Positions 1-64,000 of a stretch of 64,000 bases of DNA are shown piece by piece (the stretch's first letter is position 1; each line of letters opens with the position of its first letter). The DNA comes from Desulfocarbo indianensis. GTDB lineage: Bacteria; Desulfobacterota; Desulfarculia; Desulfarculales; Desulfarculaceae. The translations under genes were made by a program, and so were the position numbers. The stretch spans positions 124,001 to 188,000 of the forward strand of contig LBMP01000005.1 in assembly GCA_001184205.1 (NCBI GenBank), given 5' to 3'. Below the pieces are notes generated by a model. That model was not told the origin of the DNA, did no database searches, and was given only the letters and a program-made list of their open reading frames with translations.

Positions 1-2259
1 GCCCCTTCCAAAGCGCTGGGAGCCGAAAAGTACGCGGTGGACCATTACGGCGAGGGGCTCTTGTGGGCCGGCGTCAAGCGGGCCGGCGTGCCCCATGCCA
101 AGTTGCGCTCGGTTCGGGTGGAGGCCGCCAGACGGGAGCCCGGCGTGTTGGCGGTGCTCACGGCCGGCGACGTGCCGGGCCCCAACCGGCAGGGCGTGGT
201 CCGCGACGACCAGCCCGTGTTGGTGGAGGACAAGATTCGGCATTGCGGCGACGGGGTGGCCCTGGTGGTGGCCGAATCCCGGGAGGCCCTGGCCCGCGGA
301 CTGGCCGCCATAAGCCTGGATATAACCGAGCTGCCGGGGGTCTTCGACCCCGAGGAGGCCCTGGCGCCCGGCGCGCCGCTTTTGCACGAGGACCACCCCG
401 GCGGCAATCTGCTCCTGGAGGGCCGCCTGCAAAAAGGGCGCGGCGCGGCCGCCCTGGCCGATTGCCCTTTCGTGGCGGAAGCCGTCTGGGAACTGCCCCG
501 CCAGGAACACGCCTATCTGGAGACGGAAAACGGCTGGGCCCGGCTGGATGAAAGCGGCGCGATTCAGGTGATCGTCTCCACCCAAACCCCCCATCGCGAC
601 CGGCTGGAGGTGGCCCGGGCCCTGGCCCTGGACCCCGCCCGCATCCACCTGCGCGCGCCTTATTGCGGCGGCGCTTTCGGGGGCAAGGACGGGGTGACCG
701 TGCAGAGCCTGCTGGTTCTGGCTGCCATGGCTTTTCCGGGTCGCCCCATCAAAATGTGGTGGAGCCGCGAGGAGAGCATGATAGCCGGGGCCAAGCGCCA
801 CCCGGCCCGGCTGCATTACCGCCTGGGCGCGGACCGGGAGGGCAGGCTCAAGGCTCTCGCGGCCCGGCTGGTTTACGATACCGGCCCCTATGATCATCTG
901 GGCGGGGTGGTGGCCGCCCTGGGCCTGGAGCACGCGGGCGGACCCTATCGCATCCCCCACGTTGAGCTGCTATCCCAGGCGGTCTACACCAACAACCCCA
1001 TCGGCGGCCCCTTCCGGGGATTCGGCGTGCCCCAGGCCCTGGCGGGCATGGAGCTCACCATGGACCTCCTGGCCGGCAAGTTGGGCATGGACCCCCTGGA
1101 GCTGCGGCAACGCAACCTGGCCGGGCCGGCGGACGCCTCGCCGGCCGGGGTGAAGCTCGCCGGGGTGGAGGGCCTGCGCGGCTGCCTGGACGCCCTGGCC
1201 GGGCACGACCTCTGGCGCAAGCGCGCGGCCTGGCAGAGCCAGGCGGGGCCCCACAAGCGCCGGGCCGTGGGCCTGTCCGCCCTCCTGCACGCCATGGGCT
1301 ATGGGCCGGTGATTCCCGACGAGGCCAGGGCCCGCCTGGTCATGCTGGCCGACGGCCGCTTCCGGGTCTATTCCGGGGTGGTGGACATGGGCCAGGGCAA
1401 CGCCAGCACCTTTGTGCAGATCGCGGCCGAGGTCCTGGAGCAGCCGGCCCATTGCTTTGAGCTGCGCCAGCCCGACACCGACGAAGTCATGTCCAGCGGC
1501 TCCTCCTCGGCCAGCCGCACCACCTACACCTATGGCAACGCGATTTTGGCCGCCGCCCAGATATTGCGCGCCCGCATATTGCGGGAGGCGGCCGCGATCC
1601 TGGGCCCCCGCGTCAAGCCCGGCGATCTGCGGCTGGCGCCCGGCGAGGCGGTCCATCCCGGTCTTGACGCCAAGGTGCCCCTGAGACAGGTGGCGGAGCG
1701 GCTTTCCGTGGAACGGCGCGAAGCCGAGTATCACTACGTGGCCCCCACCACCCAGGAGCCCAAAGCGCCCGATCAAACCCTGGCCCTGCACGGGTTTCCC
1801 CACGCGGTTTATTCCTATGCCGCCCACTTGGCCGCGGTGGAGGTGGACGAGCTGACCGGCAAGGTGGAGGTCCTGGGCTACGTGGCGGTTTCCGATTGCG
1901 GAAGGGTGCTCAACGCGCAGCTTTTGGAGCAGCAGATGCAGGGCGCCATCATCCAAGGCCTGGGCTACGCCTTGTTCGAGGATTTCGCCGCGCCGCGGGG
2001 CCGCAGCCTGACCCCGGACCTGGCCACCTACATAATCCCCAGCAGCCTTGACGCGCCCGCCATGGAAAACATCTTCTTGCAGAGCAAGGACGCCTCCAGC
2101 CCCCTGGGCATGCGCGGCGCCGGCGAGATCGGCATAAACGGCCCCCTGCCCGCCATCGGCAACGCCGTGGCCCGGGCCTGCGGCATTGCCCCGCGCCGCT
2201 TTCCCCTCACCCCGGAGCGGGTGCTGACCGCCCTGGGGCAGTTAGGCGATCGCCCATGA
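1..2259 (+). CDS. Xanthine dehydrogenase-family molybdopterin-binding subunit (5' partial)
   Basis: This is the large catalytic subunit of a molybdenum hydroxylase, which oxidises a heterocycle or aldehyde at the Mo-pterin centre. The reading frame is open from base 1, and the upstream residues look like the usual N-terminus of the family, so the gene starts outside the window; a GTG at 37 is only an internal candidate. Visible family marks are GGAFGGK (about residue 222), FRGFG (about 340), MGQGN near the middle, a Ser-rich SSSASRTTY stretch, and near the C-terminus GAGEIG with the expected active-site Glu. The stop overlaps the next gene's ATG (ATGA), and the 2Fe-2S and FAD subunits follow, so all three form one operon. 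The substrate cannot be told from the sequence. Confidence 0.93.
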   Translation, partial: APSKALGAEKYAVDHYGEGLLWAGVKRAGVPHAKLRSVRVEAARREPGVLAVLTAGDVPGPNRQGVVRDDQPVLVEDKIRHCGDGVALVVAESREALARGLAAISLDITELPGVFDPEEALAPGAPLLHEDHPGGNLLLEGRLQKGRGAAALADCPFVAEAVWELPRQEHAYLETENGWARLDESGAIQVIVSTQTPHRDRLEVARALALDPARIHLRAPYCGGAFGGKDGVTVQSLLVLAAMAFPGRPIKMWWSREESMIAGAKRHPARLHYRLGADREGRLKALAARLVYDTGPYDHLGGVVAALGLEHAGGPYRIPHVELLSQAVYTNNPIGGPFRGFGVPQALAGMELTMDLLAGKLGMDPLELRQRNLAGPADASPAGVKLAGVEGLRGCLDALAGHDLWRKRAAWQSQAGPHKRRAVGLSALLHAMGYGPVIPDEARARLVMLADGRFRVYSGVVDMGQGNASTFVQIAAEVLEQPAHCFELRQPDTDEVMSSGSSSASRTTYTYGNAILAAAQILRARILREAAAILGPRVKPGDLRLAPGEAVHPGLDAKVPLRQVAERLSVERREAEYHYVAPTTQEPKAPDQTLALHGFPHAVYSYAAHLAAVEVDELTGKVEVLGYVAVSDCGRVLNAQLLEQQMQGAIIQGLGYALFEDFAAPRGRSLTPDLATYIIPSSLDAPAMENIFLQSKDASSPLGMRGAGEIGINGPLPAIGNAVARACGIAPRRFPLTPERVLTALGQLGDRP

Positions 2260-2729
2260 TACGGCTCACTTTCTCGCTCAACGGCCGGCCCGTGCGATTG
2301 CGGACCGCGGCGGACAAGCGCCTGGTGGACCTGCTGCGCCAGGATTTGGGGCTGACCGGCACCAAGGAGGCCTGCGGCGCGGGGGAATGCGGGGCCTGCA
2401 CCGTGCTGATGGACGGCGAGCCCCGTTTGTCCTGCCTCACCTTGGCCGCCCAGGCCGAGGGCCGGGAGCTCACCACTATCGAAGGGCTGGCCCCGGCCGG
2501 GGAACTGCATCCCGTGCAACGCGCCTTCGTGGAACGCGGCGCGGTGCAATGCGGCTTTTGCACGCCGGGCATGGCCTTGAGCGCGGCGGCGCTTTTGGCC
2601 CGCAATCCCTCGCCCTCGGCCCAGGAGACGCGCCAGGCCCTGGCGGGCAATCTGTGCCGCTGCACGGGCTACCAGAAAATCGTGGAAGCGATACAGGCGG
2701 CGGCGGCCGCCCTGGAGGCCGAGCCATGA
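2256..2729 (+). CDS. 2Fe-2S subunit of the molybdenum hydroxylase
   Basis: The 157-residue small subunit carries two [2Fe-2S] clusters that pass electrons from the Mo site to FAD. The N-terminal plant-ferredoxin-type domain has CGAGECGACTV (about residues 43-53) with a fourth Cys near 63. The C-terminal helical domain has CGFCTPGM (about 100) and the NLCRCTGY pair (about 135). Length is normal for the CoxS/XdhC-like family. It overlaps the genes on both sides by ATGA, a sign of translational coupling. All expected cluster cysteines are present. Confidence 0.95.
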   Translation: MIRLTFSLNGRPVRLRTAADKRLVDLLRQDLGLTGTKEACGAGECGACTVLMDGEPRLSCLTLAAQAEGRELTTIEGLAPAGELHPVQRAFVERGAVQCGFCTPGMALSAAALLARNPSPSAQETRQALAGNLCRCTGYQKIVEAIQAAAAALEAEP

Positions 2730-3565
2730 GCCGGGTGGCCCTGCCCCGCGACCTGGGCGAGCTTTGGCAAGAGATGGACCGCGCGCCGCAGGCCATGCTT
2801 TATGCCGGCGGCACCGATCTCCTGGTGCGGCGGCGCTCGCGGCCCCAACCGGAGAGCCCGCTGATCTGCCTGGAGCGCGTGGAGGAGCTGAAGCGCCTGG
2901 AGCTGCGCGGCGATCAGATATACCTGGGCGCGGGTTGCACCCACAGCCGCCTTTTGGCCTCCGACCTGGTGCGCCAGCGGCTGCCCATCCTGGCCCGGGC
3001 CCTGGCGGTCCTGGGTTCTCCCCTGGTGCGCAACATGGGCACCCTGGGGGGCAACCTGGCCACGGCCTCGCCCGCCGGCGACACCCTGCCTCCCTTGTAC
3101 GCCCTGGGGGCCTGGGTGGAGTTGGCCTCCCCCTGCCGCGTAAAAAGGCTGCCGCTTTGCGATTTCATTTTGGGGCCGGGGCGCACGGCCTTGCGGCCCG
3201 GCGAAATCATCTTGGGGGTGGCGGTGCCCGTGCCGCTCCAGGGAGCCAGGCACCATTTCGAAAAAGTGGGGCAACGCGCCGCCCTGGCCATCTCCATCGC
3301 CAGCCTGGCGGCCCTCATCGAAACGGAGGCCTCCGGCCTGGTGCGGCGCGCCCATCTGGCCTGGGGCAGCCTGGGGCCCAGGGTGGTCACCTGCCCCGCC
3401 GCGGAACAGGCCCTGGAAGGCGGCGGCCTCAACCGGGAGAGCCTGAGCCGGGCCGCCCGCCTGGCGCGGGAGGCGGTGAGCCCCATTGACGACCAACGGG
3501 CCAGCGCGGCCTACCGCCGCCGGGTGGCGGGCAACCTGCTTCTGCGCCTGGCCGACCCCGCCTAG
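2726..3565 (+). CDS. FAD-binding subunit of the molybdenum hydroxylase
   Basis: This 279-residue protein is the medium, CoxM-like flavin subunit, which takes electrons from the 2Fe-2S subunit and hands them to an external acceptor. It shows the FAD-binding motifs YAGGTDLL near residue 30 and NMGTLGGNLATASPAGD near residue 105, and a C-terminal domain ending in the usual RRRVAGNLLLRL. The ATG at 2726 overlaps the previous stop (ATGA) and is preferred to any further upstream start. The gene order Mo, 2Fe-2S, FAD is one of the common orders. No maturation factor (XdhC type) follows; the operon seems to end here. Confidence 0.94.
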   Translation: MSRVALPRDLGELWQEMDRAPQAMLYAGGTDLLVRRRSRPQPESPLICLERVEELKRLELRGDQIYLGAGCTHSRLLASDLVRQRLPILARALAVLGSPLVRNMGTLGGNLATASPAGDTLPPLYALGAWVELASPCRVKRLPLCDFILGPGRTALRPGEIILGVAVPVPLQGARHHFEKVGQRAALAISIASLAALIETEASGLVRRAHLAWGSLGPRVVTCPAAEQALEGGGLNRESLSRAARLAREAVSPIDDQRASAAYRRRVAGNLLLRLADPA

Positions 3566-3709
3566 TTCATTCAGCGCCGCTTTTGGCGCGGCTTGCCGAG
3601 GTCGCTTCTCGGGGCGCGGCCGGCGAGGCGATTCCCTACTGGCGATTGTCAGTCCCCCACCGGCTGAGGCACAATATACCTATAGGCGCTGGGTGCTGGG
3701 GGCAGTAGT

Positions 3710-3775
3710 TGCCTGGCGCCGAAAGGACTCCTAGCTTCGTTGCAAACGTAATCCCCGCCAACGAAGCGCCAGGCA
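3710..3775 (+). promoter_or_regulatory. Nested inverted repeat in the leader of the response-regulator gene
   Basis: A 9-bp perfect inverted repeat (GCTTCGTTG at 3734-3742 with CAACGAAGC at 3759-3767) lies inside an outer 8-bp pair (TGCCTGGC at 3710-3717 with GCCAGGCA at 3768-3775). The two 3' arms are contiguous, while the 5' arms are separated by 16 nt. The outer 3' arm can also pair with CTGGC just downstream (about 3783). It lies about 40 nt before the response-regulator start. It could be an RNA leader switch or a DNA operator; no known riboswitch consensus was recognised. Confidence 0.5.
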
Positions 3776-3812
3776 GGCGGCGCTGGCCGCATGCCATTAA
3801 GGATGCCAAGCC

Positions 3813-4286
3813 ATGTCCCGTGGTCTCGACCTGATAATCCTGGACGACGACGTAGAGTTGAGCGGCCTGCTCAAGCAAATGGTGGAAATCTTTTATCACT
3901 GGGGTGAGATACACGTTTTCAACGACGCGCTTTCGGCCAAGCGCTTCTGCTTCGACCGGGGAAGCTCGGTGGCGGTGTTCATCATCGACGTGTTCTTGGG
4001 CGACTTCACGGCCTTTGACTTCATCGAGTCCATCAAGGTGCATTACCCCATGGTGGCGGAGGACTCCATAATCGTCACCGGCCAGGCCAGCGAAGAGGTG
4101 GTCAACGCCTGCCTGGCCAGCGACGTGAACTATCTCCTGGAAAAACCGATCAAGTACTATGTCCTGCAGTTCGCCATCAGGGCCATCGCCAACAAATATC
4201 TGCGCTTCGCCCGGCAGCTCCGGCACGATCCCGACTTCGCCCTGCAAGTGGACCAGTTGAAGCCGCCCGCCGCGGATCGGGCCTGA
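3813..4286 (+). CDS. Single-domain response regulator (CheY-like receiver)
   Basis: This 157-residue protein is a lone receiver domain. The acidic triad LDDD is at residues 10-13, the phospho-acceptor Asp is in FIIDVFLGD (about 53), the switch Thr/Gly pair is in VTGQAS (about 92) and the conserved Lys is in LEKPI (about 113). All catalytic residues are therefore present. The roughly 35 residues after the receiver have no recognisable output domain, so it probably works by protein contact in a phosphorelay or at the motor. It precedes a convergently oriented chemoreceptor and lies near motAB, which suggests a chemotaxis or biofilm role. No obvious Shine-Dalgarno lies before the ATG; the structured leader is upstream. 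Confidence 0.85.
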   Translation: MSRGLDLIILDDDVELSGLLKQMVEIFYHWGEIHVFNDALSAKRFCFDRGSSVAVFIIDVFLGDFTAFDFIESIKVHYPMVAEDSIIVTGQASEEVVNACLASDVNYLLEKPIKYYVLQFAIRAIANKYLRFARQLRHDPDFALQVDQLKPPAADRA

Positions 4287-4346
4287 TCCGCTCCTCAGCG
4301 GAAGAGCGGCGGGAGCGCCCCCCGCGCCGGCCCCTTGACCGGGCCG

Positions 4347-6332
4347 CTAAAAATCGCTGGACTCGTCATCCCCCAGGGGTATCAATTCCTCGGGCTTGAC
4401 TTCAGGGGCGGGCGGCTTGGCCTTGCCGGCCTGCCGTTGGCTGTTCGCGGCGGCCGGCGGCGGCAGCAATTCCCGCCCTGGGCTTTTAGGGGTGGCCGGT
4501 CCGGCGTTCCCGCCGCGGCCCTCCACCAGCGCCACCAGGTCCTGCACCAGCGACTCCATGGTGACCGCCTGGGCCGACAACTCCTGGCTGGCCGCCGCGC
4601 CCTGCTCGGCGTTGGCCGCGTTGCTCTGGGTCACCTTGTCGATCTGGCCCAGGGCGTTGTTCACTTGGGCGAACCCCTGGGCCTGCTCGGCCGAAGCCTT
4701 GGCTATCTCCTCCACCAGCTCCGCCACCCGGCGGGTGCGCTCGGCCACCCCCTTGAAATCCTGGTTGCTCTGGGCCACCAGTTGGGAGCCCCGCTTGGTT
4801 TTCTCCACCGTGCCCTGGATCAGGGCGGCGATGTTTTTCGCCGCCTCGGCCGCGCGCAGGGCCAGGCTGCGCACCTCGTCGGCCACCACCGCGAAGCCGG
4901 CTCCCGCCTCGCCGGCCCTGGCCGCCTCCACCGCGGCGTTTAAGGCCAACAGATTGGTCTGAAAAGCTATCTCGTCTATGGTCTTGATGATGCCGGCGGT
5001 TTCCTCGCTGGCCTGGTTTATCTGCTCCATGGAGTCCACCAGCTCCGCCATGGAGTGATCGGCCCTTTCCACCGCCTGGTTGCCCTCTTGCGAGAGACCC
5101 CGCGCCTGGCCCGCGTTTTCCGCGTTTTGCCTGGTCATGGAAGACAGCTCCTCCATGGAGGCGCTGGTTTCCTCCAGAGATGACGCCTGCTCAGATCCGC
5201 CCTGGGCCAGGGCTTGGCTGCTGTCCGACACCTGCCCGGCCGCCGCCGCCACCTGTTGCGCGCCGTGGGTCAAATCCTCGATGATGCGTTTCACCGGCCT
5301 GGTGATGCCCCGGGCCAGGACAAAGCCCAAAACCAGGCCCACGGCCACGGCGGCCAGGCCTATCAGCGTTATAAGCCAGCGGCTGGTCTGGACCGCCTCC
5401 TGGTAAGCCCTCATGGCCCCGCGGGATTCCTGGCTCAGGGACTCCACCAGCTTGCCGGCCGCCTGTTCGATGTTGGTCAGATGCTCATCGGACTGGGCGT
5501 CCAGCTTGCCGATCATCCCCTTTTTTTGGCGCCCCACCGCCGGCAGCACCTTTTCGCGGAATACGGTGTCGAAAGACTCATAGGCCTGGCTCATATTCTT
5601 AAAAAAGCCCTTTTCCTCCTCGCTGGCCAGGGCCTTGACCACCTGGTCCTTGGCCTGGTCCCATTGGGCTTGGGCCTGATCGTAGTCTTTGACCGCCGCC
5701 AGGTCCCGGCTGATGATCACCCTGGCCAAGGCCTTGTATTGCTTCAGGGTCCAGAACAAGAGCTGGTTTACGGCGTCAAGCTGCCCGGCCTGGTCGATGA
5801 CTTTTCCGTATTCGCCGGCCATCACGGATATTCGTAAGCGCCGCCGCATGATTTCGGCGATCTTGCCGGCGTTTTGCTCCACCCGCTTTATGAGGGAGGC
5901 GCTTTCGCCATCGGCCTTGGCCAGCGTTTCCTGTAACTGATAACTGATTTCCGGCACCACGCCCTGCTTGAATACCTTGAGGAACTGCTCCTGGTCCGAT
6001 TCCATTGCCTGGACCAGACGCTTTTTCTCCTCGCTGTCGGCTGTTTTCCTGACCTGCCCCAGGCTTTTTTGGAACTGGGCGGCGCTGCTATCGAATTCCT
6101 CTATGGCGTCCAGCCGGCGGTTGACCATGAGGTCCACCTGGTCCTGATACTGCTTCATGGCCCAGAAAGCGCTGTCGCGGGCCGGGCCCGCATCGGACAA
6201 GAGCCGGACGCTCAGGTCGGCGGCCTGGTTGACCCGGCTTAAGGCCCAGAAGGACACCGCGCCCAAAGCGATGAGCATTAAGAGCATCACCGCGGCCAAT
6301 CCCATGATTTTCGCGTTCAAGGTCAAGCGCAT
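4347..6332 (-). CDS. Methyl-accepting chemotaxis protein with duplicated sensor module
   Basis: The 661-residue chemoreceptor has TM1 at about 8-28, a periplasmic sensor at about 30-315, TM2 at about 319-341, a HAMP-like linker and a signalling domain. The CheA/CheW contact tip is clear ([20 protein letters not shown]). The sensor contains two similar halves: AFWAMKQY at about 55 matches LFWTLKQY at about 192, and further EEK and VF..GVVP/VF..KVLP matches follow, as in helical-bimodular sensors. The start is the ATG at 6332, which has a GGGGAG site 8 nt upstream and is followed by a typical MRLTLNAKI; a longer in-frame extension was rejected. The C-terminus ends in DDESSDF, without a clear CheR-docking pentapeptide. 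Confidence 0.93.
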
Positions 6333-6482
6333 GAAGCTATCTCCCCGTGAGGCATGAGTGTTTTCATACGGGGCAGCCTCAAATGAGGCATTCGGATCAG
6401 GGATGGAAGGATCGAGCGGGGAAGATGCCTGACCTGAGGAGGGTGACAAACGGCTGGTTTAAACGTCCCACAAATGGCGCGC

Positions 6483-6517
6483 CCGTGTCACTCCCTTTAT
6501 TGACACGGCATTTTTTT
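6483..6517 (+). terminator. Rho-independent terminator-like hairpin on the plus strand
   Basis: A perfect 8-bp stem (CCGTGTCA at 6483-6490, TGACACGG at 6501-6508) with a 10-nt loop is followed by CA and seven T on the plus strand. No plus-strand gene precedes it; it lies between motB and the divergently placed chemoreceptor promoter region. On the minus strand the A-run comes before the stem, so it is not a good terminator for motB. It could end an unannotated plus-strand transcript. Confidence 0.5.
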
Positions 6518-6605
6518 ATTAAAAGCGTGAAACCCGGCGCCGGCAAGCGCCCAAGGGGGCGGCATGGGCTGAAAACGCATCAATCCCGCAGACGGCGATT
6601 CGCCC

Positions 6606-7355
6606 TCAAGCCCCTCCCACCCGCAACGGCTTTTTGGTGAAAACGAATTCCACCCGGCGGTTCTTGTTGCGGCCTTCCTCGTCGGAATTGGAGGCGATGG
6701 GATAGTTGGAGGAATAACCCACGGCGGCCACCCTGCGGGTGGGCACTCCCAATTGCACCAGATAGCGCAACACCGAGGAGGCGCGGGACCCGCTCAATTC
6801 CCAGTTGGAGGGGTACCTGCTGGTCGCTATGGGCTGGTTGTCGGTATGCCCCTCCACGGTCAGGTAGTAATTGAATTTTTCCATGACCTTGCTCACGCTT
6901 TCCAGGAGCTTGTGGGCCGAGGCCCGCACCTCGGCCTGACCGGGCTCGAAAAGCAACTGCCCCTTGACCCGCATGCGGACTCCGCGGGGCCCGCTTTTTA
7001 TCTCCACCGCGTTGCCCAGGCCCGCCGCGTTGACCAGGTTCTGCACCTGATCGGCCATGGCCGCCGCGTCGGAGGCGTCCCTGGCGTCTTGCACCGAAGG
7101 CTCCGGCATGGAGGGCTGCACCATCAAGGTGCGCGTCGGCTGGGGCTTCACCTCGGGCAGCACCGGCTGAAACTTGCCGATCTCCTGGAACTGCACGCCG
7201 AAGGCGTTCTTGACCGAGCCCAGCATGTCCTGGAATTTTTTCACGTCCATGTTGGCGAAGGTAAGGAGCAGCACGAAGAAAGTGAGCAACAGGGTGCACA
7301 TGTCCGCGAAGGTCCCCATCCAGGGGGGCAGGCCTTTTTTTATCTTCCTGGCCAC
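6606..7355 (-). CDS. motB: MotB-type flagellar stator protein (OmpA domain)
   Basis: This is the 249-residue stator subunit that anchors the motor to peptidoglycan and carries the proton/sodium-binding Asp. A single N-terminal TM (about residues 14-33) contains the conserved Asp in GTFADMCTLLLTFF. The C-terminal OmpA/MotB domain shows VEGHTDNQPI, LSGSRASSVLRYL and NKNRRVEF, the expected peptidoglycan-binding residues. The GTG start overlaps the motA stop by one base (TAGTG), so expression is coupled. It works with MotA. No flagellar structural genes are in the window. Confidence 0.93.
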   Translation of the reverse strand: MARKIKKGLPPWMGTFADMCTLLLTFFVLLLTFANMDVKKFQDMLGSVKNAFGVQFQEIGKFQPVLPEVKPQPTRTLMVQPSMPEPSVQDARDASDAAAMADQVQNLVNAAGLGNAVEIKSGPRGVRMRVKGQLLFEPGQAEVRASAHKLLESVSKVMEKFNYYLTVEGHTDNQPIATSRYPSNWELSGSRASSVLRYLVQLGVPTRRVAAVGYSSNYPIASNSDEEGRNKNRRVEFVFTKKPLRVGGA

Positions 7356-8140
7356 TAGCCGCCCTTCTTCTTGGCGCGGGCCTTGGATTGCAGCTCTGCC
7401 CTATCCTCGGAGGGCATGAAGCCCACCAGGCGCTGTTGGATGGCCCGGGGGTTCTCGTTGCGGGCCATGCCCAAGGCGCCTTCCAGGATCAGCCGGTGAT
7501 CCTGGGCCTCGCGTTCGCTGCGCTCTTCCAGCTTGGCGGCGCTGGGCGATAGCAATAGGTTGGCCCAAAGGGCTCCATAGAGGGTGGTGAGCAGGGCCAC
7601 CGCCATGGCCGGGCCGATGGCCGAGGGATCGCTCAAGTTCAAAAGCATGATGACCAGACCAATCAGGGTGCCGATCATTCCCCAGGCCGGAGCCAGGTCC
7701 GCCATTTTCTCCAGTATCTTGACAACCTCCTCGTGACGGGAAATGGTGGCTTCCAGCTCGATGGTCAGCACGTCGCGGATGGTGTCCACGTTCATGCCGT
7801 CGGCCACCAAATCGAAGGCGGTTTTCATGAATTGATTGCCGGCCTTGAATTTTTCCAAGGCCAGGGGTCCGTTGCGGCGCACCTCGTCGGAGGCCTTGAG
7901 TATCTCGCGCACCGTGCCCACATGGTCTATGCTGTGCTGGAAGAAAATGGAAATGGAGGCTTTCATGGCCCCCATCACCGATTTCATGGGGAAGGCCACC
8001 AAGGTGGCGGAGATGGTGCCTCCCACCACGATGAGGATGGAGGACACGTCGAAAAATGCCAGGAGGGATGCCTTGAGAAGGATGCTCACAAGCACCAGGA
8101 GCAGCCCCACCACGATCCCGATGATGGTCCCTAAGTCCAC
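7355..8140 (-). CDS. motA: MotA-type flagellar stator protein
   Basis: The 261-residue inner-membrane stator subunit has four TM segments: two near the N-terminus (about 5-24 and 30-50) and two after the cytoplasmic domain (about 150-170 and 178-200). The region around PAWGMIGTLIGLVIML is typical of MotA TM3. Family knowledge says that MotA and MotB form the ion channel driving rotation. The start is a GTG with GAGGAG 8 nt upstream. It sits 25 nt after the secreted protein at 8166-8900 and directly before motB, forming a three-gene operon. Confidence 0.93.
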   Translation of the reverse strand: MDLGTIIGIVVGLLLVLVSILLKASLLAFFDVSSILIVVGGTISATLVAFPMKSVMGAMKASISIFFQHSIDHVGTVREILKASDEVRRNGPLALEKFKAGNQFMKTAFDLVADGMNVDTIRDVLTIELEATISRHEEVVKILEKMADLAPAWGMIGTLIGLVIMLLNLSDPSAIGPAMAVALLTTLYGALWANLLLSPSAAKLEERSEREAQDHRLILEGALGMARNENPRAIQQRLVGFMPSEDRAELQSKARAKKKGG

Positions 8141-8165
8141 TAAACAGCTCCTCGATTAGGCCAGG

Positions 8166-8900
8166 TTATTTGCTCTGGAGCAAATCGTCCAGGTTCACTT
8201 CCACTTCGCGACCTTCTTTTTCGTGGCCTTGGGCGGCAGGGGGCAGGCTGGGCGCGCCCATTCCCTGGCCGGAGCCCGCGCTGGGTGCGGGTGCGGGTCC
8301 GTCTCCGCCTCCCGCGGAGCTGCGGCCTTTTATCAAGCTGCCGCGCCCGATATCGCGGGCGGTATCCCAGGGATTGGCCGGAGCGGGGTCAAGGGCTCTT
8401 TCGTCACGGACGCCGACTATCAGGTCGTCGTCGGAAAAAAAGCGTTTATCAGGACCGGCCGACCGAATAGCATACACGAAATCATGCTTGCTAACCAACT
8501 CCACCCGCATGGCGTTTCCCCAGGCGTCGCGGTGCCTTTCGCGCAGGCCCGCCTTGGGCAGCTGGCCGCTGGCCGCCGCCTCGGCCTGGGCCTCGTTCTG
8601 CAAATCCACCATGCGCTTGCCGGTGTAGGAGGAAAGAGGATCGTCCAGGCTGAGGCCGTGGCGCATCATCTTTTTCTCCGCCTCTTTGTAGACCGGCGAG
8701 TTCTTGAATTCCTGGAGTTTCAGGGCCTCATGGCAGGCTTCCAGCTCGCGGCCCTGTTGCAAAAGTCTCTCGACCTTATTCCAGATGGCGGCTTCCACCA
8801 GGCCGGCCCAAACCGTTGGCGCGGCCCAGGCGCCCGCCAGGCAGAAGAATAGCAAGGCCAGCGAGGCAATCCGTCGCCCGCGAGCGGCAAATGCGTGCAT
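8166..8900 (-). CDS. Secreted protein with a pseudopilin GspG-like C-terminal motif
   Basis: The 244-residue protein has a signal peptide (hydrophobic stretch about residues 12-30, Ala-rich cleavage site). Its middle part, DAWGNAMRVE followed about 25 residues later by RSAGPDKRFFSDDDL, resembles the calcium-binding C-terminal loop of type II major pseudopilins (D-WGN ... S-G-D). A Gly/Pro/Ser-rich linker and an acidic tail (VNLDDLLQSK) follow. The N-terminus lacks a prepilin cleavage site and the Glu5 helix, so it is not a pilin. It is first in an operon with motA and motB. The start has GGGGGAG upstream. Function is unknown; a periplasmic partner of the stator is one possibility. Confidence 0.7.
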   Translation of the reverse strand: MHAFAARGRRIASLALLFFCLAGAWAAPTVWAGLVEAAIWNKVERLLQQGRELEACHEALKLQEFKNSPVYKEAEKKMMRHGLSLDDPLSSYTGKRMVDLQNEAQAEAAASGQLPKAGLRERHRDAWGNAMRVELVSKHDFVYAIRSAGPDKRFFSDDDLIVGVRDERALDPAPANPWDTARDIGRGSLIKGRSSAGGGDGPAPAPSAGSGQGMGAPSLPPAAQGHEKEGREVEVNLDDLLQSK

Positions 8901-8929
8901 GGCTCCCCCGTCCGTTGAAAACCCACTTG

Positions 8930-8971
8930 AATAGAGTTGTTAATTACCTAAATAGAGCTTTTAAATACCTA
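8930..8971. repeat. Tandem 21-bp imperfect direct repeat upstream of the motAB operon
   Basis: Two adjacent 21-bp units (8930-8950 and 8951-8971) both start AATAGAG and end in TACCTA, matching at 18 of 21 positions. The unit equals two helical turns, and the AT-rich block stands out in GC-rich DNA. It lies 30 nt upstream of the first gene of the secreted protein-motA-motB operon, so it may be the promoter or a double activator site. Confidence 0.55.
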
Positions 8972-8991
8972 GTTAGTATAATGGAATGTGT

Positions 8992-9012
8992 CGCCAAGCG
9001 CCAAGCGCCAAG
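8992..9012. repeat. Three tandem copies of CGCCAAG
   Basis: A short perfect 7-bp triplet repeat lies in the intergenic space between the motAB operon and the EI24 gene. It may be simple slippage. No function can be assigned. Confidence 0.6.
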
Positions 9013-9157
9013 CGAGGTTTCGCAAGAATTCACGCCAGCGCCACAAATCGGCTCCGGCCCCAAGGCCCGCCGGCGGCCTATATGTTTCGATGGCTAAGGA
9101 GTAATCCTGGGCGCCCCTTTGCTTCCAGCTGACTGGCCCCACCGCCAGGGCGCGTTT

Positions 9158-9910
9158 TCATGCTTGATCCGGAGGACGTTCCAAAAAGAGCAGAGTGCCT
9201 CCCACCGCGGCCAAGGGCAACAAGGCCAAATTCAGAACCGGCACCAATCCCAGGAAGAACACGGCCGCGCCAAAGAACAGGGACGTGGCACCTAATTTAA
9301 AAGTATACCGCATCTTGGCGCCCAAGGAATAGCCGCGCCGTTCCAAGGGGAAATCCAGGAACTCGCCGGCCAGGAAAAAACTGGTGACCAGCCAGGCCAA
9401 GCCGCCGTAAAGCAGGCTGCCCAGGCCGGGTATCAGGTTCAACAGCAGAAGCGGCAACATGATGGCCAGGTAAAGCAACAGGCGCTTGCTTTCCTGGGCC
9501 AGCGCCCGCCTTATGCTCTGCCAGATTCCCATCTCCGGCGGCTGGGGGGCTTGCGGTTTGGCCAGGCTTTCCACCCGGCGGGTGAGAATCTCCAGAAAAG
9601 GCGCCGCCACGATGCGGCCCACCACCGCGAAGAGATAGACCTCCACGATAAGCAGCAGCAAAACCGCCACCACCAAGAGCAGATAAAACAGCGCCTGCCA
9701 CCACCAGCCTTCGCCCACCGGCAGCAGGGCGCGCACCCAACTTTCGAAGCGGGTGTAGGTCAGCCAGAAAAAAACGATGAACAGCCCCAGATTGATGAGA
9801 AAGGGCGTGATGGCCGGCCACCAGAGCCTGGGATGAGAGGCCAGAACCCCCAGCGCCTTGAGCGGCGCGGCCAGCCCGGCCAGGGGTCCCCGAGGCAGCA
9901 GATCGGCCAT
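9158..9910 (-). CDS. EI24/CysZ-family integral membrane protein
   Basis: This 250-residue polytopic membrane protein has about four to five hydrophobic segments (about 38-55, 72-100, 145-175, 205-240). The pattern of long helices plus an amphipathic GIWQSIRRAL stretch fits the EI24 family, whose best-studied bacterial member, CysZ, is a sulfate permease. Whether this one moves sulfate is unknown. It sits 9 nt downstream of sppA in the cmk-rpsA-sppA direction and is probably co-transcribed. The ATG overlaps no other gene. Confidence 0.75.
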   Translation of the reverse strand: MADLLPRGPLAGLAAPLKALGVLASHPRLWWPAITPFLINLGLFIVFFWLTYTRFESWVRALLPVGEGWWWQALFYLLLVVAVLLLLIVEVYLFAVVGRIVAAPFLEILTRRVESLAKPQAPQPPEMGIWQSIRRALAQESKRLLLYLAIMLPLLLLNLIPGLGSLLYGGLAWLVTSFFLAGEFLDFPLERRGYSLGAKMRYTFKLGATSLFFGAAVFFLGLVPVLNLALLPLAAVGGTLLFLERPPDQA

Positions 9911-9919
9911 GGCCGCGGC

Positions 9920-10819
9920 TTAATTGCCAAGGGAAGGCGGAAGATAGAGATATTGCGGCCCGCCGGAGGCGTGGAAGCCCTCCAACAGGCCTTGCACCAG
10001 GGCGCGGCCTTCCTCACGCAGCAGACGCCCCAGAACGCCCTCCAGATCATCCTCCGGGCTCACCAGTTGCGGCTCGCCCCTCACGCCGCCCAGTCTGGCG
10101 GCCAGGTTCACGGCGTCCATGAAGTTGCCCAACTGGTCCACCAGGCCCAATTGCAGGGCGGTTTGCCCGGAGAACACGCCGCCGTCGGCAAAGGCGCGCA
10201 CCTTGCCCACCGGGATGTTGCGGGCCAGCGAGACGTGCTCCAGGAACTGCTCGTAAATATCGGTGCTGAGTCTTTGCAGCATGGCCCGCTCCTCCTCGGA
10301 AAGAGGCCGGTCCATCTGGCCGGTGGCCTTGAGCTCGCCGCTTTTCACCACCTGCATGCGTATCCCGATTTTATCGAAGAGCTGCTTGAGTTCCGGGATG
10401 GTGAGGATGACGCCTATGGAGCCGGTGATGGTGCCGGGATTGGCCACCACCTTGGTGCAGGGCACCGAAATGTAGAGCCCGCCGGAGGCGGCCACGCCCC
10501 CCATGGAAGCCACCACCGGCTTAACTTTTTTAAGCCGTTGGATCTCCCGGTAGATTTCCTGGCTGGCCCCCACGCCGCCGCCGGGCGAATCCACCCGCAG
10601 CACCACCGCGCTCACCGAGGCGTCGCGGCGGTATTTGTTGAGGGCCTTTAAAGTCGGCGCGGGGTCGGAAATGACCCCGCGCACGACCACAACGCCGATT
10701 TTATCGCCGAACAGGGCTGGCTTGGCGGTATTGCCCAACAGGGACAAGGCAATTGCGAAAACCGCCACGATTACCGCGGAAACACCAAGGGCCAGGGCCA
10801 GTCGGCGTTTGCTGCTCAT
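9920..10819 (-). CDS. sppA: Signal peptide peptidase SppA (S49 family)
   Basis: The 299-residue short, single-domain S49 protease degrades cleaved signal peptides in the membrane. An N-terminal TM (about 9-29) is followed by the core VDSPGGGV, the nucleophile Ser in AASGGLYIS, NPGTITGSIGVI, and the presumed base Lys in SGELKATGQ. The Ser-Lys dyad is intact. Its length matches the B. subtilis-type enzyme rather than the doubled E. coli form. It lies 21 nt after rpsA, a common neighbourhood in this group. Confidence 0.93.
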   Translation of the reverse strand: MSSKRRLALALGVSAVIVAVFAIALSLLGNTAKPALFGDKIGVVVVRGVISDPAPTLKALNKYRRDASVSAVVLRVDSPGGGVGASQEIYREIQRLKKVKPVVASMGGVAASGGLYISVPCTKVVANPGTITGSIGVILTIPELKQLFDKIGIRMQVVKSGELKATGQMDRPLSEEERAMLQRLSTDIYEQFLEHVSLARNIPVGKVRAFADGGVFSGQTALQLGLVDQLGNFMDAVNLAARLGGVRGEPQLVSPEDDLEGVLGRLLREEGRALVQGLLEGFHASGGPQYLYLPPSLGN

Positions 10820-10840
10820 CAGTACGGAATCGCTCCCGGG

Positions 10841-12826
<1,986 letters not shown>

Positions 12827-12921
12827 TATTATTGCCTTGGGTTTCGGTTAAATACAAAAATCCACCTTTCCCCGCCGCCCCCGCGGCCGCGGTTAAAGGT
12901 AGTACCCTTAAAAACTATGTT

Positions 12922-12950
12922 TTATTACCAGAAACCAGTGTCTAACACAA
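12922..12950 (-). promoter_or_regulatory. Sigma-70-type promoter for rpsA
   Basis: Reading on the minus strand, TTGTGT (12950-12945), a 17-bp spacer and TAATAA (12927-12922) lie about 95 nt before the rpsA GTG, in an AT-rich island between cmk and rpsA. The long leader contains a GC palindrome near 12880-12895. Confidence 0.55.
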
Positions 12951-12966
12951 GCTTTGTTTCGCGTCC

Positions 12967-13638
12967 CTAGGTTGCCTCGCCGGCCTCGCGCACCCTGGCC
13001 AGCATGAGGGCCAACACCTCCTCCACCCCGATCTTTGAGGAATCTATCACCACCGCGTCCCGCGCCGGCGTCAGAGGGGCCAGGCTGCGGCCCTGATCGC
13101 GCCCGTCGCGGGCGGCCAGGTCCCCGGCCACCTGGGCCAGGGTCAATTCGGGTCGGCCCGGCTTCAGCTCCTCATAGCGGCGGCGGGCCCGTTCGGCATC
13201 CTGGGCGGTCAGAAAGAATTTCACCTGGGCCTGGGGGAAAACCACGGTGCCCATGTCGCGGCCCTCGGCCACCAGATCGCCGGCCTGGCCCGCCCGGCGC
13301 TGCAAGGAAAGCAGGAACCCGCGCACCGGGGCCATGGCGCTCAAGCGGCTGGCGATGCCTCCGATTTCCTCGTTGCGGATAAAGGCTTCCACGTCCCGGT
13401 CCTCCAGGTAGACCACGAAGCGGCCCCTTTCCGGCTTGGCCGTTATGTCCACCCTGGTGAGCCAGGCGGCGATCACCGCCTCGCTGGTTTCCCGGGCCAT
13501 GCCCTGCACCGAGGCGGCCAGGCCCACCGCGCGGTAAAGCGCGCCGGTGTCCAGATAGGCGAAGCCCAGCTCGGCGGCCAAGCGGCGGCTTACCGTGGAT
13601 TTGCCCGCGCCGGAGGGGCCGTCGATGGTCACCACCAT
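12967..13638 (-). CDS. cmk: Cytidylate kinase
   Basis: The 223-residue enzyme phosphorylates CMP/dCMP with ATP. The P-loop GPSGAGKS is at residues 7-14, followed by YLDTGALYRAVGL. The NMP-binding part contains VAEGRDMGTVVFP, and the LID region is Arg-rich (DAERARRRYEE). Length is normal. It lies 3 nt after hisC and upstream of rpsA. The cmk-rpsA pairing is widespread in proteobacteria. Confidence 0.96.
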   Translation of the reverse strand: MVVTIDGPSGAGKSTVSRRLAAELGFAYLDTGALYRAVGLAASVQGMARETSEAVIAAWLTRVDITAKPERGRFVVYLEDRDVEAFIRNEEIGGIASRLSAMAPVRGFLLSLQRRAGQAGDLVAEGRDMGTVVFPQAQVKFFLTAQDAERARRRYEELKPGRPELTLAQVAGDLAARDGRDQGRSLAPLTPARDAVVIDSSKIGVEEVLALMLARVREAGEAT

Positions 13639-13641
13639 GGC

Positions 13642-14751
13642 CTAGGCCAACTCCCTGGTCATGATTTCCTGGAGCGCCCGGACGAAACGTTGGTTTTCCT
13701 CGGGCAGGCCCACGCTGATGCGCAGGAATTCCGGCAGATCATAGGACCCCATGTAGCGGATTATCACGCCGCGCCTGAGCAGCAGGTCGGCGGCCTCCTT
13801 GGCCTGGGGCCCCACGCGCACCAGCACGAAATTGGTCTGGCTGGGCACGTAGAACAGGCCCAACTCCTCGAAACAGCGGTAGAAAGTCTCCAGGCCCTCC
13901 TTGACCAGGGCGCGGGTGCGCTCCAGGAAGTCCACGTCCTTCAGGGCGGCCAGGCCGCCCACCTGGGCCAGGATGGAGGTGTTGAAGGGCTGGCGCACCC
14001 GGTCAAAGGCCGCGATCACCTCCTGCGGCCCCAGGGCGTAGCCGATGCGCAGGCCCGCCAGGCCCGCGCTCTTGGAAAAGGTGCGCATCACCAAAACCGG
14101 CGTGTCGTGATCCAAGAAGTCGGTTCCCCAGGCCACCTCCGGGTCGGTGGCGAAATCGATGTAGGCCTCGTCCAGCACCACCAGCACCCCCTGGGGCACC
14201 TTGTCCAGGAAACCGGCCAGCTCGCTCTTGCTGACCGCGGTGCCGGCGGGATTGTCGGGATTATTGATGAAGACCAGCCTGGTCTGGGGGGTCACCGCTG
14301 CCAGCATGGCCGGCAGGTCTATGCGGAAATCCTTTAGCGGCACTTCCCGCAGCCTGCCGCCCGCCACCTGCACCAGCTTGGAATACATGAGGAAACTGGG
14401 CGCGGCCGCCAGGGCCTCCTGGCCGGGGCGCACGTAGGCCCTGGCCAGGAACTCGATTATCTCGTCCGAGCCGTTGCCGATGCAGGTCTGCCCGAAGCCC
14501 ACCCCGTGCTTTTCCGCCAAGGCGGTGCGCAGCTCGTAGCCGGCCCCGTCGGGATAGCGGTGCAGGCCGGGCAGGGCCGCCCGCATGGCTTGCAGGGCCA
14601 GGGGCGAGGGCCCCAGGGGGTTCTCGTTGCTGGCCAGCTTGATGGCCCCCTTGATGCCCAATTCCCGCTCGAGTTCCTCTATGGGCTTGCCCGGCTGGTA
14701 GGGCACCAGGGCCTGGATTTCCGGTGGAATGGCGGGGGTTTGACGGCTCAC
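13642..14751 (-). CDS. hisC: Histidinol-phosphate aminotransferase
   Basis: The 369-residue fold-type I PLP aminotransferase makes histidinol phosphate in histidine synthesis. Visible are SNENPLGPSP, the HRYPDG loop, GNGSDEII, NPDNPAG, DEAYIDF and the PLP-lysine motif FSKSAGLAGLRIGY. The GTG at 14751 is chosen because a GAGG site lies about 6 nt upstream and the protein then begins SRQTPAIPPEIQAL; an ATG 51 nt upstream has a poorer context. It is followed closely by cmk. No other his gene is near. Confidence 0.94.
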   Translation of the reverse strand: MSRQTPAIPPEIQALVPYQPGKPIEELERELGIKGAIKLASNENPLGPSPLALQAMRAALPGLHRYPDGAGYELRTALAEKHGVGFGQTCIGNGSDEIIEFLARAYVRPGQEALAAAPSFLMYSKLVQVAGGRLREVPLKDFRIDLPAMLAAVTPQTRLVFINNPDNPAGTAVSKSELAGFLDKVPQGVLVVLDEAYIDFATDPEVAWGTDFLDHDTPVLVMRTFSKSAGLAGLRIGYALGPQEVIAAFDRVRQPFNTSILAQVGGLAALKDVDFLERTRALVKEGLETFYRCFEELGLFYVPSQTNFVLVRVGPQAKEAADLLLRRGVIIRYMGSYDLPEFLRISVGLPEENQRFVRALQEIMTRELA

Positions 14752-14847
14752 GCTCGGCCTCGCAGATAAACGATTAATATTAAACGCCAACAGCGCCGCC
14801 AAAGCTACCTGGGCCCCTGCGGGGTGTCAAGGGCGGGCGGCAAGCGA

Positions 14848-15276
14848 TCAGGAGAGTTCCTCGTAGGTGATCTTGGTGGGCCCTTCCACCAGGCGCAGCT
14901 TTTCCACCTTCACCCGCAGCACCTTGGAGCCCGGGTCCGAGGCGATGGGGCACAGCAGGGGGCGCTCCGAGCTGAAGCGGGCCAGCAGCTCCGCCTCGGC
15001 CCTGGCGTCGTTGACCTCCTCGGCCCGGCCGTTTATGGTCAGGGCGCGCAGTTCGCTGGCCGCCCCGGCCCGGCGGTCGTCTATCAAGAGGCTCACCCTG
15101 GGCTCGGCCTTGATGTTTTCGCATTTCAAGGTGTCGGGCTTGGTGACCAGGTATATCTCGGAGCTGTCCTCCGCGGCCAAATAGGCCATGAGCGAGGCGT
15201 GGGGTCCCTGGGGCCCGTTGGTGGCCAAAACGCATATCTCCTGGGTTTGAATCAGCGACCGCATCTTGGCGTTCAT
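14848..15276 (-). CDS. Pyridoxamine 5'-phosphate oxidase-fold flavin protein
   Basis: This 142-residue, single-domain PPOX/FMN-binding split-barrel protein starts MNAKMRSLIQTQEICVLAT. It shows the flavin-barrel pattern PHASLMAYL, IYLVTKPDTLKCENI and EPRVSLLIDDR. Members bind FMN, F420 or haem and reduce or oxidise various substrates; the actual substrate is unknown. The ATG at 15276 has a perfect AAGGAG 7 nt upstream. A longer in-frame start at 15321 overlaps a small upstream reading frame and was rejected. The upstream region holds a broken small ORF and a structured leader. Confidence 0.83.
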   Translation of the reverse strand: MNAKMRSLIQTQEICVLATNGPQGPHASLMAYLAAEDSSEIYLVTKPDTLKCENIKAEPRVSLLIDDRRAGAASELRALTINGRAEEVNDARAEAELLARFSSERPLLCPIASDPGSKVLRVKVEKLRLVEGPTKITYEELS

Positions 15277-15317
15277 GGCGATTCTCCTTCCTGGAGCATG
15301 TGGCGCCTCCCGCCGGC

Positions 15318-15512
15318 TCATTCGTAGCCGGTCATCAGGTAGCTTCGGCTGGCTTTGCGCGCCGCCAGGACGCTTTGCATGCCTTCCGCGTCCACCAGAT
15401 ATTTTTCACCACCACGGTTTTTCGGCCGGCCCGCGGGCAAAAGATGCGACCACTTCGGGGCTTCGGCCTGGCCGGCGGCATTGACGGCTATCAGGTTCGC
15501 CTTGATTTACAT
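15318..15512 (-). pseudogene. Small ORF with a stop at codon 2 (start-stop), probable broken gene
   Basis: On the minus strand an ATG (15512-15510) with a GAGG site 9 nt upstream is followed at once by TAA. The same frame then runs open for 62 codons to a TGA at 15318. The encoded residues look protein-like, ending YLVDAEGMQSVLAARKAS, then RSYLMTGYE. A single substitution in codon 2 would restore a 64-residue protein. Alternatives are initiation at the ATC after the TAA, an internal TTG start, a sequencing error, or a genuine start-stop regulatory element. No family is recognised. It ends 41 nt before the PPOX-fold gene. Confidence 0.4.
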
Positions 15513-15543
15513 GGGCTCATGCCTCAATAATAATAATGCGATT

Positions 15544-15641
15544 CCGGTTGGGGCCCTCCGTTAACCGGATATCGTGGGCGCGGGACAGGAGCCGTCCTTA
15601 GCGCAACCCTCACGGCTGCTCTCTCAGGTGGAGAGACAGCC
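15544..15641 (-). promoter_or_regulatory. Structured leader with two hairpins upstream of the small ORF and PPOX gene
   Basis: Two strong inverted repeats lie in the 525-nt gap 15277-15801: CCGGTT/AACCGG (15544-15549 with 15563-15568) and GGCTG.TCTCTC/GAGAGA.CAGCC (15614-15625 with 15631-15641, one bulged base). On the minus strand they sit in the leader of the small ORF and PPOX gene. On the plus strand the second stem is followed by a T-rich CTTTTCTTT and could be a terminator. AT-rich TAATAATAATAA lies at about 15526-15536. No known riboswitch motif was recognised, and the rest of the gap (15650-15801) shows nothing clear. Confidence 0.45.
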
Positions 15642-15801
15642 CTTTTCTTTGTTGGCCGCGCTCCGAATTTCAACGGCCGGTTCCACGCCTCCCTGGCCAA
15701 GTCCGTCGGCGCGTCCGTCCGATATGGTATCTTCACCCAAGAGCCTTGTCAGGGCCAGGTCTTTCAAAAAGCCGCCCACATTAAAATCCATGCCCAGGGC
15801 T

Positions 15802-16539
15802 TCACAGGTTCAGGCGCTTGAAGATGGGCTCGGGCAGCGCCTTGATGATGAACATGATAAGCCGCCAGAAAGCGGGGGCGTAGACGACGTCCTTGCCCTT
15901 AAGCATAGCGCAATGGATTTTCTTGGCCACCGCCTCGGGCTTGGCCCACAGCAAGCCTTTTTTGAAGTGCGCGGTCATGGGGGAATCCACGAAGCCGGGC
16001 TTGATGGTGACCACCCGCACCCCGGCCCGGTGCAGCCGGTTGCGCAGGCCGGAGAGAAAAACCGAGAGCCCGCCCTTGGCCGTCCCGTAGATGTAATTGC
16101 TCTGCCGGCCCCGGTCGCCCGCCACCGAGGAGATGACGGCCAGGCAGCCGCCGCCCCTGGGCTCCAGGAGATTGGCCAGGATGGTGAGCAGGCTGATGGG
16201 GCTCAACAGGTTGGTGGTCAATTCGCCCTGGGCCACGGCGTAATCGGCCTGGCCCGCCGCCTGGTCGCCCAGGGAGCCGTGGGCGATGAGCGCGCCTTCC
16301 AGCCCCTCCAGGGCGGCGTCGGCGGCCGCGATCAGCTCCTGGTGGCGGCTGAAGTCGTTCAGATCCAGGGTCAGGCTTTCCACCTGGGCCGCGCCCCGCG
16401 CCTTCAGATCGGCGGCCACGTCGTCCAGCTTTTGTTGGTCGCGGCCGGCCAGAAACAGCCGGGACCCCTCGGCCGCGAAGAGGCGGGCCGTGGCCTGGGC
16501 CTGGGCGCTGCTTGCTCCGATGACGAGTACCTTGTTCAT
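15802..16539 (-). CDS. DprE2-like short-chain dehydrogenase (polyprenyl-P-ribose 2-keto reductase)
   Basis: The 245-residue SDR has an N-terminal nucleotide-binding fold (VLVIGASSAQAQATARLF), a Ser in VISSVAG and the catalytic YxxxK as YGTAK (about 156-160). By context it is DprE2-like. In mycobacteria DprE2 reduces the 2-keto intermediate made by DprE1, completing epimerisation of polyprenyl-phospho-ribose to the arabinose form. The dinucleotide loop has Ala/Ser where the classic GxxxGxG has Gly. The ATG at 16539 overlaps the DprE1-like stop by 4 bp (ATGA) and has GAGGGAG upstream. A longer upstream start lies inside the neighbour and was rejected. Confidence 0.82.
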   Translation of the reverse strand: MNKVLVIGASSAQAQATARLFAAEGSRLFLAGRDQQKLDDVAADLKARGAAQVESLTLDLNDFSRHQELIAAADAALEGLEGALIAHGSLGDQAAGQADYAVAQGELTTNLLSPISLLTILANLLEPRGGGCLAVISSVAGDRGRQSNYIYGTAKGGLSVFLSGLRNRLHRAGVRVVTIKPGFVDSPMTAHFKKGLLWAKPEAVAKKIHCAMLKGKDVVYAPAFWRLIMFIIKALPEPIFKRLNL

Positions 16540-17864
16540 GGCAGAAACTCCCTCTGGCCTTGGGTGACCCTGCGCCAGAAGCTGGAGGAAAACCTGGGGT
16601 CCACGTGCTTGGCCAATTCCGGCCAATTGGGATAAAACGCCTGGAAGTCATCGGCGCCCATGCAGGCGTCCTTGGCCGGATACAGGGCGCCCTCCGCCGC
16701 GCGGGTGACGGCGATGAGCTCCTTGAACAGGGCCAGGGTCTTGGGGCCCTTGAAGGCGAAATCCAGGGCGAAGGTGATGCCGGGGCGGGGAAAGGAGATC
16801 AGGCCCGGCGAGGGGGTGTCGCCGAAGGCCTTGATGACCGCCAGGAAGGAACCCGTTCCCGAGCGGGCGATCAGATCCAGCATGGCCCGCAGCGCCTCGC
16901 TTTGGCCAAAGGGCACCACGCACTGGAACTGCATCATGCCCTTGCGGCCGTAGATGCGGCTCCACTGGTCAATGGCGTCCAGGGGGTAGAGGAAGCCGGC
17001 GAAAGGCTGCACCGTTTTTTTGAGCCGCGGCCGTTGGCGATGATAATAGAGCAGGTTGAAGGCCCGCAGGGTCCAGGCGTTGAGCGCCCAGCCGGGCCAG
17101 TCAAAGGGCGCGCTGAGCAGGGCCCTGGGCCGCGCGTCGGCCTGGGGCCGCTCGCTGGGGCCGGGCATATGCTTGGCCCGCATGAACAGCCCCCGCCGGG
17201 GATTCTGGCGCGAAAGGGCGTCCAGCCAGGCCACGGTGTATTCCCAATGCTGGTCGGACTGGCGGCTCAGCTCCTCGAACTCCTCCAGGCCGTGGAACTT
17301 GATGGTCTCCACGGTCAGCTCCGGGCTGGAGAGCGGCTTGAGCTGTATTTCGGCCCAGGTGATGAGCCCGGTGAGCCCCATGCCGCCCACGGTGGCCGCG
17401 AAAAGCTCCGGGTTCCGGCTGGGCGAGCAGATCAGGCGCGCGCCGTCGGAGCGCAAAAGCTCCAGCCGCCGCACGTGCCGCCCGAAGGCCCCGGCCCGGT
17501 GGTGGTTCTTGCCGTGCACGTCATTGGCGATGGCCCCGCCCAGGGTTATCAGGCTGGTGCCCGGCGTGACCGGCAGGAACCAGCCGCCGGGAACCGCCAG
17601 GCCCAGTATCTCGGCCAGGGTCGCCCCGGCCTCGCAGGCCAGCACCCCCTGGTGCCGGTCGAAGCCGAGGAAGCGGTCCAGGCCGCGGCAATCGATCAGC
17701 CCGCCGCCGTGATTAAGGCACACGTCGCCGTAGGAGCGCCCCGCGCCGTAGGGCAGCGCCGTGGCGGGCAGACCGCTCAAATCCAATGAACGGGGACGCC
17801 AAAAGGGCCTTACGACCTCATGGCTGGCCCGGGTGTATCGTCCCCAGGATTGATAAGCTTCCAT
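16536..17864 (-). CDS. DprE1-like FAD-dependent polyprenyl-phospho-ribose 2-oxidase
   Basis: The 442-residue FAD oxidoreductase shows a DprE1 signature: GAGRSYGD (41-47), VTPGTSLITLGGAIANDVHG (99-118) then KNHH, and GGMGLTG (160-166). Near the C-terminus SFPRPG precedes a long substrate-loop region, and AKDA contains the conserved Lys (about 398). In mycobacteria DprE1 oxidises decaprenyl-phospho-ribose at C2. The position matching the benzothiazinone-trapping Cys387 appears to be Ala (about 366, TFALDF). The ATG at 17864 overlaps the HAD-UbiA stop by one base. Flanking genes supply the steps before and after. Confidence 0.85.
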   Translation of the reverse strand: MEAYQSWGRYTRASHEVVRPFWRPRSLDLSGLPATALPYGAGRSYGDVCLNHGGGLIDCRGLDRFLGFDRHQGVLACEAGATLAEILGLAVPGGWFLPVTPGTSLITLGGAIANDVHGKNHHRAGAFGRHVRRLELLRSDGARLICSPSRNPELFAATVGGMGLTGLITWAEIQLKPLSSPELTVETIKFHGLEEFEELSRQSDQHWEYTVAWLDALSRQNPRRGLFMRAKHMPGPSERPQADARPRALLSAPFDWPGWALNAWTLRAFNLLYYHRQRPRLKKTVQPFAGFLYPLDAIDQWSRIYGRKGMMQFQCVVPFGQSEALRAMLDLIARSGTGSFLAVIKAFGDTPSPGLISFPRPGITFALDFAFKGPKTLALFKELIAVTRAAEGALYPAKDACMGADDFQAFYPNWPELAKHVDPRFSSSFWRRVTQGQREFLP

Positions 17865-19315
17865 CAGACCGCCAGTATCAGGATTAACAAGGCCAAGCCG
17901 CCCACCACGTAGCTGGCCGGGTCCCTGATGGCGAAAAGCACCGGGTCGTCGTGCATCTCGCCGCGATGGGCCCGCAGCCATATCCGGCTGATCCAATAAA
18001 CCAGGAGCGGGCACACCAGCCAGAGCCAAACCGCGTGGTGGTACAGCGCCGTGACCTTGGGGCTGTTGAGGTAAAGCGCCACCACCAAGACCGCCAGGTA
18101 GCCGCTGGCCAGGCCGGCGGGCACCAGAAAGCCCTGATCGCTCTGGCGGTAGCCCCGCCCCGCCGGGTCATTGCCCTCCAGGGCCTTAAGCTCGGTGAAG
18201 CGCTTGACAAAGGCCAGACTCAAGAAAAAAAACGTGCTGAAGATCAATAGCCAAAAAGATATGGCCACCCCGGCCGCCGGCCCGCCGGCCAGGATGCGCA
18301 GGGTGTAGAGGCCGGCCAGCACCAATATGTCCAGGAGAGCCAGTTCCTTGATTTTGATGGAATAGGCGCTGGTCAATAAAAGATAGAGCGCCAAAAGCCA
18401 AAACACCTGACTGGACACCAGGCCGCCCAGGGCCAGGCCCACCGCCATGAGGGCGGGGATGAGGGCCAGCGCCATAATGAGCGGCATGTCGCCGGCGGCC
18501 AGGGCGCGGCGGCGCTTGCGGGGATGGCGGCGGTCGGAGGGCAGGTCCCAGAGATCGTTGGCCAGGTACACCGCCGAGGAGCACAGGCAAAAAGCCAGCA
18601 TGGCGGTCAGCACCCCCAGCCAGGCGGCCGCGTCGCCCACCTGGTGGGCCAGCACGATGGGCATGGCCAAGAGGACGTTCTTGGCCCATTGCCAGGGGCG
18701 CATGGCCTTGAGGGCCGTCCGCCAGGGCTCCTGGGGGCCGGGGTCCAGAACCTGGCAAGCCAGCCCCTCGGCCCTGGCCCGCCGCTCCACGCCCGGTTCG
18801 GGCCGCACCATATAGGCCCGGCGGCAACCCCGCCACACGGCCAGGTCGGCCGAGGAATTGCCCAAATAGTCGAAGCCGCCGGCGCCGAAGCGCTCTTCCA
18901 GGGCCCGCCGCTTGTTGGCGCCGCTCAAGTTGTACTTGCCGTCGCTGGCCATTATCTGGTCAAAGACGCCCAGGTGATCGGCCACCAGGCGCGCGGTGGA
19001 CTGGTCCGAGCCGGTCACCAAGATCAGGGGGCGGCCCGCCTCCTTTTGGGCGGCCATGAATTCCAGCACCCTGGGATTGTAGGGCAAATGAGCCGGCTCC
19101 ACCGGGTGGGCCTGGGAGACCCGCTCCTTGTACAAGGCGCGGCTCTGGCTTCCCCACTTAAGCAGCCTGGCAAGGGCCCAGGGTTTGGCCTTGAGAAAAG
19201 CGAGGGTGCCCTCGAACAAGGTATCGGCCTGGACCAGGGTGCCGTCCAGGTCCACACAGAGCGGCGTGTGATCAACGCTGATGACGTCTTCTGCCACAAC
19301 CTCCCCCGGCTTCAA
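17864..19315 (-). CDS. HAD phosphatase - UbiA polyprenyl-P phosphoribosyltransferase fusion
   Basis: This 483-residue two-domain protein has an N-terminal HAD phosphatase (about 15-200) with DLDGTL, LVTGSD, ANKRRAL and FDYLGNSSADL. The C-terminal UbiA-type membrane domain (about 205-483, eight to nine TM helices) has the Asp-rich NDLWDLPSDRRHPRKRRRAL and YSIKIKE motifs, like 5-phosphoribosyl-1-phosphate:decaprenyl-phosphate transferase. Inference: the UbiA domain joins PRPP to polyprenyl phosphate and the HAD domain removes the 5'-phosphate, giving the substrate of the next gene (DprE1-like). It is first in an operon of three overlapping genes. Confidence 0.85.
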   Translation of the reverse strand: MKPGEVVAEDVISVDHTPLCVDLDGTLVQADTLFEGTLAFLKAKPWALARLLKWGSQSRALYKERVSQAHPVEPAHLPYNPRVLEFMAAQKEAGRPLILVTGSDQSTARLVADHLGVFDQIMASDGKYNLSGANKRRALEERFGAGGFDYLGNSSADLAVWRGCRRAYMVRPEPGVERRARAEGLACQVLDPGPQEPWRTALKAMRPWQWAKNVLLAMPIVLAHQVGDAAAWLGVLTAMLAFCLCSSAVYLANDLWDLPSDRRHPRKRRRALAAGDMPLIMALALIPALMAVGLALGGLVSSQVFWLLALYLLLTSAYSIKIKELALLDILVLAGLYTLRILAGGPAAGVAISFWLLIFSTFFFLSLAFVKRFTELKALEGNDPAGRGYRQSDQGFLVPAGLASGYLAVLVVALYLNSPKVTALYHHAVWLWLVCPLLVYWISRIWLRAHRGEMHDDPVLFAIRDPASYVVGGLALLILILAV

Positions 19316-19321
19316 ATTGAC

Positions 19322-19344
19322 GGGCGGGGCAAAGAACCCCGCCC
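19322..19344 (-). terminator. GC-rich hairpin between the aldolase gene and the HAD-UbiA operon
   Basis: A perfect 8-bp stem GGGCGGGG/CCCCGCCC (19322-19329, 19337-19344) with a 7-nt loop lies 28 nt past the aldolase stop and before the HAD-UbiA start. On the minus strand it is followed by GTCAATTT, a weak U-tract, so it is a likely terminator or attenuator. Confidence 0.6.
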
Positions 19345-19372
19345 GGTCTTTAAACCAGCTTCTTGAATAAGA

Positions 19373-20767
19373 CTAGTCGTCAAAGTCGCCCTTGGGGCCC
19401 TTGTCCGGAGTCAGGACGGCGCCCTTGGCCCGGATGGTTTTTTCGGTCCACTGGGCCTTTTTCTCGATGCGCTTGGCCTTGGGCCCCAGGTTGTAGGAGC
19501 CGGCCTTCAAGATGGCCTTGACGCCCAGGGGGGCGGTGTCCTTGGCGTTGAACACCTTGGTCAGAAGCCCGTAGATGAAATCCGCCACCGCCTTTTCCGA
19601 GCGGTCGCGAATCTTCTTGGGCTGGGACATGATCTTGTTCTCGAAGGGCAGGTTGAGCTTCTTGTAGTTGCCGCCCTTCCAGCCCTGCTGGTCGGCGTAG
19701 GCCACCATCTCCGCCCAAAGCTCCTGGCTCACGCCGCTGTCGGGCAGCTTCAGGAAATCACCCTTCTTGTCCAGCTCGGCGTTGCCGTAGTCGTTGACCT
19801 TCACGCCCCAGGTGATCATCTGCAGGGCGGTGGCCACGTTGGCCTTGGTGGTAAGCGTCTCCTTGGCGATGCGCCGCAGCCGGTCCGAATCATTGCCCGA
19901 GGTGCCGTGCTGGGCGCCGGACACCACGTAGGGCTTCAAGGCCTCATGTATCTCGGCGGTGAGCTCCACCTGGATGCCCTGCTCGGAGGTCTGGATGCCG
20001 TGGGCGGTGCCGTTGTTAAGAGCGATCCAATCGGGGAAGATGCCGTGGGCGTTGAGGCCCTGAATCAGGAACAGGGCTTCCGGCACCGTGGAAAGGCCCT
20101 CCTTGCCCTTGATCTCGCCCACCTCGGTCTCCAGACCGGCCCATTTGGGCACGTAGCGGTTCAGCTCGATGCTGGCCAGCAGGTTCTCCGCGTCGGGCAG
20201 GTGGGAGGCGTCGATGGCGATGGAGGTGATGCCGGCCTCGAACATGGAGGGAATCTCCACCCGGGCGGTCTCCACGTCCTTGGGCCCCTTGATGCCGTAA
20301 TGATCGGCGTGCACCGCCACCGGCACCGTGATGCCCAGCTCGTTCATGGCCTGGTCCACTCGGCGGGCCATGTTCCAATAATTGGTGGCGCAATAGGAAC
20401 TGGCTCCGCCCTCGCTCTTGGCTATCTCGATGATGAGGGCCGCGTTGGCCCGCTGGGCTGCCTTCAAGGCGCCGCGGATCACCAGATAATTGCGCCCGTT
20501 GGCCGCGATGGTCATGGCCTGGCCCTTGGCCAGAAGCGCCCGGTCGATGACCTTGCCGCTCACGATGAGGGCCTTGGAGTTGGGGAAAAGCTTCTTGATG
20601 TTGGGCGGCCGGCCGATGGCCAGGGCCTTTTCGAATTCCTTGGCCGTGATTTTCACCGGCTTGGCCTTGGCAGCCGGCTTGGCCTTGACTGTCTTTTTGG
20701 GCTTGGCGGCCGGTTTGGCCTTGGCGGTTTTGGTTTTCTTAGCAGGCTTGGCGGTTTTGGCTGCCAT
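19373..20767 (-). CDS. Class II fructose-bisphosphate aldolase-family protein with Lys/Ala-rich tail
   Basis: The 464-residue protein has an aldolase core at about 45-464 with the metal-site HADHYG, AIDASHLPDAENL, ETEVGEIKGKEG, LNNGTAHG and SGAQHGTSGND. It probably cleaves or forms fructose-1,6-bisphosphate or a related ketose bisphosphate in glycolysis or gluconeogenesis. Residues 1-40 are a run of Ala-Lys-Pro repeats (AAKTAKPAKKTKTAKAKPAA), like histone H1 or nucleoid tails and unusual for this enzyme. The ATG has GAGAGG upstream. A sigma-70 promoter is at 20833-20862 and a hairpin follows the gene, so it is likely monocistronic. Confidence 0.85.
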   Translation of the reverse strand: MAAKTAKPAKKTKTAKAKPAAKPKKTVKAKPAAKAKPVKITAKEFEKALAIGRPPNIKKLFPNSKALIVSGKVIDRALLAKGQAMTIAANGRNYLVIRGALKAAQRANAALIIEIAKSEGGASSYCATNYWNMARRVDQAMNELGITVPVAVHADHYGIKGPKDVETARVEIPSMFEAGITSIAIDASHLPDAENLLASIELNRYVPKWAGLETEVGEIKGKEGLSTVPEALFLIQGLNAHGIFPDWIALNNGTAHGIQTSEQGIQVELTAEIHEALKPYVVSGAQHGTSGNDSDRLRRIAKETLTTKANVATALQMITWGVKVNDYGNAELDKKGDFLKLPDSGVSQELWAEMVAYADQQGWKGGNYKKLNLPFENKIMSQPKKIRDRSEKAVADFIYGLLTKVFNAKDTAPLGVKAILKAGSYNLGPKAKRIEKKAQWTEKTIRAKGAVLTPDKGPKGDFDD

Positions 20768-20832
20768 GGTCTTGGTTCCTCTCCGTCCAGTATGTAAATA
20801 AGCCTGGGCTAACCGTTATTTCTTAACAAATT

Positions 20833-20862
20833 ATTGTAACGCTTTTAAACGGATTGATTCAA
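20833..20862 (-). promoter_or_regulatory. Sigma-70-type promoter for the aldolase gene
   Basis: On the minus strand TTGAAT (20862-20857), an 18-bp spacer and TACAAT (20838-20833) lie about 65 nt before the aldolase ATG, in an AT-rich stretch. Confidence 0.6.
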
Positions 20863-20890
20863 TGCCCAGCCCCGGTTCTTTCCGAGCTCG

Positions 20891-21298
20891 CTACCTGGTG
20901 CGGAAGCTGACCAGATAAGGCACCGCCGGCCTTCCCTTGAGGTCCCGGAAATTCTGAAAACGATCCGAGTTGACCCATATCTGGTAAGTCTTGTTGCCAG
21001 TCAGGCTGACCGGCGCCACAAAGGTGCGCCCGTCCTCCAGGAAGCCAGCCTCGCCGGTTATCTGCGGAAAGCTGTCCTTGTCCATCTTCACCAAGGAGTA
21101 GCCATCGGGCTGCATGGGCTTGGAAAAGGTGATGCGGATTTCCTTCAGGTTGGGGTCCACGTTGGCGTCGCCCACCCTGGGCGAGGTGGCCACCACCACC
21201 GGCCGCTGGTCCTCCAGTTTGGCCTCGCCCGCCGCGGCCGGAGTAAATGCCGGCCAAAGCAGGGCCGCCGCCAGAATCATCAAAGCGAAATATTTCAT
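20891..21298 (-). CDS. Secreted Ig-like (Big_5/SbsA-type) domain protein
   Basis: This 135-residue protein has a signal peptide (about 1-23, ending AAAGEAK) and one bacterial Ig-like domain. The pattern VVATSPRVGDANVDPNLKEI, then ITFSKPM, ... GLxxxxTYQIWVNSDRF and a terminal PYLVSFRT strand is typical of Big_5/SbsA Ig modules. It is probably a small periplasmic or surface protein, and no catalytic residue is visible. The ATG at 21298 has AAGGGA upstream. It is last in the aldolase/dehydrogenase operon, 56 nt after the dehydrogenase. Confidence 0.75.
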   Translation of the reverse strand: MKYFALMILAAALLWPAFTPAAAGEAKLEDQRPVVVATSPRVGDANVDPNLKEIRITFSKPMQPDGYSLVKMDKDSFPQITGEAGFLEDGRTFVAPVSLTGNKTYQIWVNSDRFQNFRDLKGRPAVPYLVSFRTR

Positions 21299-21354
21299 GA
21301 TGCGGTTTCCCTTTGCATGTTGAATCGGTTTACCGCGGGCGTCCGGTCCGCGGT

Positions 21355-22407
21355 TCAGCCTTGCGGCAAGATTATCACCTTGAGCGAGTCGTGCTCCATG
21401 GGCTGGGCCACGGCGCTGAAGCCGGCCTGGGCCTCTTCCAGGCTCAGGCGATGGGTTATCATTTTTTCCACCGGCACCGCGCCGCCGGCGATGAGCCTGA
21501 GGGCCTGGGCGCAATCGGCCGGCGCGCCGGCGTAGGAGCTGGTGAGCGTCACCTCGCTGCGCCAGAAGATATCGTTGATGGGCTTGGCGATTTGGGCGCC
21601 CTCGGCCGCGCCGGCGAAAAAGAGCACCGTGCCGCCCCGCTCCACGCAGTCCAGGGCCAGGGGGATGAATCCCTCGAAGCCGATGATGACCAGGTCGGCC
21701 TTCAGGCCCTGGTTGGCGGCCTTGAGCTCCTCCGGCAGATAAGGCCCCGCCTCCAGGGCCAGATGCGCGCCCAGTTCCCTGGCCTTTTTCAGGCGGAAGG
21801 GAATGGTGTCCGCCGCGATCACCAGCCCGGCCCCCAGGCTGCGGGCCAGGGCGATGTGCATGAGCCCGGAGATGCCGGCCCCCAGCATGAGCACGGTCTG
21901 CCCCGGCCGGATGCCGGCCAGCTTCTGGCCCCGCAGCACGCAGGCCAGGGGCTCCATGAAACTGGCCGCCTCGAAGGACATGCCGTCGGGCATGGCAAAC
22001 GAGCCCCGGTCCACGTTGATGGCCGGCACCAGCAGGTATTCGGCGAACCCGCCGGGATGGAAATGGGTTTTCTTGAGCAGGGTCTCGCACATGGTGTGGT
22101 GGCCGCTCAGGCAGTAGTGGCAGGTGTTGCAGGGCACGTGATGGGTCACCGCCACCCGGTCGCCGGGCTTGAATCTCTCCACCCCTGGCCCGGTTTCGCT
22201 CACCACCCCGGCCACCTCGTGGCCCAGGACCAGGGGCACCTTGTCCCGGCGGTACCATTCCATCACGTCCGAGCCGCAGATGCCGCTGGCCATGACCTTG
22301 AGCGCCATCTCGCCGGGCCCGGGCGCGGGCCTTGGCATGGTCTGGCAGCGCACGTCGCTGTTGGAGTAATACATGCAGACTTTCATGTCGCCGGTCCCGC
22401 CGCCCAT
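21355..22407 (-). CDS. Zinc-dependent alcohol dehydrogenase (MDR family)
   Basis: The 350-residue medium-chain dehydrogenase has the catalytic Zn site GICGSDVMEWY and GHEVAGVV (about 43-72). The structural Zn site has four Cys between VPCNTCHYC and HTMC (about 100-116), and the Rossmann loop is VLMLGAGISGLMHI (about 180). It resembles sorbitol/threonine dehydrogenase-type enzymes and probably oxidises a sugar alcohol or hydroxyketone with NAD(P). The start at 22407 is supported by GGGGAGG 8 nt upstream; a second ATG 21 nt in is possible. It sits 16 nt after the LsrF-like gene. Confidence 0.88.
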   Translation of the reverse strand: MGGGTGDMKVCMYYSNSDVRCQTMPRPAPGPGEMALKVMASGICGSDVMEWYRRDKVPLVLGHEVAGVVSETGPGVERFKPGDRVAVTHHVPCNTCHYCLSGHHTMCETLLKKTHFHPGGFAEYLLVPAINVDRGSFAMPDGMSFEAASFMEPLACVLRGQKLAGIRPGQTVLMLGAGISGLMHIALARSLGAGLVIAADTIPFRLKKARELGAHLALEAGPYLPEELKAANQGLKADLVIIGFEGFIPLALDCVERGGTVLFFAGAAEGAQIAKPINDIFWRSEVTLTSSYAGAPADCAQALRLIAGGAVPVEKMITHRLSLEEAQAGFSAVAQPMEHDSLKVIILPQG

Positions 22408-22423
22408 GGCATCCGCCTCCCCT

Positions 22424-23317
22424 TTAGGCTTGACTGAGCTCGCGGAACATCTCCTGGGCCTCCTTGGGTTTGGCCCCGGAATGGACCACCGAGTTCAAGG
22501 CGCGCATCATGGCCAGCGGGTGGGGGTTCTGCCACACGTTGCGGCCCAGGTTCACGCCGATGGCGCCCTTTTGCATGCCGTCGTACACGAACTCGAACAC
22601 CTCCAGCTCGGTCTCGCACTTGGGGCCGCCGGCCATCACCACCGGCACCGGGCAGCCGTGGATCACCTTCTCGAAGCCCTCCTCGCAGTAATAGGTCTTG
22701 ACCACCTTGGCCCCCAGCTCGGCCGCGATGCGGCAGCCCAGGGCCAGATAGCGGGAGGTGCGCTTTTCCAGTTCCTTGCCCACCGCGGTCACCGCCATCA
22801 CCGGGATGCCGTAATCCTCGCAGTCGCTCACCAGCTCGGCCAGGTTCTCCAGGGTCTGGCGCTCGTAGGGGGTGCCCACGAAAATGGATATCCCCACCGC
22901 GGCCACGTTGAGCCGGATCATCTCCTCCACGGAAACCGTGATGATTTCATCGGCCAGATCCTCGCCCACCACCGAGCTGCCGCCCGACACCCTGAGGATG
23001 ATGGGGGTGGCGATGTCCGGGCTCACGCAGGAGCGCAGCACGCCCCTGGTCACGAACAGGCCGTCGGCATAGGGCAAGAGCTCGCGGATGGTTTCGCCGG
23101 GGCATTCCAGGCAGCGGGTGGGCCCCTGGAAATAACCGTGGTCGATGGGCAGGAATTGGGTGTGGCCGTCGGCCCCGATGAGGCGCGACAAACGGTTGCG
23201 CATGCCCCAGTCCAGATAGCTGGAGCCCTTCAATGGCTTGCCCGGCCCCATGGAGCAGGCGCCGGCGGGCATTTCGTTCACTTCTCTGGCTTCCAAGATT
23301 CCTTCGGCATCGGGCAT
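22424..23317 (-). CDS. LsrF-like class I aldolase/thiolase
   Basis: This 297-residue TIM-barrel protein is close to E. coli LsrF, which transfers an acetyl group from phosphorylated AI-2 (P-HPD) to CoA. Shared stretches are LDWGMRNRLSRL, PIDHGYFQGPT, TRGVLRS, MAVTAVGKE, VVKTYYCEEGFE (with the presumed Schiff-base Lys), PVPVVMAGG and GVNLGRNVWQ. The N-terminus has an extra 25 or so residues. No lsrABCDK/R genes are seen near, and the partners are a class II aldolase-cupin fusion and a dehydrogenase. It may therefore serve a different C5-ketose-type pathway. The ATG has AAGGAG upstream. Confidence 0.85.
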   Translation of the reverse strand: MPDAEGILEAREVNEMPAGACSMGPGKPLKGSSYLDWGMRNRLSRLIGADGHTQFLPIDHGYFQGPTRCLECPGETIRELLPYADGLFVTRGVLRSCVSPDIATPIILRVSGGSSVVGEDLADEIITVSVEEMIRLNVAAVGISIFVGTPYERQTLENLAELVSDCEDYGIPVMAVTAVGKELEKRTSRYLALGCRIAAELGAKVVKTYYCEEGFEKVIHGCPVPVVMAGGPKCETELEVFEFVYDGMQKGAIGVNLGRNVWQNPHPLAMMRALNSVVHSGAKPKEAQEMFRELSQA

Positions 23318-23335
23318 GAGTGAAGCTCCTTGGCT

Positions 23336-24394
23336 TTAAAAAACAAAAGGCACGTCGTCTTCCGGGTCGTAGGGACGATCGGTGAATTCCACGAAAACCA
23401 GGGTATCGGGCCCCGGCGCGGTTATGCGGTGGGCCACCCCCGGCGGCAGCCACAGGCGGTCGCCGGGCTCCTGCTCCAGGGTGAGCCTTTCCCCGGTCTC
23501 CGCGCAGGCCAGTTCCACCATGGCGCGGCCCGCCACCACGTAGAAGCCCTCGTGCTTGTGGCGGTGCAGATGCCCGCCGCGGTGGCCCGCGCCGGGATTC
23601 AAGCTGAGCACGCCCAGACGGCACAGGTCGCGGTTGTCGATTATCAAATGGGCTTCGCCCCTGTGGTCGCGCCAGCGCTTTTCCGTGGCGAACTCCCGCT
23701 TCAGGTCGAGATGCTTTAGTTCGATGCGGCGGTCCAGGGGAGGCAGCGACCCCAGCAGCGCGGCCGGCGCGTGGCCGCCCATGGCCAGGAGCTTTTCCTG
23801 CTCCTCCGGGGGCAGGGCCCGCGCGCCGCCCAGGGACTTGGCCGCCAGGATGACCTGGGCGGCGCTCTCGATTTTCTCGGTGCGCACCCAGGCGGTCTCC
23901 AGATCCGGGCCGTGGGCCAGGGTGCCGTGGTGGCCCAGAAGCAGGGCGGCGTGTCCCCGCAGATAGGGCCGCACCGCCTCGGCCAGGTCTTCCCCGCCGG
24001 GCGTGGCGTAGGGCACGGTGGGCACCTGGCCCAGATGCACCAGGGCCTCGGGCAGGCCGCTTAAATCCAGCTCGCGGTTGGCCAGGCTGAAGGCGGTGGC
24101 CAGGGGCGGATGGGCGTGCACCACCGCGTTGGCCTCGGGCAGGCTTTGATACACCGCCAGATGCATGGGCAGCTCGGCGCTGGGCTTGCCTCCGCCCGCC
24201 AGCGGCCGCCCCTCCAGGTCCACCTCCACCAGGTCCTGGGCCTGGAGCAGGGCCTTGCTGCGGCCCGCCGGGGTGATCAGCAGGCGGTCCTCGCCCAAAC
24301 GCAGGGAAACGTTGCCGTCGGTGGCGGATAAAAAGCCCCGTCGCCAGCCCAGCCGGCAGACCTCGACCATGAGTTCGCGCGCCTGTCGGCTCAT
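23336..24394 (-). CDS. Class II aldolase (FucA/AraD type) - cupin fusion
   Basis: The 352-residue protein has an N-terminal FucA/AraD aldolase-type domain (about 1-215) with TDGNVSLR, ITPAGRSK, the metal pair HAHPP (about 93-95) and GHHGTLAHG (about 150). The C-terminal cupin (about 220-352) has GHLHRHKHEGFYVVAGRAMV and PPGVAHRI. The aldolase probably cleaves a sugar phosphate, and the cupin may isomerise or bind the same sugar. The two are normally separate proteins. The ATG overlaps the stop of the upstream gene by 4 bp; it is followed 18 nt later by the LsrF-like gene. Confidence 0.83.
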   Translation of the reverse strand: MSRQARELMVEVCRLGWRRGFLSATDGNVSLRLGEDRLLITPAGRSKALLQAQDLVEVDLEGRPLAGGGKPSAELPMHLAVYQSLPEANAVVHAHPPLATAFSLANRELDLSGLPEALVHLGQVPTVPYATPGGEDLAEAVRPYLRGHAALLLGHHGTLAHGPDLETAWVRTEKIESAAQVILAAKSLGGARALPPEEQEKLLAMGGHAPAALLGSLPPLDRRIELKHLDLKREFATEKRWRDHRGEAHLIIDNRDLCRLGVLSLNPGAGHRGGHLHRHKHEGFYVVAGRAMVELACAETGERLTLEQEPGDRLWLPPGVAHRITAPGPDTLVFVEFTDRPYDPEDDVPFVF

Positions 24395-24738
24395 GGCTCG
24401 CCCTCGGAGGCGGCGGGCTCCGGAGGTTGGCCCTCCCGGTCTCGCTCATCGCCGGAAACCTGGTCCGGCGCGGCTTCCTCGCCAAAGGGCCGCTCCAGCT
24501 TGCCCTCGGCGGCCAGGCGGTCCAGTTCGTCCAGAGCGCCTTCCAGCAAATCTATGCGTTCGGCAACCTTTTTCCTGCGGTCCACGAAAAGATAATAGGT
24601 GCCCTTGAACCAGCACAGGCCGCTTTGCAGCACCAGGCCGGCGTATTGCAGTCTTTCATAGCCCAGGCGCACCTTGCGGGCCTTGATCTGCTTTTCCAAT
24701 TCTTTCAGGCGTTTTTCGCCCTTGGTCAGCTTGGCCAA
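24391..24738 (-). CDS. Hypothetical protein, helical (115 aa)
   Basis: The protein is about 115 residues, starting from a TTG at 24738 with GGAGG about 9 nt upstream. It is highly charged and helical (TKGEKRLKELEKQIKARKV), with a central aromatic patch (GLCWFKGTYYLFVDRRKKV) and an acidic, Pro-rich tail. It overlaps the upstream gene by 13 nt and the aldolase-cupin gene by 4 nt, so it is translated within the operon. No family is recognised; it may be cytoplasmic and structural. Confidence 0.6.
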   Translation of the reverse strand: MAKLTKGEKRLKELEKQIKARKVRLGYERLQYAGLVLQSGLCWFKGTYYLFVDRRKKVAERIDLLEGALDELDRLAAEGKLERPFGEEAAPDQVSGDERDREGQPPEPAASEGEP

Positions 24739-25031
24739 TCCTGGTTGCCCTCCGCGTGGCCGGTCTTTTCCAGACCCTGCAAAAACTCGCGCACCGCCGG
24801 GCGCAGATAAACGCCTTCCAGCTCCATGCCCTTGAGCGCCAGGCCCAACTGGCGGGTGCGGCCCTCCGGGGTCAGGCGGCGGTCCACAAAAGCTACCAGC
24901 CGCCGGCCCAGGCGGCAAAGCCCTCCCCGCGCGGCGTAGTCCTCGTCGTCGGTCAGCGCCTCCAAGCGCACCTCCACGCCCATCTGCCCGGCCAATTCGT
25001 TTAGGAACATCCAGAGGCGGCTGGCATCCAT
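24726..25031 (-). CDS. Hypothetical protein (101 aa)
   Basis: The 101-residue protein has an ordered look: MDASRLWMFLNELAGQMGV, CRLGRRLVAFVDRRL, EFLQGLEKTG. It contains one Cys and no signal or TM. It lies 10 nt after the SPOR gene and overlaps the next gene. No family or function is recognised. Confidence 0.65.
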   Translation of the reverse strand: MDASRLWMFLNELAGQMGVEVRLEALTDDEDYAARGGLCRLGRRLVAFVDRRLTPEGRTRQLGLALKGMELEGVYLRPAVREFLQGLEKTGHAEGNQDWPS

Positions 25032-25041
25032 GGCGGCGCGA

Positions 25042-26091
25042 TCAGCGCAGACGGACCACGAAGGGCGTCTTGACCAGCTCGTTGGACCGCCAGGCCTTGG
25101 CCTGCGCCGCGGCGCTGGCCGGGTTGGGGAATTCGCCCAGGCACACGCGGTACCAAACGCCCTTGGCCTTAAGATCGGCCTTGACGACGCGGCCCTTCAG
25201 ACCTTTGGCCGCCAGGCGCTTTATCTGCACCTCGGCCGACTCCTGGTCCTTGAAAGAGGCCGCGCACACCGTATAGACCTTGCCCTTGGCCGCCGGCGTT
25301 TTGGCTTTTGGCGCGGCCTTGGGTTCAGCCTTGGCCGCTGGCGGCTTGGCTTTGGCCTCGGCCTTGGCCGTAGGCGGCTTGGCCTTGGGGGCGGCGGGAG
25401 CGGCCGGGGCTGGCGGCTCCTTTTGGGGAGCGGCCGGCGGCTTTGCCGGCGCGGCCGGAGCTGGTTGGGCTTTGGCGGCCGCCGCCTGATCATTTAAAGG
25501 CGGGGCGCTTTGGGTTTCAGCTTGGGGCTCGGCCGCCGGCGGGGCCGGCGGGCTTGGCGCGGGCTCGGCCGCGGCGGCCTGGGCTTTATCCGCCGGCGGG
25601 GCCGGCGGCGCGGCTCCGGCCTGCTGGCCGGGGGCCGGCGCGGGCTCCGCCTTGGCGGCGGGCGCGGCCGGGGGCTGCTGGGCAGGGGGAGCCTCCGCCT
25701 TGGCGAAAACCTCCGCCGTCTGGGCTTCCGCGCCTTGCGGGGGCGGAGCCTGGGGCTCCGAAGCGGGAGCCGCCGCGGGGGCCGGCGGGGGCGGCGGGGG
25801 CGGCGGCGGCGGCGCGCCGTCAAAGGAAGGGCCCTGCGGCTGTTGGGCCGTTTGCTTGGCCGGCGGCTCCGGCATCGACGGCCCCGTGCTCAGGCTCACC
25901 ACCATGAAGGCCGCCATGGCGACGATGAACAAGGCGGTGGAGGCCAGAAAACGGGTCCGATCGCCGCTCCACAAACGGGGAAGCTGGGGAAACAGGCGTT
26001 TGCGCACCCGCCAGCGATAGAGATAGGTGAGCGCCCCCGCTAAAAACAGGGCGGTCAAGCCTAGGAGCCCCAATACGACCAATGCCGTCAT
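25042..26091 (-). CDS. SPOR-domain membrane protein with Pro/Ala-rich linker
   Basis: The 349-residue protein has two N-terminal hydrophobic segments (about 3-22 and 50-70), then a 190-residue Ala/Pro/Lys-rich linker with a run of ten prolines. A C-terminal SPOR domain (about 270-349) shows KVYTVCAASFKDQESAEVQI and VWYRVCLGEFPN. SPOR domains bind denuded peptidoglycan glycans, often at the division site, so this is likely an inner-membrane cell-wall protein. It is first in the operon that continues with the aldolase-cupin and LsrF genes, an unexpected pairing. It is divergent from the 26245 gene. Confidence 0.85.
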   Translation of the reverse strand: MTALVVLGLLGLTALFLAGALTYLYRWRVRKRLFPQLPRLWSGDRTRFLASTALFIVAMAAFMVVSLSTGPSMPEPPAKQTAQQPQGPSFDGAPPPPPPPPPPAPAAAPASEPQAPPPQGAEAQTAEVFAKAEAPPAQQPPAAPAAKAEPAPAPGQQAGAAPPAPPADKAQAAAAEPAPSPPAPPAAEPQAETQSAPPLNDQAAAAKAQPAPAAPAKPPAAPQKEPPAPAAPAAPKAKPPTAKAEAKAKPPAAKAEPKAAPKAKTPAAKGKVYTVCAASFKDQESAEVQIKRLAAKGLKGRVVKADLKAKGVWYRVCLGEFPNPASAAAQAKAWRSNELVKTPFVVRLR

Positions 26092-26244
26092 GCCTGCGTA
26101 ATCTCCCGCTAATTCTGGTAAGCCAAGCTAGCACGTATGCTCCGGCCTGGCAAGTGCTCAGAGATGGCCCCAGCCAATGGCATGAATACTGCAACACACC
26201 CTTGCCGATGGCCAATACCGTCAAGTTGGGCAACAGGAGGCAAC

Positions 26245-26478
26245 ATGACCCCGGACGCCAGAAAGCTGCTGCGCGAATTCTATGACCAGGCGCTCTTGAG
26301 CCCCGAGCTGCTCTGCCTCAACTGCGGCAACACCGATTGGAGCCGCGACCACGGGCGCTGCTCCCCGGAAAAACGCCAAGATTGCCTGCTGTTCGTCAGC
26401 GACATGCTGGGCCGCCTCTCCCGGGGCGCACGCCCCCCCGCCGCCCGGGAAGACCAGCCCGCCCCCTCGTTGCCCTGA
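26245..26478 (+). CDS. Small Cys-containing protein (77 aa)
   Basis: The 77-residue protein starts at an ATG with an excellent AGGAGG 5 nt upstream. The Cys pattern LLCLNCGNTDW ... GRCSPEKRQDC could bind zinc or form a small ribbon. A Pro/Ala-rich tail follows. There is no signal peptide. It is divergently placed from the SPOR gene. No family is recognised; the strong ribosome site argues that it is real. Confidence 0.6.
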   Translation: MTPDARKLLREFYDQALLSPELLCLNCGNTDWSRDHGRCSPEKRQDCLLFVSDMLGRLSRGARPPAAREDQPAPSLP

Positions 26479-26534
26479 TCAAATAATTCAAGCAACTCCG
26501 GGCATTGGCCGATAGATCCTTTAGGGAGGCAAGA

Positions 26535-26723
26535 TTGGCCATGCTCGCGGACATCAGACTCATACGCCCCATACGCGAGGAGCCCGAGCCCCTTTCCGAG
26601 GCCAGGCGGCGGGAAGACCGCCGCAACGCCAAGAAGGTGCAGCCCCGCAGCGAAGCGTCCCGGCCCAAGAACCAGGATCATGGTTCCGACGACAAGGGCC
26701 AAGGCCTGAACCGCTATGCGTAG
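26535..26723 (+). CDS. Small charged protein (about 62 aa), tentative
   Basis: A short ORF begins with TTG at 26535 (or ATG at 26541), preceded by GGGAGG. The product, about 60 residues, contains IRLIRPIREEPEPLSEARRR and is strongly charged. It could be a small regulatory protein, or chance. It lies 56 nt after the small Cys protein and upstream of the IclR gene. Confidence 0.4.
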   Translation: MAMLADIRLIRPIREEPEPLSEARRREDRRNAKKVQPRSEASRPKNQDHGSDDKGQGLNRYA

Positions 26724-26899
26724 AGCCGGGAGGTTTTTTCCGGGGGGGCCCAGCGACGCCGGCACAGACCGGACCATCCGTCAATGGTTTGGCGGATAGG
26801 GGAAACCCGCGCCCCAAACCAGCCCCAACCGCCTTTTGAATTTCTTTCCGCCAAGCCGCGCTTGACAAGAACGCCCGCCGAAGGCAACCATAATAGACC

Positions 26900-26907
26900 G
26901 AACGTTC
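26900..26907. promoter_or_regulatory. Palindrome in the iclR promoter region (possible operator)
   Basis: GAACGTTC, an 8-bp palindrome, sits 16 nt before the IclR-family start. Upstream is TTGACA at 26862 with a CATAAT-like box at 26889, but the spacer (21 bp) is too long for a textbook promoter. IclR-family regulators often bind such sites next to their own gene. Confidence 0.35.
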
Positions 26908-26922
26908 ACCGGAGAAAACGAG

Positions 26923-27690
26923 ATGACTCCTCCCCAGGGTTATCGGGCTCCCTCGGTCAAGCGGGCCTTGACCATTCTGGAATTGGTGGCCGAAAGCACC
27001 CAGGGCCTGGGCATCAGCGACTTGGCCCGCCGGCTGGACATCAGCAAAGGCACCGTGTTCGGCCTTTGCTCCCAATTGGAATCCGGCGGCGCCCTCACCC
27101 GGGACCCCATGTCCAAGCGCTACGGCCTGGGGCCTCTGGTTTCCACCCTGGCCGGCCGGGGCTTCGTGCACGCCAGACTGCGGGAGGCGGCCGGCCCGGA
27201 AATGACCCGCCTGCGCGATGAATTGGGAGAAGGCGTTTTCCTGGGGGTTTTGGGCCGGGGCGAGGTGACCGTGGTGGAGGCCCGGCAGCCGTCCGGCGTC
27301 ATTGGCATCTCGGCCGGGCCGGGAACCCGCTTGCCGGTGACCGCCGGCGCGGTGGGCAAGGTTTTCCTGGCCGGCATGCCCCCGGCCGCCCTGGAACGCA
27401 TCATAGCCCAGGGCATCCCGGCCCACACCCCGCGCACCGTCACCGACCCGGCGGAATTGCTGCGCCAGCTGAGCAAGATCCGCTCCCAGGGCTTCGCCAT
27501 GGAAACCGATGAATACCTGCTGGGGGTTTGGGGGGTGGCCGTCTCCCTGGGCGCCCAGGGCGGGCTGCCCGCCGCCCTGTGGTCCATCGGGTTTTCCAGC
27601 GGCCTGCAACCTGGCCGCCTGGAACAAATCGCCGACGCCCTTAAAAAGGCCCGCCTGCGCCTGGAGCAGGCCCTGCACGACCGGGGCTAA
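26923..27690 (+). CDS. IclR-family transcriptional regulator
   Basis: The 255-residue regulator has an N-terminal winged HTH (about 10-70: SVKRALTILELVAESTQGLG, ISDLARRLDISKGTVFGLC) and a C-terminal effector-binding IclR domain (about 85-250: PGTRLPVTAGAVGKVFLA, GFAMETDEYLLGV, WGVAVSLGAQGG). Such proteins usually control aromatic, glyoxylate or sugar-acid catabolism; the effector is unknown. It is on the plus strand and convergent with the HD-GYP gene, the two stops overlapping. No catabolic operon is adjacent, except the aldolase cluster upstream on the other strand. Confidence 0.92.
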   Translation: MTPPQGYRAPSVKRALTILELVAESTQGLGISDLARRLDISKGTVFGLCSQLESGGALTRDPMSKRYGLGPLVSTLAGRGFVHARLREAAGPEMTRLRDELGEGVFLGVLGRGEVTVVEARQPSGVIGISAGPGTRLPVTAGAVGKVFLAGMPPAALERIIAQGIPAHTPRTVTDPAELLRQLSKIRSQGFAMETDEYLLGVWGVAVSLGAQGGLPAALWSIGFSSGLQPGRLEQIADALKKARLRLEQALHDRG

Positions 27691-28667
27691 ATCACCTCCG
27701 CGCCGCTCAGCACCATGACCAGGCGCTTCAGCGCTTCCTGATCGAATTGCCCGGCCATTTCGCCCCGCATGGCGCTCAAGGCCTCGAAGGGCGTCAAGGC
27801 CTTGGCAAAGGGCTTTTCGCTGGTCAGCCGGTCATAGGCGTTGGCCAGGGAGGCGGCCCGCACCGCCAGGGGGATGGCCTCGCCGCTCAAGCCGGTGGGG
27901 TAGCCGGAGCCGTCCATGGCCTCATGATGGAAAAGGATCACGTTGAGCGCGTCCTGGCTCAGGGGCACCTGGGCGCAGAGGGCCACCCCCCGCACGGGGT
28001 GGGCCTCCAGCATCTCCCGCTCGCGGATGCTCAGGCTGCCGGGCTTGTTAAGTATCTCCTTGGGGATCAAAGTCTTGCCTATGTCGTGCAATATGGCGCC
28101 CATGCCGGCCTGCACCAGGAAATCATCTTCCCGCCCGTAGCTATACAAAATGGCGCTGGTGAACACGAACACCTGCACGCAATGAGAATAGGTCTTGTAA
28201 TCGTGGGAAATGAGTTTGGCCAGGCTTTTGAGGGAGCCTCCCTTGTGCAGAAAGCGGGTGCTGGCGGTCACCAGCTGAAATATGCGTTCGAAGCGCTCCT
28301 TGTCCAAGGTTACCGGTAATTTGGTCTCAAAGGCCTCCCGCATGATGGAGGTGGAAACGCTATGAAATATCTCGGAGCGCTCGGACATGGGCAAATTATC
28401 GTTATCCAAGACGCCGCCCAGGTGGGTTTCCAGATAGTTTTGGAACTGGCGGCGCTGGCGGCCCAGCACATAGACCTCGGTGACTCCGTTTTCGTAGAGC
28501 TTGCGCCTTTGGTCGTCGCTGAAGGGTTCGTCCGGGTGGGCGTAGAGGCGATATTGCTCGTTGAGCTTCACGTACACGCCGAACTTGCCCCTGGTGCGCG
28601 GAAAAAGGAGCAAGGGCGACACGGGGAAATAATATCCGTCGGTTACCTCGCGGGGTTCTCCTGGCAT
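27687..28667 (-). CDS. HD-GYP domain cyclic-di-GMP phosphodiesterase
   Basis: The 326-residue protein has an N-terminal uncharacterised region (about 1-150) and a C-terminal HD-GYP domain (about 160-320). Catalytic marks are ILHDIGK (HD) at about 190 and HHEAMDGSGYP (GYP) at about 245, both complete, so it probably hydrolyses c-di-GMP. The start ATG has AGGGGATGG upstream. There is no membrane segment, so it is cytoplasmic. It may help set c-di-GMP levels for the nearby motility and exopolysaccharide functions. Confidence 0.92.
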   Translation of the reverse strand: MPGEPREVTDGYYFPVSPLLLFPRTRGKFGVYVKLNEQYRLYAHPDEPFSDDQRRKLYENGVTEVYVLGRQRRQFQNYLETHLGGVLDNDNLPMSERSEIFHSVSTSIMREAFETKLPVTLDKERFERIFQLVTASTRFLHKGGSLKSLAKLISHDYKTYSHCVQVFVFTSAILYSYGREDDFLVQAGMGAILHDIGKTLIPKEILNKPGSLSIREREMLEAHPVRGVALCAQVPLSQDALNVILFHHEAMDGSGYPTGLSGEAIPLAVRAASLANAYDRLTSEKPFAKALTPFEALSAMRGEMAGQFDQEALKRLVMVLSGAEVI

Positions 28668-28786
28668 GGAACCATCCCCTGATCTGGGCTATCTCCCGCC
28701 GGCCCATTTTAGGCCGGCGGCTACTTCAATTATACAAAAACCAGCCCGCCGCCCAAGCCCCGCGCCGGCGTTTTTTAAGGAGGAGC

Positions 28787-29065
28787 TTACGGCTCCAGGC
28801 TGAACCAGGGGCCATCTACCCTCTCCGCCCGGCAACGGGGACAGCGGCCGGGCGCGTCCAGGCGGGCGCGTTTTTTGAAGTCATAACCGCAGGACGCGCA
28901 CTTGGCCGGGCGGACCTTGAAGTTAGCCTTGTGGGAGCGCTTGAGGTGTTCCAGGTGGTGCTCCACCTCGCCCTGGGTCAAGAGCAGCTCTTCGGCCAGT
29001 TGCACGGCGCTGCGCGGCTCCCGCTGGAGGATGAGGGCCAAAGTCTGGCGCAGGGTGGGGCTCAT
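28787..29065 (-). CDS. HTH/Zn-ribbon predicted transcriptional regulator
   Basis: The 92-residue protein has an N-terminal winged-helix-like HTH (about 1-45: LRQTLALILQREPRSAVQLA) and a C-terminal zinc ribbon (CASCGY ... GRCPRC, four Cys). This combination matches a known class of predicted regulators with HTH fused to a Zn ribbon; the target is unknown. The start at 29065 is preferred because the HTH begins there; a longer version is not supported. It lies just downstream of the SRP RNA gene on the same strand. Confidence 0.75.
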   Translation of the reverse strand: MSPTLRQTLALILQREPRSAVQLAEELLLTQGEVEHHLEHLKRSHKANFKVRPAKCASCGYDFKKRARLDAPGRCPRCRAERVDGPWFSLEP

Positions 29066-29090
29066 GCTAGATCCTGGAATCCGGCCGGCC

Positions 29091-29114
29091 GCGGAGAAAA
29101 AGGCCTTTCTCCGC
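29091..29114 (-). terminator. Hairpin at the 3' end of the SRP RNA
   Basis: A perfect 9-bp stem GCGGAGAAA/TTTCTCCGC (29091-29099, 29106-29114) with a 6-nt loop lies about 12 nt after the predicted 3' end of the SRP RNA. There is no clear U-tract on the minus strand, so it is a processing or terminator signal with modest support. Confidence 0.45.
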
Positions 29115-29126
29115 CTGAAGATGACC

Positions 29127-29392
29127 CCGGCCGTGCATCCCGCTTCGAGCCAGCGCCAAAAGACAACGGCCAACCCCCACGCCGCAAACCGGGACGCTCC
29201 GCGACACGAACCGCATCGCTTACCGCTGCTTCCTCCCGGACCTGACGGGTTTCACGACCGTCCGTCACGCGGTGTCCGGCAGGGGTAAGGGAGGCGCGCC
29301 TTCTCCGACGCTGGGCCCTGGGCGGGCCTTCGACCCCGCATAAGCGGATTTCGGGAAAAGGGCACCGCTGGCTCCCCGTCTAGCACGACCGG
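29127..29392 (-). ncRNA. ffs: Signal recognition particle RNA, large type with Alu-like domain
   Basis: On the minus strand the universal S-domain core GTCAGGTCC.GGAGGAAGCAGC lies at 29246-29225 (plus strand shows GCTGCTTCCTCCCGGACC). The 5' end begins about 29390 with GTGCTAGACGGGGAGCCAGC and GGTGCCC...CCGCTTATGCGGGGTCGAA, which match the Alu-domain half of the Bacillus-type RNA. The 3' end GCACGGCC (29136-29129) pairs with the 5' GGTCGTGC. Total length is about 265 nt, not the 100-nt 4.5S form. A weak promoter-like TTGCGT...TATCGA lies just upstream. It binds Ffh for membrane targeting; Ffh is not in the window. Confidence 0.85.
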
Positions 29393-29422
29393 GGTCGATA
29401 GGTATTGTACGCTTAAACGCAA

Positions 29423-29452
29423 GGCCCCGCCGCTGATTTGGCGCGCGGGGCC
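29423..29452 (-). terminator. Terminator of the HU/IHF gene
   Basis: An 8-bp GC stem GGCCCCGC/GCGGGGCC (29423-29430 with 29445-29452) lies 35 nt past the HU/IHF stop, with a short inner helix. On the minus strand it is followed by TTGCGTTT. It also separates the HU gene from the SRP RNA promoter region. Confidence 0.55.
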
Positions 29453-29486
29453 CCAAAAACCAATTCAAACGGGCAGGCGGAGGAAC

Positions 29487-29765
29487 TTATTCCTGGTCCA
29501 CTCTCTCCTTGAGTTCCTTGCCCACCTTGAAGAAAGGCAGCTTTTTTTGGCCCACATCGATTATTTCGCCCGTCTTGGGGTTGCGGCCTTGATATCCGTC
29601 GTAGTCCTTGACCTTGAAACTGCCAAAGCCGCGAATTTCCACGCGGTCACCTTTGACCAAAGCCTCTTCCACCGAGCCGAACATGGTATTCACCACCATT
29701 TCAGCTTTTTTGATGGTCAGGTTTTCAGCTTTGGCCAATGCCTCGATCAGCTGCGATTTGTTCAT
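29487..29765 (-). CDS. HU/IHF-family nucleoid protein
   Basis: The 92-residue DNA-bending protein starts MNKSQLIEALAKAENLTIKK and carries VEIRGFGSFKVKDYDGYQGR, the beta-arm signature GRNPKTGE, and LPFFKVGKELKERV at the end. The Pro in RNPKTG that intercalates DNA is present. It could be HU or IHF-beta-like; sequence alone does not decide. The ATG is 81 nt inside a longer frame; AAGGAG lies upstream and the family N-terminus supports this start. A consensus sigma-70 promoter is at 29818-29846, and a terminator follows. Confidence 0.94.
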   Translation of the reverse strand: MNKSQLIEALAKAENLTIKKAEMVVNTMFGSVEEALVKGDRVEIRGFGSFKVKDYDGYQGRNPKTGEIIDVGQKKLPFFKVGKELKERVDQE

Positions 29766-29817
29766 CGGACGGGTACTCCTTGCAAGCCAAATGCACCTAA
29801 GTGCCTTACGAGTCCAG

Positions 29818-29846
29818 ATAATATGAGTTTGGGCCCATCCTGTCAA
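29818..29846 (-). promoter_or_regulatory. Consensus sigma-70 promoter for the HU/IHF gene
   Basis: On the minus strand TTGACA (29846-29841, perfect), a 17-bp spacer and TATTAT (29823-29818) lie about 55 nt before the ATG. This is among the best promoter matches in the window, as expected for a highly expressed nucleoid protein. Confidence 0.8.
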
Positions 29847-30143
29847 GGGCCTTTACCACTTGGCCCGCCGCCGGGCCATGTTAAGTAAACGGACTGCCTT
29901 TCATGCCTAGTGGATGCTCCACCCTCCTGTCAAGATTAATTTTTTACCCCATCGGCCCGGCCGGCCGGGCCGCGGAGCCGCTTAAAAGCCCCCGCCGGGC
30001 TCGACCTGGAGCCCCGGAGGCGTTATATTGCCAGGCAGGGGCGGGCGGGCCGACGCGAAATAAGCCCATGAAAACTGGCCTTTCACGGCCTCGCGCCAAT
30101 CGCGGGAGCCCGCCGCGGCCAAAGGCCACAAGGAGACGAACCC
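29847..30143. other. Intergenic strand-switch region
   Basis: This stretch separates the mostly minus-strand left half from the mostly plus-strand right half. It contains an AT-rich AAGATTAATTTTTT near 29932, probably part of the uppP promoter, and AAGGAG before uppP. No gene or RNA is recognised in it. Confidence 0.5.
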
Positions 30144-30944
30144 ATGCTGGACAGCCCCCGGGCGGCGATTCTGGGCTTGGTGCAGGGCCTGACGGAATTT
30201 TTACCGGTGAGTTCCTCCGGCCATCTGGTGCTGGCCCAAAAGCTCTTGGGCCTGCAAGAGCCTGAATTGCTTTTCGACGTGGCGGTGCACGTGGGAACTC
30301 TTTTCGCGGTGCTCCTAGTGTTCCGCGCCGATATCCGGGCCATGCTGCGGGGGTTGTGGGCCAGGGACGAGGAGGCCCGCAAGGGCCGGCGTCTCCTGCT
30401 CCTGGTGGCGGCCGGCAGCGTGCCCACCGCCATCATCGGCCTGTTATTCAAGGATTATTTCGAGGCGCTCTTCGCCTCCATCCTGGCGGTGGGCTGCGCG
30501 CTTTTGATCACCGGCTTTTTGCTCATGGCCACCCGCTTGGCCAGCCGCGCCGGGCGCGGCCTGGAGCAGACCGGCTGGGCCAGGGCTTTCGCGGTGGGCA
30601 TCGCCCAGGGCCTGGCCATCACCCCCGGCATAAGCCGCTCGGGCGCCACCATCAGCGCGGGCCTCTTGCTGGGCCTGGAAAGGGAGCTGGCCGCGCGTTT
30701 TTCCTTCGTGCTCTCGGTGCCGGCGATTTTGGGCGCCTTGGCCTTGCAGATCAGGCACCTGGACGCCCAGGCCCAGGTTCCGCTCGCGCCCCTTCTGGTG
30801 GGCGCGGCGGTGGCGGCCGCCAGCGGCTACGCGGCGCTTAAGCTGTTGCTCAAACTGGTCAAGGGCGGGCGGCTGCACTGGTTCGCTTTTTATTGCTGGG
30901 CCTTGGGGCTTCTGGCCCTGGCCTGGGCCCTGGCGGGCGGCTAA
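30144..30944 (+). CDS. uppP: Undecaprenyl-diphosphatase (BacA/UppP)
   Basis: This 266-residue polytopic membrane enzyme dephosphorylates C55-PP to recycle the lipid carrier for peptidoglycan and EPS. Family signatures are LVQGLTEFLPVSSSGHLVLA (about 12-31) with the catalytic Glu/Ser pair, and PGISRSGATIS (about 170-180) with the conserved Arg. The length is normal. AAGGAG precedes the ATG. It is first of a plus-strand run that goes on to the GDP-mannose genes, a sensible place given the EPS locus downstream. Confidence 0.95.
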   Translation: MLDSPRAAILGLVQGLTEFLPVSSSGHLVLAQKLLGLQEPELLFDVAVHVGTLFAVLLVFRADIRAMLRGLWARDEEARKGRRLLLLVAAGSVPTAIIGLLFKDYFEALFASILAVGCALLITGFLLMATRLASRAGRGLEQTGWARAFAVGIAQGLAITPGISRSGATISAGLLLGLERELAARFSFVLSVPAILGALALQIRHLDAQAQVPLAPLLVGAAVAAASGYAALKLLLKLVKGGRLHWFAFYCWALGLLALAWALAGG

Positions 30945-31043
30945 TGAGGCCCGGCCCTTGCAAAAACCCGCGATATGTGGCACCAGTGCTCAAGCCGGCG
31001 CATCGGACGCCGGGCGGTCAGCGATCATGCTTGGAGTTGGATT

Positions 31044-32114
31044 ATGTATAGCGTGGTGATGGCGGGCGGCAGCGGCACCCGTTTCTGGCCGGCCAGCCGG
31101 GAGGCCCGGCCCAAACAGCTTTTAGCCCTCACCGGCAGCCGCAGCCTGTTGCAGCAGACCGTGGCCCGCATGGCCCCCCTGACCCCGGCGGAGAAGGTCC
31201 TGGTGGTGACCGGGGCCAGCCACGCCGCGGCGGTGGCCGGGCAACTGCCCCAGGTGCCCGCGGAGCAGGTGGTGGCCGAGCCCCTGGCCCGCAACACCGC
31301 CGCCGCCGCCGGCCTGGCCGCGGCCTGGGTGGCCAAGAAAGACCCGGCGGCGGTGTGCCTGGTGCTGCCGGCCGATCATCTCATCACCGACGAACCCTTG
31401 TTCATCGAGACCCTGCGGCGGGCGGCCGAGACCGCCCGGAGCGGCGACTTTCTGGTGACCCTGGGGCTCACCCCCCGCTATCCGGCCACCGGCTTCGGCT
31501 ACATCGAGGCCGGAGAAACGCTGCGGCCGGAGCCGCCCCAGGTGTGCAAGGTCAAGGCTTTTCATGAAAAGCCCGATCTGGCCGTGGCCAAGGAGTACCT
31601 GGCCTCGGGCCGCCACCTGTGGAATTCCGGCATGTTCGCCTGGCGGGCCGAGGTGCTTTTGGCCGAGATTCAGCGCTTCCTGCCCGAGCTGGCCGCCGGT
31701 CTCCAGGAACTGGCCCCCGACTTGGGCACCCCGCGCCAGGCCCGGGCTCTGGCGCGCGTCTATCCGCAGCTCCCCAAAATCAGCGTGGATAACGGCGTGT
31801 TGGAGAAAAGCGCGGCCATCCGGGTGGTCAAGGCGGATTTCGGCTGGTCAGACGTGGGCTCCTGGGACGCCATGGCCGAACTTTGGCAGGAGGACCACCT
31901 GGGCAACGCCTGTCAGGAAGGGCGGATTCTGGCCATCGAGGCCAAGGGCAACCTGGTGGCCGCCGGCGGCAGGCTCACCGCCCTTTTAGGGGTGGATAAC
32001 CTGGTGGCGGTGGTCACCGAAGACGCGCTTTTGATTCTGCCCCGGGAGCGCTGCCAGGACGTGCGCCAGGTCATCGACCGGCTCAAGCGAGACGGTCTGG
32101 ACGAATATCTTTAG
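31044..32114 (+). CDS. manC: Mannose-1-phosphate guanylyltransferase
   Basis: The 356-residue nucleotidyltransferase makes GDP-mannose from GTP and mannose-1-P. The N-terminus YSVVMAGGSGTRFWPASREA then RPKQLL is the signature. It also has VLPADHLI, FGYIEAG, FHEKPD, NSGMFAWRAE and GWSDVGSWDAM. The protein lacks the C-terminal isomerase domain of bifunctional enzymes, consistent with a separate manA 600 nt downstream. The ATG at 31044 is preceded by GGAG; a longer upstream version is not supported. It is in one operon with the DedA-like gene, manA and the phosphomannomutase. Confidence 0.94.
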   Translation: MYSVVMAGGSGTRFWPASREARPKQLLALTGSRSLLQQTVARMAPLTPAEKVLVVTGASHAAAVAGQLPQVPAEQVVAEPLARNTAAAAGLAAAWVAKKDPAAVCLVLPADHLITDEPLFIETLRRAAETARSGDFLVTLGLTPRYPATGFGYIEAGETLRPEPPQVCKVKAFHEKPDLAVAKEYLASGRHLWNSGMFAWRAEVLLAEIQRFLPELAAGLQELAPDLGTPRQARALARVYPQLPKISVDNGVLEKSAAIRVVKADFGWSDVGSWDAMAELWQEDHLGNACQEGRILAIEAKGNLVAAGGRLTALLGVDNLVAVVTEDALLILPRERCQDVRQVIDRLKRDGLDEYL

Positions 32115-32125
32115 GAGATCAAGCA

Positions 32126-32743
32126 TTGCAGGCTATCAAGGCATGGCTGGCGGGAATGGTGGCCTGGGTCACCCACTTCGCCCACACATCCTACGGCACT
32201 TGGGCGCTTTTCGGCTTTTCGTTCGCGGAAAGCTCCTTTTTCCCCATCCCGCCGGACCCCCTGCTCATGGCCATGGCCGCGGTGCACCCGGAAAACGCCT
32301 TGTGGTTCGCCACGGTGTGCACGGCGGCTTCGGTGCTGGGCGGCATGTTCGGCTATTTCATCGGCTACAAGGGCGGCCGGCCTCTATTGCACCGCTGGTT
32401 CAAGAGCGAAAAGGTGCAGGTGGTGGAAAACTACTACCACCGCTACGACGTATGGGCGGTGGGCATCGCGGGCCTCACCCCCATCCCCTATAAGATTTTC
32501 ACCATCGCCGGCGGGGTTTTCGCCATCAATTTCCCCCGCTTCGTGCTGGCTTCCCTCCTGAGCCGGGGCTTGCGCTTTTACGCCGAGGGCTTCATGTTCT
32601 GGTTCTTCGGCCCCCAGATACAGACCTTCATCAAAAGCTATTTCGAATGGATCATGATCGCCTTTGCCGTGCTCCTGGTGGGCGGGTTCTATTTTCTGGG
32701 GGTGATGGGCAAGAAGGCGATTAAAAAGGGGAGTTCCCAATGA
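32126..32743 (+). CDS. DedA/YqaA-family membrane protein
   Basis: This 205-residue membrane protein has about four to five TM segments. Visible family features are the SFAESSFFPIPPDPLLMAMA loop and GGMFGYFIGYKGGR, together with the AGLTPIPYKIFTIAGGVFAI segment. DedA proteins are linked to lipid-carrier or phospholipid flipping (the undecaprenyl-phosphate role in recent work is family knowledge, not shown here). The start is TTG with GGAG 9 nt upstream. It overlaps manA by 4 bp, placing it between GDP-mannose genes, in line with a carrier-related role. Confidence 0.87.
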   Translation: MQAIKAWLAGMVAWVTHFAHTSYGTWALFGFSFAESSFFPIPPDPLLMAMAAVHPENALWFATVCTAASVLGGMFGYFIGYKGGRPLLHRWFKSEKVQVVENYYHRYDVWAVGIAGLTPIPYKIFTIAGGVFAINFPRFVLASLLSRGLRFYAEGFMFWFFGPQIQTFIKSYFEWIMIAFAVLLVGGFYFLGVMGKKAIKKGSSQ

Positions 32744-33717
32744 GCCTGGGTCCCTTCAGGCTGGAGCCGGTGTTTCTGGACAAGGTCTGGGCCGCGCCCC
32801 GCCTGGCCGGCCCCTTGCGGCCGGTGCTCCAGGCTCCGGAGGGCACCGGCGAGGTCTGGCTGGCCTCGGACCGCCATCACGTCACCAAGGTGGTGGAAGG
32901 CGAGCCGGCCGGCCTGGGCCTGGACCAGGTGGTCCAACGCTGGCCCCAGGAACTCCTGGGCCCGGAGCGGCCGGGGCCTGAGCCCGGCTTCCCCCTGCTC
33001 CTGAAGATTCTTTCCGTGGGGGCTTGGCTCAGCGTGCAGGTGCACCCCGACGACCAGGCGGCCCGGCTCATGGAAAACGAGCCCTGGGGCAAAAGCGAGG
33101 CCTGGCTCATCCTGGGGGCCGAGCCCGGCGCGCAGATCATCATGGGCCTGAAGCCGGGCACGGACCGGGAGGCGGTGGCCACGGCGGGTGGCGGCCTGCC
33201 CGAGCTCCTGGCCAGGGTGCCGGCCGCGGCAGGCGACGTGTTTCATCTGCCGGCCGGCACGGTGCACGCCACCGGGCCGGGGCTCACCATCTTCGAGATA
33301 CAGCAAGCCTCGGACGTGACCTACCGTTTTTATGATTGGGACCGCCGGGGAGACGACGGCAAGCCCCGTGAGCTGCATCAGGAAAAAGCCCTGCAAGCCA
33401 TGCACGCGGGCGGGCCCGGCGCGGCGTCCAAGCCGGTGATCTTGCAGGAGGGGGACAACGCCTGCGCCCTTTTGGTGGATGACCCCCATTTCGCGCTCAT
33501 CAAGGCGGAGCTTAACGCGCCCTACCAGCCGTTTCTGGCCCAGCCGGCCTTGCGGCTGCTCTTCATCTTGCAGGGAGAGGGCTCCCTGCGCTGGCCCGGC
33601 GGCCGGGCGGGGCTCAAGCCCGGACATTGCTGGTGCCTGCCCCATGGCTTGGAAAACGCGGAGATACATCCGGATTCCAGCCTGCGCTTTCTTGAGTCGG
33701 TGGCCCTATCCGCCTGA
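32740..33717 (+). CDS. manA: Class I mannose-6-phosphate isomerase
   Basis: The 325-residue cupin-type isomerase converts fructose-6-P to mannose-6-P. Metal-site motifs are LSVQVHPDD (about 95-103), EAWLILGAEPGA and DVFHLPAGTVHATGPG (about 166-181). The C-terminal lobe ends in a second cupin strand (GEGSLRWPGG). The ATG overlaps the previous stop (ATGA). Together with manC and the mutase it completes the route from fructose-6-P to GDP-mannose. The C-terminal part is shorter than in the long E. coli enzyme. Confidence 0.92.
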   Translation: MSLGPFRLEPVFLDKVWAAPRLAGPLRPVLQAPEGTGEVWLASDRHHVTKVVEGEPAGLGLDQVVQRWPQELLGPERPGPEPGFPLLLKILSVGAWLSVQVHPDDQAARLMENEPWGKSEAWLILGAEPGAQIIMGLKPGTDREAVATAGGGLPELLARVPAAAGDVFHLPAGTVHATGPGLTIFEIQQASDVTYRFYDWDRRGDDGKPRELHQEKALQAMHAGGPGAASKPVILQEGDNACALLVDDPHFALIKAELNAPYQPFLAQPALRLLFILQGEGSLRWPGGRAGLKPGHCWCLPHGLENAEIHPDSSLRFLESVALSA

Positions 33718-33795
33718 TTATGATAAACACCTGAAAGGCCGGCCCGAGCGGGCGCCTCTGGCCGGCGTTGCGCGCCACCCCATTTCGGAGACGAC

Positions 33796-35148
33796 ATGAA
33801 GGCGAACATATTCCGTGAATACGACATCCGCGGCCTGGTGGACGAAGAGATAGCCGACGAGGACGTGATCACCTTGGGCCGCGCCATTGGCGCCTACATG
33901 GAGGCCAGGGGCATTAAACGCCTCACCCTGGGCCGCGATTGCCGCCTTTCATCCGACCGTTACCGGGACCTCATGGTGGAGGGCCTTCTGGCCAGCGGCC
34001 GCCAGGTGATCGACGTGGGCACCTGCCCCACCCCGCTGCTCTATTATTCGGTGTGGCATTATGAGGCCGAGGGCGGCGTGATGATCACCGCCAGCCACAA
34101 TCCCCCCCAATACAACGGCTTCAAGGTGCTGGCCGGCAAGAGCACCATTCACGGCGAGGAGATTCAGAAAATCCGCCGCATCATCGATGCCAGCGATTTC
34201 ATCAAGGGCAAGGGAGAAGTGGTCCAGGAGGAGATCGTGGAGCCCTACATGGACTACGTGGCCGGGGCCATCAAGCTGGAGGGTCCGCTCAAGTGGGCGG
34301 TGGACGCCGGCAACGGCACCGCGGGCCCGGTGGCGCTGCCCCTCATGAAGCGCCTGGGCATCGAGGTGGTGCCCCTGTACTGCGAAATGGACGGGCGCTT
34401 CCCCAACCACGAGCCGGACCCCACGGTGCTGGACAACCTGAAGGACCTTTCCCAAACCGTGATCCAGCAAGGCCTGCGGGCCGGGGTGGCCTATGACGGC
34501 GACTCGGACCGGGTGGGAACCGTGGACGAGCACGGCAGGCCCATTTGGGGGGACATGCTGCTGGCCATCTTCGCCCGCAGCATCCTGCGGGAAACCCCCG
34601 GCGGCACCTTCATCGCCGAGATCAAGTGCTCCAAAAATCTTTACGACGACATAAGAAAGCACGGCGGCAACCCGGTGATGTGGAAGGCCGGCCACAGCCT
34701 CATCAAGCAGAAGATGGCCGAAACCGGCGCCCTCCTGGCCGGCGAAATGAGCGGCCACATGTTCTTCAAGCACCGCTGGTTCGGCTTCGACGACGCCATT
34801 TACGCCTCCCTGCGCCTGGCCGAGCTGCTCTCGGCCGATCCCCGCCCCCTGTCCACCTGGCTGGCCGATTTGCCGCCGGTGGTGAGCACCCCGGAAATCC
34901 GGGTGGACACCCCGGACGACATCAAGTTCCAGGTGGTGAAAAAGGTGAAAGCGGCCTTTGACGGCAAGTACGAGGTGGTGGACGTGGACGGCGTGCGGGT
35001 TACCTTCCCGGATGGCTGGGGCCTGGTGCGCGCCTCCAACACCCAGCCCGCCCTGGTGCTGCGTTTCGAGGCGGAAAGCCAGGAACGGCTGGAGGAGATC
35101 AGGGACCTGGTGGAGGGAGCCGTGGACCGGGCCATGGCCGAAACCTAG
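33796..35148 (+). CDS. Phosphomannomutase/phosphoglucomutase
   Basis: The 450-residue alpha-D-phosphohexomutase starts with FREYDIRGLV. It has the phosphoserine loop TASHNPPQYNG (about 98-108), the Mg site DGDSDRVG (about 235-242), the sugar loop GEMSGHMFF (about 315) and a C-terminal phosphate loop (RASNTQPALVLRFE). It interconverts mannose-6-P and mannose-1-P and may also act on glucose. It is the last gene of the GDP-mannose operon. A hairpin at 35281-35293 may be its terminator. The length and motifs are those of the AlgC/ManB type. Confidence 0.94.
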   Translation: MKANIFREYDIRGLVDEEIADEDVITLGRAIGAYMEARGIKRLTLGRDCRLSSDRYRDLMVEGLLASGRQVIDVGTCPTPLLYYSVWHYEAEGGVMITASHNPPQYNGFKVLAGKSTIHGEEIQKIRRIIDASDFIKGKGEVVQEEIVEPYMDYVAGAIKLEGPLKWAVDAGNGTAGPVALPLMKRLGIEVVPLYCEMDGRFPNHEPDPTVLDNLKDLSQTVIQQGLRAGVAYDGDSDRVGTVDEHGRPIWGDMLLAIFARSILRETPGGTFIAEIKCSKNLYDDIRKHGGNPVMWKAGHSLIKQKMAETGALLAGEMSGHMFFKHRWFGFDDAIYASLRLAELLSADPRPLSTWLADLPPVVSTPEIRVDTPDDIKFQVVKKVKAAFDGKYEVVDVDGVRVTFPDGWGLVRASNTQPALVLRFEAESQERLEEIRDLVEGAVDRAMAET

Positions 35149-35241
35149 GCGCGGCCCATGGTGGGCCGGCGGCCGGGCCTGGTCCGCCTTTGCCCTGCGG
35201 GGCCTCCCCTCTTCAATTGAATGATCAGATAGGGCCGGCCT

Positions 35242-35305
35242 GACTGGTTTTGCCTACCCGCGCCGCCGGGAGCCAGTCTCGCCCGTGGCGGGCAGAATAA
35301 TTTTT
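35242..35305 (+). terminator. Probable terminator after the phosphomannomutase gene
   Basis: GACTGG/CCAGTC (35242-35247, 35273-35278) is followed by a small stem GCCCG/CGGGC (35281-35285, 35289-35293) and then AGAATAATTTTT on the plus strand. The stems are short, so the terminator call is moderate. Confidence 0.45.
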
Positions 35306-35310
35306 CCCGG

Positions 35311-35655
35311 CTAGCCCTTGGTGATCTCCAGATCCATCTGATCGCCAAAGGCCTGGGCCAGTTCGGCGGCCAGGCGGTCCAGGGAGGCCCGGTCCTCGCA
35401 TTCCACCACCAACTGGTGATCGTCCAGCAGTTTGAGCCGGCCGTGGCTGGCCAATATCTGGTTGGCCCGCTCCACGTCCACGGTGACCCAGCCCTTCATG
35501 CGGTTCACCAATTCCTCTCCCAAAAGCGGCCGGGCTATGGTCAGTTCCACTTGGCGCTCCCTGGCTTCCCAACCTATGAGGCAGGGCTGCAAGAGCACCG
35601 GACTTACTGGATCGTGCATTGCAGCGCACCTAAACCACACCCTGGCTCTGACCAT
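35311..35655 (-). CDS. Conserved-looking hypothetical protein (114 aa)
   Basis: The 114-residue soluble protein has a compact alpha/beta look (WVTVDVERANQILASHGRLK, LVVECEDRASLDRLAAELAQ). No signal or TM is visible. The start at 35655 is chosen because AAGGAG lies 6 nt upstream; an internal ATG 36 nt later lacks that. It is divergent from the EPS operon and might be under the same control region. No family is recognised. Confidence 0.65.
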   Translation of the reverse strand: MVRARVWFRCAAMHDPVSPVLLQPCLIGWEARERQVELTIARPLLGEELVNRMKGWVTVDVERANQILASHGRLKLLDDHQLVVECEDRASLDRLAAELAQAFGDQMDLEITKG

Positions 35656-35743
35656 GATGTCTCCTTATGACAAAAGCGTAAATTGTTCCCCTACAACTAA
35701 AGGAAATGTCAGGGGAAAATGCGACCGGTCGTTTCTTTTCGCC

Positions 35744-35772
35744 TTGAAAAAAAACCATAGTGGTGCGATTAT
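35744..35772 (+). promoter_or_regulatory. Sigma-70-type promoter of the exopolysaccharide operon
   Basis: TTGAAA (35744-35749), a 17-bp spacer and GATTAT (35767-35772) lie about 60 nt before the first EPS gene, in an AT-rich window. Nearby CCCCT/AGGGG arms (about 35690 and 35712) may be an operator. This is the only good promoter match for the plus-strand EPS genes. Confidence 0.55.
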
Positions 35773-35834
35773 TTTTAGATGGCCCTAATTTCGTAGCATT
35801 AATAAATCTAAACCAGATAACGAGGCCGGCGGCC

Positions 35835-36425
35835 ATGACGATTATAATACCAAAAGATATCAAGCGCCATGTTGGGGCCCTGACCATGCTCTGCGGCCTG
35901 TTTCTGGCCATGCTGCCGGCGACGGCCGCGGCCGACAGCAACTACTACAAGATAGGCCCCGGCGACATCCTGGAAATAATCGTGTGGCGCGAGGTGGCCA
36001 TCAGCCGCTCCGACGTGCTGGTGCGCCCCGATGGCCGCATCTCCCTGCCTCTGGTCGACGACGTGGTGGCAGAGGGCCTGACTCCCATGGAGCTCAAGGA
36101 CGTGGTGGCCAAAAACCTGCGCCGTTACGTGGAAGCGCCGCAAGTCTATGTCACGGTCAAGGACCCCGGCAGCCAGACGGTGAGCATTTTGGGCAACGTG
36201 CAGAAAGCGGGGCGCTATCCCATGCTGGCCCCCACCAACGTGTTGATGGCCCTGGCCCTGGCCGGCGGGTTTAATGAATGGGCCCATAAAGACGATATAG
36301 TCATCATACGAGGCGCCGGAGCCAAACAGGAGAGGCTTCCGTTTGAATATTCCGAGGTGATTTCCGGCAAAAAGCCCGGGCAGAACATCAGGCTCTTGCC
36401 GGGCGACGTTATAGTGGTTCCCTAG
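35835..36425 (+). CDS. Wza-like polysaccharide export protein (short, non-lipoprotein)
   Basis: This 196-residue protein has a signal peptide (about 1-33, ending PATAAADS). It then has a Poly_export domain (YYKIGPGDILEIIVW, VLVRPDGRISLPLVDDVVAE) and one SLBB/soluble-ligand beta-grasp part (VSILGNVQKAGRYPMLAP). In Wza this family forms the outer-membrane export channel. It is short (Wza is about 380), and no lipobox Cys is present, so it is probably a periplasmic or partner export protein. The ATG at 35835 has a GAGG site. It is first in the EPS operon. Confidence 0.9.
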   Translation: MTIIIPKDIKRHVGALTMLCGLFLAMLPATAAADSNYYKIGPGDILEIIVWREVAISRSDVLVRPDGRISLPLVDDVVAEGLTPMELKDVVAKNLRRYVEAPQVYVTVKDPGSQTVSILGNVQKAGRYPMLAPTNVLMALALAGGFNEWAHKDDIVIIRGAGAKQERLPFEYSEVISGKKPGQNIRLLPGDVIVVP

Positions 36426-36455
36426 CCCCCCGCTGTTGGCGCGAAAGTACTCTTA

Positions 36456-37832
36456 GTGAAGCTGAGCGTAGTGATCAATCTGGCAGTTTTATGCTTTCGC
36501 CGGCCGGTCGAGGCTGTGGGCGGCGGGCGTCTCCTCGCGCTGCCGCTGGCGGTTTTTCTCCTGGCGGGGCCGTATTGCCTCCCCGCCTGGGCCGCTTTCA
36601 AATTCACGCCATTCGTTCGCGTGGAATCGGGCTTCGACGATAACGTCCGGCTCACCCAGGAGGCCAGGAGCGATTTCTACGTCACCGCCAATCCCGGCTT
36701 TTCCCTGGATTGGCAGGAGCCCACCAGCCAGCTGCGCCTTGCCGGCGACCTGCGCTACTCGGAGTATTACCGCCTTTCCGAATACACCCAGGTCGAAGGC
36801 GGCAACGCCTCGCTTGTCTGGGACTATATGCCCTCCCCCCGCTGGAAGTTCCAGGTTTACGACAAATATTCCTCCACTTTCGACCCGCCGGAAGTGGACG
36901 AACAGGGCCGCCTGATCTTGGTGCGGGGGGACAGCGGGAGGCGCGACAGCAATACGGCCGGCGCGCAGGTCAGGCACAATTTCAGCCGGGACGATTACGT
37001 GGCGGCGGAAATGCGGACCAGTCAAACCTCCTACAGCGAAGAAGAGGTGGAGGACTCGCGCAACCATTATTTCACATTTTCCGGGGCCCACCGCCTCAAC
37101 GTCGACTGGCGGACGGAAGCCGAGGGCTTTTGGTCCCACAGCGATTATGAACGCAGCGATGACACCAACTACCTGGGAGGCTCCGCCTCCCTGGTCCGCG
37201 CCCTGGGGCCCACCATGGAGGCCATGCTCACCCTGGGCTATACCGAGATCAAAACCATAACCGACGATCCCTTCCTGCGGCAAAGCAGGGACTACAAAAC
37301 CTACCGGGCCGGCTTCGGTTTCGCGCACAAGGTTTCGCCGACTTTCCGTTGGGACGCCTCCGCCGGCTGGGCCTACGTGGACGCCGACAGAGAGGCCAAT
37401 CAGGCGGCCGGCGACACGCAACCCGTTTTTTCGGCCTCCGCCTCATGGAACGGCCAGCGCTGGCAATTGAACGCCGACGTGTTCAGTTCCCTGGGCGAGC
37501 AGGAATTGGTGGGTGAAAATTTAGGCTTGACCATATCCCACGGCATGGGCGTCAACTATACCTATGAACTGTCCAAACACTGGAAGTTTTCCGTAAACGC
37601 GGCCTACGTTTTCAACGATTACAAACAAAACGCCATGAGAACCGGGTTGCAGTCCGGCGGAGACGTGGAATCCATCATGGCGGGCATGGCGCTGTCCTGG
37701 CAATTCGCCAAGCGCGCCAGCCTGGTCCTTGATTACCGCTACCTGAGCCGGGATTCCGAAGACGACCAGGACGACCGCGAGCAGAACCGCATATTCCTAA
37801 CCTTGATTTACGAGCATCCATATAGGTGGTGA
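36456..37832 (+). CDS. Outer-membrane beta-barrel protein of the exosortase/EPS system
   Basis: The 458-residue protein has a signal sequence (about 1-47, ending PAWAAF) and then a long series of amphipathic strands rich in aromatic and Tyr/Trp residues (LRLAGDLRYSEYYRLSEYTQ, WKFSVNAAYVFNDY). It ends in YRW, typical of a beta-barrel terminus. Similar proteins accompany exosortase EPS loci and are presumed outer-membrane channels. The GTG start lacks a strong SD. It starts 30 nt after the export gene. Confidence 0.8.
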   Translation: MKLSVVINLAVLCFRRPVEAVGGGRLLALPLAVFLLAGPYCLPAWAAFKFTPFVRVESGFDDNVRLTQEARSDFYVTANPGFSLDWQEPTSQLRLAGDLRYSEYYRLSEYTQVEGGNASLVWDYMPSPRWKFQVYDKYSSTFDPPEVDEQGRLILVRGDSGRRDSNTAGAQVRHNFSRDDYVAAEMRTSQTSYSEEEVEDSRNHYFTFSGAHRLNVDWRTEAEGFWSHSDYERSDDTNYLGGSASLVRALGPTMEAMLTLGYTEIKTITDDPFLRQSRDYKTYRAGFGFAHKVSPTFRWDASAGWAYVDADREANQAAGDTQPVFSASASWNGQRWQLNADVFSSLGEQELVGENLGLTISHGMGVNYTYELSKHWKFSVNAAYVFNDYKQNAMRTGLQSGGDVESIMAGMALSWQFAKRASLVLDYRYLSRDSEDDQDDREQNRIFLTLIYEHPYRW

Positions 37833-37833
37833 C

Positions 37834-39471
37834 ATGCCGCAACAGGCGGGCACGATAGACCTTCGCAAATATCTTTTCATCCTGCGCCGGCGCTGGGCGT
37901 TGTGCCTGGCCGTGTTCCTGGTGGTTCTCGCCGCCGGCATCGCCTATTGCCTGTTCTGGCCGCGGGTGTACGAGGCCACCGCCCTGGTGGTGGTGCAGCC
38001 CCAAAAGGTGCCCGGCACCATCGTGGCCCCCACCGTCACCTCCAAGATGGAAGAGCGCCTGCAGATAATCACCCAGCAGGTGCTGAGCAGGACCCGGCTG
38101 ATGGAGATCATAGAGCGTTTCGATCTCTATCCCGAGGCGCGCCACAAGGCGGTGCCGGACGACATGGCCGAGCGCATGCGCAAGGACATCTCCATCAAGA
38201 TCACCCGCCAGCATTATTTCACGGTGAGCTTCATCTACCGGGAGCCCAAGGCCGCGGCGACCGTGGCCAACGCCTTGGCCGCCTTCTACGTGGACAGCAA
38301 CCTGCGGCTCCGCGAAGACGACGCGGTGGGCACCGCCCGCTTCCTGGCGCGCGAAATGGAGCGCATGCGCGGGCAGTTGAAGGAATGGGAAAACAAGCTC
38401 ACCGATTTCAAGAAGGCGCACCTGAACGAATTGCCCGGTTCCCAGGACAGGCTTTTGGCCATCGCCTCGCGGCAGCAGGACGCCATCGCGAAAATCGACT
38501 TTCACGTCGAAATCGAGCGCACCAGGCAAAACGGCCTTGAATTCGAAATCGCGGACCTGACCTTCACCATCGAAGACGTGGCCCTGAAAAAGGCGCAAAT
38601 GATGAAACGGGGCGAGGCCGTGGGAGCGGGCGACGATCTGGCCGGCGATGACCCCGCTCCCATCCGCCAGGAACTGGAATCCATGCTGGTGCGCTACACG
38701 GACGATCATCCGGACGTGATCAGGTTGAAAAAGCGCCTGGCCATCGCCGAGGCCCGCCATGAGGCGAAAATCGCCAAACTCAGAGCCGAGGGCAAGATCA
38801 AAGATGGCGAAGAAAATATGGACAGCACCGAGCTGCAACTGGGATCATTGAAGGAAAGCCGCACCAAGTACGCCAAATTGGTGGCCGAGTCAAAGGAAAG
38901 GGTCAAGGCCTTGCAGGCTGAACGGGTGAACGTGGAAACAGCCCTGACGCAGACCCGGCGTTACATCCAAAACATGCCCGCCGTGGCCGAGCGCCTGCAG
39001 GAGCTTTCCAGGGGTTACGACACCCTGAACCAGGCCTATGAAAACCTCCACGCCAAATGGCTGGAAGCCAATATCTCCGCCAACCTGGAACGCACCCAGC
39101 GCGGCGAGCAATTCGAGGTGGTGGACCCGGCCGAGGTGCCCAGCTCCCCCTACCAGCCCAACGTCAAAAAGGCGCTGCCCCTTTCCATCGCCTTGGCCCT
39201 GGGCCTGGCCGTGGGGCTCGCTTTCGGCCTGAGCTACATCGATACGTCGTTCACCTCGGTGGAACAAGCCGAGCGCGCCAGCGAGCTGCCGGTCCTGGTG
39301 GTGCTGCCGCCTTTGTTCACCCAGGAGGAGCAGGAGCGCAAGAAACGCCGCCTCATGACGCTGATCGCGGTTTACGCGAGCTGCGGATTCGTGTTGCTGG
39401 CGCTGATGGGATTATTAATGACGGGCCGCGCCGAATCGCTGAAACGGCTGGCTTCCAACCTATTCAACTAG
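37834..39471 (+). CDS. Wzz/GNVR-type polysaccharide chain-length determinant
   Basis: The 545-residue inner-membrane regulator has TM1 at about 21-42 and TM2 at about 440-465, with a long coiled-coil periplasmic part between (YFTVSFIYREP, LKEWENKLTDFKKAH). The Pro/Gly motif before TM2 (PSSPYQPNVKKALPLSI) is family-like. A third hydrophobic segment (about 500-525) sits at the C-terminus. It sets EPS chain length and is thought to work with the CpsD-like kinase at 40931. It begins 1 nt after the previous stop. Confidence 0.92.
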   Translation: MPQQAGTIDLRKYLFILRRRWALCLAVFLVVLAAGIAYCLFWPRVYEATALVVVQPQKVPGTIVAPTVTSKMEERLQIITQQVLSRTRLMEIIERFDLYPEARHKAVPDDMAERMRKDISIKITRQHYFTVSFIYREPKAAATVANALAAFYVDSNLRLREDDAVGTARFLAREMERMRGQLKEWENKLTDFKKAHLNELPGSQDRLLAIASRQQDAIAKIDFHVEIERTRQNGLEFEIADLTFTIEDVALKKAQMMKRGEAVGAGDDLAGDDPAPIRQELESMLVRYTDDHPDVIRLKKRLAIAEARHEAKIAKLRAEGKIKDGEENMDSTELQLGSLKESRTKYAKLVAESKERVKALQAERVNVETALTQTRRYIQNMPAVAERLQELSRGYDTLNQAYENLHAKWLEANISANLERTQRGEQFEVVDPAEVPSSPYQPNVKKALPLSIALALGLAVGLAFGLSYIDTSFTSVEQAERASELPVLVVLPPLFTQEEQERKKRRLMTLIAVYASCGFVLLALMGLLMTGRAESLKRLASNLFN

Positions 39472-39495
39472 CAGCCCAGGGAGCGAGGTCGTCCC

Positions 39496-40938
39496 TTGTA
39501 CACCGGATTCTTTCATCTTCGCGAATTGCCCTTCGCCCTGGAGCCGGACTCCCGGTTCCTGGTCCTGGCTGAAGAGCACAAAGAAGCCCTGGTCACCTTG
39601 ATCTACGCCATTGAGCAGCGGGAAGGCTGGGCCCTGCTTTTGGGCGACGCGGGGGTGGGCAAGACCACCCTGATCATGGCGCTCTTGCGCGAACTGGGCG
39701 AAGTGGTGATACCGGCGGTCATCACCAATCCGCTTTTGGAACCCTTGGATTTCTTCAATCTGGCGGCCCTGGAGCTGGGCATGGACGGCCCCTACGCCAG
39801 CAAGGGCCAATTCCTCATCGCCCTGGGACAGGTCATCAATCAATGCCGCCAGGACAACAAGGTGCTGCTCTTGGTGATCGACGAGGCCCACAGCCTCACG
39901 CCGCGTCTCCTGGAGGAGCTGCGCCTGCTGGGCAACCTGGACGGCGCCTCGCCCAGGGTTCTGAACATATTCCTGGTGGGTCAGCCCAAGGTTTTGCTGC
40001 TCATGAAAAAGGCCGGCGCGCGCGGCCTCATGCAGAGGCTCCACCGGCATTATCTTTTAAAGGCATTGTCATCCGACGACACCGCCAGCTATGTGCGCCA
40101 CCGCCTGGAAATCGCCGGCGGAACCAAGGAAATCTTCAACGCCGAAGCCTTGCGGGAAGTGCATCGTCTCACCGGAGGCAATCCGCGCCTGATCAACTCC
40201 CTGTGCGATGAAAGCCTGATCCTGGCCTTCAGCCAGAACAAGCATCACGTCGACGGGGATATGGTCCGGCAGGCCGGGGAGCACGATGCGTCCCTGCGAT
40301 GGTCGGAGCCCGCCGCGCCGCTTTCCCAGCCCGAGGAGCCCGCGCCGGCCAGGCCAGCCGTGGAGGAGAAGCCGGCGGTCCCGGAGGAGCCCCCGGCGCC
40401 GGAGCCCGCGGGCATGGCGGCGGAACCGAGACCGGTACCGCCCCTCAGGGAAAGCAGGCCGTTCCCGGCCAGGCCGGAGCCCCCCGCCCGGGAGTTGGAT
40501 GATTCCCTGGAGGCGGTCCTCAAACCGCCCCGGGGCGGTAAACAGGCCGCCGCCAAGCCGGCCAAGGAGCGCAGGGCCGGCCTGGGTACCCGCTTCGCCT
40601 CCAGCCTCTCCAAGAAGAGCCGGGGCGGCCTCTGGCGGCGTCTCCTGTTCCTGATCTTCATTCTGCTGATCATCGGCATCGTCTACCTGCTGAGCAGCCA
40701 GGACGGGCTGCGCCAGGCTAAAAGGTGGTGGTGGATCATAAAAGGCCGGCCGGGGCCGGAGCTGTATCTGCCGGGCGAAGGCAACCAGCCGGTCAGACGG
40801 GATCGATCCCGCTCCACCCAGCAGCCGGACGCCGGCGAAACGGACTGGGGCCCCAAGGTCCTGGCTCCCGCGCCCAAGGCGGCCTCCGAATCGCCGGGCG
40901 GAGAGGCTCCCAGGCGGCAAGGAGATCAAAATGGGTAA
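39496..40938 (+). CDS. ExeA/GspA-type AAA ATPase of the exosortase locus
   Basis: The 480-residue protein has an N-terminal AAA domain with Walker A GDAGVGKTT (about 49-57), Walker B VLLLVIDEAH (about 124-133) and sensor motifs (LVGQPK). A Pro-rich linker, then a single TM (about 382-402), and a periplasmic tail follow. This arrangement fits ATPases linked to EPS and peptidoglycan transport. The TTG start has GAGCGAGG upstream. It overlaps the kinase gene by 8 nt. Confidence 0.88.
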   Translation: MYTGFFHLRELPFALEPDSRFLVLAEEHKEALVTLIYAIEQREGWALLLGDAGVGKTTLIMALLRELGEVVIPAVITNPLLEPLDFFNLAALELGMDGPYASKGQFLIALGQVINQCRQDNKVLLLVIDEAHSLTPRLLEELRLLGNLDGASPRVLNIFLVGQPKVLLLMKKAGARGLMQRLHRHYLLKALSSDDTASYVRHRLEIAGGTKEIFNAEALREVHRLTGGNPRLINSLCDESLILAFSQNKHHVDGDMVRQAGEHDASLRWSEPAAPLSQPEEPAPARPAVEEKPAVPEEPPAPEPAGMAAEPRPVPPLRESRPFPARPEPPARELDDSLEAVLKPPRGGKQAAAKPAKERRAGLGTRFASSLSKKSRGGLWRRLLFLIFILLIIGIVYLLSSQDGLRQAKRWWWIIKGRPGPELYLPGEGNQPVRRDRSRSTQQPDAGETDWGPKVLAPAPKAASESPGGEAPRRQGDQNG

Positions 40939-41857
40939 GATGAGCGACCTCATGGAGCGGGGAGGCCGCCGTCTGGAGCAAGAGGCCCAGCAAACCGGCC
41001 AGAGGGAGCCTTCTCCCCAACCCGCCGCCTCCGGAATTCTAAGGGCCAGGCGGGAGCCCCGCCCGGCGCCGGATGCGCCGTCCAAGGCGGCGCGGCCCGC
41101 CGTGGCCAGGGAAACCGCCAAGGCCTTTGTGCAGCAGCCCACTTTCGATCCCCGCCAGTGGAACGATCCGGACCACGAACGCCTGGCCAGCCTGTGGGCC
41201 CCCAACAGCCCGCAAGGCAAGCGCATCGACATCCTGCGCTCGCAACTGCTCTATCCCTTCCACGGCGAACCGCCCCGCACCATACTGGTCACCAGCGCGG
41301 TGCCCAGGGAAGGCAAGAGCCTCCTGATCAGCAACCTGGCCATCTCCTTTGCCCGGGGGATGCAGCAGTTCGTCATGGTGATTGACTGCCACATCATGGA
41401 GCCGCGCATCCACGAGCTATTGGGAGTGCCCCTCCAGCCGGGGCTGTCGGATTACTTGGAAGGCCAGGCCACGGTGCCGGAGATCATGCATTGGACCCAA
41501 ATCGAGCGGCTGTCGGTCATTCCCGCCGGCTCGCCCTCCAAGCTCTCGGCCGAGCTCCTGGCCACGGACCGCATGGGCGCCCTGGTGGACGAGCTGCGCG
41601 CGCGCTACCACGACCGCTACATGCTCCTGGATACGCCTTCGGTGCAGGCTTTCGACGACCCGGCGGTGATCGCGCGCAAGGCCGAGGGCATCGTGTTCGT
41701 GGTGCAAAGCGGCACCACCGACCGCGATGAAGTGTTGCGCGCCCTGTCCCGCCTGCCCGAGGAAAAGCTGGTGGGCATCGTGCTGAACGACAAACTCTCC
41801 ACCGTGGCCGACGCCAGTTCGGTGGCCTCTCCCCAGGAAAGGGAGAACGGGGCCTGA
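40931..41857 (+). CDS. CpsD/CapB-like P-loop kinase of the EPS system (degenerate Walker A')
   Basis: The 308-residue cytoplasmic protein has a disordered N-terminus, then Walker A SAVPREGKSLLISNLA (about 122-137), Walker A' VIDCHIMEP (about 152-160), and Walker B MLLDTPSV (about 232). BY-kinases normally have a D-x-D-L-R-x-P motif and a Tyr-rich tail. Here the second Asp is His, Arg is Glu, and there is no Tyr cluster, so autokinase activity is doubtful. It probably partners the chain-length determinant. It ends one base before the sugar transferase. Confidence 0.87.
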   Translation: MGKMSDLMERGGRRLEQEAQQTGQREPSPQPAASGILRARREPRPAPDAPSKAARPAVARETAKAFVQQPTFDPRQWNDPDHERLASLWAPNSPQGKRIDILRSQLLYPFHGEPPRTILVTSAVPREGKSLLISNLAISFARGMQQFVMVIDCHIMEPRIHELLGVPLQPGLSDYLEGQATVPEIMHWTQIERLSVIPAGSPSKLSAELLATDRMGALVDELRARYHDRYMLLDTPSVQAFDDPAVIARKAEGIVFVVQSGTTDRDEVLRALSRLPEEKLVGIVLNDKLSTVADASSVASPQERENGA

Positions 41858-43293
41858 TGCTGGCTTCCTCCAGCCGTCCCTCGCCCTATCAACTCCTGTT
41901 CCTGGCGGGTGAGTTCCTGTTAATGGGCGCGGGGGTGCTGCTGGCCCTCATCATCAGGCTGCCGGACCCCGCCACGGAATTGTTCACCTGGAAATACTCC
42001 TGGCACCGGGTGGTGCTGGTGCCCATGGTGCTGCAGATTTCCTTCTACTATTTCGACCTGCACAACTTCCGCATCGCCCGTCCCTTCGCCTGGACCATGA
42101 CCCGCCTGGTGCAGGCCCTTTCGGTGGGCGTCTTGGTATTGGCCGTCGTCTATTACATCCTGCCCCGCCTTTTCCTGGGCCGCGGGGTGCTGTTCCTGGT
42201 GTTCGTCAACGTGTTTTTTTTGTGCCTCTTCTGGCGGGGCGTCTACTCCTGGGCCTTAAGGCATAATCTTTTCTCCACCCGCATCCTGCTGGTGGGCAGG
42301 GGCTCCCTGGCCGACTCCATAGCCGAAGAGCTTCTGGCCAGGTCCGACAACGCCTACAAGGTCGCATGCATACTGTGCCCCGGCGATGAGGAACCGCTGC
42401 CGGAGAGCAACGAAGCCCAGGAAGTCGAGTTGATGCGCGCCTGGGGCGGGCTTCTCAAGTGCGATGTGCGCTTTGACGTGGGCGAGCTGATGGGCCTGAT
42501 CCGCTATTACAGCGCGGAGCTTATCGTGGTGGCGCTGGACGAGCGGCGGGGGCGCATGCCGCTGGGCGAGCTGCTGCGGGCCCGCATGCAGGGCCTGCCG
42601 GTGATGGCCGGCGAGGATTTCTTCGAGACCATAGGCGGCCGCATCCTGGCCGAGCGCATAAAGACCAGTTGGCTGGTCTTTTCGCCGGGCTTCACCACCA
42701 ACGCCCTGCGCCGCTTCAGCAAACGCGCCTTTGATATGGGCTTGAGCTTTGTGGGGCTGCTCTTGAGCCTGCCCCTGTCTATGCTTACGGCGGTGGCCGT
42801 GCGCCTGGACAGCGCGGGGCCCATCATCTACCGCCAGGAACGGGTGGGCCAATACGGCGCCACTTTCACCATGTACAAGTTCCGTTCCATGCAGGTCGAC
42901 GCGGAGGCCCAATCCGGCCCGGTGTGGGCGAAGGAAGACGACGCCAGGGTGACCAGGGTGGGCAGGTTCATCCGCAAGACCCGGCTGGATGAAATCCCCC
43001 AGATGTGGAACGTGCTCAAGGGCGACATGAGCTTCGTCGGCCCCCGGCCGGAAAGGCCCCATTTCGTGGCCTCCCTGGCCCAAGCCCTGCCTTTTTACGG
43101 CGAGCGGCACAACGTCAAACCGGGCATCACCGGCTGGGCCCAGGTCTGCTATCCCTATGGTTCCAGCCAGGCCGCCGCCCTGGAGAAGCTCAATTACGAC
43201 CTCTACTACATCAAGTATTCCAGCCTGAGCATGGACCTGCTCATCCTCATACAAACCTTCAGGCTGCTCTTTTTCGGGGGAGGCGGAAGATGA
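41857..43293 (+). CDS. Undecaprenyl-phosphate sugar-phosphotransferase (polyisoprenyl-P hexose-1-P transferase)
   Basis: The 478-residue initiating glycosyltransferase has four N-terminal TM segments, a Rossmann-like loop (about 140-270), a fifth TM (about 290-312), and a C-terminal catalytic domain. This has the PglC-like motif YRQERVGQYGATFTMYKFRS, TRLDEIPQMWNVLKGDMSFV, GPRPERPHF and GITGWAQVCYPYG. It starts EPS repeats on lipid carrier; sugar is likely a hexose. The ATG overlaps the kinase stop and its own stop overlaps exosortase (ATGA). UppP at 30144 recycles the same carrier. Confidence 0.94.
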   Translation: MLASSSRPSPYQLLFLAGEFLLMGAGVLLALIIRLPDPATELFTWKYSWHRVVLVPMVLQISFYYFDLHNFRIARPFAWTMTRLVQALSVGVLVLAVVYYILPRLFLGRGVLFLVFVNVFFLCLFWRGVYSWALRHNLFSTRILLVGRGSLADSIAEELLARSDNAYKVACILCPGDEEPLPESNEAQEVELMRAWGGLLKCDVRFDVGELMGLIRYYSAELIVVALDERRGRMPLGELLRARMQGLPVMAGEDFFETIGGRILAERIKTSWLVFSPGFTTNALRRFSKRAFDMGLSFVGLLLSLPLSMLTAVAVRLDSAGPIIYRQERVGQYGATFTMYKFRSMQVDAEAQSGPVWAKEDDARVTRVGRFIRKTRLDEIPQMWNVLKGDMSFVGPRPERPHFVASLAQALPFYGERHNVKPGITGWAQVCYPYGSSQAAALEKLNYDLYYIKYSSLSMDLLILIQTFRLLFFGGGGR

Positions 43294-44180
43294 CCTCTGG
43301 GCAGATCGCCACTCAGGACCGGCGTGGAACGCCCTGGGAAACCGCGGCTTGGGTAATCCTGGCGGCGGTCTTCCTGGCGGTCTACGCCCCTCATCTGGCC
43401 TACATGGCCGAAAACTGGTGGGACGACCCCAATTATTCCCATGGATTCCTGGTGCCCCTGGTGGCGGGCTATCTGGTTTGGCGCCGGCGGGAGGAACTCA
43501 AGCGGGCGGCGGGCGGCCCCAACGCCTGGGGCCTCATGGTGGTGGCCGCCGGTCTGCTCATCCTGGTGGTGGGCCTGGTGGGCCATGAGTTCTTCCTGCG
43601 CCGCCTGAGCTTCATCCCGGTGTTGTGGGGCATGGTCCTGACCGCCTGGGGATGGGGCGTGGCCCGGCGGGTCTGGTTTCCGGCGGCCTATCTCGGCCTC
43701 ATGATCCCCCTGCCCTACGTGCTCTACGATTCCGTGGCCTTTCCCCTGCGCCTGGTGGCGGCTTCCTTTGCCGGCTGGCTGTTGAGCTTGACCGGCCGGC
43801 CCGTCCTGGTGGAGGGCAACGTCATCCATCTGCCGTCGGCGGTGCTGGACGTGGTCGACGCCTGCTCCGGCATCCGCAGCCTGATCTCGCTCCTGGCGGT
43901 GGGCGTGTTGCTGGCCTATTTCCTGGTGCCCAGGCGTTGGCAACAGGTCTTGTTGGTGGCCCTGGTCCCGCCGGTGGCGGTTTTCACCAACGCGCTGCGC
44001 GTGGTCGCCGCCGGACTGCTGGCCGAGTACTTCGGGCCCCAGATGCTGGAGGGAGCGATGCACGACCTGACCGGATGGCTGGTCTTCATGGCGGCCTTCG
44101 GCCTTTTGGCGGCCCTGGCCTTGCTCCTGCGCCGAACGGGCGGCGGCCGCCGGGAAAGCGAGGCGGGCCATGCCGGCTAA
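43290..44180 (+). CDS. Exosortase (transpeptidase-like membrane protease)
   Basis: The 296-residue polytopic membrane enzyme has about eight TM segments. It has the catalytic triad: Cys192 in VVDACSGIRSLIS, Arg237 in TNALRVVA and His258 in MHDLTGW. By family knowledge exosortases recognise PEP-CTERM-type C-terminal tags and anchor substrate proteins while EPS is made. No tagged substrate lies in the window. The ATG overlaps the sugar transferase stop, and the next gene (EpsI) overlaps the 3' end by 11 nt. Confidence 0.95.
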   Translation: MTSGQIATQDRRGTPWETAAWVILAAVFLAVYAPHLAYMAENWWDDPNYSHGFLVPLVAGYLVWRRREELKRAAGGPNAWGLMVVAAGLLILVVGLVGHEFFLRRLSFIPVLWGMVLTAWGWGVARRVWFPAAYLGLMIPLPYVLYDSVAFPLRLVAASFAGWLLSLTGRPVLVEGNVIHLPSAVLDVVDACSGIRSLISLLAVGVLLAYFLVPRRWQQVLLVALVPPVAVFTNALRVVAAGLLAEYFGPQMLEGAMHDLTGWLVFMAAFGLLAALALLLRRTGGGRRESEAGHAG

Positions 44181-44835
44181 AGCCAAGACGCCTTATCTCC
44201 TGGCCGCGGCCGGCCTGCTTTTATTGGCGGCCCTGGCCGGCTACCTGGGCAGCGAGGTGCAACCCCAGGAGCTGCGGGCCCCTCTGGATCATCTGCCCAG
44301 GGTGATCGAGGGCTGGCAGGCCATTGCCCCGGACCACAGGCTGGACAGCCGCACCCTGCAACTGCTCAAGCCCCAGAACTATCTGCTGCGCAATTACCAA
44401 AAGAACGGCCGCGAGATAGTCTTGTTCGTGGCCTATTTCGGGATGCAGCAGGAGGGGCAGATCATTCATTCGCCGCGCAATTGCCTGCCCGGCGCGGGAT
44501 GGGAGATCGTCGCGCGACGCCAGGTCCCGGTGCCCAGCGCCACGGGCCCCGGCTGGCTGGTGAATCATTTGATTCTGCAAAGCGAGCTGGAACGGCTCAG
44601 CGTGCTTTATTGGTATCAGGGAAGGGGCAAGGTGGAGCCCGACGAATACTGGGATCGTATCCGCCTCATCACCGACGCCATCAGCCTGCGCCGCAACGAC
44701 GGCGCCTTGCTGCGCATAACGACCGTTTTCCCCCGGCAGGCGGGCCAAGACGTTCTGGATCAGGAAATCAAGTTGGCCGAGGCCTTGATACCGGCCATGG
44801 AAAAACTTCTTCCACCGGTGGCTTCCCAACCGTGA
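44170..44835 (+). CDS. epsI: EpsI-family exosortase-associated protein
   Basis: The 221-residue protein has an N-terminal TM (about 8-26) and a soluble EpsI domain with IEGWQAIAPDHRLD, LFVAYFGMQQEGQIIHSPRN, CLPGAGWEI and LYWYQGRG. The Cys-rich HSPRNCLPG motif is the family hallmark. EpsI proteins co-occur with exosortase and are needed for EPS in some species; the exact step is unknown. It overlaps the exosortase gene by 11 nt. Confidence 0.92.
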   Translation: MPAKAKTPYLLAAAGLLLLAALAGYLGSEVQPQELRAPLDHLPRVIEGWQAIAPDHRLDSRTLQLLKPQNYLLRNYQKNGREIVLFVAYFGMQQEGQIIHSPRNCLPGAGWEIVARRQVPVPSATGPGWLVNHLILQSELERLSVLYWYQGRGKVEPDEYWDRIRLITDAISLRRNDGALLRITTVFPRQAGQDVLDQEIKLAEALIPAMEKLLPPVASQP

Positions 44836-44855
44836 TCCAACGGGGGCGTTGAGTT

Positions 44856-46112
44856 TTGGGATTTTTCTTCACGGTTCTTTACGTCATCATCATTTTCGTG
44901 CGCCCCCAGGAATTCGTGGAGGCCATGCACGCCTGGCCCATTTTGGACGTGATGGCGGCATTCAGCATTTCAGCCGTGTTTCTGGAAGGCGGCTTCACAG
45001 CCGATACCTGGAAGCGCTCTCCCCTCAACGCGCTCATGCTTTGGTTCTGGATTGCGCTGATCCTGTCCCATTTGACCTCGGCGAACTTTTGGGGCACCCG
45101 CCTGGCCTTCTTCAGCTTCGCCACGGTGGAGATCGTCTACTTCCTCATCATCTTTTCGGTAAACACCTTCAAGCGGCTCAAGATATTCACCTGGGCCCTG
45201 GTGCTCATGGGCTTTTTTCTGGCCGTGCAGTCCATATGGCAATCCTACACCGGCGTGGGCCTGGTGGGCGGCACGGCCCTGCAGCGCGGCGAACTGCTGC
45301 AGGCCAGGGGCATCGGCATATTCCAGGATCCCAACGACCTTGCCTTGAACATCGTCTGCTTCCTACCCTTTGTGCTGCCCCATTTTCACAAGTATTTTCT
45401 CTCGCGCACCTGGATCACCGGCGTGCTGCTGCTGCTGCCCATGGCCACCGGCGTCATGTACACCCGCTCCCGGGGCGGCATCCTGGGCATGGCCGTGGTT
45501 TTTTGGTACTACTTCCGCCGCCGGGTCGGCCTGGTGCTGTCCATCGGCGTGCTCCTGTTCATGGCCTCCCTTATCCTCACCCTGCCCCGCTTCGGCTCCA
45601 CCAACGTGGACGATGCCTCCACCCGCACCCGCATGGAGCACTGGGCGTCGGGATTGGCCTTCTTCAAGCAGCATCCCTTGTTCGGCCTGGGCTTCGAGCA
45701 GTTCACGGAACATCATTATCAGACCGCCCACAATTCTTTCGTGCTGGTGCTGGCGGAAGCCGGTTTCGTGGGGGCCTTTTTTTGGATAGCCCTTTTTCTG
45801 CAGGGCTTCAGGGAGCTTTTCCGTTTGGGCAAGCTGCCCCACGCTCCCCCCTGGCTGGAGCCTCAACTCTCCGGCCTCACCGGGGCCCTCATCGGTTGGC
45901 TGGTGTGCGGCTTCTTCCTGAGCCAAACCTACAAATTCACCAGCTATATCCTGCTGGCTCTGGTGGTGGCCACGCTTAACGTCCTGCACAATGAAGGCTA
46001 CACGGTCAGCCACCCCTGGTCCGGCCGCATGACCGTCATCACCCTGGCGGCCACCGTGGGGGCCGTGGTGTTCATGCACATCATGCTGCGGCTGCTCTGG
46101 GGAATGGTGTAA
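44856..46112 (+). CDS. O-antigen ligase/polymerase-like membrane protein
   Basis: The 418-residue protein has about ten TM helices. Features of the Wzy/WaaL class are a long periplasmic loop with TRSRGGILGM and a conserved LFGLGFEQFTEHHYQTAHNS segment, then late TMs. It probably polymerises or ligates EPS repeats. Start is TTG at 44856, with a G-rich site upstream. It follows EpsI by 20 nt, as in exosortase loci. No flippase (Wzx) is nearby. Confidence 0.87.
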   Translation: MGFFFTVLYVIIIFVRPQEFVEAMHAWPILDVMAAFSISAVFLEGGFTADTWKRSPLNALMLWFWIALILSHLTSANFWGTRLAFFSFATVEIVYFLIIFSVNTFKRLKIFTWALVLMGFFLAVQSIWQSYTGVGLVGGTALQRGELLQARGIGIFQDPNDLALNIVCFLPFVLPHFHKYFLSRTWITGVLLLLPMATGVMYTRSRGGILGMAVVFWYYFRRRVGLVLSIGVLLFMASLILTLPRFGSTNVDDASTRTRMEHWASGLAFFKQHPLFGLGFEQFTEHHYQTAHNSFVLVLAEAGFVGAFFWIALFLQGFRELFRLGKLPHAPPWLEPQLSGLTGALIGWLVCGFFLSQTYKFTSYILLALVVATLNVLHNEGYTVSHPWSGRMTVITLAATVGAVVFMHIMLRLLWGMV

Positions 46113-46126
46113 TAGGGAGAGGGTAC

Positions 46127-47179
46127 GTGATCCACGCCGCTGAAAAATGGCTGTTGCCATACCTGGCCCAGGCCTTGCGGCCGGCGACCAGGTCCGGGTC
46201 CGGCCGTCCCCTCACCATCTTGTTGGCGGTGGCGGATCACTTCGAACCGCTGGGCAAGGGGGCCGGCCAGGAGCGGGCCCTGGCCCGGGTGGCCGCTTGG
46301 GAAAAAGGCTTGCCCGTCTTGCTGGAGGGGCTGCGCGGGGCTGACGGCCGGCCTCCCAGGCATGATTTTTTCTATCCGCTGGATGAATACCATCCGGAGA
46401 TTATGGACCGTCTGGCCGCTCTTAGGGAGCGCGGCCTGGGCGAGGTGGAAGTCCACCTGCACCACCAGGGAGAATCCTCCGCCCAACTGGAAGACATGCT
46501 GGCCGCCTACGTGGAGCTGCTGCACCAGCGCCATGGCCTCTTGCGCCGCGCCGCTTCGGGCGGATTGACCTACGGTTTCATTCACGGCAACTGGGCTCTG
46601 GACAACGCCCTGCCGGGCGGGCGCTGGTGCGGGGTGAACGACGAGCTGGCCATCCTGGCGCGGACCGGCTGCTTCGCGGATTTCACCCTGCCGGCGGCGC
46701 CCAGTCCGGCCCAGACCCGGACCATCAATTCCATTTACTACGCCACCGACGACCCGGTTAAACCCCGCAGTCACGAATACGGCCGGGCGGCGGCGGCGGG
46801 CAAAGCCCCCTCCGGCGACCTTTTATTGATCCAGGGCGTGCTGGCCCTGAACTGGCGGCGGCGCAAGCATGGTCTGTTGCCCAGCCTGGAAAATTCCGAA
46901 CTGGGCTGGCACCGCCCCGCCTCGCTGGAACGCATGGAAATTTGGCTGCGTTACGCGCCACGGGTGGCCGGGGCGCATGACGTTTGCTTCATCAAGCTGC
47001 ATTGCCACGGAGCCCCGGAGGAGCACCACCAGGCTTTGTTGGGGCCAGCTATGCGGAAATTTTACGAAAACATTCTAAGCCGCTACAATGATGGTATTGA
47101 CTACCGCCTATGTTTCGTAAGCTGCTGGGAAATGGCCCAGGCAGTGCACGCACTCGAAGAGGGGGGTAAATTAGGTTGA
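46127..47179 (+). CDS. Polysaccharide deacetylase-like EPS-locus protein
   Basis: The 350-residue soluble protein has no signal. Motifs hint at a deacetylase/glycoside-hydrolase (NodB-like) barrel: LLAVADHFEPLG near the start, HDFFYPLDEYHP, VEVHLHHQGE, GFIHGNWALDN and FIKLHCHGAPEEHH near the end. The His/Asp pattern suggests a metal site, but the classical TFDDG motif is absent. It overlaps the heparinase-like gene by 4 nt (TTGA). A role in modifying or checking the polysaccharide is inference. Confidence 0.65.
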   Translation: MIHAAEKWLLPYLAQALRPATRSGSGRPLTILLAVADHFEPLGKGAGQERALARVAAWEKGLPVLLEGLRGADGRPPRHDFFYPLDEYHPEIMDRLAALRERGLGEVEVHLHHQGESSAQLEDMLAAYVELLHQRHGLLRRAASGGLTYGFIHGNWALDNALPGGRWCGVNDELAILARTGCFADFTLPAAPSPAQTRTINSIYYATDDPVKPRSHEYGRAAAAGKAPSGDLLLIQGVLALNWRRRKHGLLPSLENSELGWHRPASLERMEIWLRYAPRVAGAHDVCFIKLHCHGAPEEHHQALLGPAMRKFYENILSRYNDGIDYRLCFVSCWEMAQAVHALEEGGKLG

Positions 47180-49812
47180 CGCTCATCCGACTATTAGCCG
47201 GTTCCTGCCTGCTTCTCCTGGCGCTGTGGTCCTGGCCGGCCGCCGGGCAAGAGCCCGCCGCCGTGGGCGGCGCCCCGGCGGCCAAGCCGGCCGCCCCCAA
47301 GACCGAACCCTACGAGAACCTGGGGCCGCACCCGCGCATCTGGCTGGGACCGGAGAGATTGCGGCGGCTGCGCGGCATGGCGGCCAGGCAGACTTACAAC
47401 TGGCGCCACCTCATCACCTGGGCCGAAGCGCCGGATAGAGCTAAAACCCGCCCCCAGGACGGCCCCGGCCTGGCCTTGGCCGCCTTGATCCTGGCCCAGG
47501 ACCGCCCGGAGCAGGCCCGCCGCCTGGGCAAGTTGGCGGCGGCCTGCGCGCTGAAAGCCGCCCCCCAGGCCAAGGTCGAGCGCGCCGGCAACCGGGAATT
47601 GCGCTTCAGCGGCCCCTCCCGCAGCGGAGCCGAGTTGTGGGAGGAAGGCTACGGCCTCCTTGCCCTGCCCAAGCCGGCGGGGGAACATTGGCGCATAGAA
47701 CGCTACGAGGAAAACCGGCTGCTGGTGAAAGCCGGCCAAGCCGCCCTCAGCCAGAGCGCCGCGCGGGGAGACGCGGCCCTGTTTCTCTTGGACGACTTGA
47801 GCGAGGCCAACCAGCGGGTGGGCTGGGTGGCCCTGACCCTGGATTGGGGATGGGATTTCTTCACGCCCGAGCAGCGCGGCCTCCTGGCGGCCTGGCTGGT
47901 GGCCCAGGCCCAGGTCTTCGCCGATGAGGGGCGTGGCTGCTTTACGCCCCAGGCCATGGCCGCCCTGCGCCTCACCGCGCTGGCGGGCATCGCCGCCCAG
48001 GGCGGCCATCCCGGAGCGCAAGCCCTCATCGCCCAATGCCTGGAGCAACACTTTGACGCCGAGATACTGCCCTGCCTGAAGAACGCCGGCCAGGGCGGGG
48101 CCTGGTTCGGCGGCGAAGCCGAAGGCGCCCTGGCCGGCCTGGATATGTTGGAGTTTGCGGCCGCCGTGCAAAGCTCCCTGGGCCTGGATCTCAGCCAGAG
48201 CGCCTCCTGGTTCGGCGAGCGGCTCGCGCACCTTTGCGCCAGTCTGCTGCCCGGCGTCAATCTCACCCCTCGCGGGCCCTATCATCCGGTCGCCTCCCTG
48301 GGGGATCAGATAATCCCCGAGGAGGAGACCGCGGACCTGGTGCGCCTGCAAATGCTGATCCTCTTGGCCCTGCAGCCCCAGAACCCATCCGCCGGGCTGG
48401 CCCGCGCCCAGGTGGCGAGCCGCCGGGACGCCGGGCTTGCGACGCCGGGCCGCCTGGCCCAGGAGCTGCTCTGGGCCGCGCCGGAATCCGGCGAGGAAGC
48501 GTTGGCCTTCGCGCCCCTGGTCAATGTGGCGCCCGCCGCCGGGCTGGCTTATTCGCGTAGCGACTGGAGCCCCCTGGCCACCTGGCTGGCCTTTTCCTGC
48601 GGGCCCCATTACACGCAGAGCCAGCACCTGGCCGCGGGTTCGCTTATGATCTGGCGGCGGGGCTATCTGCTTCCCCACGCGGGCGGTTACGACGGCCCCG
48701 CCACGCCCCACGCCCTTAATTACGCCACGCGCAGCGCGGCGCACAACACGGTGCTCATTCATGACCCGGCCGAGTATTCCTGGCTGGACATGCGGCGGGG
48801 AATCAAACCCAAAGGCTCTTATGCCAACGACGGCGGCCAGCGCTCCTGGACCCTGTTCGGCGACCAGGGCCAGGCCCTGCGCACCGCGCCCTGGACCGCC
48901 TCCGGCTGGGAATCCGGCCCGGCGCCCTGGAACAAGCTGCGCCAGCTCTACGGTGTGGCCAATATCGCCGCCAGCGCGGAGATGCCGCGCTATTTCTACG
49001 TGCGCGGCGAAATGACCAAGGCCTACCAGGGCAGCACCGCCAAGGCCAGCCGGGTGGTGCGCCATGTGTTCCATCTCCGGGCCGGCGGTCCCCAGGATTT
49101 CAAGGCCCCGGAAGCGGTGGCGGTGATCGACGACGTGGTCCTGACGCGGCCCGGCTTGTACACCCGCTTCGCCCTGCATTTCCCCGCGCGCCCCCAATTG
49201 CCCGAAGGCTTGCAGGCGCTGGGGCCCGGCCGCCTGCAAGGTCCCCTGGACCGCCTCAGCTACCAGAACCCCGGCCGGGGCCGCCTGGAGGTCAGGTGCT
49301 TGTGGCCCCTGGAAAGCCAGGCCTGGGTATATGGCGGCGAAACCGCCGGCAGTTGGGTGGCGGGCAAAAACTATCCGCCCCAGGCCCCGGCGGCCAACCC
49401 GGCCCCCTGGCGGGTGGAGATCGGCGGCCACGATGAGCAGGCCCTGGCCACCCCCATGGTGCACGTCATGTTCCCGGCGGACGCCGAGGACCCGCCCGCG
49501 CCGGAGGTTACGCTGCTCATCAGCGACCAGCCGGAGATCAAGGGCCTGGTGGTGCATGATCCCCGTTGGCCCCGGGTGGTGGCGGTGCGCCTGGGCCAGC
49601 CGGACCCCAAGGCGGAGCTGCGCTACGTGGCGCCGCCCGGTCAGACCCGCCATCTGGTGGCGGGATTGGCGCCGGGGGTCAGCTACCGGGTGGAGGCGCT
49701 GCAAGACCTGGTCAAGCTCAGCCCCGGACCGGGGTTGCAAGCCGGCCCCGCCGGGGAGCTTAGTTTCCTCATTGAACGAGCCGCCGCGGCCGACCCTGAA
49801 AAGGCGCCTTGA
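47176..49812 (+). CDS. Heparinase II/III-family secreted protein
   Basis: The 878-residue protein has a signal peptide (about 1-24, AAGQE). An alpha-helical toroid (about 35-440) and a C-terminal heparinase II/III beta domain (about 450-720) follow. The latter has YTQSQHLAAGSLMIWRRGYL and RSAAHNTVLIHDP with catalytic His/Tyr-type residues. A last Ig-like or beta domain (about 740-870) comes at the end. It probably lyses a uronate-containing polysaccharide in the periplasm. The TTG start overlaps the previous stop. Its place in the EPS operon suggests degrading mis-routed or trimming exported polymer. Confidence 0.83.
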   Translation: MTLIRLLAGSCLLLLALWSWPAAGQEPAAVGGAPAAKPAAPKTEPYENLGPHPRIWLGPERLRRLRGMAARQTYNWRHLITWAEAPDRAKTRPQDGPGLALAALILAQDRPEQARRLGKLAAACALKAAPQAKVERAGNRELRFSGPSRSGAELWEEGYGLLALPKPAGEHWRIERYEENRLLVKAGQAALSQSAARGDAALFLLDDLSEANQRVGWVALTLDWGWDFFTPEQRGLLAAWLVAQAQVFADEGRGCFTPQAMAALRLTALAGIAAQGGHPGAQALIAQCLEQHFDAEILPCLKNAGQGGAWFGGEAEGALAGLDMLEFAAAVQSSLGLDLSQSASWFGERLAHLCASLLPGVNLTPRGPYHPVASLGDQIIPEEETADLVRLQMLILLALQPQNPSAGLARAQVASRRDAGLATPGRLAQELLWAAPESGEEALAFAPLVNVAPAAGLAYSRSDWSPLATWLAFSCGPHYTQSQHLAAGSLMIWRRGYLLPHAGGYDGPATPHALNYATRSAAHNTVLIHDPAEYSWLDMRRGIKPKGSYANDGGQRSWTLFGDQGQALRTAPWTASGWESGPAPWNKLRQLYGVANIAASAEMPRYFYVRGEMTKAYQGSTAKASRVVRHVFHLRAGGPQDFKAPEAVAVIDDVVLTRPGLYTRFALHFPARPQLPEGLQALGPGRLQGPLDRLSYQNPGRGRLEVRCLWPLESQAWVYGGETAGSWVAGKNYPPQAPAANPAPWRVEIGGHDEQALATPMVHVMFPADAEDPPAPEVTLLISDQPEIKGLVVHDPRWPRVVAVRLGQPDPKAELRYVAPPGQTRHLVAGLAPGVSYRVEALQDLVKLSPGPGLQAGPAGELSFLIERAAAADPEKAP

Positions 49813-49954
49813 GCATGGAGCAACCTTTCTGCAAAATGTATTTATCAGTTTCAGCGGCGGATGGTCCCGCAGAGGATAAGCTTGCCCTCGCGCCCTCAAC
49901 CATTATCTGCACCCGCCTGGCGGCCAAGCCCCGCGCGGCTGGGGGAGAGAAGCC

Positions 49955-52345
49955 ATGCCTTACTTGTCTCGTTTAATAAGCATCGCGCTCTGCGCACTCG
50001 TGTTGGCGCCTTTGGCGACCGCCTCCCCCGCCTGGGCGGGCAAACAGGATAACCTGAACCGCGGCCTGGAATATTACAACGAGGGTAAGTTCCGGGAGGC
50101 GGAGCTGGAATTCCGCAACGCCCTCAAGGAGGACCCGCGCTACGCCGACGCCCATTACCGGCTGGCCCTCACCTATTTGAAATTGGGTGAGCTGGCGCAG
50201 GCCTACCGCATGTTTTTCAACGTGGTCACCTTGAACCCGGACAACCTGGACGCCCAGGTCCGCATGGGGCAGATCGCCCTGTTGGCCGGCCGGGCCGCCG
50301 AGGCGGAGGAACGCGCCCAGACCGTGCTGCAAAAGGAGCCGAGCAACGTGGACGCCCTGGTGCTCCTGGGCCAGGCCTACGGCCAGCGGCAGCAGCCGCA
50401 ACAGGCGGTGCAGACCCTGGAGAAGGCGCTGGGCCTGGCTCCGGAAAGGGCGGACATCCACGTCCTGTTGGGCCAGCAATTCCAGGAAGACAACCTCTTT
50501 GACAAGGCCGAGGAGCAATTCCGCCTGGCCACCAAGCTGGCGCCCAAGCTGCTCACCCCCCGCCTGCTCCTGGTGCGCCTGCTGCTGAATCAGGGCCTGC
50601 AGGACAAGGCCTCGCAGGCGCTGCAGGAAGCCGCCGAGTCCCATCCCCAGGAGGCGCGCCTGCATCTCATGCTGGTGGAGCTGTTGGTGCGCCAGCATAA
50701 AACCGGCGAGGCGGAAAAGACCCTCAAGGATTTGGTGGCCCGGTTCCCCAACGAGGAGCGTTTCCGCCTGGCGCTGGCCAGGCTTTACGCCACCAACGAC
50801 CAGACCAGCCTGGCCGAGCAGACCTACCTGGAAGCGGTGCGCCTGTTCCCCAAATCCATCTGGCCCCTGCTGATGAGCGCGCGCTTCTACGCCATGGTGG
50901 GCGATGAGCGGCAAGCCCAGGCTTATCTCAAGCTCGCCGCCCAGCTCGATCCCAAATCGCCGGTGCCGCCCAACGCCATGGCGGAGCTGGCCCTGGAGCA
51001 GGGCCGAGTGGACGAGGCCGCCGCCCTGCTGGAGAAAGTCGAGAAGGAGTATCCGGACGACATCGCCGCCAAGATCCTGCGCGCCCGCATAATGCTGCGC
51101 AAGGGCCAGCGGGACCAATCGGTGGCGCTTTTGACCGAGGTGCTTCGCACCGTGCCCGATGATCCCGAGGCGCTTTTCCGGCGGGCCCAGGCCTTCGCCG
51201 CCCTGCAGCGGCCCCAGTTGGCCAAGGCCGATCTGGTTAAGGCCCTCAAGGTGGACCCCAACAACCTGCGGGTCAGCTTCATGCTGGCCATGCTGCACGC
51301 CCAAGCCGGCGAATATTTGCAGGCCATCACCCAGGTCGACCGCATCCTGACCGAGCAGCCGGCCAACCTGGCGGCGCTGGAGATGCGCGGCCGGCTCTAT
51401 CTGGCCCAGGGCGCTTACGTCAAGGCGCGGCAGGATTTTCAGGCCTTGATCGACAAGGCTCCCAAATCGGCCATGGGCTACCTCCGCATGGGCATCCTGG
51501 CCCAGACCCAAGGCCAGGCGGACCAGGCCGAATCCTATTACCGCCAGGCCGTGGAGCGCAACGTCAACGACATGGACGCCCTGATGCGGCTGGCCTTTTT
51601 GCTAATGGATAACAAACAGCCCCAAAAGGCCATCGATCTGGTCAGCGGCCAACTGGCCAAGATGCAGCGCAAGGATTTGGCCCATAACCTTTTGGGCGAT
51701 ATCTATCAGGCCGAAAAGCAATACGCCAAGGCGAGCCAGGAATACAAGGCGGCCCTGGCCCTCAACCCCAAGCTGATCGGTTCCTACATGGGCCTGGCCA
51801 CGGCGGCGCGGGCCCAAAAAGACCTCAACGCGGCCTTGGGCTATCTGGACAAGGCCGTGGAACTGGCGCCCATGAGCTCTTCGGCCTGGTCGGCGCGGGG
51901 CGATCTGCGCGAGGCCATGGGCAAGGAGGCCGAGGCGGCCAAGGATTACCGCCAGGCCCTGGCCATAAATCCGGACTTCATTCCCGCCCTCAACAACCTG
52001 GCTTTCATTCTCACCCGCCAGGGCGGCGACAAGAACCTCAACGAGGCGCTTCCCATGGCGCAGCGCGCCAAGCGGCTGGCCCCCGGCGACCCCAGGGTGA
52101 GCGACACCATGGGCTGGATATTGGCCCAGCGCCAGGCCTGGCTCAGCGCGATCCAGGAGCTGGAAGAAATTGTGCGGCAGGAGCCCGACAATCCCACCTT
52201 CCTCTATCACCTGGCTTATGCCTACTCGGGCATGAAAAAGCCTGACAAAGCCAAGCCGCTTTTGGAAAAGGCCCTGGCCGTGGGAGGCAATTTCCCGGAA
52301 CGCAAGGCGGCGGAAGAACTGCTCGCCAGCCTGAAAGCCCAGTAG
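49955..52345 (+). CDS. PrsT-like TPR protein of the exosortase EPS system
   Basis: This 796-residue exported protein has a signal peptide (about 1-28, PAWAGKQ) and then about 20 tetratricopeptide repeats to the C-terminus (pattern A..GLEYYNEGKFREAELEFRNA, KEDPRYADAHYRLA). It resembles PrsT of exosortase loci, which is a lipoprotein, but no lipobox Cys is here. TPRs probably scaffold the EPS machinery in the periplasm. It starts 142 nt after the heparinase gene; that gap shows nothing clear. Confidence 0.88.
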   Translation: MPYLSRLISIALCALVLAPLATASPAWAGKQDNLNRGLEYYNEGKFREAELEFRNALKEDPRYADAHYRLALTYLKLGELAQAYRMFFNVVTLNPDNLDAQVRMGQIALLAGRAAEAEERAQTVLQKEPSNVDALVLLGQAYGQRQQPQQAVQTLEKALGLAPERADIHVLLGQQFQEDNLFDKAEEQFRLATKLAPKLLTPRLLLVRLLLNQGLQDKASQALQEAAESHPQEARLHLMLVELLVRQHKTGEAEKTLKDLVARFPNEERFRLALARLYATNDQTSLAEQTYLEAVRLFPKSIWPLLMSARFYAMVGDERQAQAYLKLAAQLDPKSPVPPNAMAELALEQGRVDEAAALLEKVEKEYPDDIAAKILRARIMLRKGQRDQSVALLTEVLRTVPDDPEALFRRAQAFAALQRPQLAKADLVKALKVDPNNLRVSFMLAMLHAQAGEYLQAITQVDRILTEQPANLAALEMRGRLYLAQGAYVKARQDFQALIDKAPKSAMGYLRMGILAQTQGQADQAESYYRQAVERNVNDMDALMRLAFLLMDNKQPQKAIDLVSGQLAKMQRKDLAHNLLGDIYQAEKQYAKASQEYKAALALNPKLIGSYMGLATAARAQKDLNAALGYLDKAVELAPMSSSAWSARGDLREAMGKEAEAAKDYRQALAINPDFIPALNNLAFILTRQGGDKNLNEALPMAQRAKRLAPGDPRVSDTMGWILAQRQAWLSAIQELEEIVRQEPDNPTFLYHLAYAYSGMKKPDKAKPLLEKALAVGGNFPERKAAEELLASLKAQ

Positions 52346-52378
52346 GCATCCCAGCGTGCCAAAGGAGCCGGCAACGCC

Positions 52379-53431
52379 ATGAAGCGTTACTCCCCGTTGA
52401 AACGCCCAAGACACTGGCTGCCAAGCTTGTTGGGCCTGCTTTGCTTGCTCCATGCCGTTCTGTCCGCCGCCCCGGCCCCGGCCTGGCAGGTGGAACTGAA
52501 GGTGATGTCCTACAACGTCCGCAAGGGGGTGGACGCCAATCAACAGAGGGCCATCTTTGAAGTGCAGCGCGTGGTGGCCGGCCAATTGCCGGATTTACTG
52601 GCCGTGCAGGAGATCGACGAAAAGGACGCGGGGCTTTTGGCGCGGACCAGCGGATTCGCCCACCACGCCACGGTGCGCGCCTATGGCCCTGAAAATTGGC
52701 GGCCGCGGCTGGCCGTGTTCAGCCGCTGGCCCATCACCATAACCGCCCTGCCCCTGGCCAACAGCAAGGGGCAGCGGAAATTCGCCAAGGCGGTCATCGA
52801 TATGCAGGGCATACCCCTGGTTTTCTACGCGGCCCATTTCTCGCGGGAAGGGCTGGTGGATTCCGGCGGCAAGGGGCTCCTCAAGGAAGTGCTGGGCATG
52901 AGTTCGCGCTCCGATCAGATGGCCAGCATAGTGGACGATATCAAAGCCGACCGTCACCGCTACCGCATCCTGGCCGGCGATTTGAACACCTTTCCCCTTT
53001 CCGCCCCCTACCGCCAACTATCCGAGGTAATGCAAGACGCCTTCCCCGATATGTTAGGCAAGGGCAGCTACAAGGTTTCCGAAATCAAGGGCGGCAGATT
53101 CCAGGACATGCCCAGCCCCAAGATCGACCACATCTTTCACGGCCAGGGCATGAAAGCCCTGAGCGCCCAAGTGGTGGAGGATGGCCCCTCGGATCACTAC
53201 CCGGTGACGGCGCTCCTGGCCTTGCAGGTGAGCGGCCATGGTTTGGGGCCGGGCGAAATCAAGTCGGCCCAGGAAACGCTGCGCGGCTTGGGCCTGGGCT
53301 CCCTCCAGCCCAGCGGCGAAATGGACCCGGCGACCCGCCGGGCCATTGCCCGCTTCCAGAAAACCCACAACCTGACCATCGACGGCAACCTCAACCCCGA
53401 GACCTGGCGCAAGCTGCGGCAAATGCGCTAA
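52379..53431 (+). CDS. Secreted endonuclease/exonuclease/phosphatase domain - peptidoglycan-binding fusion
   Basis: The 350-residue protein has a signal peptide (about 1-35). An EEP domain (about 40-285) shows SYNVRKGV, VQEIDEKDAG, RILAGDLNTF and PSDHYPV, with the expected catalytic Asn, Glu, Asp and His. A C-terminal peptidoglycan-binding domain (about 290-350) shows SAQETLRGLGLG ... GEMDPATRRAIARFQKTHNL. EEP enzymes hydrolyse nucleic-acid or lipid phosphodiesters. Wall-bound by its second domain, it could clip a lipid-linked or extracellular phosphodiester. Its stop overlaps the convergent GT2 stop by 4 nt. Confidence 0.85.
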   Translation: MKRYSPLKRPRHWLPSLLGLLCLLHAVLSAAPAPAWQVELKVMSYNVRKGVDANQQRAIFEVQRVVAGQLPDLLAVQEIDEKDAGLLARTSGFAHHATVRAYGPENWRPRLAVFSRWPITITALPLANSKGQRKFAKAVIDMQGIPLVFYAAHFSREGLVDSGGKGLLKEVLGMSSRSDQMASIVDDIKADRHRYRILAGDLNTFPLSAPYRQLSEVMQDAFPDMLGKGSYKVSEIKGGRFQDMPSPKIDHIFHGQGMKALSAQVVEDGPSDHYPVTALLALQVSGHGLGPGEIKSAQETLRGLGLGSLQPSGEMDPATRRAIARFQKTHNLTIDGNLNPETWRKLRQMR

Positions 53432-54330
53432 AGCGCGATATCGCCCTTTTGGAGCCGCCGCCTTTCCCAGGCGGCCAAACGGGGCTCAAGGGCATAGGCC
53501 AAGGGCTCAATCCAGTCGGCGGCCACCGCGTCTCTCTTCAGCCAGTAGCCATGCTTGCCAAGGTAATACAGCAGCCCCTTGAGATGGCTCAAGGCGGTGC
53601 GGGAGAAGGGCCGGCGGTGGGTGGTCTGCCGGGTGTGATGCAAGACGCTTAAAAAAGGATAATAGACCACCGCCCGTCCCGCCTTCCAAGCGCGCAGGCA
53701 ATAGTCGACATCTTCGGGCGCGTAGAAAATCCGTTCATCCAGGGGGCCGACCCTTTCGAAAAGCTCGCGGCGGAAAAACCAGCAACAGCTTATGGCCGTG
53801 TGCACGCAGGCCAGGCGGGCAAAGGGGAAATCCGGATACCAATCGTGATTGATGGTCGGCTTGCGCAGGAGCACGCCGGGAATCTTCAGCAGCTTGTCGC
53901 CCAGGGTGGGCAGCAGTTTCACCGAATCATAGGTGCGGCCATCGGGCAGCAGGATGCGGGGCCCCACGATGCCGATCTCCGGCATCTCGGCCAAGAGGTC
54001 GGCCAGGGGCAACAGGCTCTGCTCCAAGATTTCCGCGTCCGAATCCATGACGCAGATCAGTTCCCCCCTGGCCGCGCGCAGGGCCAGGTTGCGGGATATC
54101 GTGGTGCCGGCGTTGCGCGGCAGGGAGAAAACCCGCAAGCGGTCGCCCAACGCCTCGGCAAAGGCCGCCAGGACCGCAGGCGCGTGGTCTTGGGAGTGGT
54201 TGTCCACCACCAGGATTTCGTAATCCCAACCCGCCCGCCTGGCCGACAAGGCGGCCGAGGCCAGGGCCTTGGGCAGGCGCGCCGCGTCGTTGTAGGTGAT
54301 GATGACGAAACTGATGTCGCGGCCCGCCAT
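53428..54330 (-). CDS. Glycosyltransferase family 2
   Basis: The 300-residue GT-A glycosyltransferase begins ISFVIITYNDA and has ILVVDNHSQD, the DxD motif as VMDSDAEIL (about 96-99), GIVGPRILLPDG and APEDVDYCLRAWK. It is cytoplasmic and probably membrane-associated through its C-terminus, adding a sugar to a lipid-linked acceptor such as rhamnose or mannose. It lies 2 nt after the GT4 gene at 54333 (minus strand) and is convergent with the EEP gene. Confidence 0.91.
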   Translation of the reverse strand: MAGRDISFVIITYNDAARLPKALASAALSARRAGWDYEILVVDNHSQDHAPAVLAAFAEALGDRLRVFSLPRNAGTTISRNLALRAARGELICVMDSDAEILEQSLLPLADLLAEMPEIGIVGPRILLPDGRTYDSVKLLPTLGDKLLKIPGVLLRKPTINHDWYPDFPFARLACVHTAISCCWFFRRELFERVGPLDERIFYAPEDVDYCLRAWKAGRAVVYYPFLSVLHHTRQTTHRRPFSRTALSHLKGLLYYLGKHGYWLKRDAVAADWIEPLAYALEPRLAAWERRRLQKGDIAL

Positions 54331-54332
54331 CT

Positions 54333-55451
54333 CTAGGCCCTCCCGCCGGCCAGCTCGCGGTATAGCGCGGCATAGGCGCTTAGCATGGCGTCCAGGCTGA
54401 AGCGCTCCAGCACCCTGATCCGCCCCCGCATGCCCATGCGGCGGGCCGCTCCCTGGTCGGCCAATATCTCATGCAGCGCGGCGGCCAAATCCCGCGGCTG
54501 GCGCGAGCTCACCAAAAGGCCGCAACCGCCGTGCTCCACCACCTCCGGCGCGCCGCCCACCGCCGTGGAGACCACGGGCAAGCCGCAGGACATGGCCTCC
54601 AGCATGGCCATGGGCACGCCCTCGGAAAGCGAGCTGAGCGCGAAGACGTCCGCCGCGTTCAACAACTCCGGCACCTCGCGGCGCTCGCCCAAGAAAAACG
54701 CGGACTCCGCCAAACCCAGCCGGCCGGCCAAATCCGCCAGGCCTTGCCGCTCCCTGCCGTCGCCCACCAACAGCAGGCATGCGTCCATACCGCCAGCGCG
54801 CAAGGAGGCGATCGCCCTCAGCAGCAAGGCGTAATCCTTTTCCGGAGCCAAGCGCCCCACGCTTATCACCGTTGGCCTGCCGGGTTCGATGCCCAGCCGC
54901 CCGCGCCATCTGACCCTGGCCTCCCGGTCCGGCGCGAATACGCGGGTGTCCACACCGTTGTAGATCAAGGTGAGGCGCGCGGCCGGCAGGCGGTCGTTGT
55001 GCCGGGCCATGGCCAGCACCTTGCCGCCCACGCACACCGTGCGCCGGCACAGCCAGCCGGCGGCGCGCCGCAGCCACACGCCCTTGGGGCCGGCGCCAAA
55101 GCTCAGGCCGTGGCGGGTGCACACGGCGGGCCTGGCCGACAGGCGGCCAGCCAGGCCGGCGTACAGGCCCGCGCCCTCGTTGTGGCCGTGAATCACGTCC
55201 GCGCCCATGCTCTTGGCCAAGCTCACGAGGCGCGGCGCGGTCCGCCAATCCAAGCCCTCGCGCTTGGCCAAGCCGCGCCAATGCCCGCCCAGGTTCAGCA
55301 ATTCCCGGGCCAGGCCGCCGCCGGGCCCCAGGGTGGCCACCCAACTGGCAAAGCCGTGCTCCCGGCCCCGGCGCGCCATCTCCAAAATGATGCGCTCCAG
55401 GCCGCCGGTATTCAGCGTATGGCAAACGTGCAAGACCTTCAGTTCCCGCAT
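54333..55451 (-). CDS. Glycosyltransferase family 4 (GT-B)
   Basis: The 372-residue GT-B enzyme begins LKVLHVCHTLNTGGLERIIL (nucleotide/acceptor N-domain). The C-domain has VISVGRLAPEKDYALLLRAI, LLVGDGRERQGL and the Glu-rich SLSEGVPMAMLEAMSCGLPV. It retains alpha-linked sugar transfer. The ATG at 55451 has GAGGGG about 9 nt upstream; an earlier ATG 9 nt before and a longer frame are less well placed. It forms a two-gene minus-strand pair with the GT2. Confidence 0.93.
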   Translation of the reverse strand: MRELKVLHVCHTLNTGGLERIILEMARRGREHGFASWVATLGPGGGLARELLNLGGHWRGLAKREGLDWRTAPRLVSLAKSMGADVIHGHNEGAGLYAGLAGRLSARPAVCTRHGLSFGAGPKGVWLRRAAGWLCRRTVCVGGKVLAMARHNDRLPAARLTLIYNGVDTRVFAPDREARVRWRGRLGIEPGRPTVISVGRLAPEKDYALLLRAIASLRAGGMDACLLLVGDGRERQGLADLAGRLGLAESAFFLGERREVPELLNAADVFALSSLSEGVPMAMLEAMSCGLPVVSTAVGGAPEVVEHGGCGLLVSSRQPRDLAAALHEILADQGAARRMGMRGRIRVLERFSLDAMLSAYAALYRELAGGRA

Positions 55452-55542
55452 GGACGGCATTCCCCTCACTGGCGTTGGGCCTGCTTCAACAAATAGGCCT
55501 TTGCCGGCCGGCTTGTCAACCAAAGCCGCGCGGCCCGGCCTG

Positions 55543-55551
55543 TGCTAAAAT
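55543..55551 (+). promoter_or_regulatory. Extended -10 box just before the GT4 start
   Basis: TGTGCTAAAAT includes TGCTAAAAT (55543-55551), a near-perfect extended -10. It is only 8 nt before the ATG at 55560, so a transcript starting there would be leaderless. No matching -35 at 17 bp was found. Confidence 0.45.
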
Positions 55552-55559
55552 TTAAAGCC

Positions 55560-56741
55560 ATGAACCGCGCGCGCCACAACTCCATCGATCCCCGAACCCG
55601 TCTCAGAGTGTTGGCCCTGGCCAGCCTGTGGCCCAGCCGTTTCGCGCCCAGCCAGGGCATCTTCAATTTTCAACGCTTCAGCGCCTTGGCCCAGTTGGCG
55701 GATATGGCCCTGGTGTCGCCGGTGCCTTTCCCCCAGCTTTGGCGACGTCCCCCAGGCCGCCCGCCCCAGGATCCCTTTCCGGTGCGGCGGCCGGTTTTTT
55801 GGTATCCGCCGCGCCTGGGACGCGGCCTGCACGGCAGGCTCATGCTGGCCTGTTCCTGGCCTGCCCTGCGCGCCCTGGCCCGTGACTCGCGCCCCCAGGT
55901 TTTCCTGGCCAACTGGGCCTATCCCGACGGCTGGGCGGGAGTGCGGGCCGCCGGCCGCCTGGGCCTGCCCGCGGTGCTGCAAATCCTGGGCAGCGATCTG
56001 AACTATCTGGCCAACGACAAGGCGCGCCTGCCCTATATCATGCAGGCCCTTTCCGGCGCGGCGCACGTCACCACGGTGAGCGCGGCCTTGCGGGAAAAAG
56101 CCATCTCCCTGGGCGTTCCGCCGGGCAAGGTCACGGTGCTGCCCAACGGGGTCAACTCCGATCTGTTCCATCCCAGGGACAAGCTCCTGGCCCGCGGCCG
56201 TTTGGGCCTGCCGGGCGACGGACGGCTGGTGCTGTTCGTGGGGAACCTGACGCCGGAAAAAGGCCCGGAGGTAATTATACGGGCTTTGTCCCTGCTGCCC
56301 CCCGGGGTGCGGCTGATCATGCTGGGCGCCGGCCCCTTGGCCGGGCGCTTGCGTGATATGGCCGGCCGGCTGGGCTTGGCGGGCCGCATCCATTGGCCGG
56401 GCCCGACCCCGCACGCCAAGGTGGCGGATTACATGGCCGCCTGCGATTGCCTGGCCCTGCCCAGCCTGCGCGAGGGCGAACCCAACGCGGTGCTGGAGGC
56501 CCTGGCCTCGGGCCGGCCGGTGGCGGCCTCCAGGGTGGGCGGAGTCCCCGCCCTGGTGCGCGACGGAGCGCAAGGCTGGCTGGCCGACCCCGGCGACCAC
56601 GGGTCCCTGGTCCAAGCCCTGACAAAGGTCTTGGCGCAAAGCTGGAATCCCCAGGATTTGGCCGCCAGCGTGGCCCAGCGAACCTGGCGGGCCAACGCCA
56701 GCCAATTGCACGGCATCCTGAGCCAGGTCCGCGGATCATAG
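55560..56741 (+). CDS. Glycosyltransferase family 4 (GT-B), possibly leaderless
   Basis: The 393-residue GT-B enzyme begins LRVLALASLWPSRFAPSQGI; the N-domain has FLANWAYPDGWAG and AAHVTTVSAALREKA. The C-domain has VTVLPNGVNSDLFHP, LFVGNLTPEKGPEVIIRALS and LPSLREGEPNAVLEALASGR. It is a retaining sugar transferase; specificity is unknown. It starts 109 nt from the divergent GT4 gene. An ATG at 55560 is preferred to an upstream GTG, which lies inside the -10 box. Confidence 0.92.
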   Translation: MNRARHNSIDPRTRLRVLALASLWPSRFAPSQGIFNFQRFSALAQLADMALVSPVPFPQLWRRPPGRPPQDPFPVRRPVFWYPPRLGRGLHGRLMLACSWPALRALARDSRPQVFLANWAYPDGWAGVRAAGRLGLPAVLQILGSDLNYLANDKARLPYIMQALSGAAHVTTVSAALREKAISLGVPPGKVTVLPNGVNSDLFHPRDKLLARGRLGLPGDGRLVLFVGNLTPEKGPEVIIRALSLLPPGVRLIMLGAGPLAGRLRDMAGRLGLAGRIHWPGPTPHAKVADYMAACDCLALPSLREGEPNAVLEALASGRPVAASRVGGVPALVRDGAQGWLADPGDHGSLVQALTKVLAQSWNPQDLAASVAQRTWRANASQLHGILSQVRGS

Positions 56742-56743
56742 CC

Positions 56744-58021
56744 ATGCGCCGCTTTCTGCTCATCAGCTACGTGTTCCCCCCGGCCGGCGGCGCGGGCGTG
56801 CAGCGGGCGCTCAAGCTCGTCAAATACATCGGGCGTCACGGCTGGCAGCCGGTGGTGGTCACCCCCCGCACCGCTTCGGCTCCGGTGCGCGATTCCTCCT
56901 ATGCCAGGGACCTGCCGCCCGGCTTGACAGTTTGCCGCCTGCCCAGCCTGGAGCCCGGCGCGCTGAGCCAAGGCCAGGAGGGCAAGCCGGGGGGAGCTTC
57001 CACCGCCGCCGCCAGCGCCATGCAGTGGCTCAAGCGCCGGGGCGTGGAGGCCCTGTTCCCGGACCGTCACGTGCTCTGGCTGGCCACCGCCTTGCCCGGA
57101 GCCTTGTCCGCCGCCCGCCGGCATAAAGTGGAAGCCGTGCTGGTGACGGGTCCGCCCTTTTCCAGCTTCATCTTGGGCCGCGCGGTGGCGGCTTCCGCCG
57201 GCCTGCCGCTGATCCTGGATTTCCGCGATGACTGGAGCGGGTTCTTCACCAAGGGCTTCAAGGCCCATGGCGGCGGCCCGCATTGGAAGCGGGCGGTGCT
57301 CGGCCTGGAGAGCCGGCTGGTGCGCGCGGCCAGCCGGGTGGTGGCCACCACGCCGGCCCTGCGCGATCGCCTGCGATTCCTGCATGGCGGCCCCGCGGCC
57401 AAGTATGTCTGGATTCCCAACGGCTATGACCCTGATGATTACCGCTTCCTCGATCAAGCGCCCAGCCATGGCCCGCCCCAAGGCGAAGTCTTGCGCCTGC
57501 TCTACGCGGGGACCGTGTTCGAGTCACACCCGCTGCAAGACCTTTGGGACGGAGCCGCCCTGCTGACGCCCGCGGAACGGGAGCGGCTGCTGGTGGAGAT
57601 CATGGGCAGGGCCGTGCCGGGATCGGTGGTGGACCCCGGCCTGGCCGGGCTGCAAGTGCGCGCCCTGCCCTATATGCCCCATGGCCAAGCGCTGCGGCGC
57701 ATGGCCGGCGCCCACGCCCTGGTCATGACCCTGGCCGGCATTCCCGGCCTGGAGCGCATGGTGCCCGCCAAGTTGTTCGAGCACCTGGCCCTGCGCCGCC
57801 ACACCCTGGCCATCGCGCCGCCCGGCGCGGCCACCGCCATCGTGGAGGCCTGCTCCGCCGGCCGCTGGCTGCCGCCCGGCGACGCCCAGGGCGTGGCCCA
57901 GGTCCTGCGCCAGTGGCTGGCCTCTCCGCCGGGCGAGCTGGGGCCGCCGCCGCCGCTTTTCAACCGCGCCAACCTGGCGGGTCGCTGGGCCGCCGTTTTG
58001 GAGGAGGCGCTCGCTTGCTGA
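56744..58021 (+). CDS. Glycosyltransferase family 4-like protein
   Basis: The 425-residue GT-B protein begins RFLLISYVFPPAGGAGVQRA, the WcaI/GT4-type N-domain, with RSASAPVRDSSYARDL and LILDFRDDWSGFF. The C-domain has YVWIPNGYDPDDYRF, RLLYAGTVFES and GIPGLERMVPAKLFEHLAL. Specificity is unknown. The ATG is 2 nt after the previous stop; no strong SD. The next gene (AEC transporter) overlaps its 3' end by 7 nt. Confidence 0.9.
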   Translation: MRRFLLISYVFPPAGGAGVQRALKLVKYIGRHGWQPVVVTPRTASAPVRDSSYARDLPPGLTVCRLPSLEPGALSQGQEGKPGGASTAAASAMQWLKRRGVEALFPDRHVLWLATALPGALSAARRHKVEAVLVTGPPFSSFILGRAVAASAGLPLILDFRDDWSGFFTKGFKAHGGGPHWKRAVLGLESRLVRAASRVVATTPALRDRLRFLHGGPAAKYVWIPNGYDPDDYRFLDQAPSHGPPQGEVLRLLYAGTVFESHPLQDLWDGAALLTPAERERLLVEIMGRAVPGSVVDPGLAGLQVRALPYMPHGQALRRMAGAHALVMTLAGIPGLERMVPAKLFEHLALRRHTLAIAPPGAATAIVEACSAGRWLPPGDAQGVAQVLRQWLASPPGELGPPPPLFNRANLAGRWAAVLEEALAC

Positions 58022-58968
58022 TCCTCTTGAAGATAATCCCCCTCTTCCTGGTGATGGCGGTGGGCTTCGCCGGAGCGCGCCGCGGCTTTTTCCCGCCGGG
58101 CTTCGTGGGGCCGGCCAACCGCTTGGCCTACTTCCTGGCCATTCCGGCCTTGATCCTGCGCGCCGTGGCCCACGCCCCCCTGGCCGAATCCTTGCGGCCC
58201 TTGCCGACCCTATTGGCCGTGGCCGCCCTGCTGCTGGGATGGGGGCTGGCCCTCTTGGCCGCGCAGAGGCTGCCCTTTGCCAAGGAGTCTCCCAAGCCCT
58301 ATAAGGCTTCCTGGGTGCAATGCTCCATCCACGGCAATCAAGGGCTGATGGGCTTGGCCGTGGTCTTTTACGCCTTGGGGCAGCCGGGCTTGGCTTCGGC
58401 GGGCCTCATCGCCACCGGCATCATCATCACCCAAAACCTTTTGTCGGTGATCACCTTGACCCGCTGGGGCGACCGGCGGCAAGACGGCGGGGAGAATGCG
58501 CAGGGCGCGGGAGAAGTCTCCTACTTCAAAACCCTGGCGCTGAACCCGATCATTTTAGTGACCGTGCTGGGTCTGGCCTTGGCCCTGGCCGAGATCAGGC
58601 TGCCGGATTTTCTGGACCGCACCTTGGAGATATTGGCCGGGCTGGGCATGCCATTGGCCCTGCTCATAGTGGGAGCCAGGCTGTCGGAGACCCGCATGGG
58701 CGGCGCCTGGACCGGCCTCATGGTCATGCAGACTTTGAAGCTCATGGCCATTCCGGCCCTGGGGATGCTCCTCTTGTGGATATGCGGCGTGGAGGCCCTG
58801 CCCATGGCGGTGGCGGTGGTGCTCTTGTCATCGCCCACCGCGACCCTCACCGTCATCATGGCCGATCAAATGGGGGGAGACGCCCCCTTGAGTTCCCAGG
58901 CCATCAGCGCCAGCCACGCCCTCAGCGTGCTAAGCTATTCCTTCTGGCTCTGGCTGCTCATCCCCTGA
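58015..58968 (+). CDS. AEC-family (auxin efflux carrier-like) transporter
   Basis: The 317-residue membrane protein has ten TM helices in two halves (IPLFLVMAVGFAGARRGFFP ... NPIILVTVLGLALALAEI). Features of AEC permeases are the helix-break regions QCSIHGNQGLMGLA and SSPTATLTVIMADQMGGDA. AEC proteins export or import carboxylates. Start is TTG with GGAGGAGG 9 nt upstream, overlapping the GT4 gene, so it is coupled to it. The role in an EPS operon is not obvious. The 3' end overlaps the convergent GGDEF-TPR gene by 39 nt. Confidence 0.86.
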   Translation: MLILLKIIPLFLVMAVGFAGARRGFFPPGFVGPANRLAYFLAIPALILRAVAHAPLAESLRPLPTLLAVAALLLGWGLALLAAQRLPFAKESPKPYKASWVQCSIHGNQGLMGLAVVFYALGQPGLASAGLIATGIIITQNLLSVITLTRWGDRRQDGGENAQGAGEVSYFKTLALNPIILVTVLGLALALAEIRLPDFLDRTLEILAGLGMPLALLIVGARLSETRMGGAWTGLMVMQTLKLMAIPALGMLLLWICGVEALPMAVAVVLLSSPTATLTVIMADQMGGDAPLSSQAISASHALSVLSYSFWLWLLIP

Positions 58969-61560
58969 TTCATCCGGGTCCTGGCTCTTTCGCGCTGCCG
59001 AGTCGTCCAACTCGGCCAGCCCCAGGCGGGCCTCTTCCAGATTGGGCTCCAGGGAAAGCGCCCTGATGTATTCGTCGCGGGCGGCGGCGACTTCACCCCG
59101 CGCCGCCTGCAACCGGGCCAGTTGCAGGGCCAGGAACGGATCATGGGGATGCAGGGCCACGGCTTCGCCCAGGAGGGATGCCGCTTCCTCGAAACGCCGC
59201 AACGAATTGAGCACGCTGGCCACTATGCGCAGATGGCGGGCCGCGCCCGGCTCCAGCTCCCTGGCCTTGCGCGCCAGGGAAAGCGCGATCTCCAGGTTGG
59301 CGTTGCGGTGCAGATACATTTCAGCCAGGCTGGCCAGGGCGGCGGCGTCGCCGGGATTGACCTTCACCGCCTTGTGGAAGGCCTCCTCGGCCTCGCTCAA
59401 CCGGCCGGCCGCGGCCAGGGCCTCGCCCAGATGCCGGTGCACCGCGGGCCGGCACTCCTGGCGCTGGGAGGCCCTGGTGAAGAGATCCAGGGCCTCGGTC
59501 AGGCGGCCCTCGCCCTGGGCCAGGCGTCCCAGTTGGAACAAGGTGTCGGCGTGTTCCGGCTGCAACTCCAGGCTGGCTTCCAGGCGCTGGCGGGCTTCCG
59601 ACAGGCGGCCCTGGGCCATCAAGGCGTAGCCCAGGTTATAGTGCGCCATGAAATCCTGGCTGGCCGCCTGCAAGGCGCGCTCGAAATAAGCCATGGCCTT
59701 GTCCATCTGGCCGAGATGGCCATAGCACACGCCGAGAGAGTTGAGCAGGTTGGGCTCCTCCGGGGTGAGGCCCAGGCCGCGCTCGTATTCGGCCACCGCC
59801 TCGCTTATGCGCCCCTGGGCGAAAAGCGCGTCGCCGGAGATATTCAGGCTCACCGCGTCGAACGCCACCGCCGAGCCCGGCTCCAGGAAGCCCGCGTGCA
59901 CCAGGGCCTTGGCCGCGTTGTCCAGGGCGTCGGCCTCCTGGAAGCCCTGGCAGGGATGCACCGCGATGCCGGCGCGCAGAGCCCGTTGGGTGGCGCCGGC
60001 CAGGCGTTGGATAAGCTCCTCGGCCCGCTTCCGGGCCTGCTCGGCGTCGGCCCCCGGCAAAAGCGCGGCCAGGCTGTCCGGGGCGAAGCGGCCCAACAGC
60101 GCGCCCTCGCCCAAGACCTGCCGCGCCGCCGCCGCCAGGGTTTTCATGAGCGCGTCGGCCCCCACCCGGCCCACCTCCTCGCGCATGCCTTCAAGGCCTT
60201 CCACTCTTACGATGATCGCCGCGAAGGCGTCCTCGCAGGAGCAAAGGGCCGCAAACATCGCCATGAAAGAGCGGTGGCAGGCCAGGCCGGTGACCTCGTC
60301 CAGGACCACCCGCAGGCTTTGGCCGCAGACCTCCAGCAGTTCCTCGCCGCCGGGCTCCCCGGCGGAATCGTCCTCCGCGCTTCCCCGGCGCAGGCGATCG
60401 CCGGGCCGCAGGGTCCAGGTGGGATCGTGCAGGGCCACCACCTCGGCCACCGCCTCTTCCTCGGAGACGCTGACCACCACGATCTCGGCCCTGCCCGAGC
60501 GGCGGTTCTCCTTGACCCCGTTCTCGCCGCCCTGCGGCTCCAGGCCCGATACCACCTGGAAGCGCTCGCCCTCGCAGAGGCCGTGCAAGCGACCCAAATC
60601 CAGGCGCACCCGGTCCATGGGCATGACCTCGGTGATGCGGCAGGCCTTGTCCACGATCTCGCCGAAAAATAATAGCTCGTCCAACCCCACCCTGACGGCG
60701 CAGGCCAGGGCCCGCAAGGCCCGGCCCTTGAAAACCGCCGCCGCCTCGGTGGCCAGCCCTCCCGCCTGATAGGCGCTGGCGTCCGCCGCCGCCGCGGCCA
60801 TGCGCAGGGCCGGATGCCACTGGCCGCCGTCGGGCCGCGGCATTTCCAGGCCCTTGGCGGCCCGCCGCAGATAGTTGGCCGCCTCGTGGGCCACGCCGGC
60901 GCCTCCCTCTAAAAGCAGCAGGAAAGCGTTGCCCGCCCTGGCCACGGCCAGGGGGGCGGCCACCTCCTCGAACAGCTTGCGGGTCAGTTCCTGGAACACC
61001 TGGTCCCGGAAGCGCCGTCCGTAGCGGTCCAGGAGGGCGTTCATGCCCTCGGCCTCCACCGCCAAAAGGGTGAGGCCCTTTTCTCCCCGCTGGCGATCCA
61101 GGGCCGGCCGGCCGCGCACCTTGGCCGGGGTTAGCGAGGCCAGCGCCTTGGTGAGTTCCTCGTCCATGGCCGCCTCGTTCATGAGGCCGGTCACCGAATC
61201 GGTTTCCGCGGCCAGGCGCAGGCGCACCATGTCGAGAGCGGTCTCCACCAGGGCCGACAAAAAGCCGGCCACCTGGGGCGCCAGTTGTTCGGCCCTCACG
61301 CCCCAGATCACCAAAAGGCCCAGGGCCGGCCCGTTGGTCTGCAGCGGCAGCACCAGGCGGCCGGCCCGCTCGTCGAACACGGCCCGGCCCCTGGCCACCG
61401 CCCTGGCCAGGGGATCGCTGGAATCGGCATCAGCCTGGGGCGAGGGCAAAAGATCCACCCGCCCGCTTTCCAGGGCCCGGCGGAAGGGCGGCTTTAATAT
61501 CTCTTCGAAGCGCAGCAAGTCCTGATAGGTCAACTCTCGGTCGGGGTTCTCGGCGGGCAA
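58930..61560 (-). CDS. Double degenerate GGDEF - TPR protein
   Basis: The 876-residue cytoplasmic protein has two GGDEF-like domains. The first (about 120-260) has TDSVTGLMNEAAMDEEL, and the signature spot reads RAGNAFLLLLEG. The second (about 425-570) has LDEVTGLACHRSFMAMF and the signature spot GRFAPDSLAALL. Neither keeps GGDEF/GGEEF, so both should be inactive as cyclases. About eight TPRs follow (about 590-855). The TTG at 61560 lies 5 nt after a perfect AGGAGG; an in-frame GTG inside that site was rejected. It follows selA by 16 nt. Confidence 0.84.
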   Translation of the reverse strand: MPAENPDRELTYQDLLRFEEILKPPFRRALESGRVDLLPSPQADADSSDPLARAVARGRAVFDERAGRLVLPLQTNGPALGLLVIWGVRAEQLAPQVAGFLSALVETALDMVRLRLAAETDSVTGLMNEAAMDEELTKALASLTPAKVRGRPALDRQRGEKGLTLLAVEAEGMNALLDRYGRRFRDQVFQELTRKLFEEVAAPLAVARAGNAFLLLLEGGAGVAHEAANYLRRAAKGLEMPRPDGGQWHPALRMAAAAADASAYQAGGLATEAAAVFKGRALRALACAVRVGLDELLFFGEIVDKACRITEVMPMDRVRLDLGRLHGLCEGERFQVVSGLEPQGGENGVKENRRSGRAEIVVVSVSEEEAVAEVVALHDPTWTLRPGDRLRRGSAEDDSAGEPGGEELLEVCGQSLRVVLDEVTGLACHRSFMAMFAALCSCEDAFAAIIVRVEGLEGMREEVGRVGADALMKTLAAAARQVLGEGALLGRFAPDSLAALLPGADAEQARKRAEELIQRLAGATQRALRAGIAVHPCQGFQEADALDNAAKALVHAGFLEPGSAVAFDAVSLNISGDALFAQGRISEAVAEYERGLGLTPEEPNLLNSLGVCYGHLGQMDKAMAYFERALQAASQDFMAHYNLGYALMAQGRLSEARQRLEASLELQPEHADTLFQLGRLAQGEGRLTEALDLFTRASQRQECRPAVHRHLGEALAAAGRLSEAEEAFHKAVKVNPGDAAALASLAEMYLHRNANLEIALSLARKARELEPGAARHLRIVASVLNSLRRFEEAASLLGEAVALHPHDPFLALQLARLQAARGEVAAARDEYIRALSLEPNLEEARLGLAELDDSAARKSQDPDESGDEQPEPEGIA

Positions 61561-61576
61561 GATCACCTCCTGCTTA

Positions 61577-62977
61577 TCAGGCGGCCAAACGGCTCAAGGC
61601 CGCGGCGATGATTTTTTCGTCGCCGGGCAGCATGGTGCGCACATCCATCAGCAGGCGCCCGTCTTCCAGGCGGCAGATGATGGGCGGGTCGTTGGCGCGC
61701 AGGGCCTGCTCCAGCCTGGTGGGGGAAAGGCCGTCCACGGCCAGTTCCAAAAGGCGGGTGCGCGGCGCGGCCAGGGGCAGGGCCCCTCCGCCCACCCGGC
61801 TGGCCCCCTCCCGGGTGGCCGCTTGCAGGCGCTTAAGGCCCAAGCCGCGCAGCCGCCGCAACATAGCCGCGGCCTTTTTGCGCAGTTCCTCGTAGGGGGT
61901 GGCGATCATGCGCAGGGTGGGTATCAGTTTGAGCGCCTTTTCGGGTTCGCGGTATATCTCCAGGGTGGCCTCCAGGGCGGCCAGGGTGAGCTTGTCGATG
62001 CGCATGGCCCGGTTGACCGGATTCTGGCGCACCGCCTCCACCAGCTCCCGCTTGCCCAGGATGATGCCGGCCTGGGGGCCTCCCATGAGCTTGTCGCCGC
62101 TGAAGGTGACCAAATCCGTGCCGGCGGCCACGGCCTCCTGCACCGTGGGCTCCTTGGCCAGGCCGTACTGGGAGAAATCCACCAGGGTGCCCGAGCCCAG
62201 GTCTTCCATGACCGGCAAATGATAGCGGTCGGCCAGTTGGCGCAGTTCGGGCAGGGTCACCTCGGTATGGAAACCCACCACCGCGAAATTGGAGGTGTGC
62301 ACTTTGAGCAGCAAGGCGGTTTGCGAGGTGATGGCCTCCTCGTAATCGTGCAGGTGGGTCTTGTTGGTGGTGCCCACTTCTTTCAGGATGGCCCCGGAAC
62401 GCGCCATGACGTCGGGTATGCGGAATGACCCGCCTATCTCCACCAATTGCCCCCGGCTCACGATCACCTCGCGGCCCTGGGCCGCGGTTTGCAGGCAGAG
62501 AAACACCGCGGCCGCGTTGTTGTTCACCACGATGGCCGCCTCGGCGCCGGTGAGATCGGCCAGGAGCTGGGCCGCGTGCACGTAGCGCGAGCCCCGGCGG
62601 CCCTCCTCCAGGTCGTATTCCAGATTGGTATAGGTGCGGTTGAGGCTCAGCAGGCGCTCCAAGGCGTTTTCCGCCAAAAGGGAGCGGCCCAGGTTGGTAT
62701 GCACCACCACCCCGGTGGCGTTGACCACGCCCCGCAGGGAAGGCCGGGCCAATTCCCGCGCCAGCCGGGCCGCCTGGGTCGCCACGGCCGCCAAGGCCAG
62801 CCGGCTCTCGTCCACCGCCTCGCCGGCCAGAATGGCCTCCCGCAGGTCGTCCAGGCCGCGGCGCACGGCCTGCTTGACGATGCCGCGCGGCAGTTCCTCT
62901 TCCAGGGAGACCAGTTCCGGGCGGGCCAGGAGCTGGTCCACCTTGGGTAAGCGCGCCAATAGCTTTTGATCGGGCAT
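61577..62977 (-). CDS. selA: L-seryl-tRNA(Sec) selenium transferase
   Basis: The 466-residue PLP enzyme converts Ser-tRNA(Sec) to Sec-tRNA(Sec) using selenophosphate. Visible family marks are LLARLPKVDQLLARPEL at the start, VVNATGVVVHTNLGRSLLA, NNNAAAVFLCLQT, VEIGGSFRIPDVMARSGA and the PLP-Lys loop FSGDKLMGGPQAGII. The start at 62977 has AGGA 9 nt upstream; an ATG three codons earlier has no room for a site. It shows that the organism decodes UGA as selenocysteine; selB, selC and selD are outside the window. Confidence 0.95.
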   Translation of the reverse strand: MPDQKLLARLPKVDQLLARPELVSLEEELPRGIVKQAVRRGLDDLREAILAGEAVDESRLALAAVATQAARLARELARPSLRGVVNATGVVVHTNLGRSLLAENALERLLSLNRTYTNLEYDLEEGRRGSRYVHAAQLLADLTGAEAAIVVNNNAAAVFLCLQTAAQGREVIVSRGQLVEIGGSFRIPDVMARSGAILKEVGTTNKTHLHDYEEAITSQTALLLKVHTSNFAVVGFHTEVTLPELRQLADRYHLPVMEDLGSGTLVDFSQYGLAKEPTVQEAVAAGTDLVTFSGDKLMGGPQAGIILGKRELVEAVRQNPVNRAMRIDKLTLAALEATLEIYREPEKALKLIPTLRMIATPYEELRKKAAAMLRRLRGLGLKRLQAATREGASRVGGGALPLAAPRTRLLELAVDGLSPTRLEQALRANDPPIICRLEDGRLLMDVRTMLPGDEKIIAAALSRLAA

Positions 62978-63038
62978 GGGCTTCATCCTAAACCAGGCCG
63001 GCGCGGGCCAACCGCCGCCGGATGCATGATCTTCTGGC

Positions 63039-63599
63039 TTACAACAATTCAGAGCCCCGGGCAAGCCCCCCGTGCGTCAGCCAAAAGCGGGCAAAGGCCG
63101 CCACCACCAGGCTGTGGCTTATCCGGCCCTGCCGGATCAGTTGGGGGATATGGTCCAGGGGGTGCAGTTCCACCTTGATCTGCTCGGTGTCATCCGGCCG
63201 CGGCGGACCCGCCAGCCTGCAATCCAGGGCCAGACAGGTGTAGCAGCGGTTATCGAACAGGGCCGGATTGGGATGCACCCAGCCCAAGGGCTCCATTTTT
63301 TCGCCTTGGTAGCCGGTCTCCTCGGCCAATTCCCTGGCGCCGGCGATCATGGGCGATTCGCCGGGATCGATCAAACCGCCGGGAATCTCCAGGGTCACCT
63401 CGCCGGTGCCGTGCCGCCATTGGCGGATGAGCACCACCTGGCCGTCGGGGGTAAGCGGCACCACGTTGACCCAATCCGGCGAGCTGAGCAGCACGAACTC
63501 GTGGGACGGCCCGTCTCCCAGGCTGCGTTGGGCCAGGTCCACTTGCAATACCGGATGATCCAGCATCCGCCTGCGTTTCAAGGTCTGCCAAGCGCGCAA
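63039..63599 (-). CDS. Nudix hydrolase (ADP-ribose pyrophosphatase-like)
   Basis: The 186-residue hydrolase has the complete Nudix box GGLIDPGESPMIAGARELAE then ETGY (about 76-98). It resembles ADP-ribose pyrophosphatases (VVLIRQWRHGTGEVTLEIPG), with EPLGWVHPNPALFDNRC beyond the box. It probably cleans up ADP-ribose or similar nucleoside diphosphate compounds. The TTG start is 8 nt after a strong AGGAGG. It lies 61 nt before selA on the same strand and may be co-transcribed. Confidence 0.9.
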   Translation of the reverse strand: MRAWQTLKRRRMLDHPVLQVDLAQRSLGDGPSHEFVLLSSPDWVNVVPLTPDGQVVLIRQWRHGTGEVTLEIPGGLIDPGESPMIAGARELAEETGYQGEKMEPLGWVHPNPALFDNRCYTCLALDCRLAGPPRPDDTEQIKVELHPLDHIPQLIRQGRISHSLVVAAFARFWLTHGGLARGSELL

Positions 63600-63730
63600 T
63601 ATCCGACCTCCTCTTAGCCTATCAGCCAGCGATGAGCTTATAGCATCCGTCTCCGAAATCGGTTAGTATTACCAATAACATTTACCATTCGCCGCCCCTT
63701 GGCCTCTACTCCTAGCTTGGATGGTTATTC

Positions 63731-64000
63731 ATGAATGTTGAGTATATCAACCCTTTTCTGCGAGCAACCCTGAACGTGCTTAAAACCATGGCTTTCACCG
63801 AAGCCATCGCCGGCAAGCCTTACGTGAAAAAGGAACAGGTCGCCGGCGGAGACGTCTCGGGCATTATCGGCATAACGGGGGAAACCGATGGCTCGCTGTC
63901 CATATCCTTCAGCGAATCCTGCATCTGCTACATCGTCTCCAACATGTTCGGCGAAACCATCGGCAAGCTCAATCAAGAGGTGGAAGACGCGGTAGGCGAG
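63731..64000 (+). CDS. cheX: CheX-family chemotaxis phosphatase (3' partial)
   Basis: The 90 visible residues begin MNVEYINPFLRATLNVLKTM, the CheX N-terminus. They go on through VSGIIGITGETDGSLSISFS and CIVSNMFGET-type segments to EVEDAVGE at the window edge. The next family residues (ELTN with the ExxN active site) lie just beyond, so the catalytic part is not seen. CheX dephosphorylates CheY-P. It is divergent from the Nudix gene, with a 131-nt gap. Confidence 0.88.
   Translation, partial: MNVEYINPFLRATLNVLKTMAFTEAIAGKPYVKKEQVAGGDVSGIIGITGETDGSLSISFSESCICYIVSNMFGETIGKLNQEVEDAVGE

Follow-up and report, generated by a model that had tools for sequence, protein, structure and literature searches.

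A predicted D-arabinofuranose donor operon in Desulfocarbo indianensis and a candidate partner family of GT-C transferases

Three adjoining genes of Desulfocarbo indianensis, encoding a HAD-UbiA fusion, a DprE1-like oxidase and a DprE2-like reductase, raise the question of which lipid-linked sugar they would supply and which enzyme would transfer it. The genes lie in a stretch of 64,000 nucleotides, which was analyzed as a whole and is called the window here. A sequence-only reading of the window had proposed a complete polyprenyl-phosphate-arabinose route. The present analysis supports that route as far as the donor but not beyond it, and it points to a family of GT-C proteins as the part of the system worth following.

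Genes of the operon and the predicted donor

The features considered are collected in Table 1. The three genes had been described as lying on the minus strand with overlaps of one and four bases, and the positions of the stop and start codons, read from the sequence, agree with this. The stop codon of the HAD-UbiA gene (TGA, 17866-17864) shares one base with the ATG of the DprE1-like gene (17864-17862), and the DprE1-like gene (stop TGA, 16538-16536) and the DprE2-like gene (ATG, 16539-16537) have four bases in common. The fusion has 483 residues if translation starts at TTG 19315 and 477 if it starts at GTG 19297, before which GGGGGAGG is found; either start is possible. The longer versions of the three genes in the mechanical list of open reading frames are upstream extensions. 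The hairpin upstream of the fusion has a weak T tail and is absent from the listing of the terminator scan. An Rfam search of the intergenic stretch 3' of the operon gave no match.

Table 1. Features of the operon in the window and of the candidate partner genes outside it.
Feature	Position	Strand	Assignment or location	Evidence
HAD-UbiA fusion	17864..19315	-	predicted polyprenyl-phosphate phosphoribosyltransferase and 5'-phosphatase (PPPRS, ORF15 type)	NF006088; 8j8j; fold Z 26.9
HAD phosphatase domain, residues 16-191	18743..19270	-		PF12710 3.2e-10; motifs; fold model
UbiA domain, residues 197-483	17867..18727	-		PF01040 3.6e-23; NDxxDxxxD and KR..E; 8j8j fold match
DprE1-like FAD oxidase, 442 aa	16536..17864	-		M. 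tuberculosis DprE1 2.9e-65; GRSYGD, HGKNHH and catalytic-Lys motifs
DprE2-like SDR reductase, 245 aa	15802..16539	-		M. tuberculosis DprE2 8.7e-35; YxxxK
Perfect 9-bp GC hairpin, CGGGCGGGG-TTCTTTG-CCCCGCCCG	19321..19345	-	between the fusion and the aldolase-family gene upstream of it	sequence reading
Candidate GT-C	C279:192348-194189		4.3 kb beyond the right end of the window, about 49 kb from the operon	
MATE/Wzx-type protein	C279:196419-197921		2.2 kb from the candidate GT-C	weak model match

In addition to the HAD and UbiA matches given in Table 1, the second protein matched FAD_binding_4 (3e-14) and the third adh_short (7.6e-28). The fusion matched the NCBIfam model NF006088 over its full length (profile positions 9-480 of 482) with 600 bits against a cut-off of 351. 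The closest solved relative of each protein comes from Mycobacterium tuberculosis, namely DPPR synthase for the fusion (8.4e-26), DprE1 for the oxidase and DprE2 for the reductase, for which the second-best solved SDR scored 8e-17. The oxidase scored 326.8 bits with the DprE1 equivalog NF053785 (cut-off 500) and the reductase 191.5 bits with the DprE2 equivalog NF053786 (cut-off 250). Because these scores lie under the curated NCBIfam cut-offs, the proteins are called DprE1-like and DprE2-like. The reductase exceeded the cut-off of an unnamed SDR model, NF005489 (319.7 bits against 267).

The catalytic motifs checked are all intact. The HAD domain has DLDGT, the threonine of motif II, the lysine of motif III and the acidic residue of motif IV, and the UbiA domain has NDLWDLPSD and the loop-IV pattern KRFTE. 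The NDxxDxxxD motif and the loop-IV R..E, both kept in the fusion, are the residues mutated in the Citrobacter youngae protein ORF15 (PMC11127046). The DprE1-like protein keeps the FAD fold, GRSYGD, HGKNHH and the lysine equivalent to M. tuberculosis K418, and the DprE2-like protein keeps the SDR fold and YxxxK. The sequence-only reading had suggested a comparison of homologous HAD-UbiA fusions; across the homologs collected the catalytic motifs are conserved, with isolated exceptions at the HAD glycine. A predicted model of the fusion (mean pLDDT 74, from only four sequences) aligned with DPPR synthase 8j8j over 281 residues (Z 26.9, rmsd 2.9), and its residues 14-192 matched HAD phosphatases.

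The operon thus very probably makes polyprenyl (undecaprenyl)-phosphate-D-arabinofuranose, a lipid-linked donor. This reading is favored for several reasons. First, family, solved-structure and motif matches, the predicted fold and the translational overlaps all agree with it. Secondly, other genera have the same gene set together with GtrA and GT-C genes in a single operon. Lastly, a protein with this domain architecture has been characterized biochemically (PMC11127046). By homology to characterized enzymes, the first four steps would be as follows. The UbiA domain would join PRPP and undecaprenyl phosphate to give undecaprenyl-phosphate-ribose-5-phosphate, from which the fused HAD domain would take off the 5'-phosphate. 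The DprE1-like flavoenzyme would then oxidize C2' of the undecaprenyl-phosphate-ribose to a 2'-keto intermediate, and the DprE2-like SDR would reduce C2' with inversion to give undecaprenyl-phosphate-D-arabinofuranose. Gene linkage in other species suggests that the donor would then be flipped and that a GT-C enzyme would transfer the sugar to a surface glycan or glycoprotein.

A candidate transferase outside the window

The earlier reading had found the window to be without an arabinosyltransferase. As tested, this holds: none of the 15 PMT_2 matches of the genome and no match to the operon-linked GT-C family lies inside. A search of the whole genome for GT-C arabinosyltransferases, which that reading had also suggested, brought a candidate of another kind but no Emb-type enzyme. 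The Emb-type domain PF04602 had no match in the Desulfocarbo genome, while the Corynebacterium glutamicum control matched, and an Emb-type transferase was therefore rejected as the user of the donor.

The candidate was found with a profile made from a pair of GT-C-like proteins encoded after DprE2 in an operon of Rhizobium sophoriradicis. This profile had a single match in the Desulfocarbo genome (C279:192360-193946, E 1.4e-50), and the protein is 24-27% identical to the R. sophoriradicis pair over about 520 residues. The protein had no match in Pfam or NCBIfam, and the family profile found nothing among PDB sequences up to E 1. The family is called unmodelled with respect to Pfam, NCBIfam and PDB. 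It is assigned to GT-C because of its membrane topology and a GQxPxxDF pattern rather than a model match. The aspartate of this pattern, near the N-terminus, is among the invariant residues and, as other GT-Cs would suggest, may be the catalytic base of the family.

Among 72,556 plasmids the family had 32 matching records, and in all 32 a HAD-UbiA gene lies 4.0-5.8 kb away. Since 30 of the linked plasmids are from Rhizobium, the independent evidence amounts to three genera. In the phylum sample, the family was found in two of 297 genomes, with few candidates scored per genome, one being the genome studied here and the other giving a weak match. In other bacteria, the conserved partners of the operon point to this unmodelled family as the likely D-arabinofuranosyl- or pentofuranosyltransferase. 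For D. indianensis, the GT-C of Table 1 is proposed as the user of the arabinose donor at somewhat better than even odds. A further-reaching reading, to which a probability of roughly 45% is given, is that an unmodelled pentofuranosyltransferase family works with the donor operon, the system being divided here between two loci 49 kb apart, and places D-arabinofuranose onto an uncharacterized surface glycan or protein. Homology, intact motifs, fold and the linkage of GT-C and operon in other species were obtained directly; for D. indianensis itself we infer the chemistry as a whole, the arabino configuration of the sugar, the division of the system over two loci and the acceptor. The position of the GT-C and flippase genes outside the operon speaks against the transferase proposal. 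The transferase step can be tested in Rhizobium, which is genetically tractable.

It is quite possible, although we tend to doubt it, that the donor serves another GT-C or flippase of the genome, for example a PMT_2 protein (15 are present) or the single GtrA, and that the candidate GT-C has some other role. The genome does hold these 15 other PMT_2-type proteins, GtrA is the flippase type in most related operons, the only GtrA of this genome (C222:488307) lies near GT-C genes, and in two other genomes (G262 and G014) the GT-Cs linked to the operon fall into different groups. However, only for the candidate GT-C does the family show a link to HAD-UbiA in other genera. Also, the GtrA gene stands directly after a GT2 gene, the usual arrangement for a GtrB-type pair making a hexose donor, and for this reason it more likely belongs to such a pair; it was rejected as an operon partner. 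Two further candidates were rejected. The GT-C of the same-family operon in G262 had no match in the Desulfocarbo genome at E 0.001, and that of G014 gave weak and generic matches (5.8e-8 and 1.9e-6).

In the proposed split system, the MATE/Wzx-type protein is tentatively put forward as the donor flippase. Its gene adjoins GT4 and GT2 genes in a group divergent from the candidate GT-C gene, and the stretch from GT-C to flippase lies 49-54 kb from the operon. The protein may simply serve the neighboring GT4 and GT2 genes as an ordinary Wzx. Two candidate acceptors lie nearby: the product of an exosortase/PEP-CTERM-type exopolysaccharide cluster at about 36.4-55.5 kb of the window, and the product of the GT4 and GT2 genes beside the GT-C; nothing in the analysis links either one to arabinose. 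The sequence-only reading had spoken of an undescribed arabinosylated or ribosylated envelope glycan. Such a glycan may exist, and only the acceptor of the system would be undescribed.

Other donors and the distribution of the operon

The operon could instead yield polyprenyl-phosphate-ribofuranose or another 2'-modified pentofuranose, if the redox pair differs in specificity. Related fusions at seven loci have no adjoining DprE homologs, which makes ribose donors plausible for the HAD-UbiA family, and the redox pair here falls under the curated DprE cut-offs. We consider this unlikely, however, because no solved proteins are closer to the redox pair than DprE1 and DprE2, its catalytic residues are intact, and translational coupling joins the pair to the fusion. 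In addition, DprE1 and DprE2 homologs have been reported in candidate systems for arabinofuranose-containing glycans, O antigens included (PMC11127046). It is very improbable that the UbiA domain is an ordinary quinone or lipid prenyltransferase beside HAD and redox genes from unrelated metabolism: the UbiA superfamily is broad and the genome has two further UbiA proteins, but the PRPP enzyme 8j8j outranks quinone and lipid UbiA enzymes by sequence and fold, NF006088 is matched full-length and the operon is kept in distant taxa.

A fusion match over the cut-off was found in 4 of 20 genomes of the family and in 9 of 297 genomes sampled from the phylum. In the tree, the window fusion and two proteins from its own family form a group (support 99/98). 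Alpha- and betaproteobacteria have the same operon, in many cases together with GtrA and GT-C genes, and 73 plasmid records, mostly alphaproteobacterial, match the fusion at E <= 1e-30. The annotated plasmid loci have the order HAD-UbiA, GtrA, FAD oxidoreductase, SDR and hypothetical membrane protein, with shorter versions elsewhere. A contig search with the fusion gave a single full homolog, from Rubrivivax, and three actinobacterial matches confined to UbiA. A recent foreign origin was rejected on composition, as the operon does not differ from its neighbors in GC and GC3. In three relatives, a small gene of 96-98 aa and then a PPOX-family gene come after a conserved aldolase-family gene, and in the window the three-gene unit fills the interval held there by the small gene. 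Thus, the three-gene unit is accessory at this site.

Comparison with known systems

The gene set is of an already known kind that is widespread in Gram-negative bacteria, and its chemical interpretation is good. Since the donor route is established, finding it here is no surprise. The earlier reading had implied that an arabinose donor is unusual in a Gram-negative bacterium, and this is not supported: the route is known for O antigens (PMC11127046), homologous enzymes serve D-arabinofuranose on the pilin of Pseudomonas paraeruginosa (PMC12369383) and on rhizobial Nod factors via noeCHOP/noeCNHOP (PMC5080398, PMC2443382), candidate systems for glycans of unknown kind occur in many species (PMC11127046), and the operon is on many proteobacterial plasmids. 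The same reading had assigned the 5'-phosphatase step to the HAD domain, so that one protein would carry out two steps. Kelly et al. (2024) had already shown biochemically that the C. youngae fusion ORF15 makes polyprenyl-phosphate-ribofuranose from PRPP and that its HAD domain removes the 5'-phosphate, the D18A variant giving the ribose-5-phosphate product (PMC11127046). Given these precedents, both ideas, that of the phosphatase and that of arabinose in a Gram-negative, are sound but not new.

ORF15 resembles the Desulfocarbo fusion in having HAD and UbiA domains in one chain, in the same order and with the same catalytic motifs. A PRPP-based lipid donor is expected here as well, and a flippase and a GT-C would be the partners; in C. 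youngae, a MATE flippase and a GT-C of GT136 act after ORF15 (PMC11127046). However, the C. youngae donors are ribose for O1 and xylose for O2, whereas the DprE1/DprE2-like genes of Desulfocarbo would give the arabinose branch, and the candidate GT-C and flippase genes of Desulfocarbo are away from the synthase.

The same four chemical steps are expected as in the mycobacterial DPA pathway (Rv3806c, Rv3807c, DprE1, DprE2, Emb), the source of the donor for arabinose in the mycobacterial cell wall, which also supplies the closest solved relative of each operon protein, the phosphatase excepted. It differs in that the Desulfocarbo phosphatase is the fused HAD domain and not Rv3807c, and in that the Desulfocarbo genome is without an Emb-type transferase. 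In addition, the position of M. tuberculosis DprE1 Cys387 is alanine in the window protein and in all eight homologs covering it. This cysteine is the residue bound by benzothiazinones, an inhibitor site rather than a catalytic one, and the alanine may interest users of DprE1 inhibitors.

The NoeCHOP/NoeCNHOP systems and the P. paraeruginosa pilin cluster share the Gram-negative D-arabinofuranose donor route and homologous enzymes, but their acceptors are different and their phosphatase is a separate protein. Lastly, the plasmid operons of Rhizobium, Paracoccus and Tateyamaria have the same three genes in the same order and carry the GT-C family whose sole Desulfocarbo member is the candidate of Table 1. 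In those operons the GtrA and GT-C genes are part of the operon, whereas in Desulfocarbo they lie outside it.

The operon interval and its flanks

Between the aldolase-family and PPOX-family genes, three relatives carry a gene of 96-98 aa (product sequence MFVVILTYTKPL..), whereas the window carries the three-gene unit. Upstream of the unit lies a gene run that possibly represents a sugar-phosphate pathway: it encodes a zinc dehydrogenase, two proteins of the aldolase family and a fusion of a class II aldolase with a cupin; one gene of this run was present in 18 of 20 family genomes. The operon is followed on its 3' side by a gap of 480 bp, which contains an imperfect inverted repeat (GGCTGTCTCTC / GAGAGAGCAGCC); an Rfam search of this intergenic stretch returned no match.

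Coordinates of the features discussed (L-handles denote loci from other genomes)
Feature	Location	Strand
96-98 aa gene	L107:2833-3123; L109:2934-3230; L121:556-846	
HAD-UbiA fusion and GtrA gene	L042:9445-11291	
Ribosomal-protein-S1-like gene	window 10841-12826	minus
18-bp tandem repeat	window 12548-12732	
Inverted repeat	window 15612-15641	minus
Upstream gene run	window 19373-24394	minus
Gene in 18 of 20 genomes	window 19373-20767	
Bacterial large SRP RNA (116.6 bits)	window 29131-29388	minus
Exopolysaccharide cluster	window 36456-55523	

Other features of the window

A tandem unit of 18 bp (10.3 copies, 99% identity) encodes EPTAPA repeats close to the N-terminus of the ribosomal-protein-S1-like gene. 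The window also contains an SRP RNA.

A fusion with no DprE found nearby and a possible acceptor

At locus L042 of a same-family genome, the genes for a HAD-UbiA fusion and for GtrA lie in convergent orientation. No DprE homolog was found around this fusion within 19 kb of locus sequence, and the locus is possibly a ribose-only version. The window itself holds an exopolysaccharide cluster of the type associated with exosortase/PEP-CTERM, whose glycan is a possible acceptor. The cluster encodes an XrtA-type chain-length protein, an ATPase, a tyrosine kinase, an EpsB-type glycosyltransferase and EpsI, together with O-ligase-like and PrsT-like proteins.
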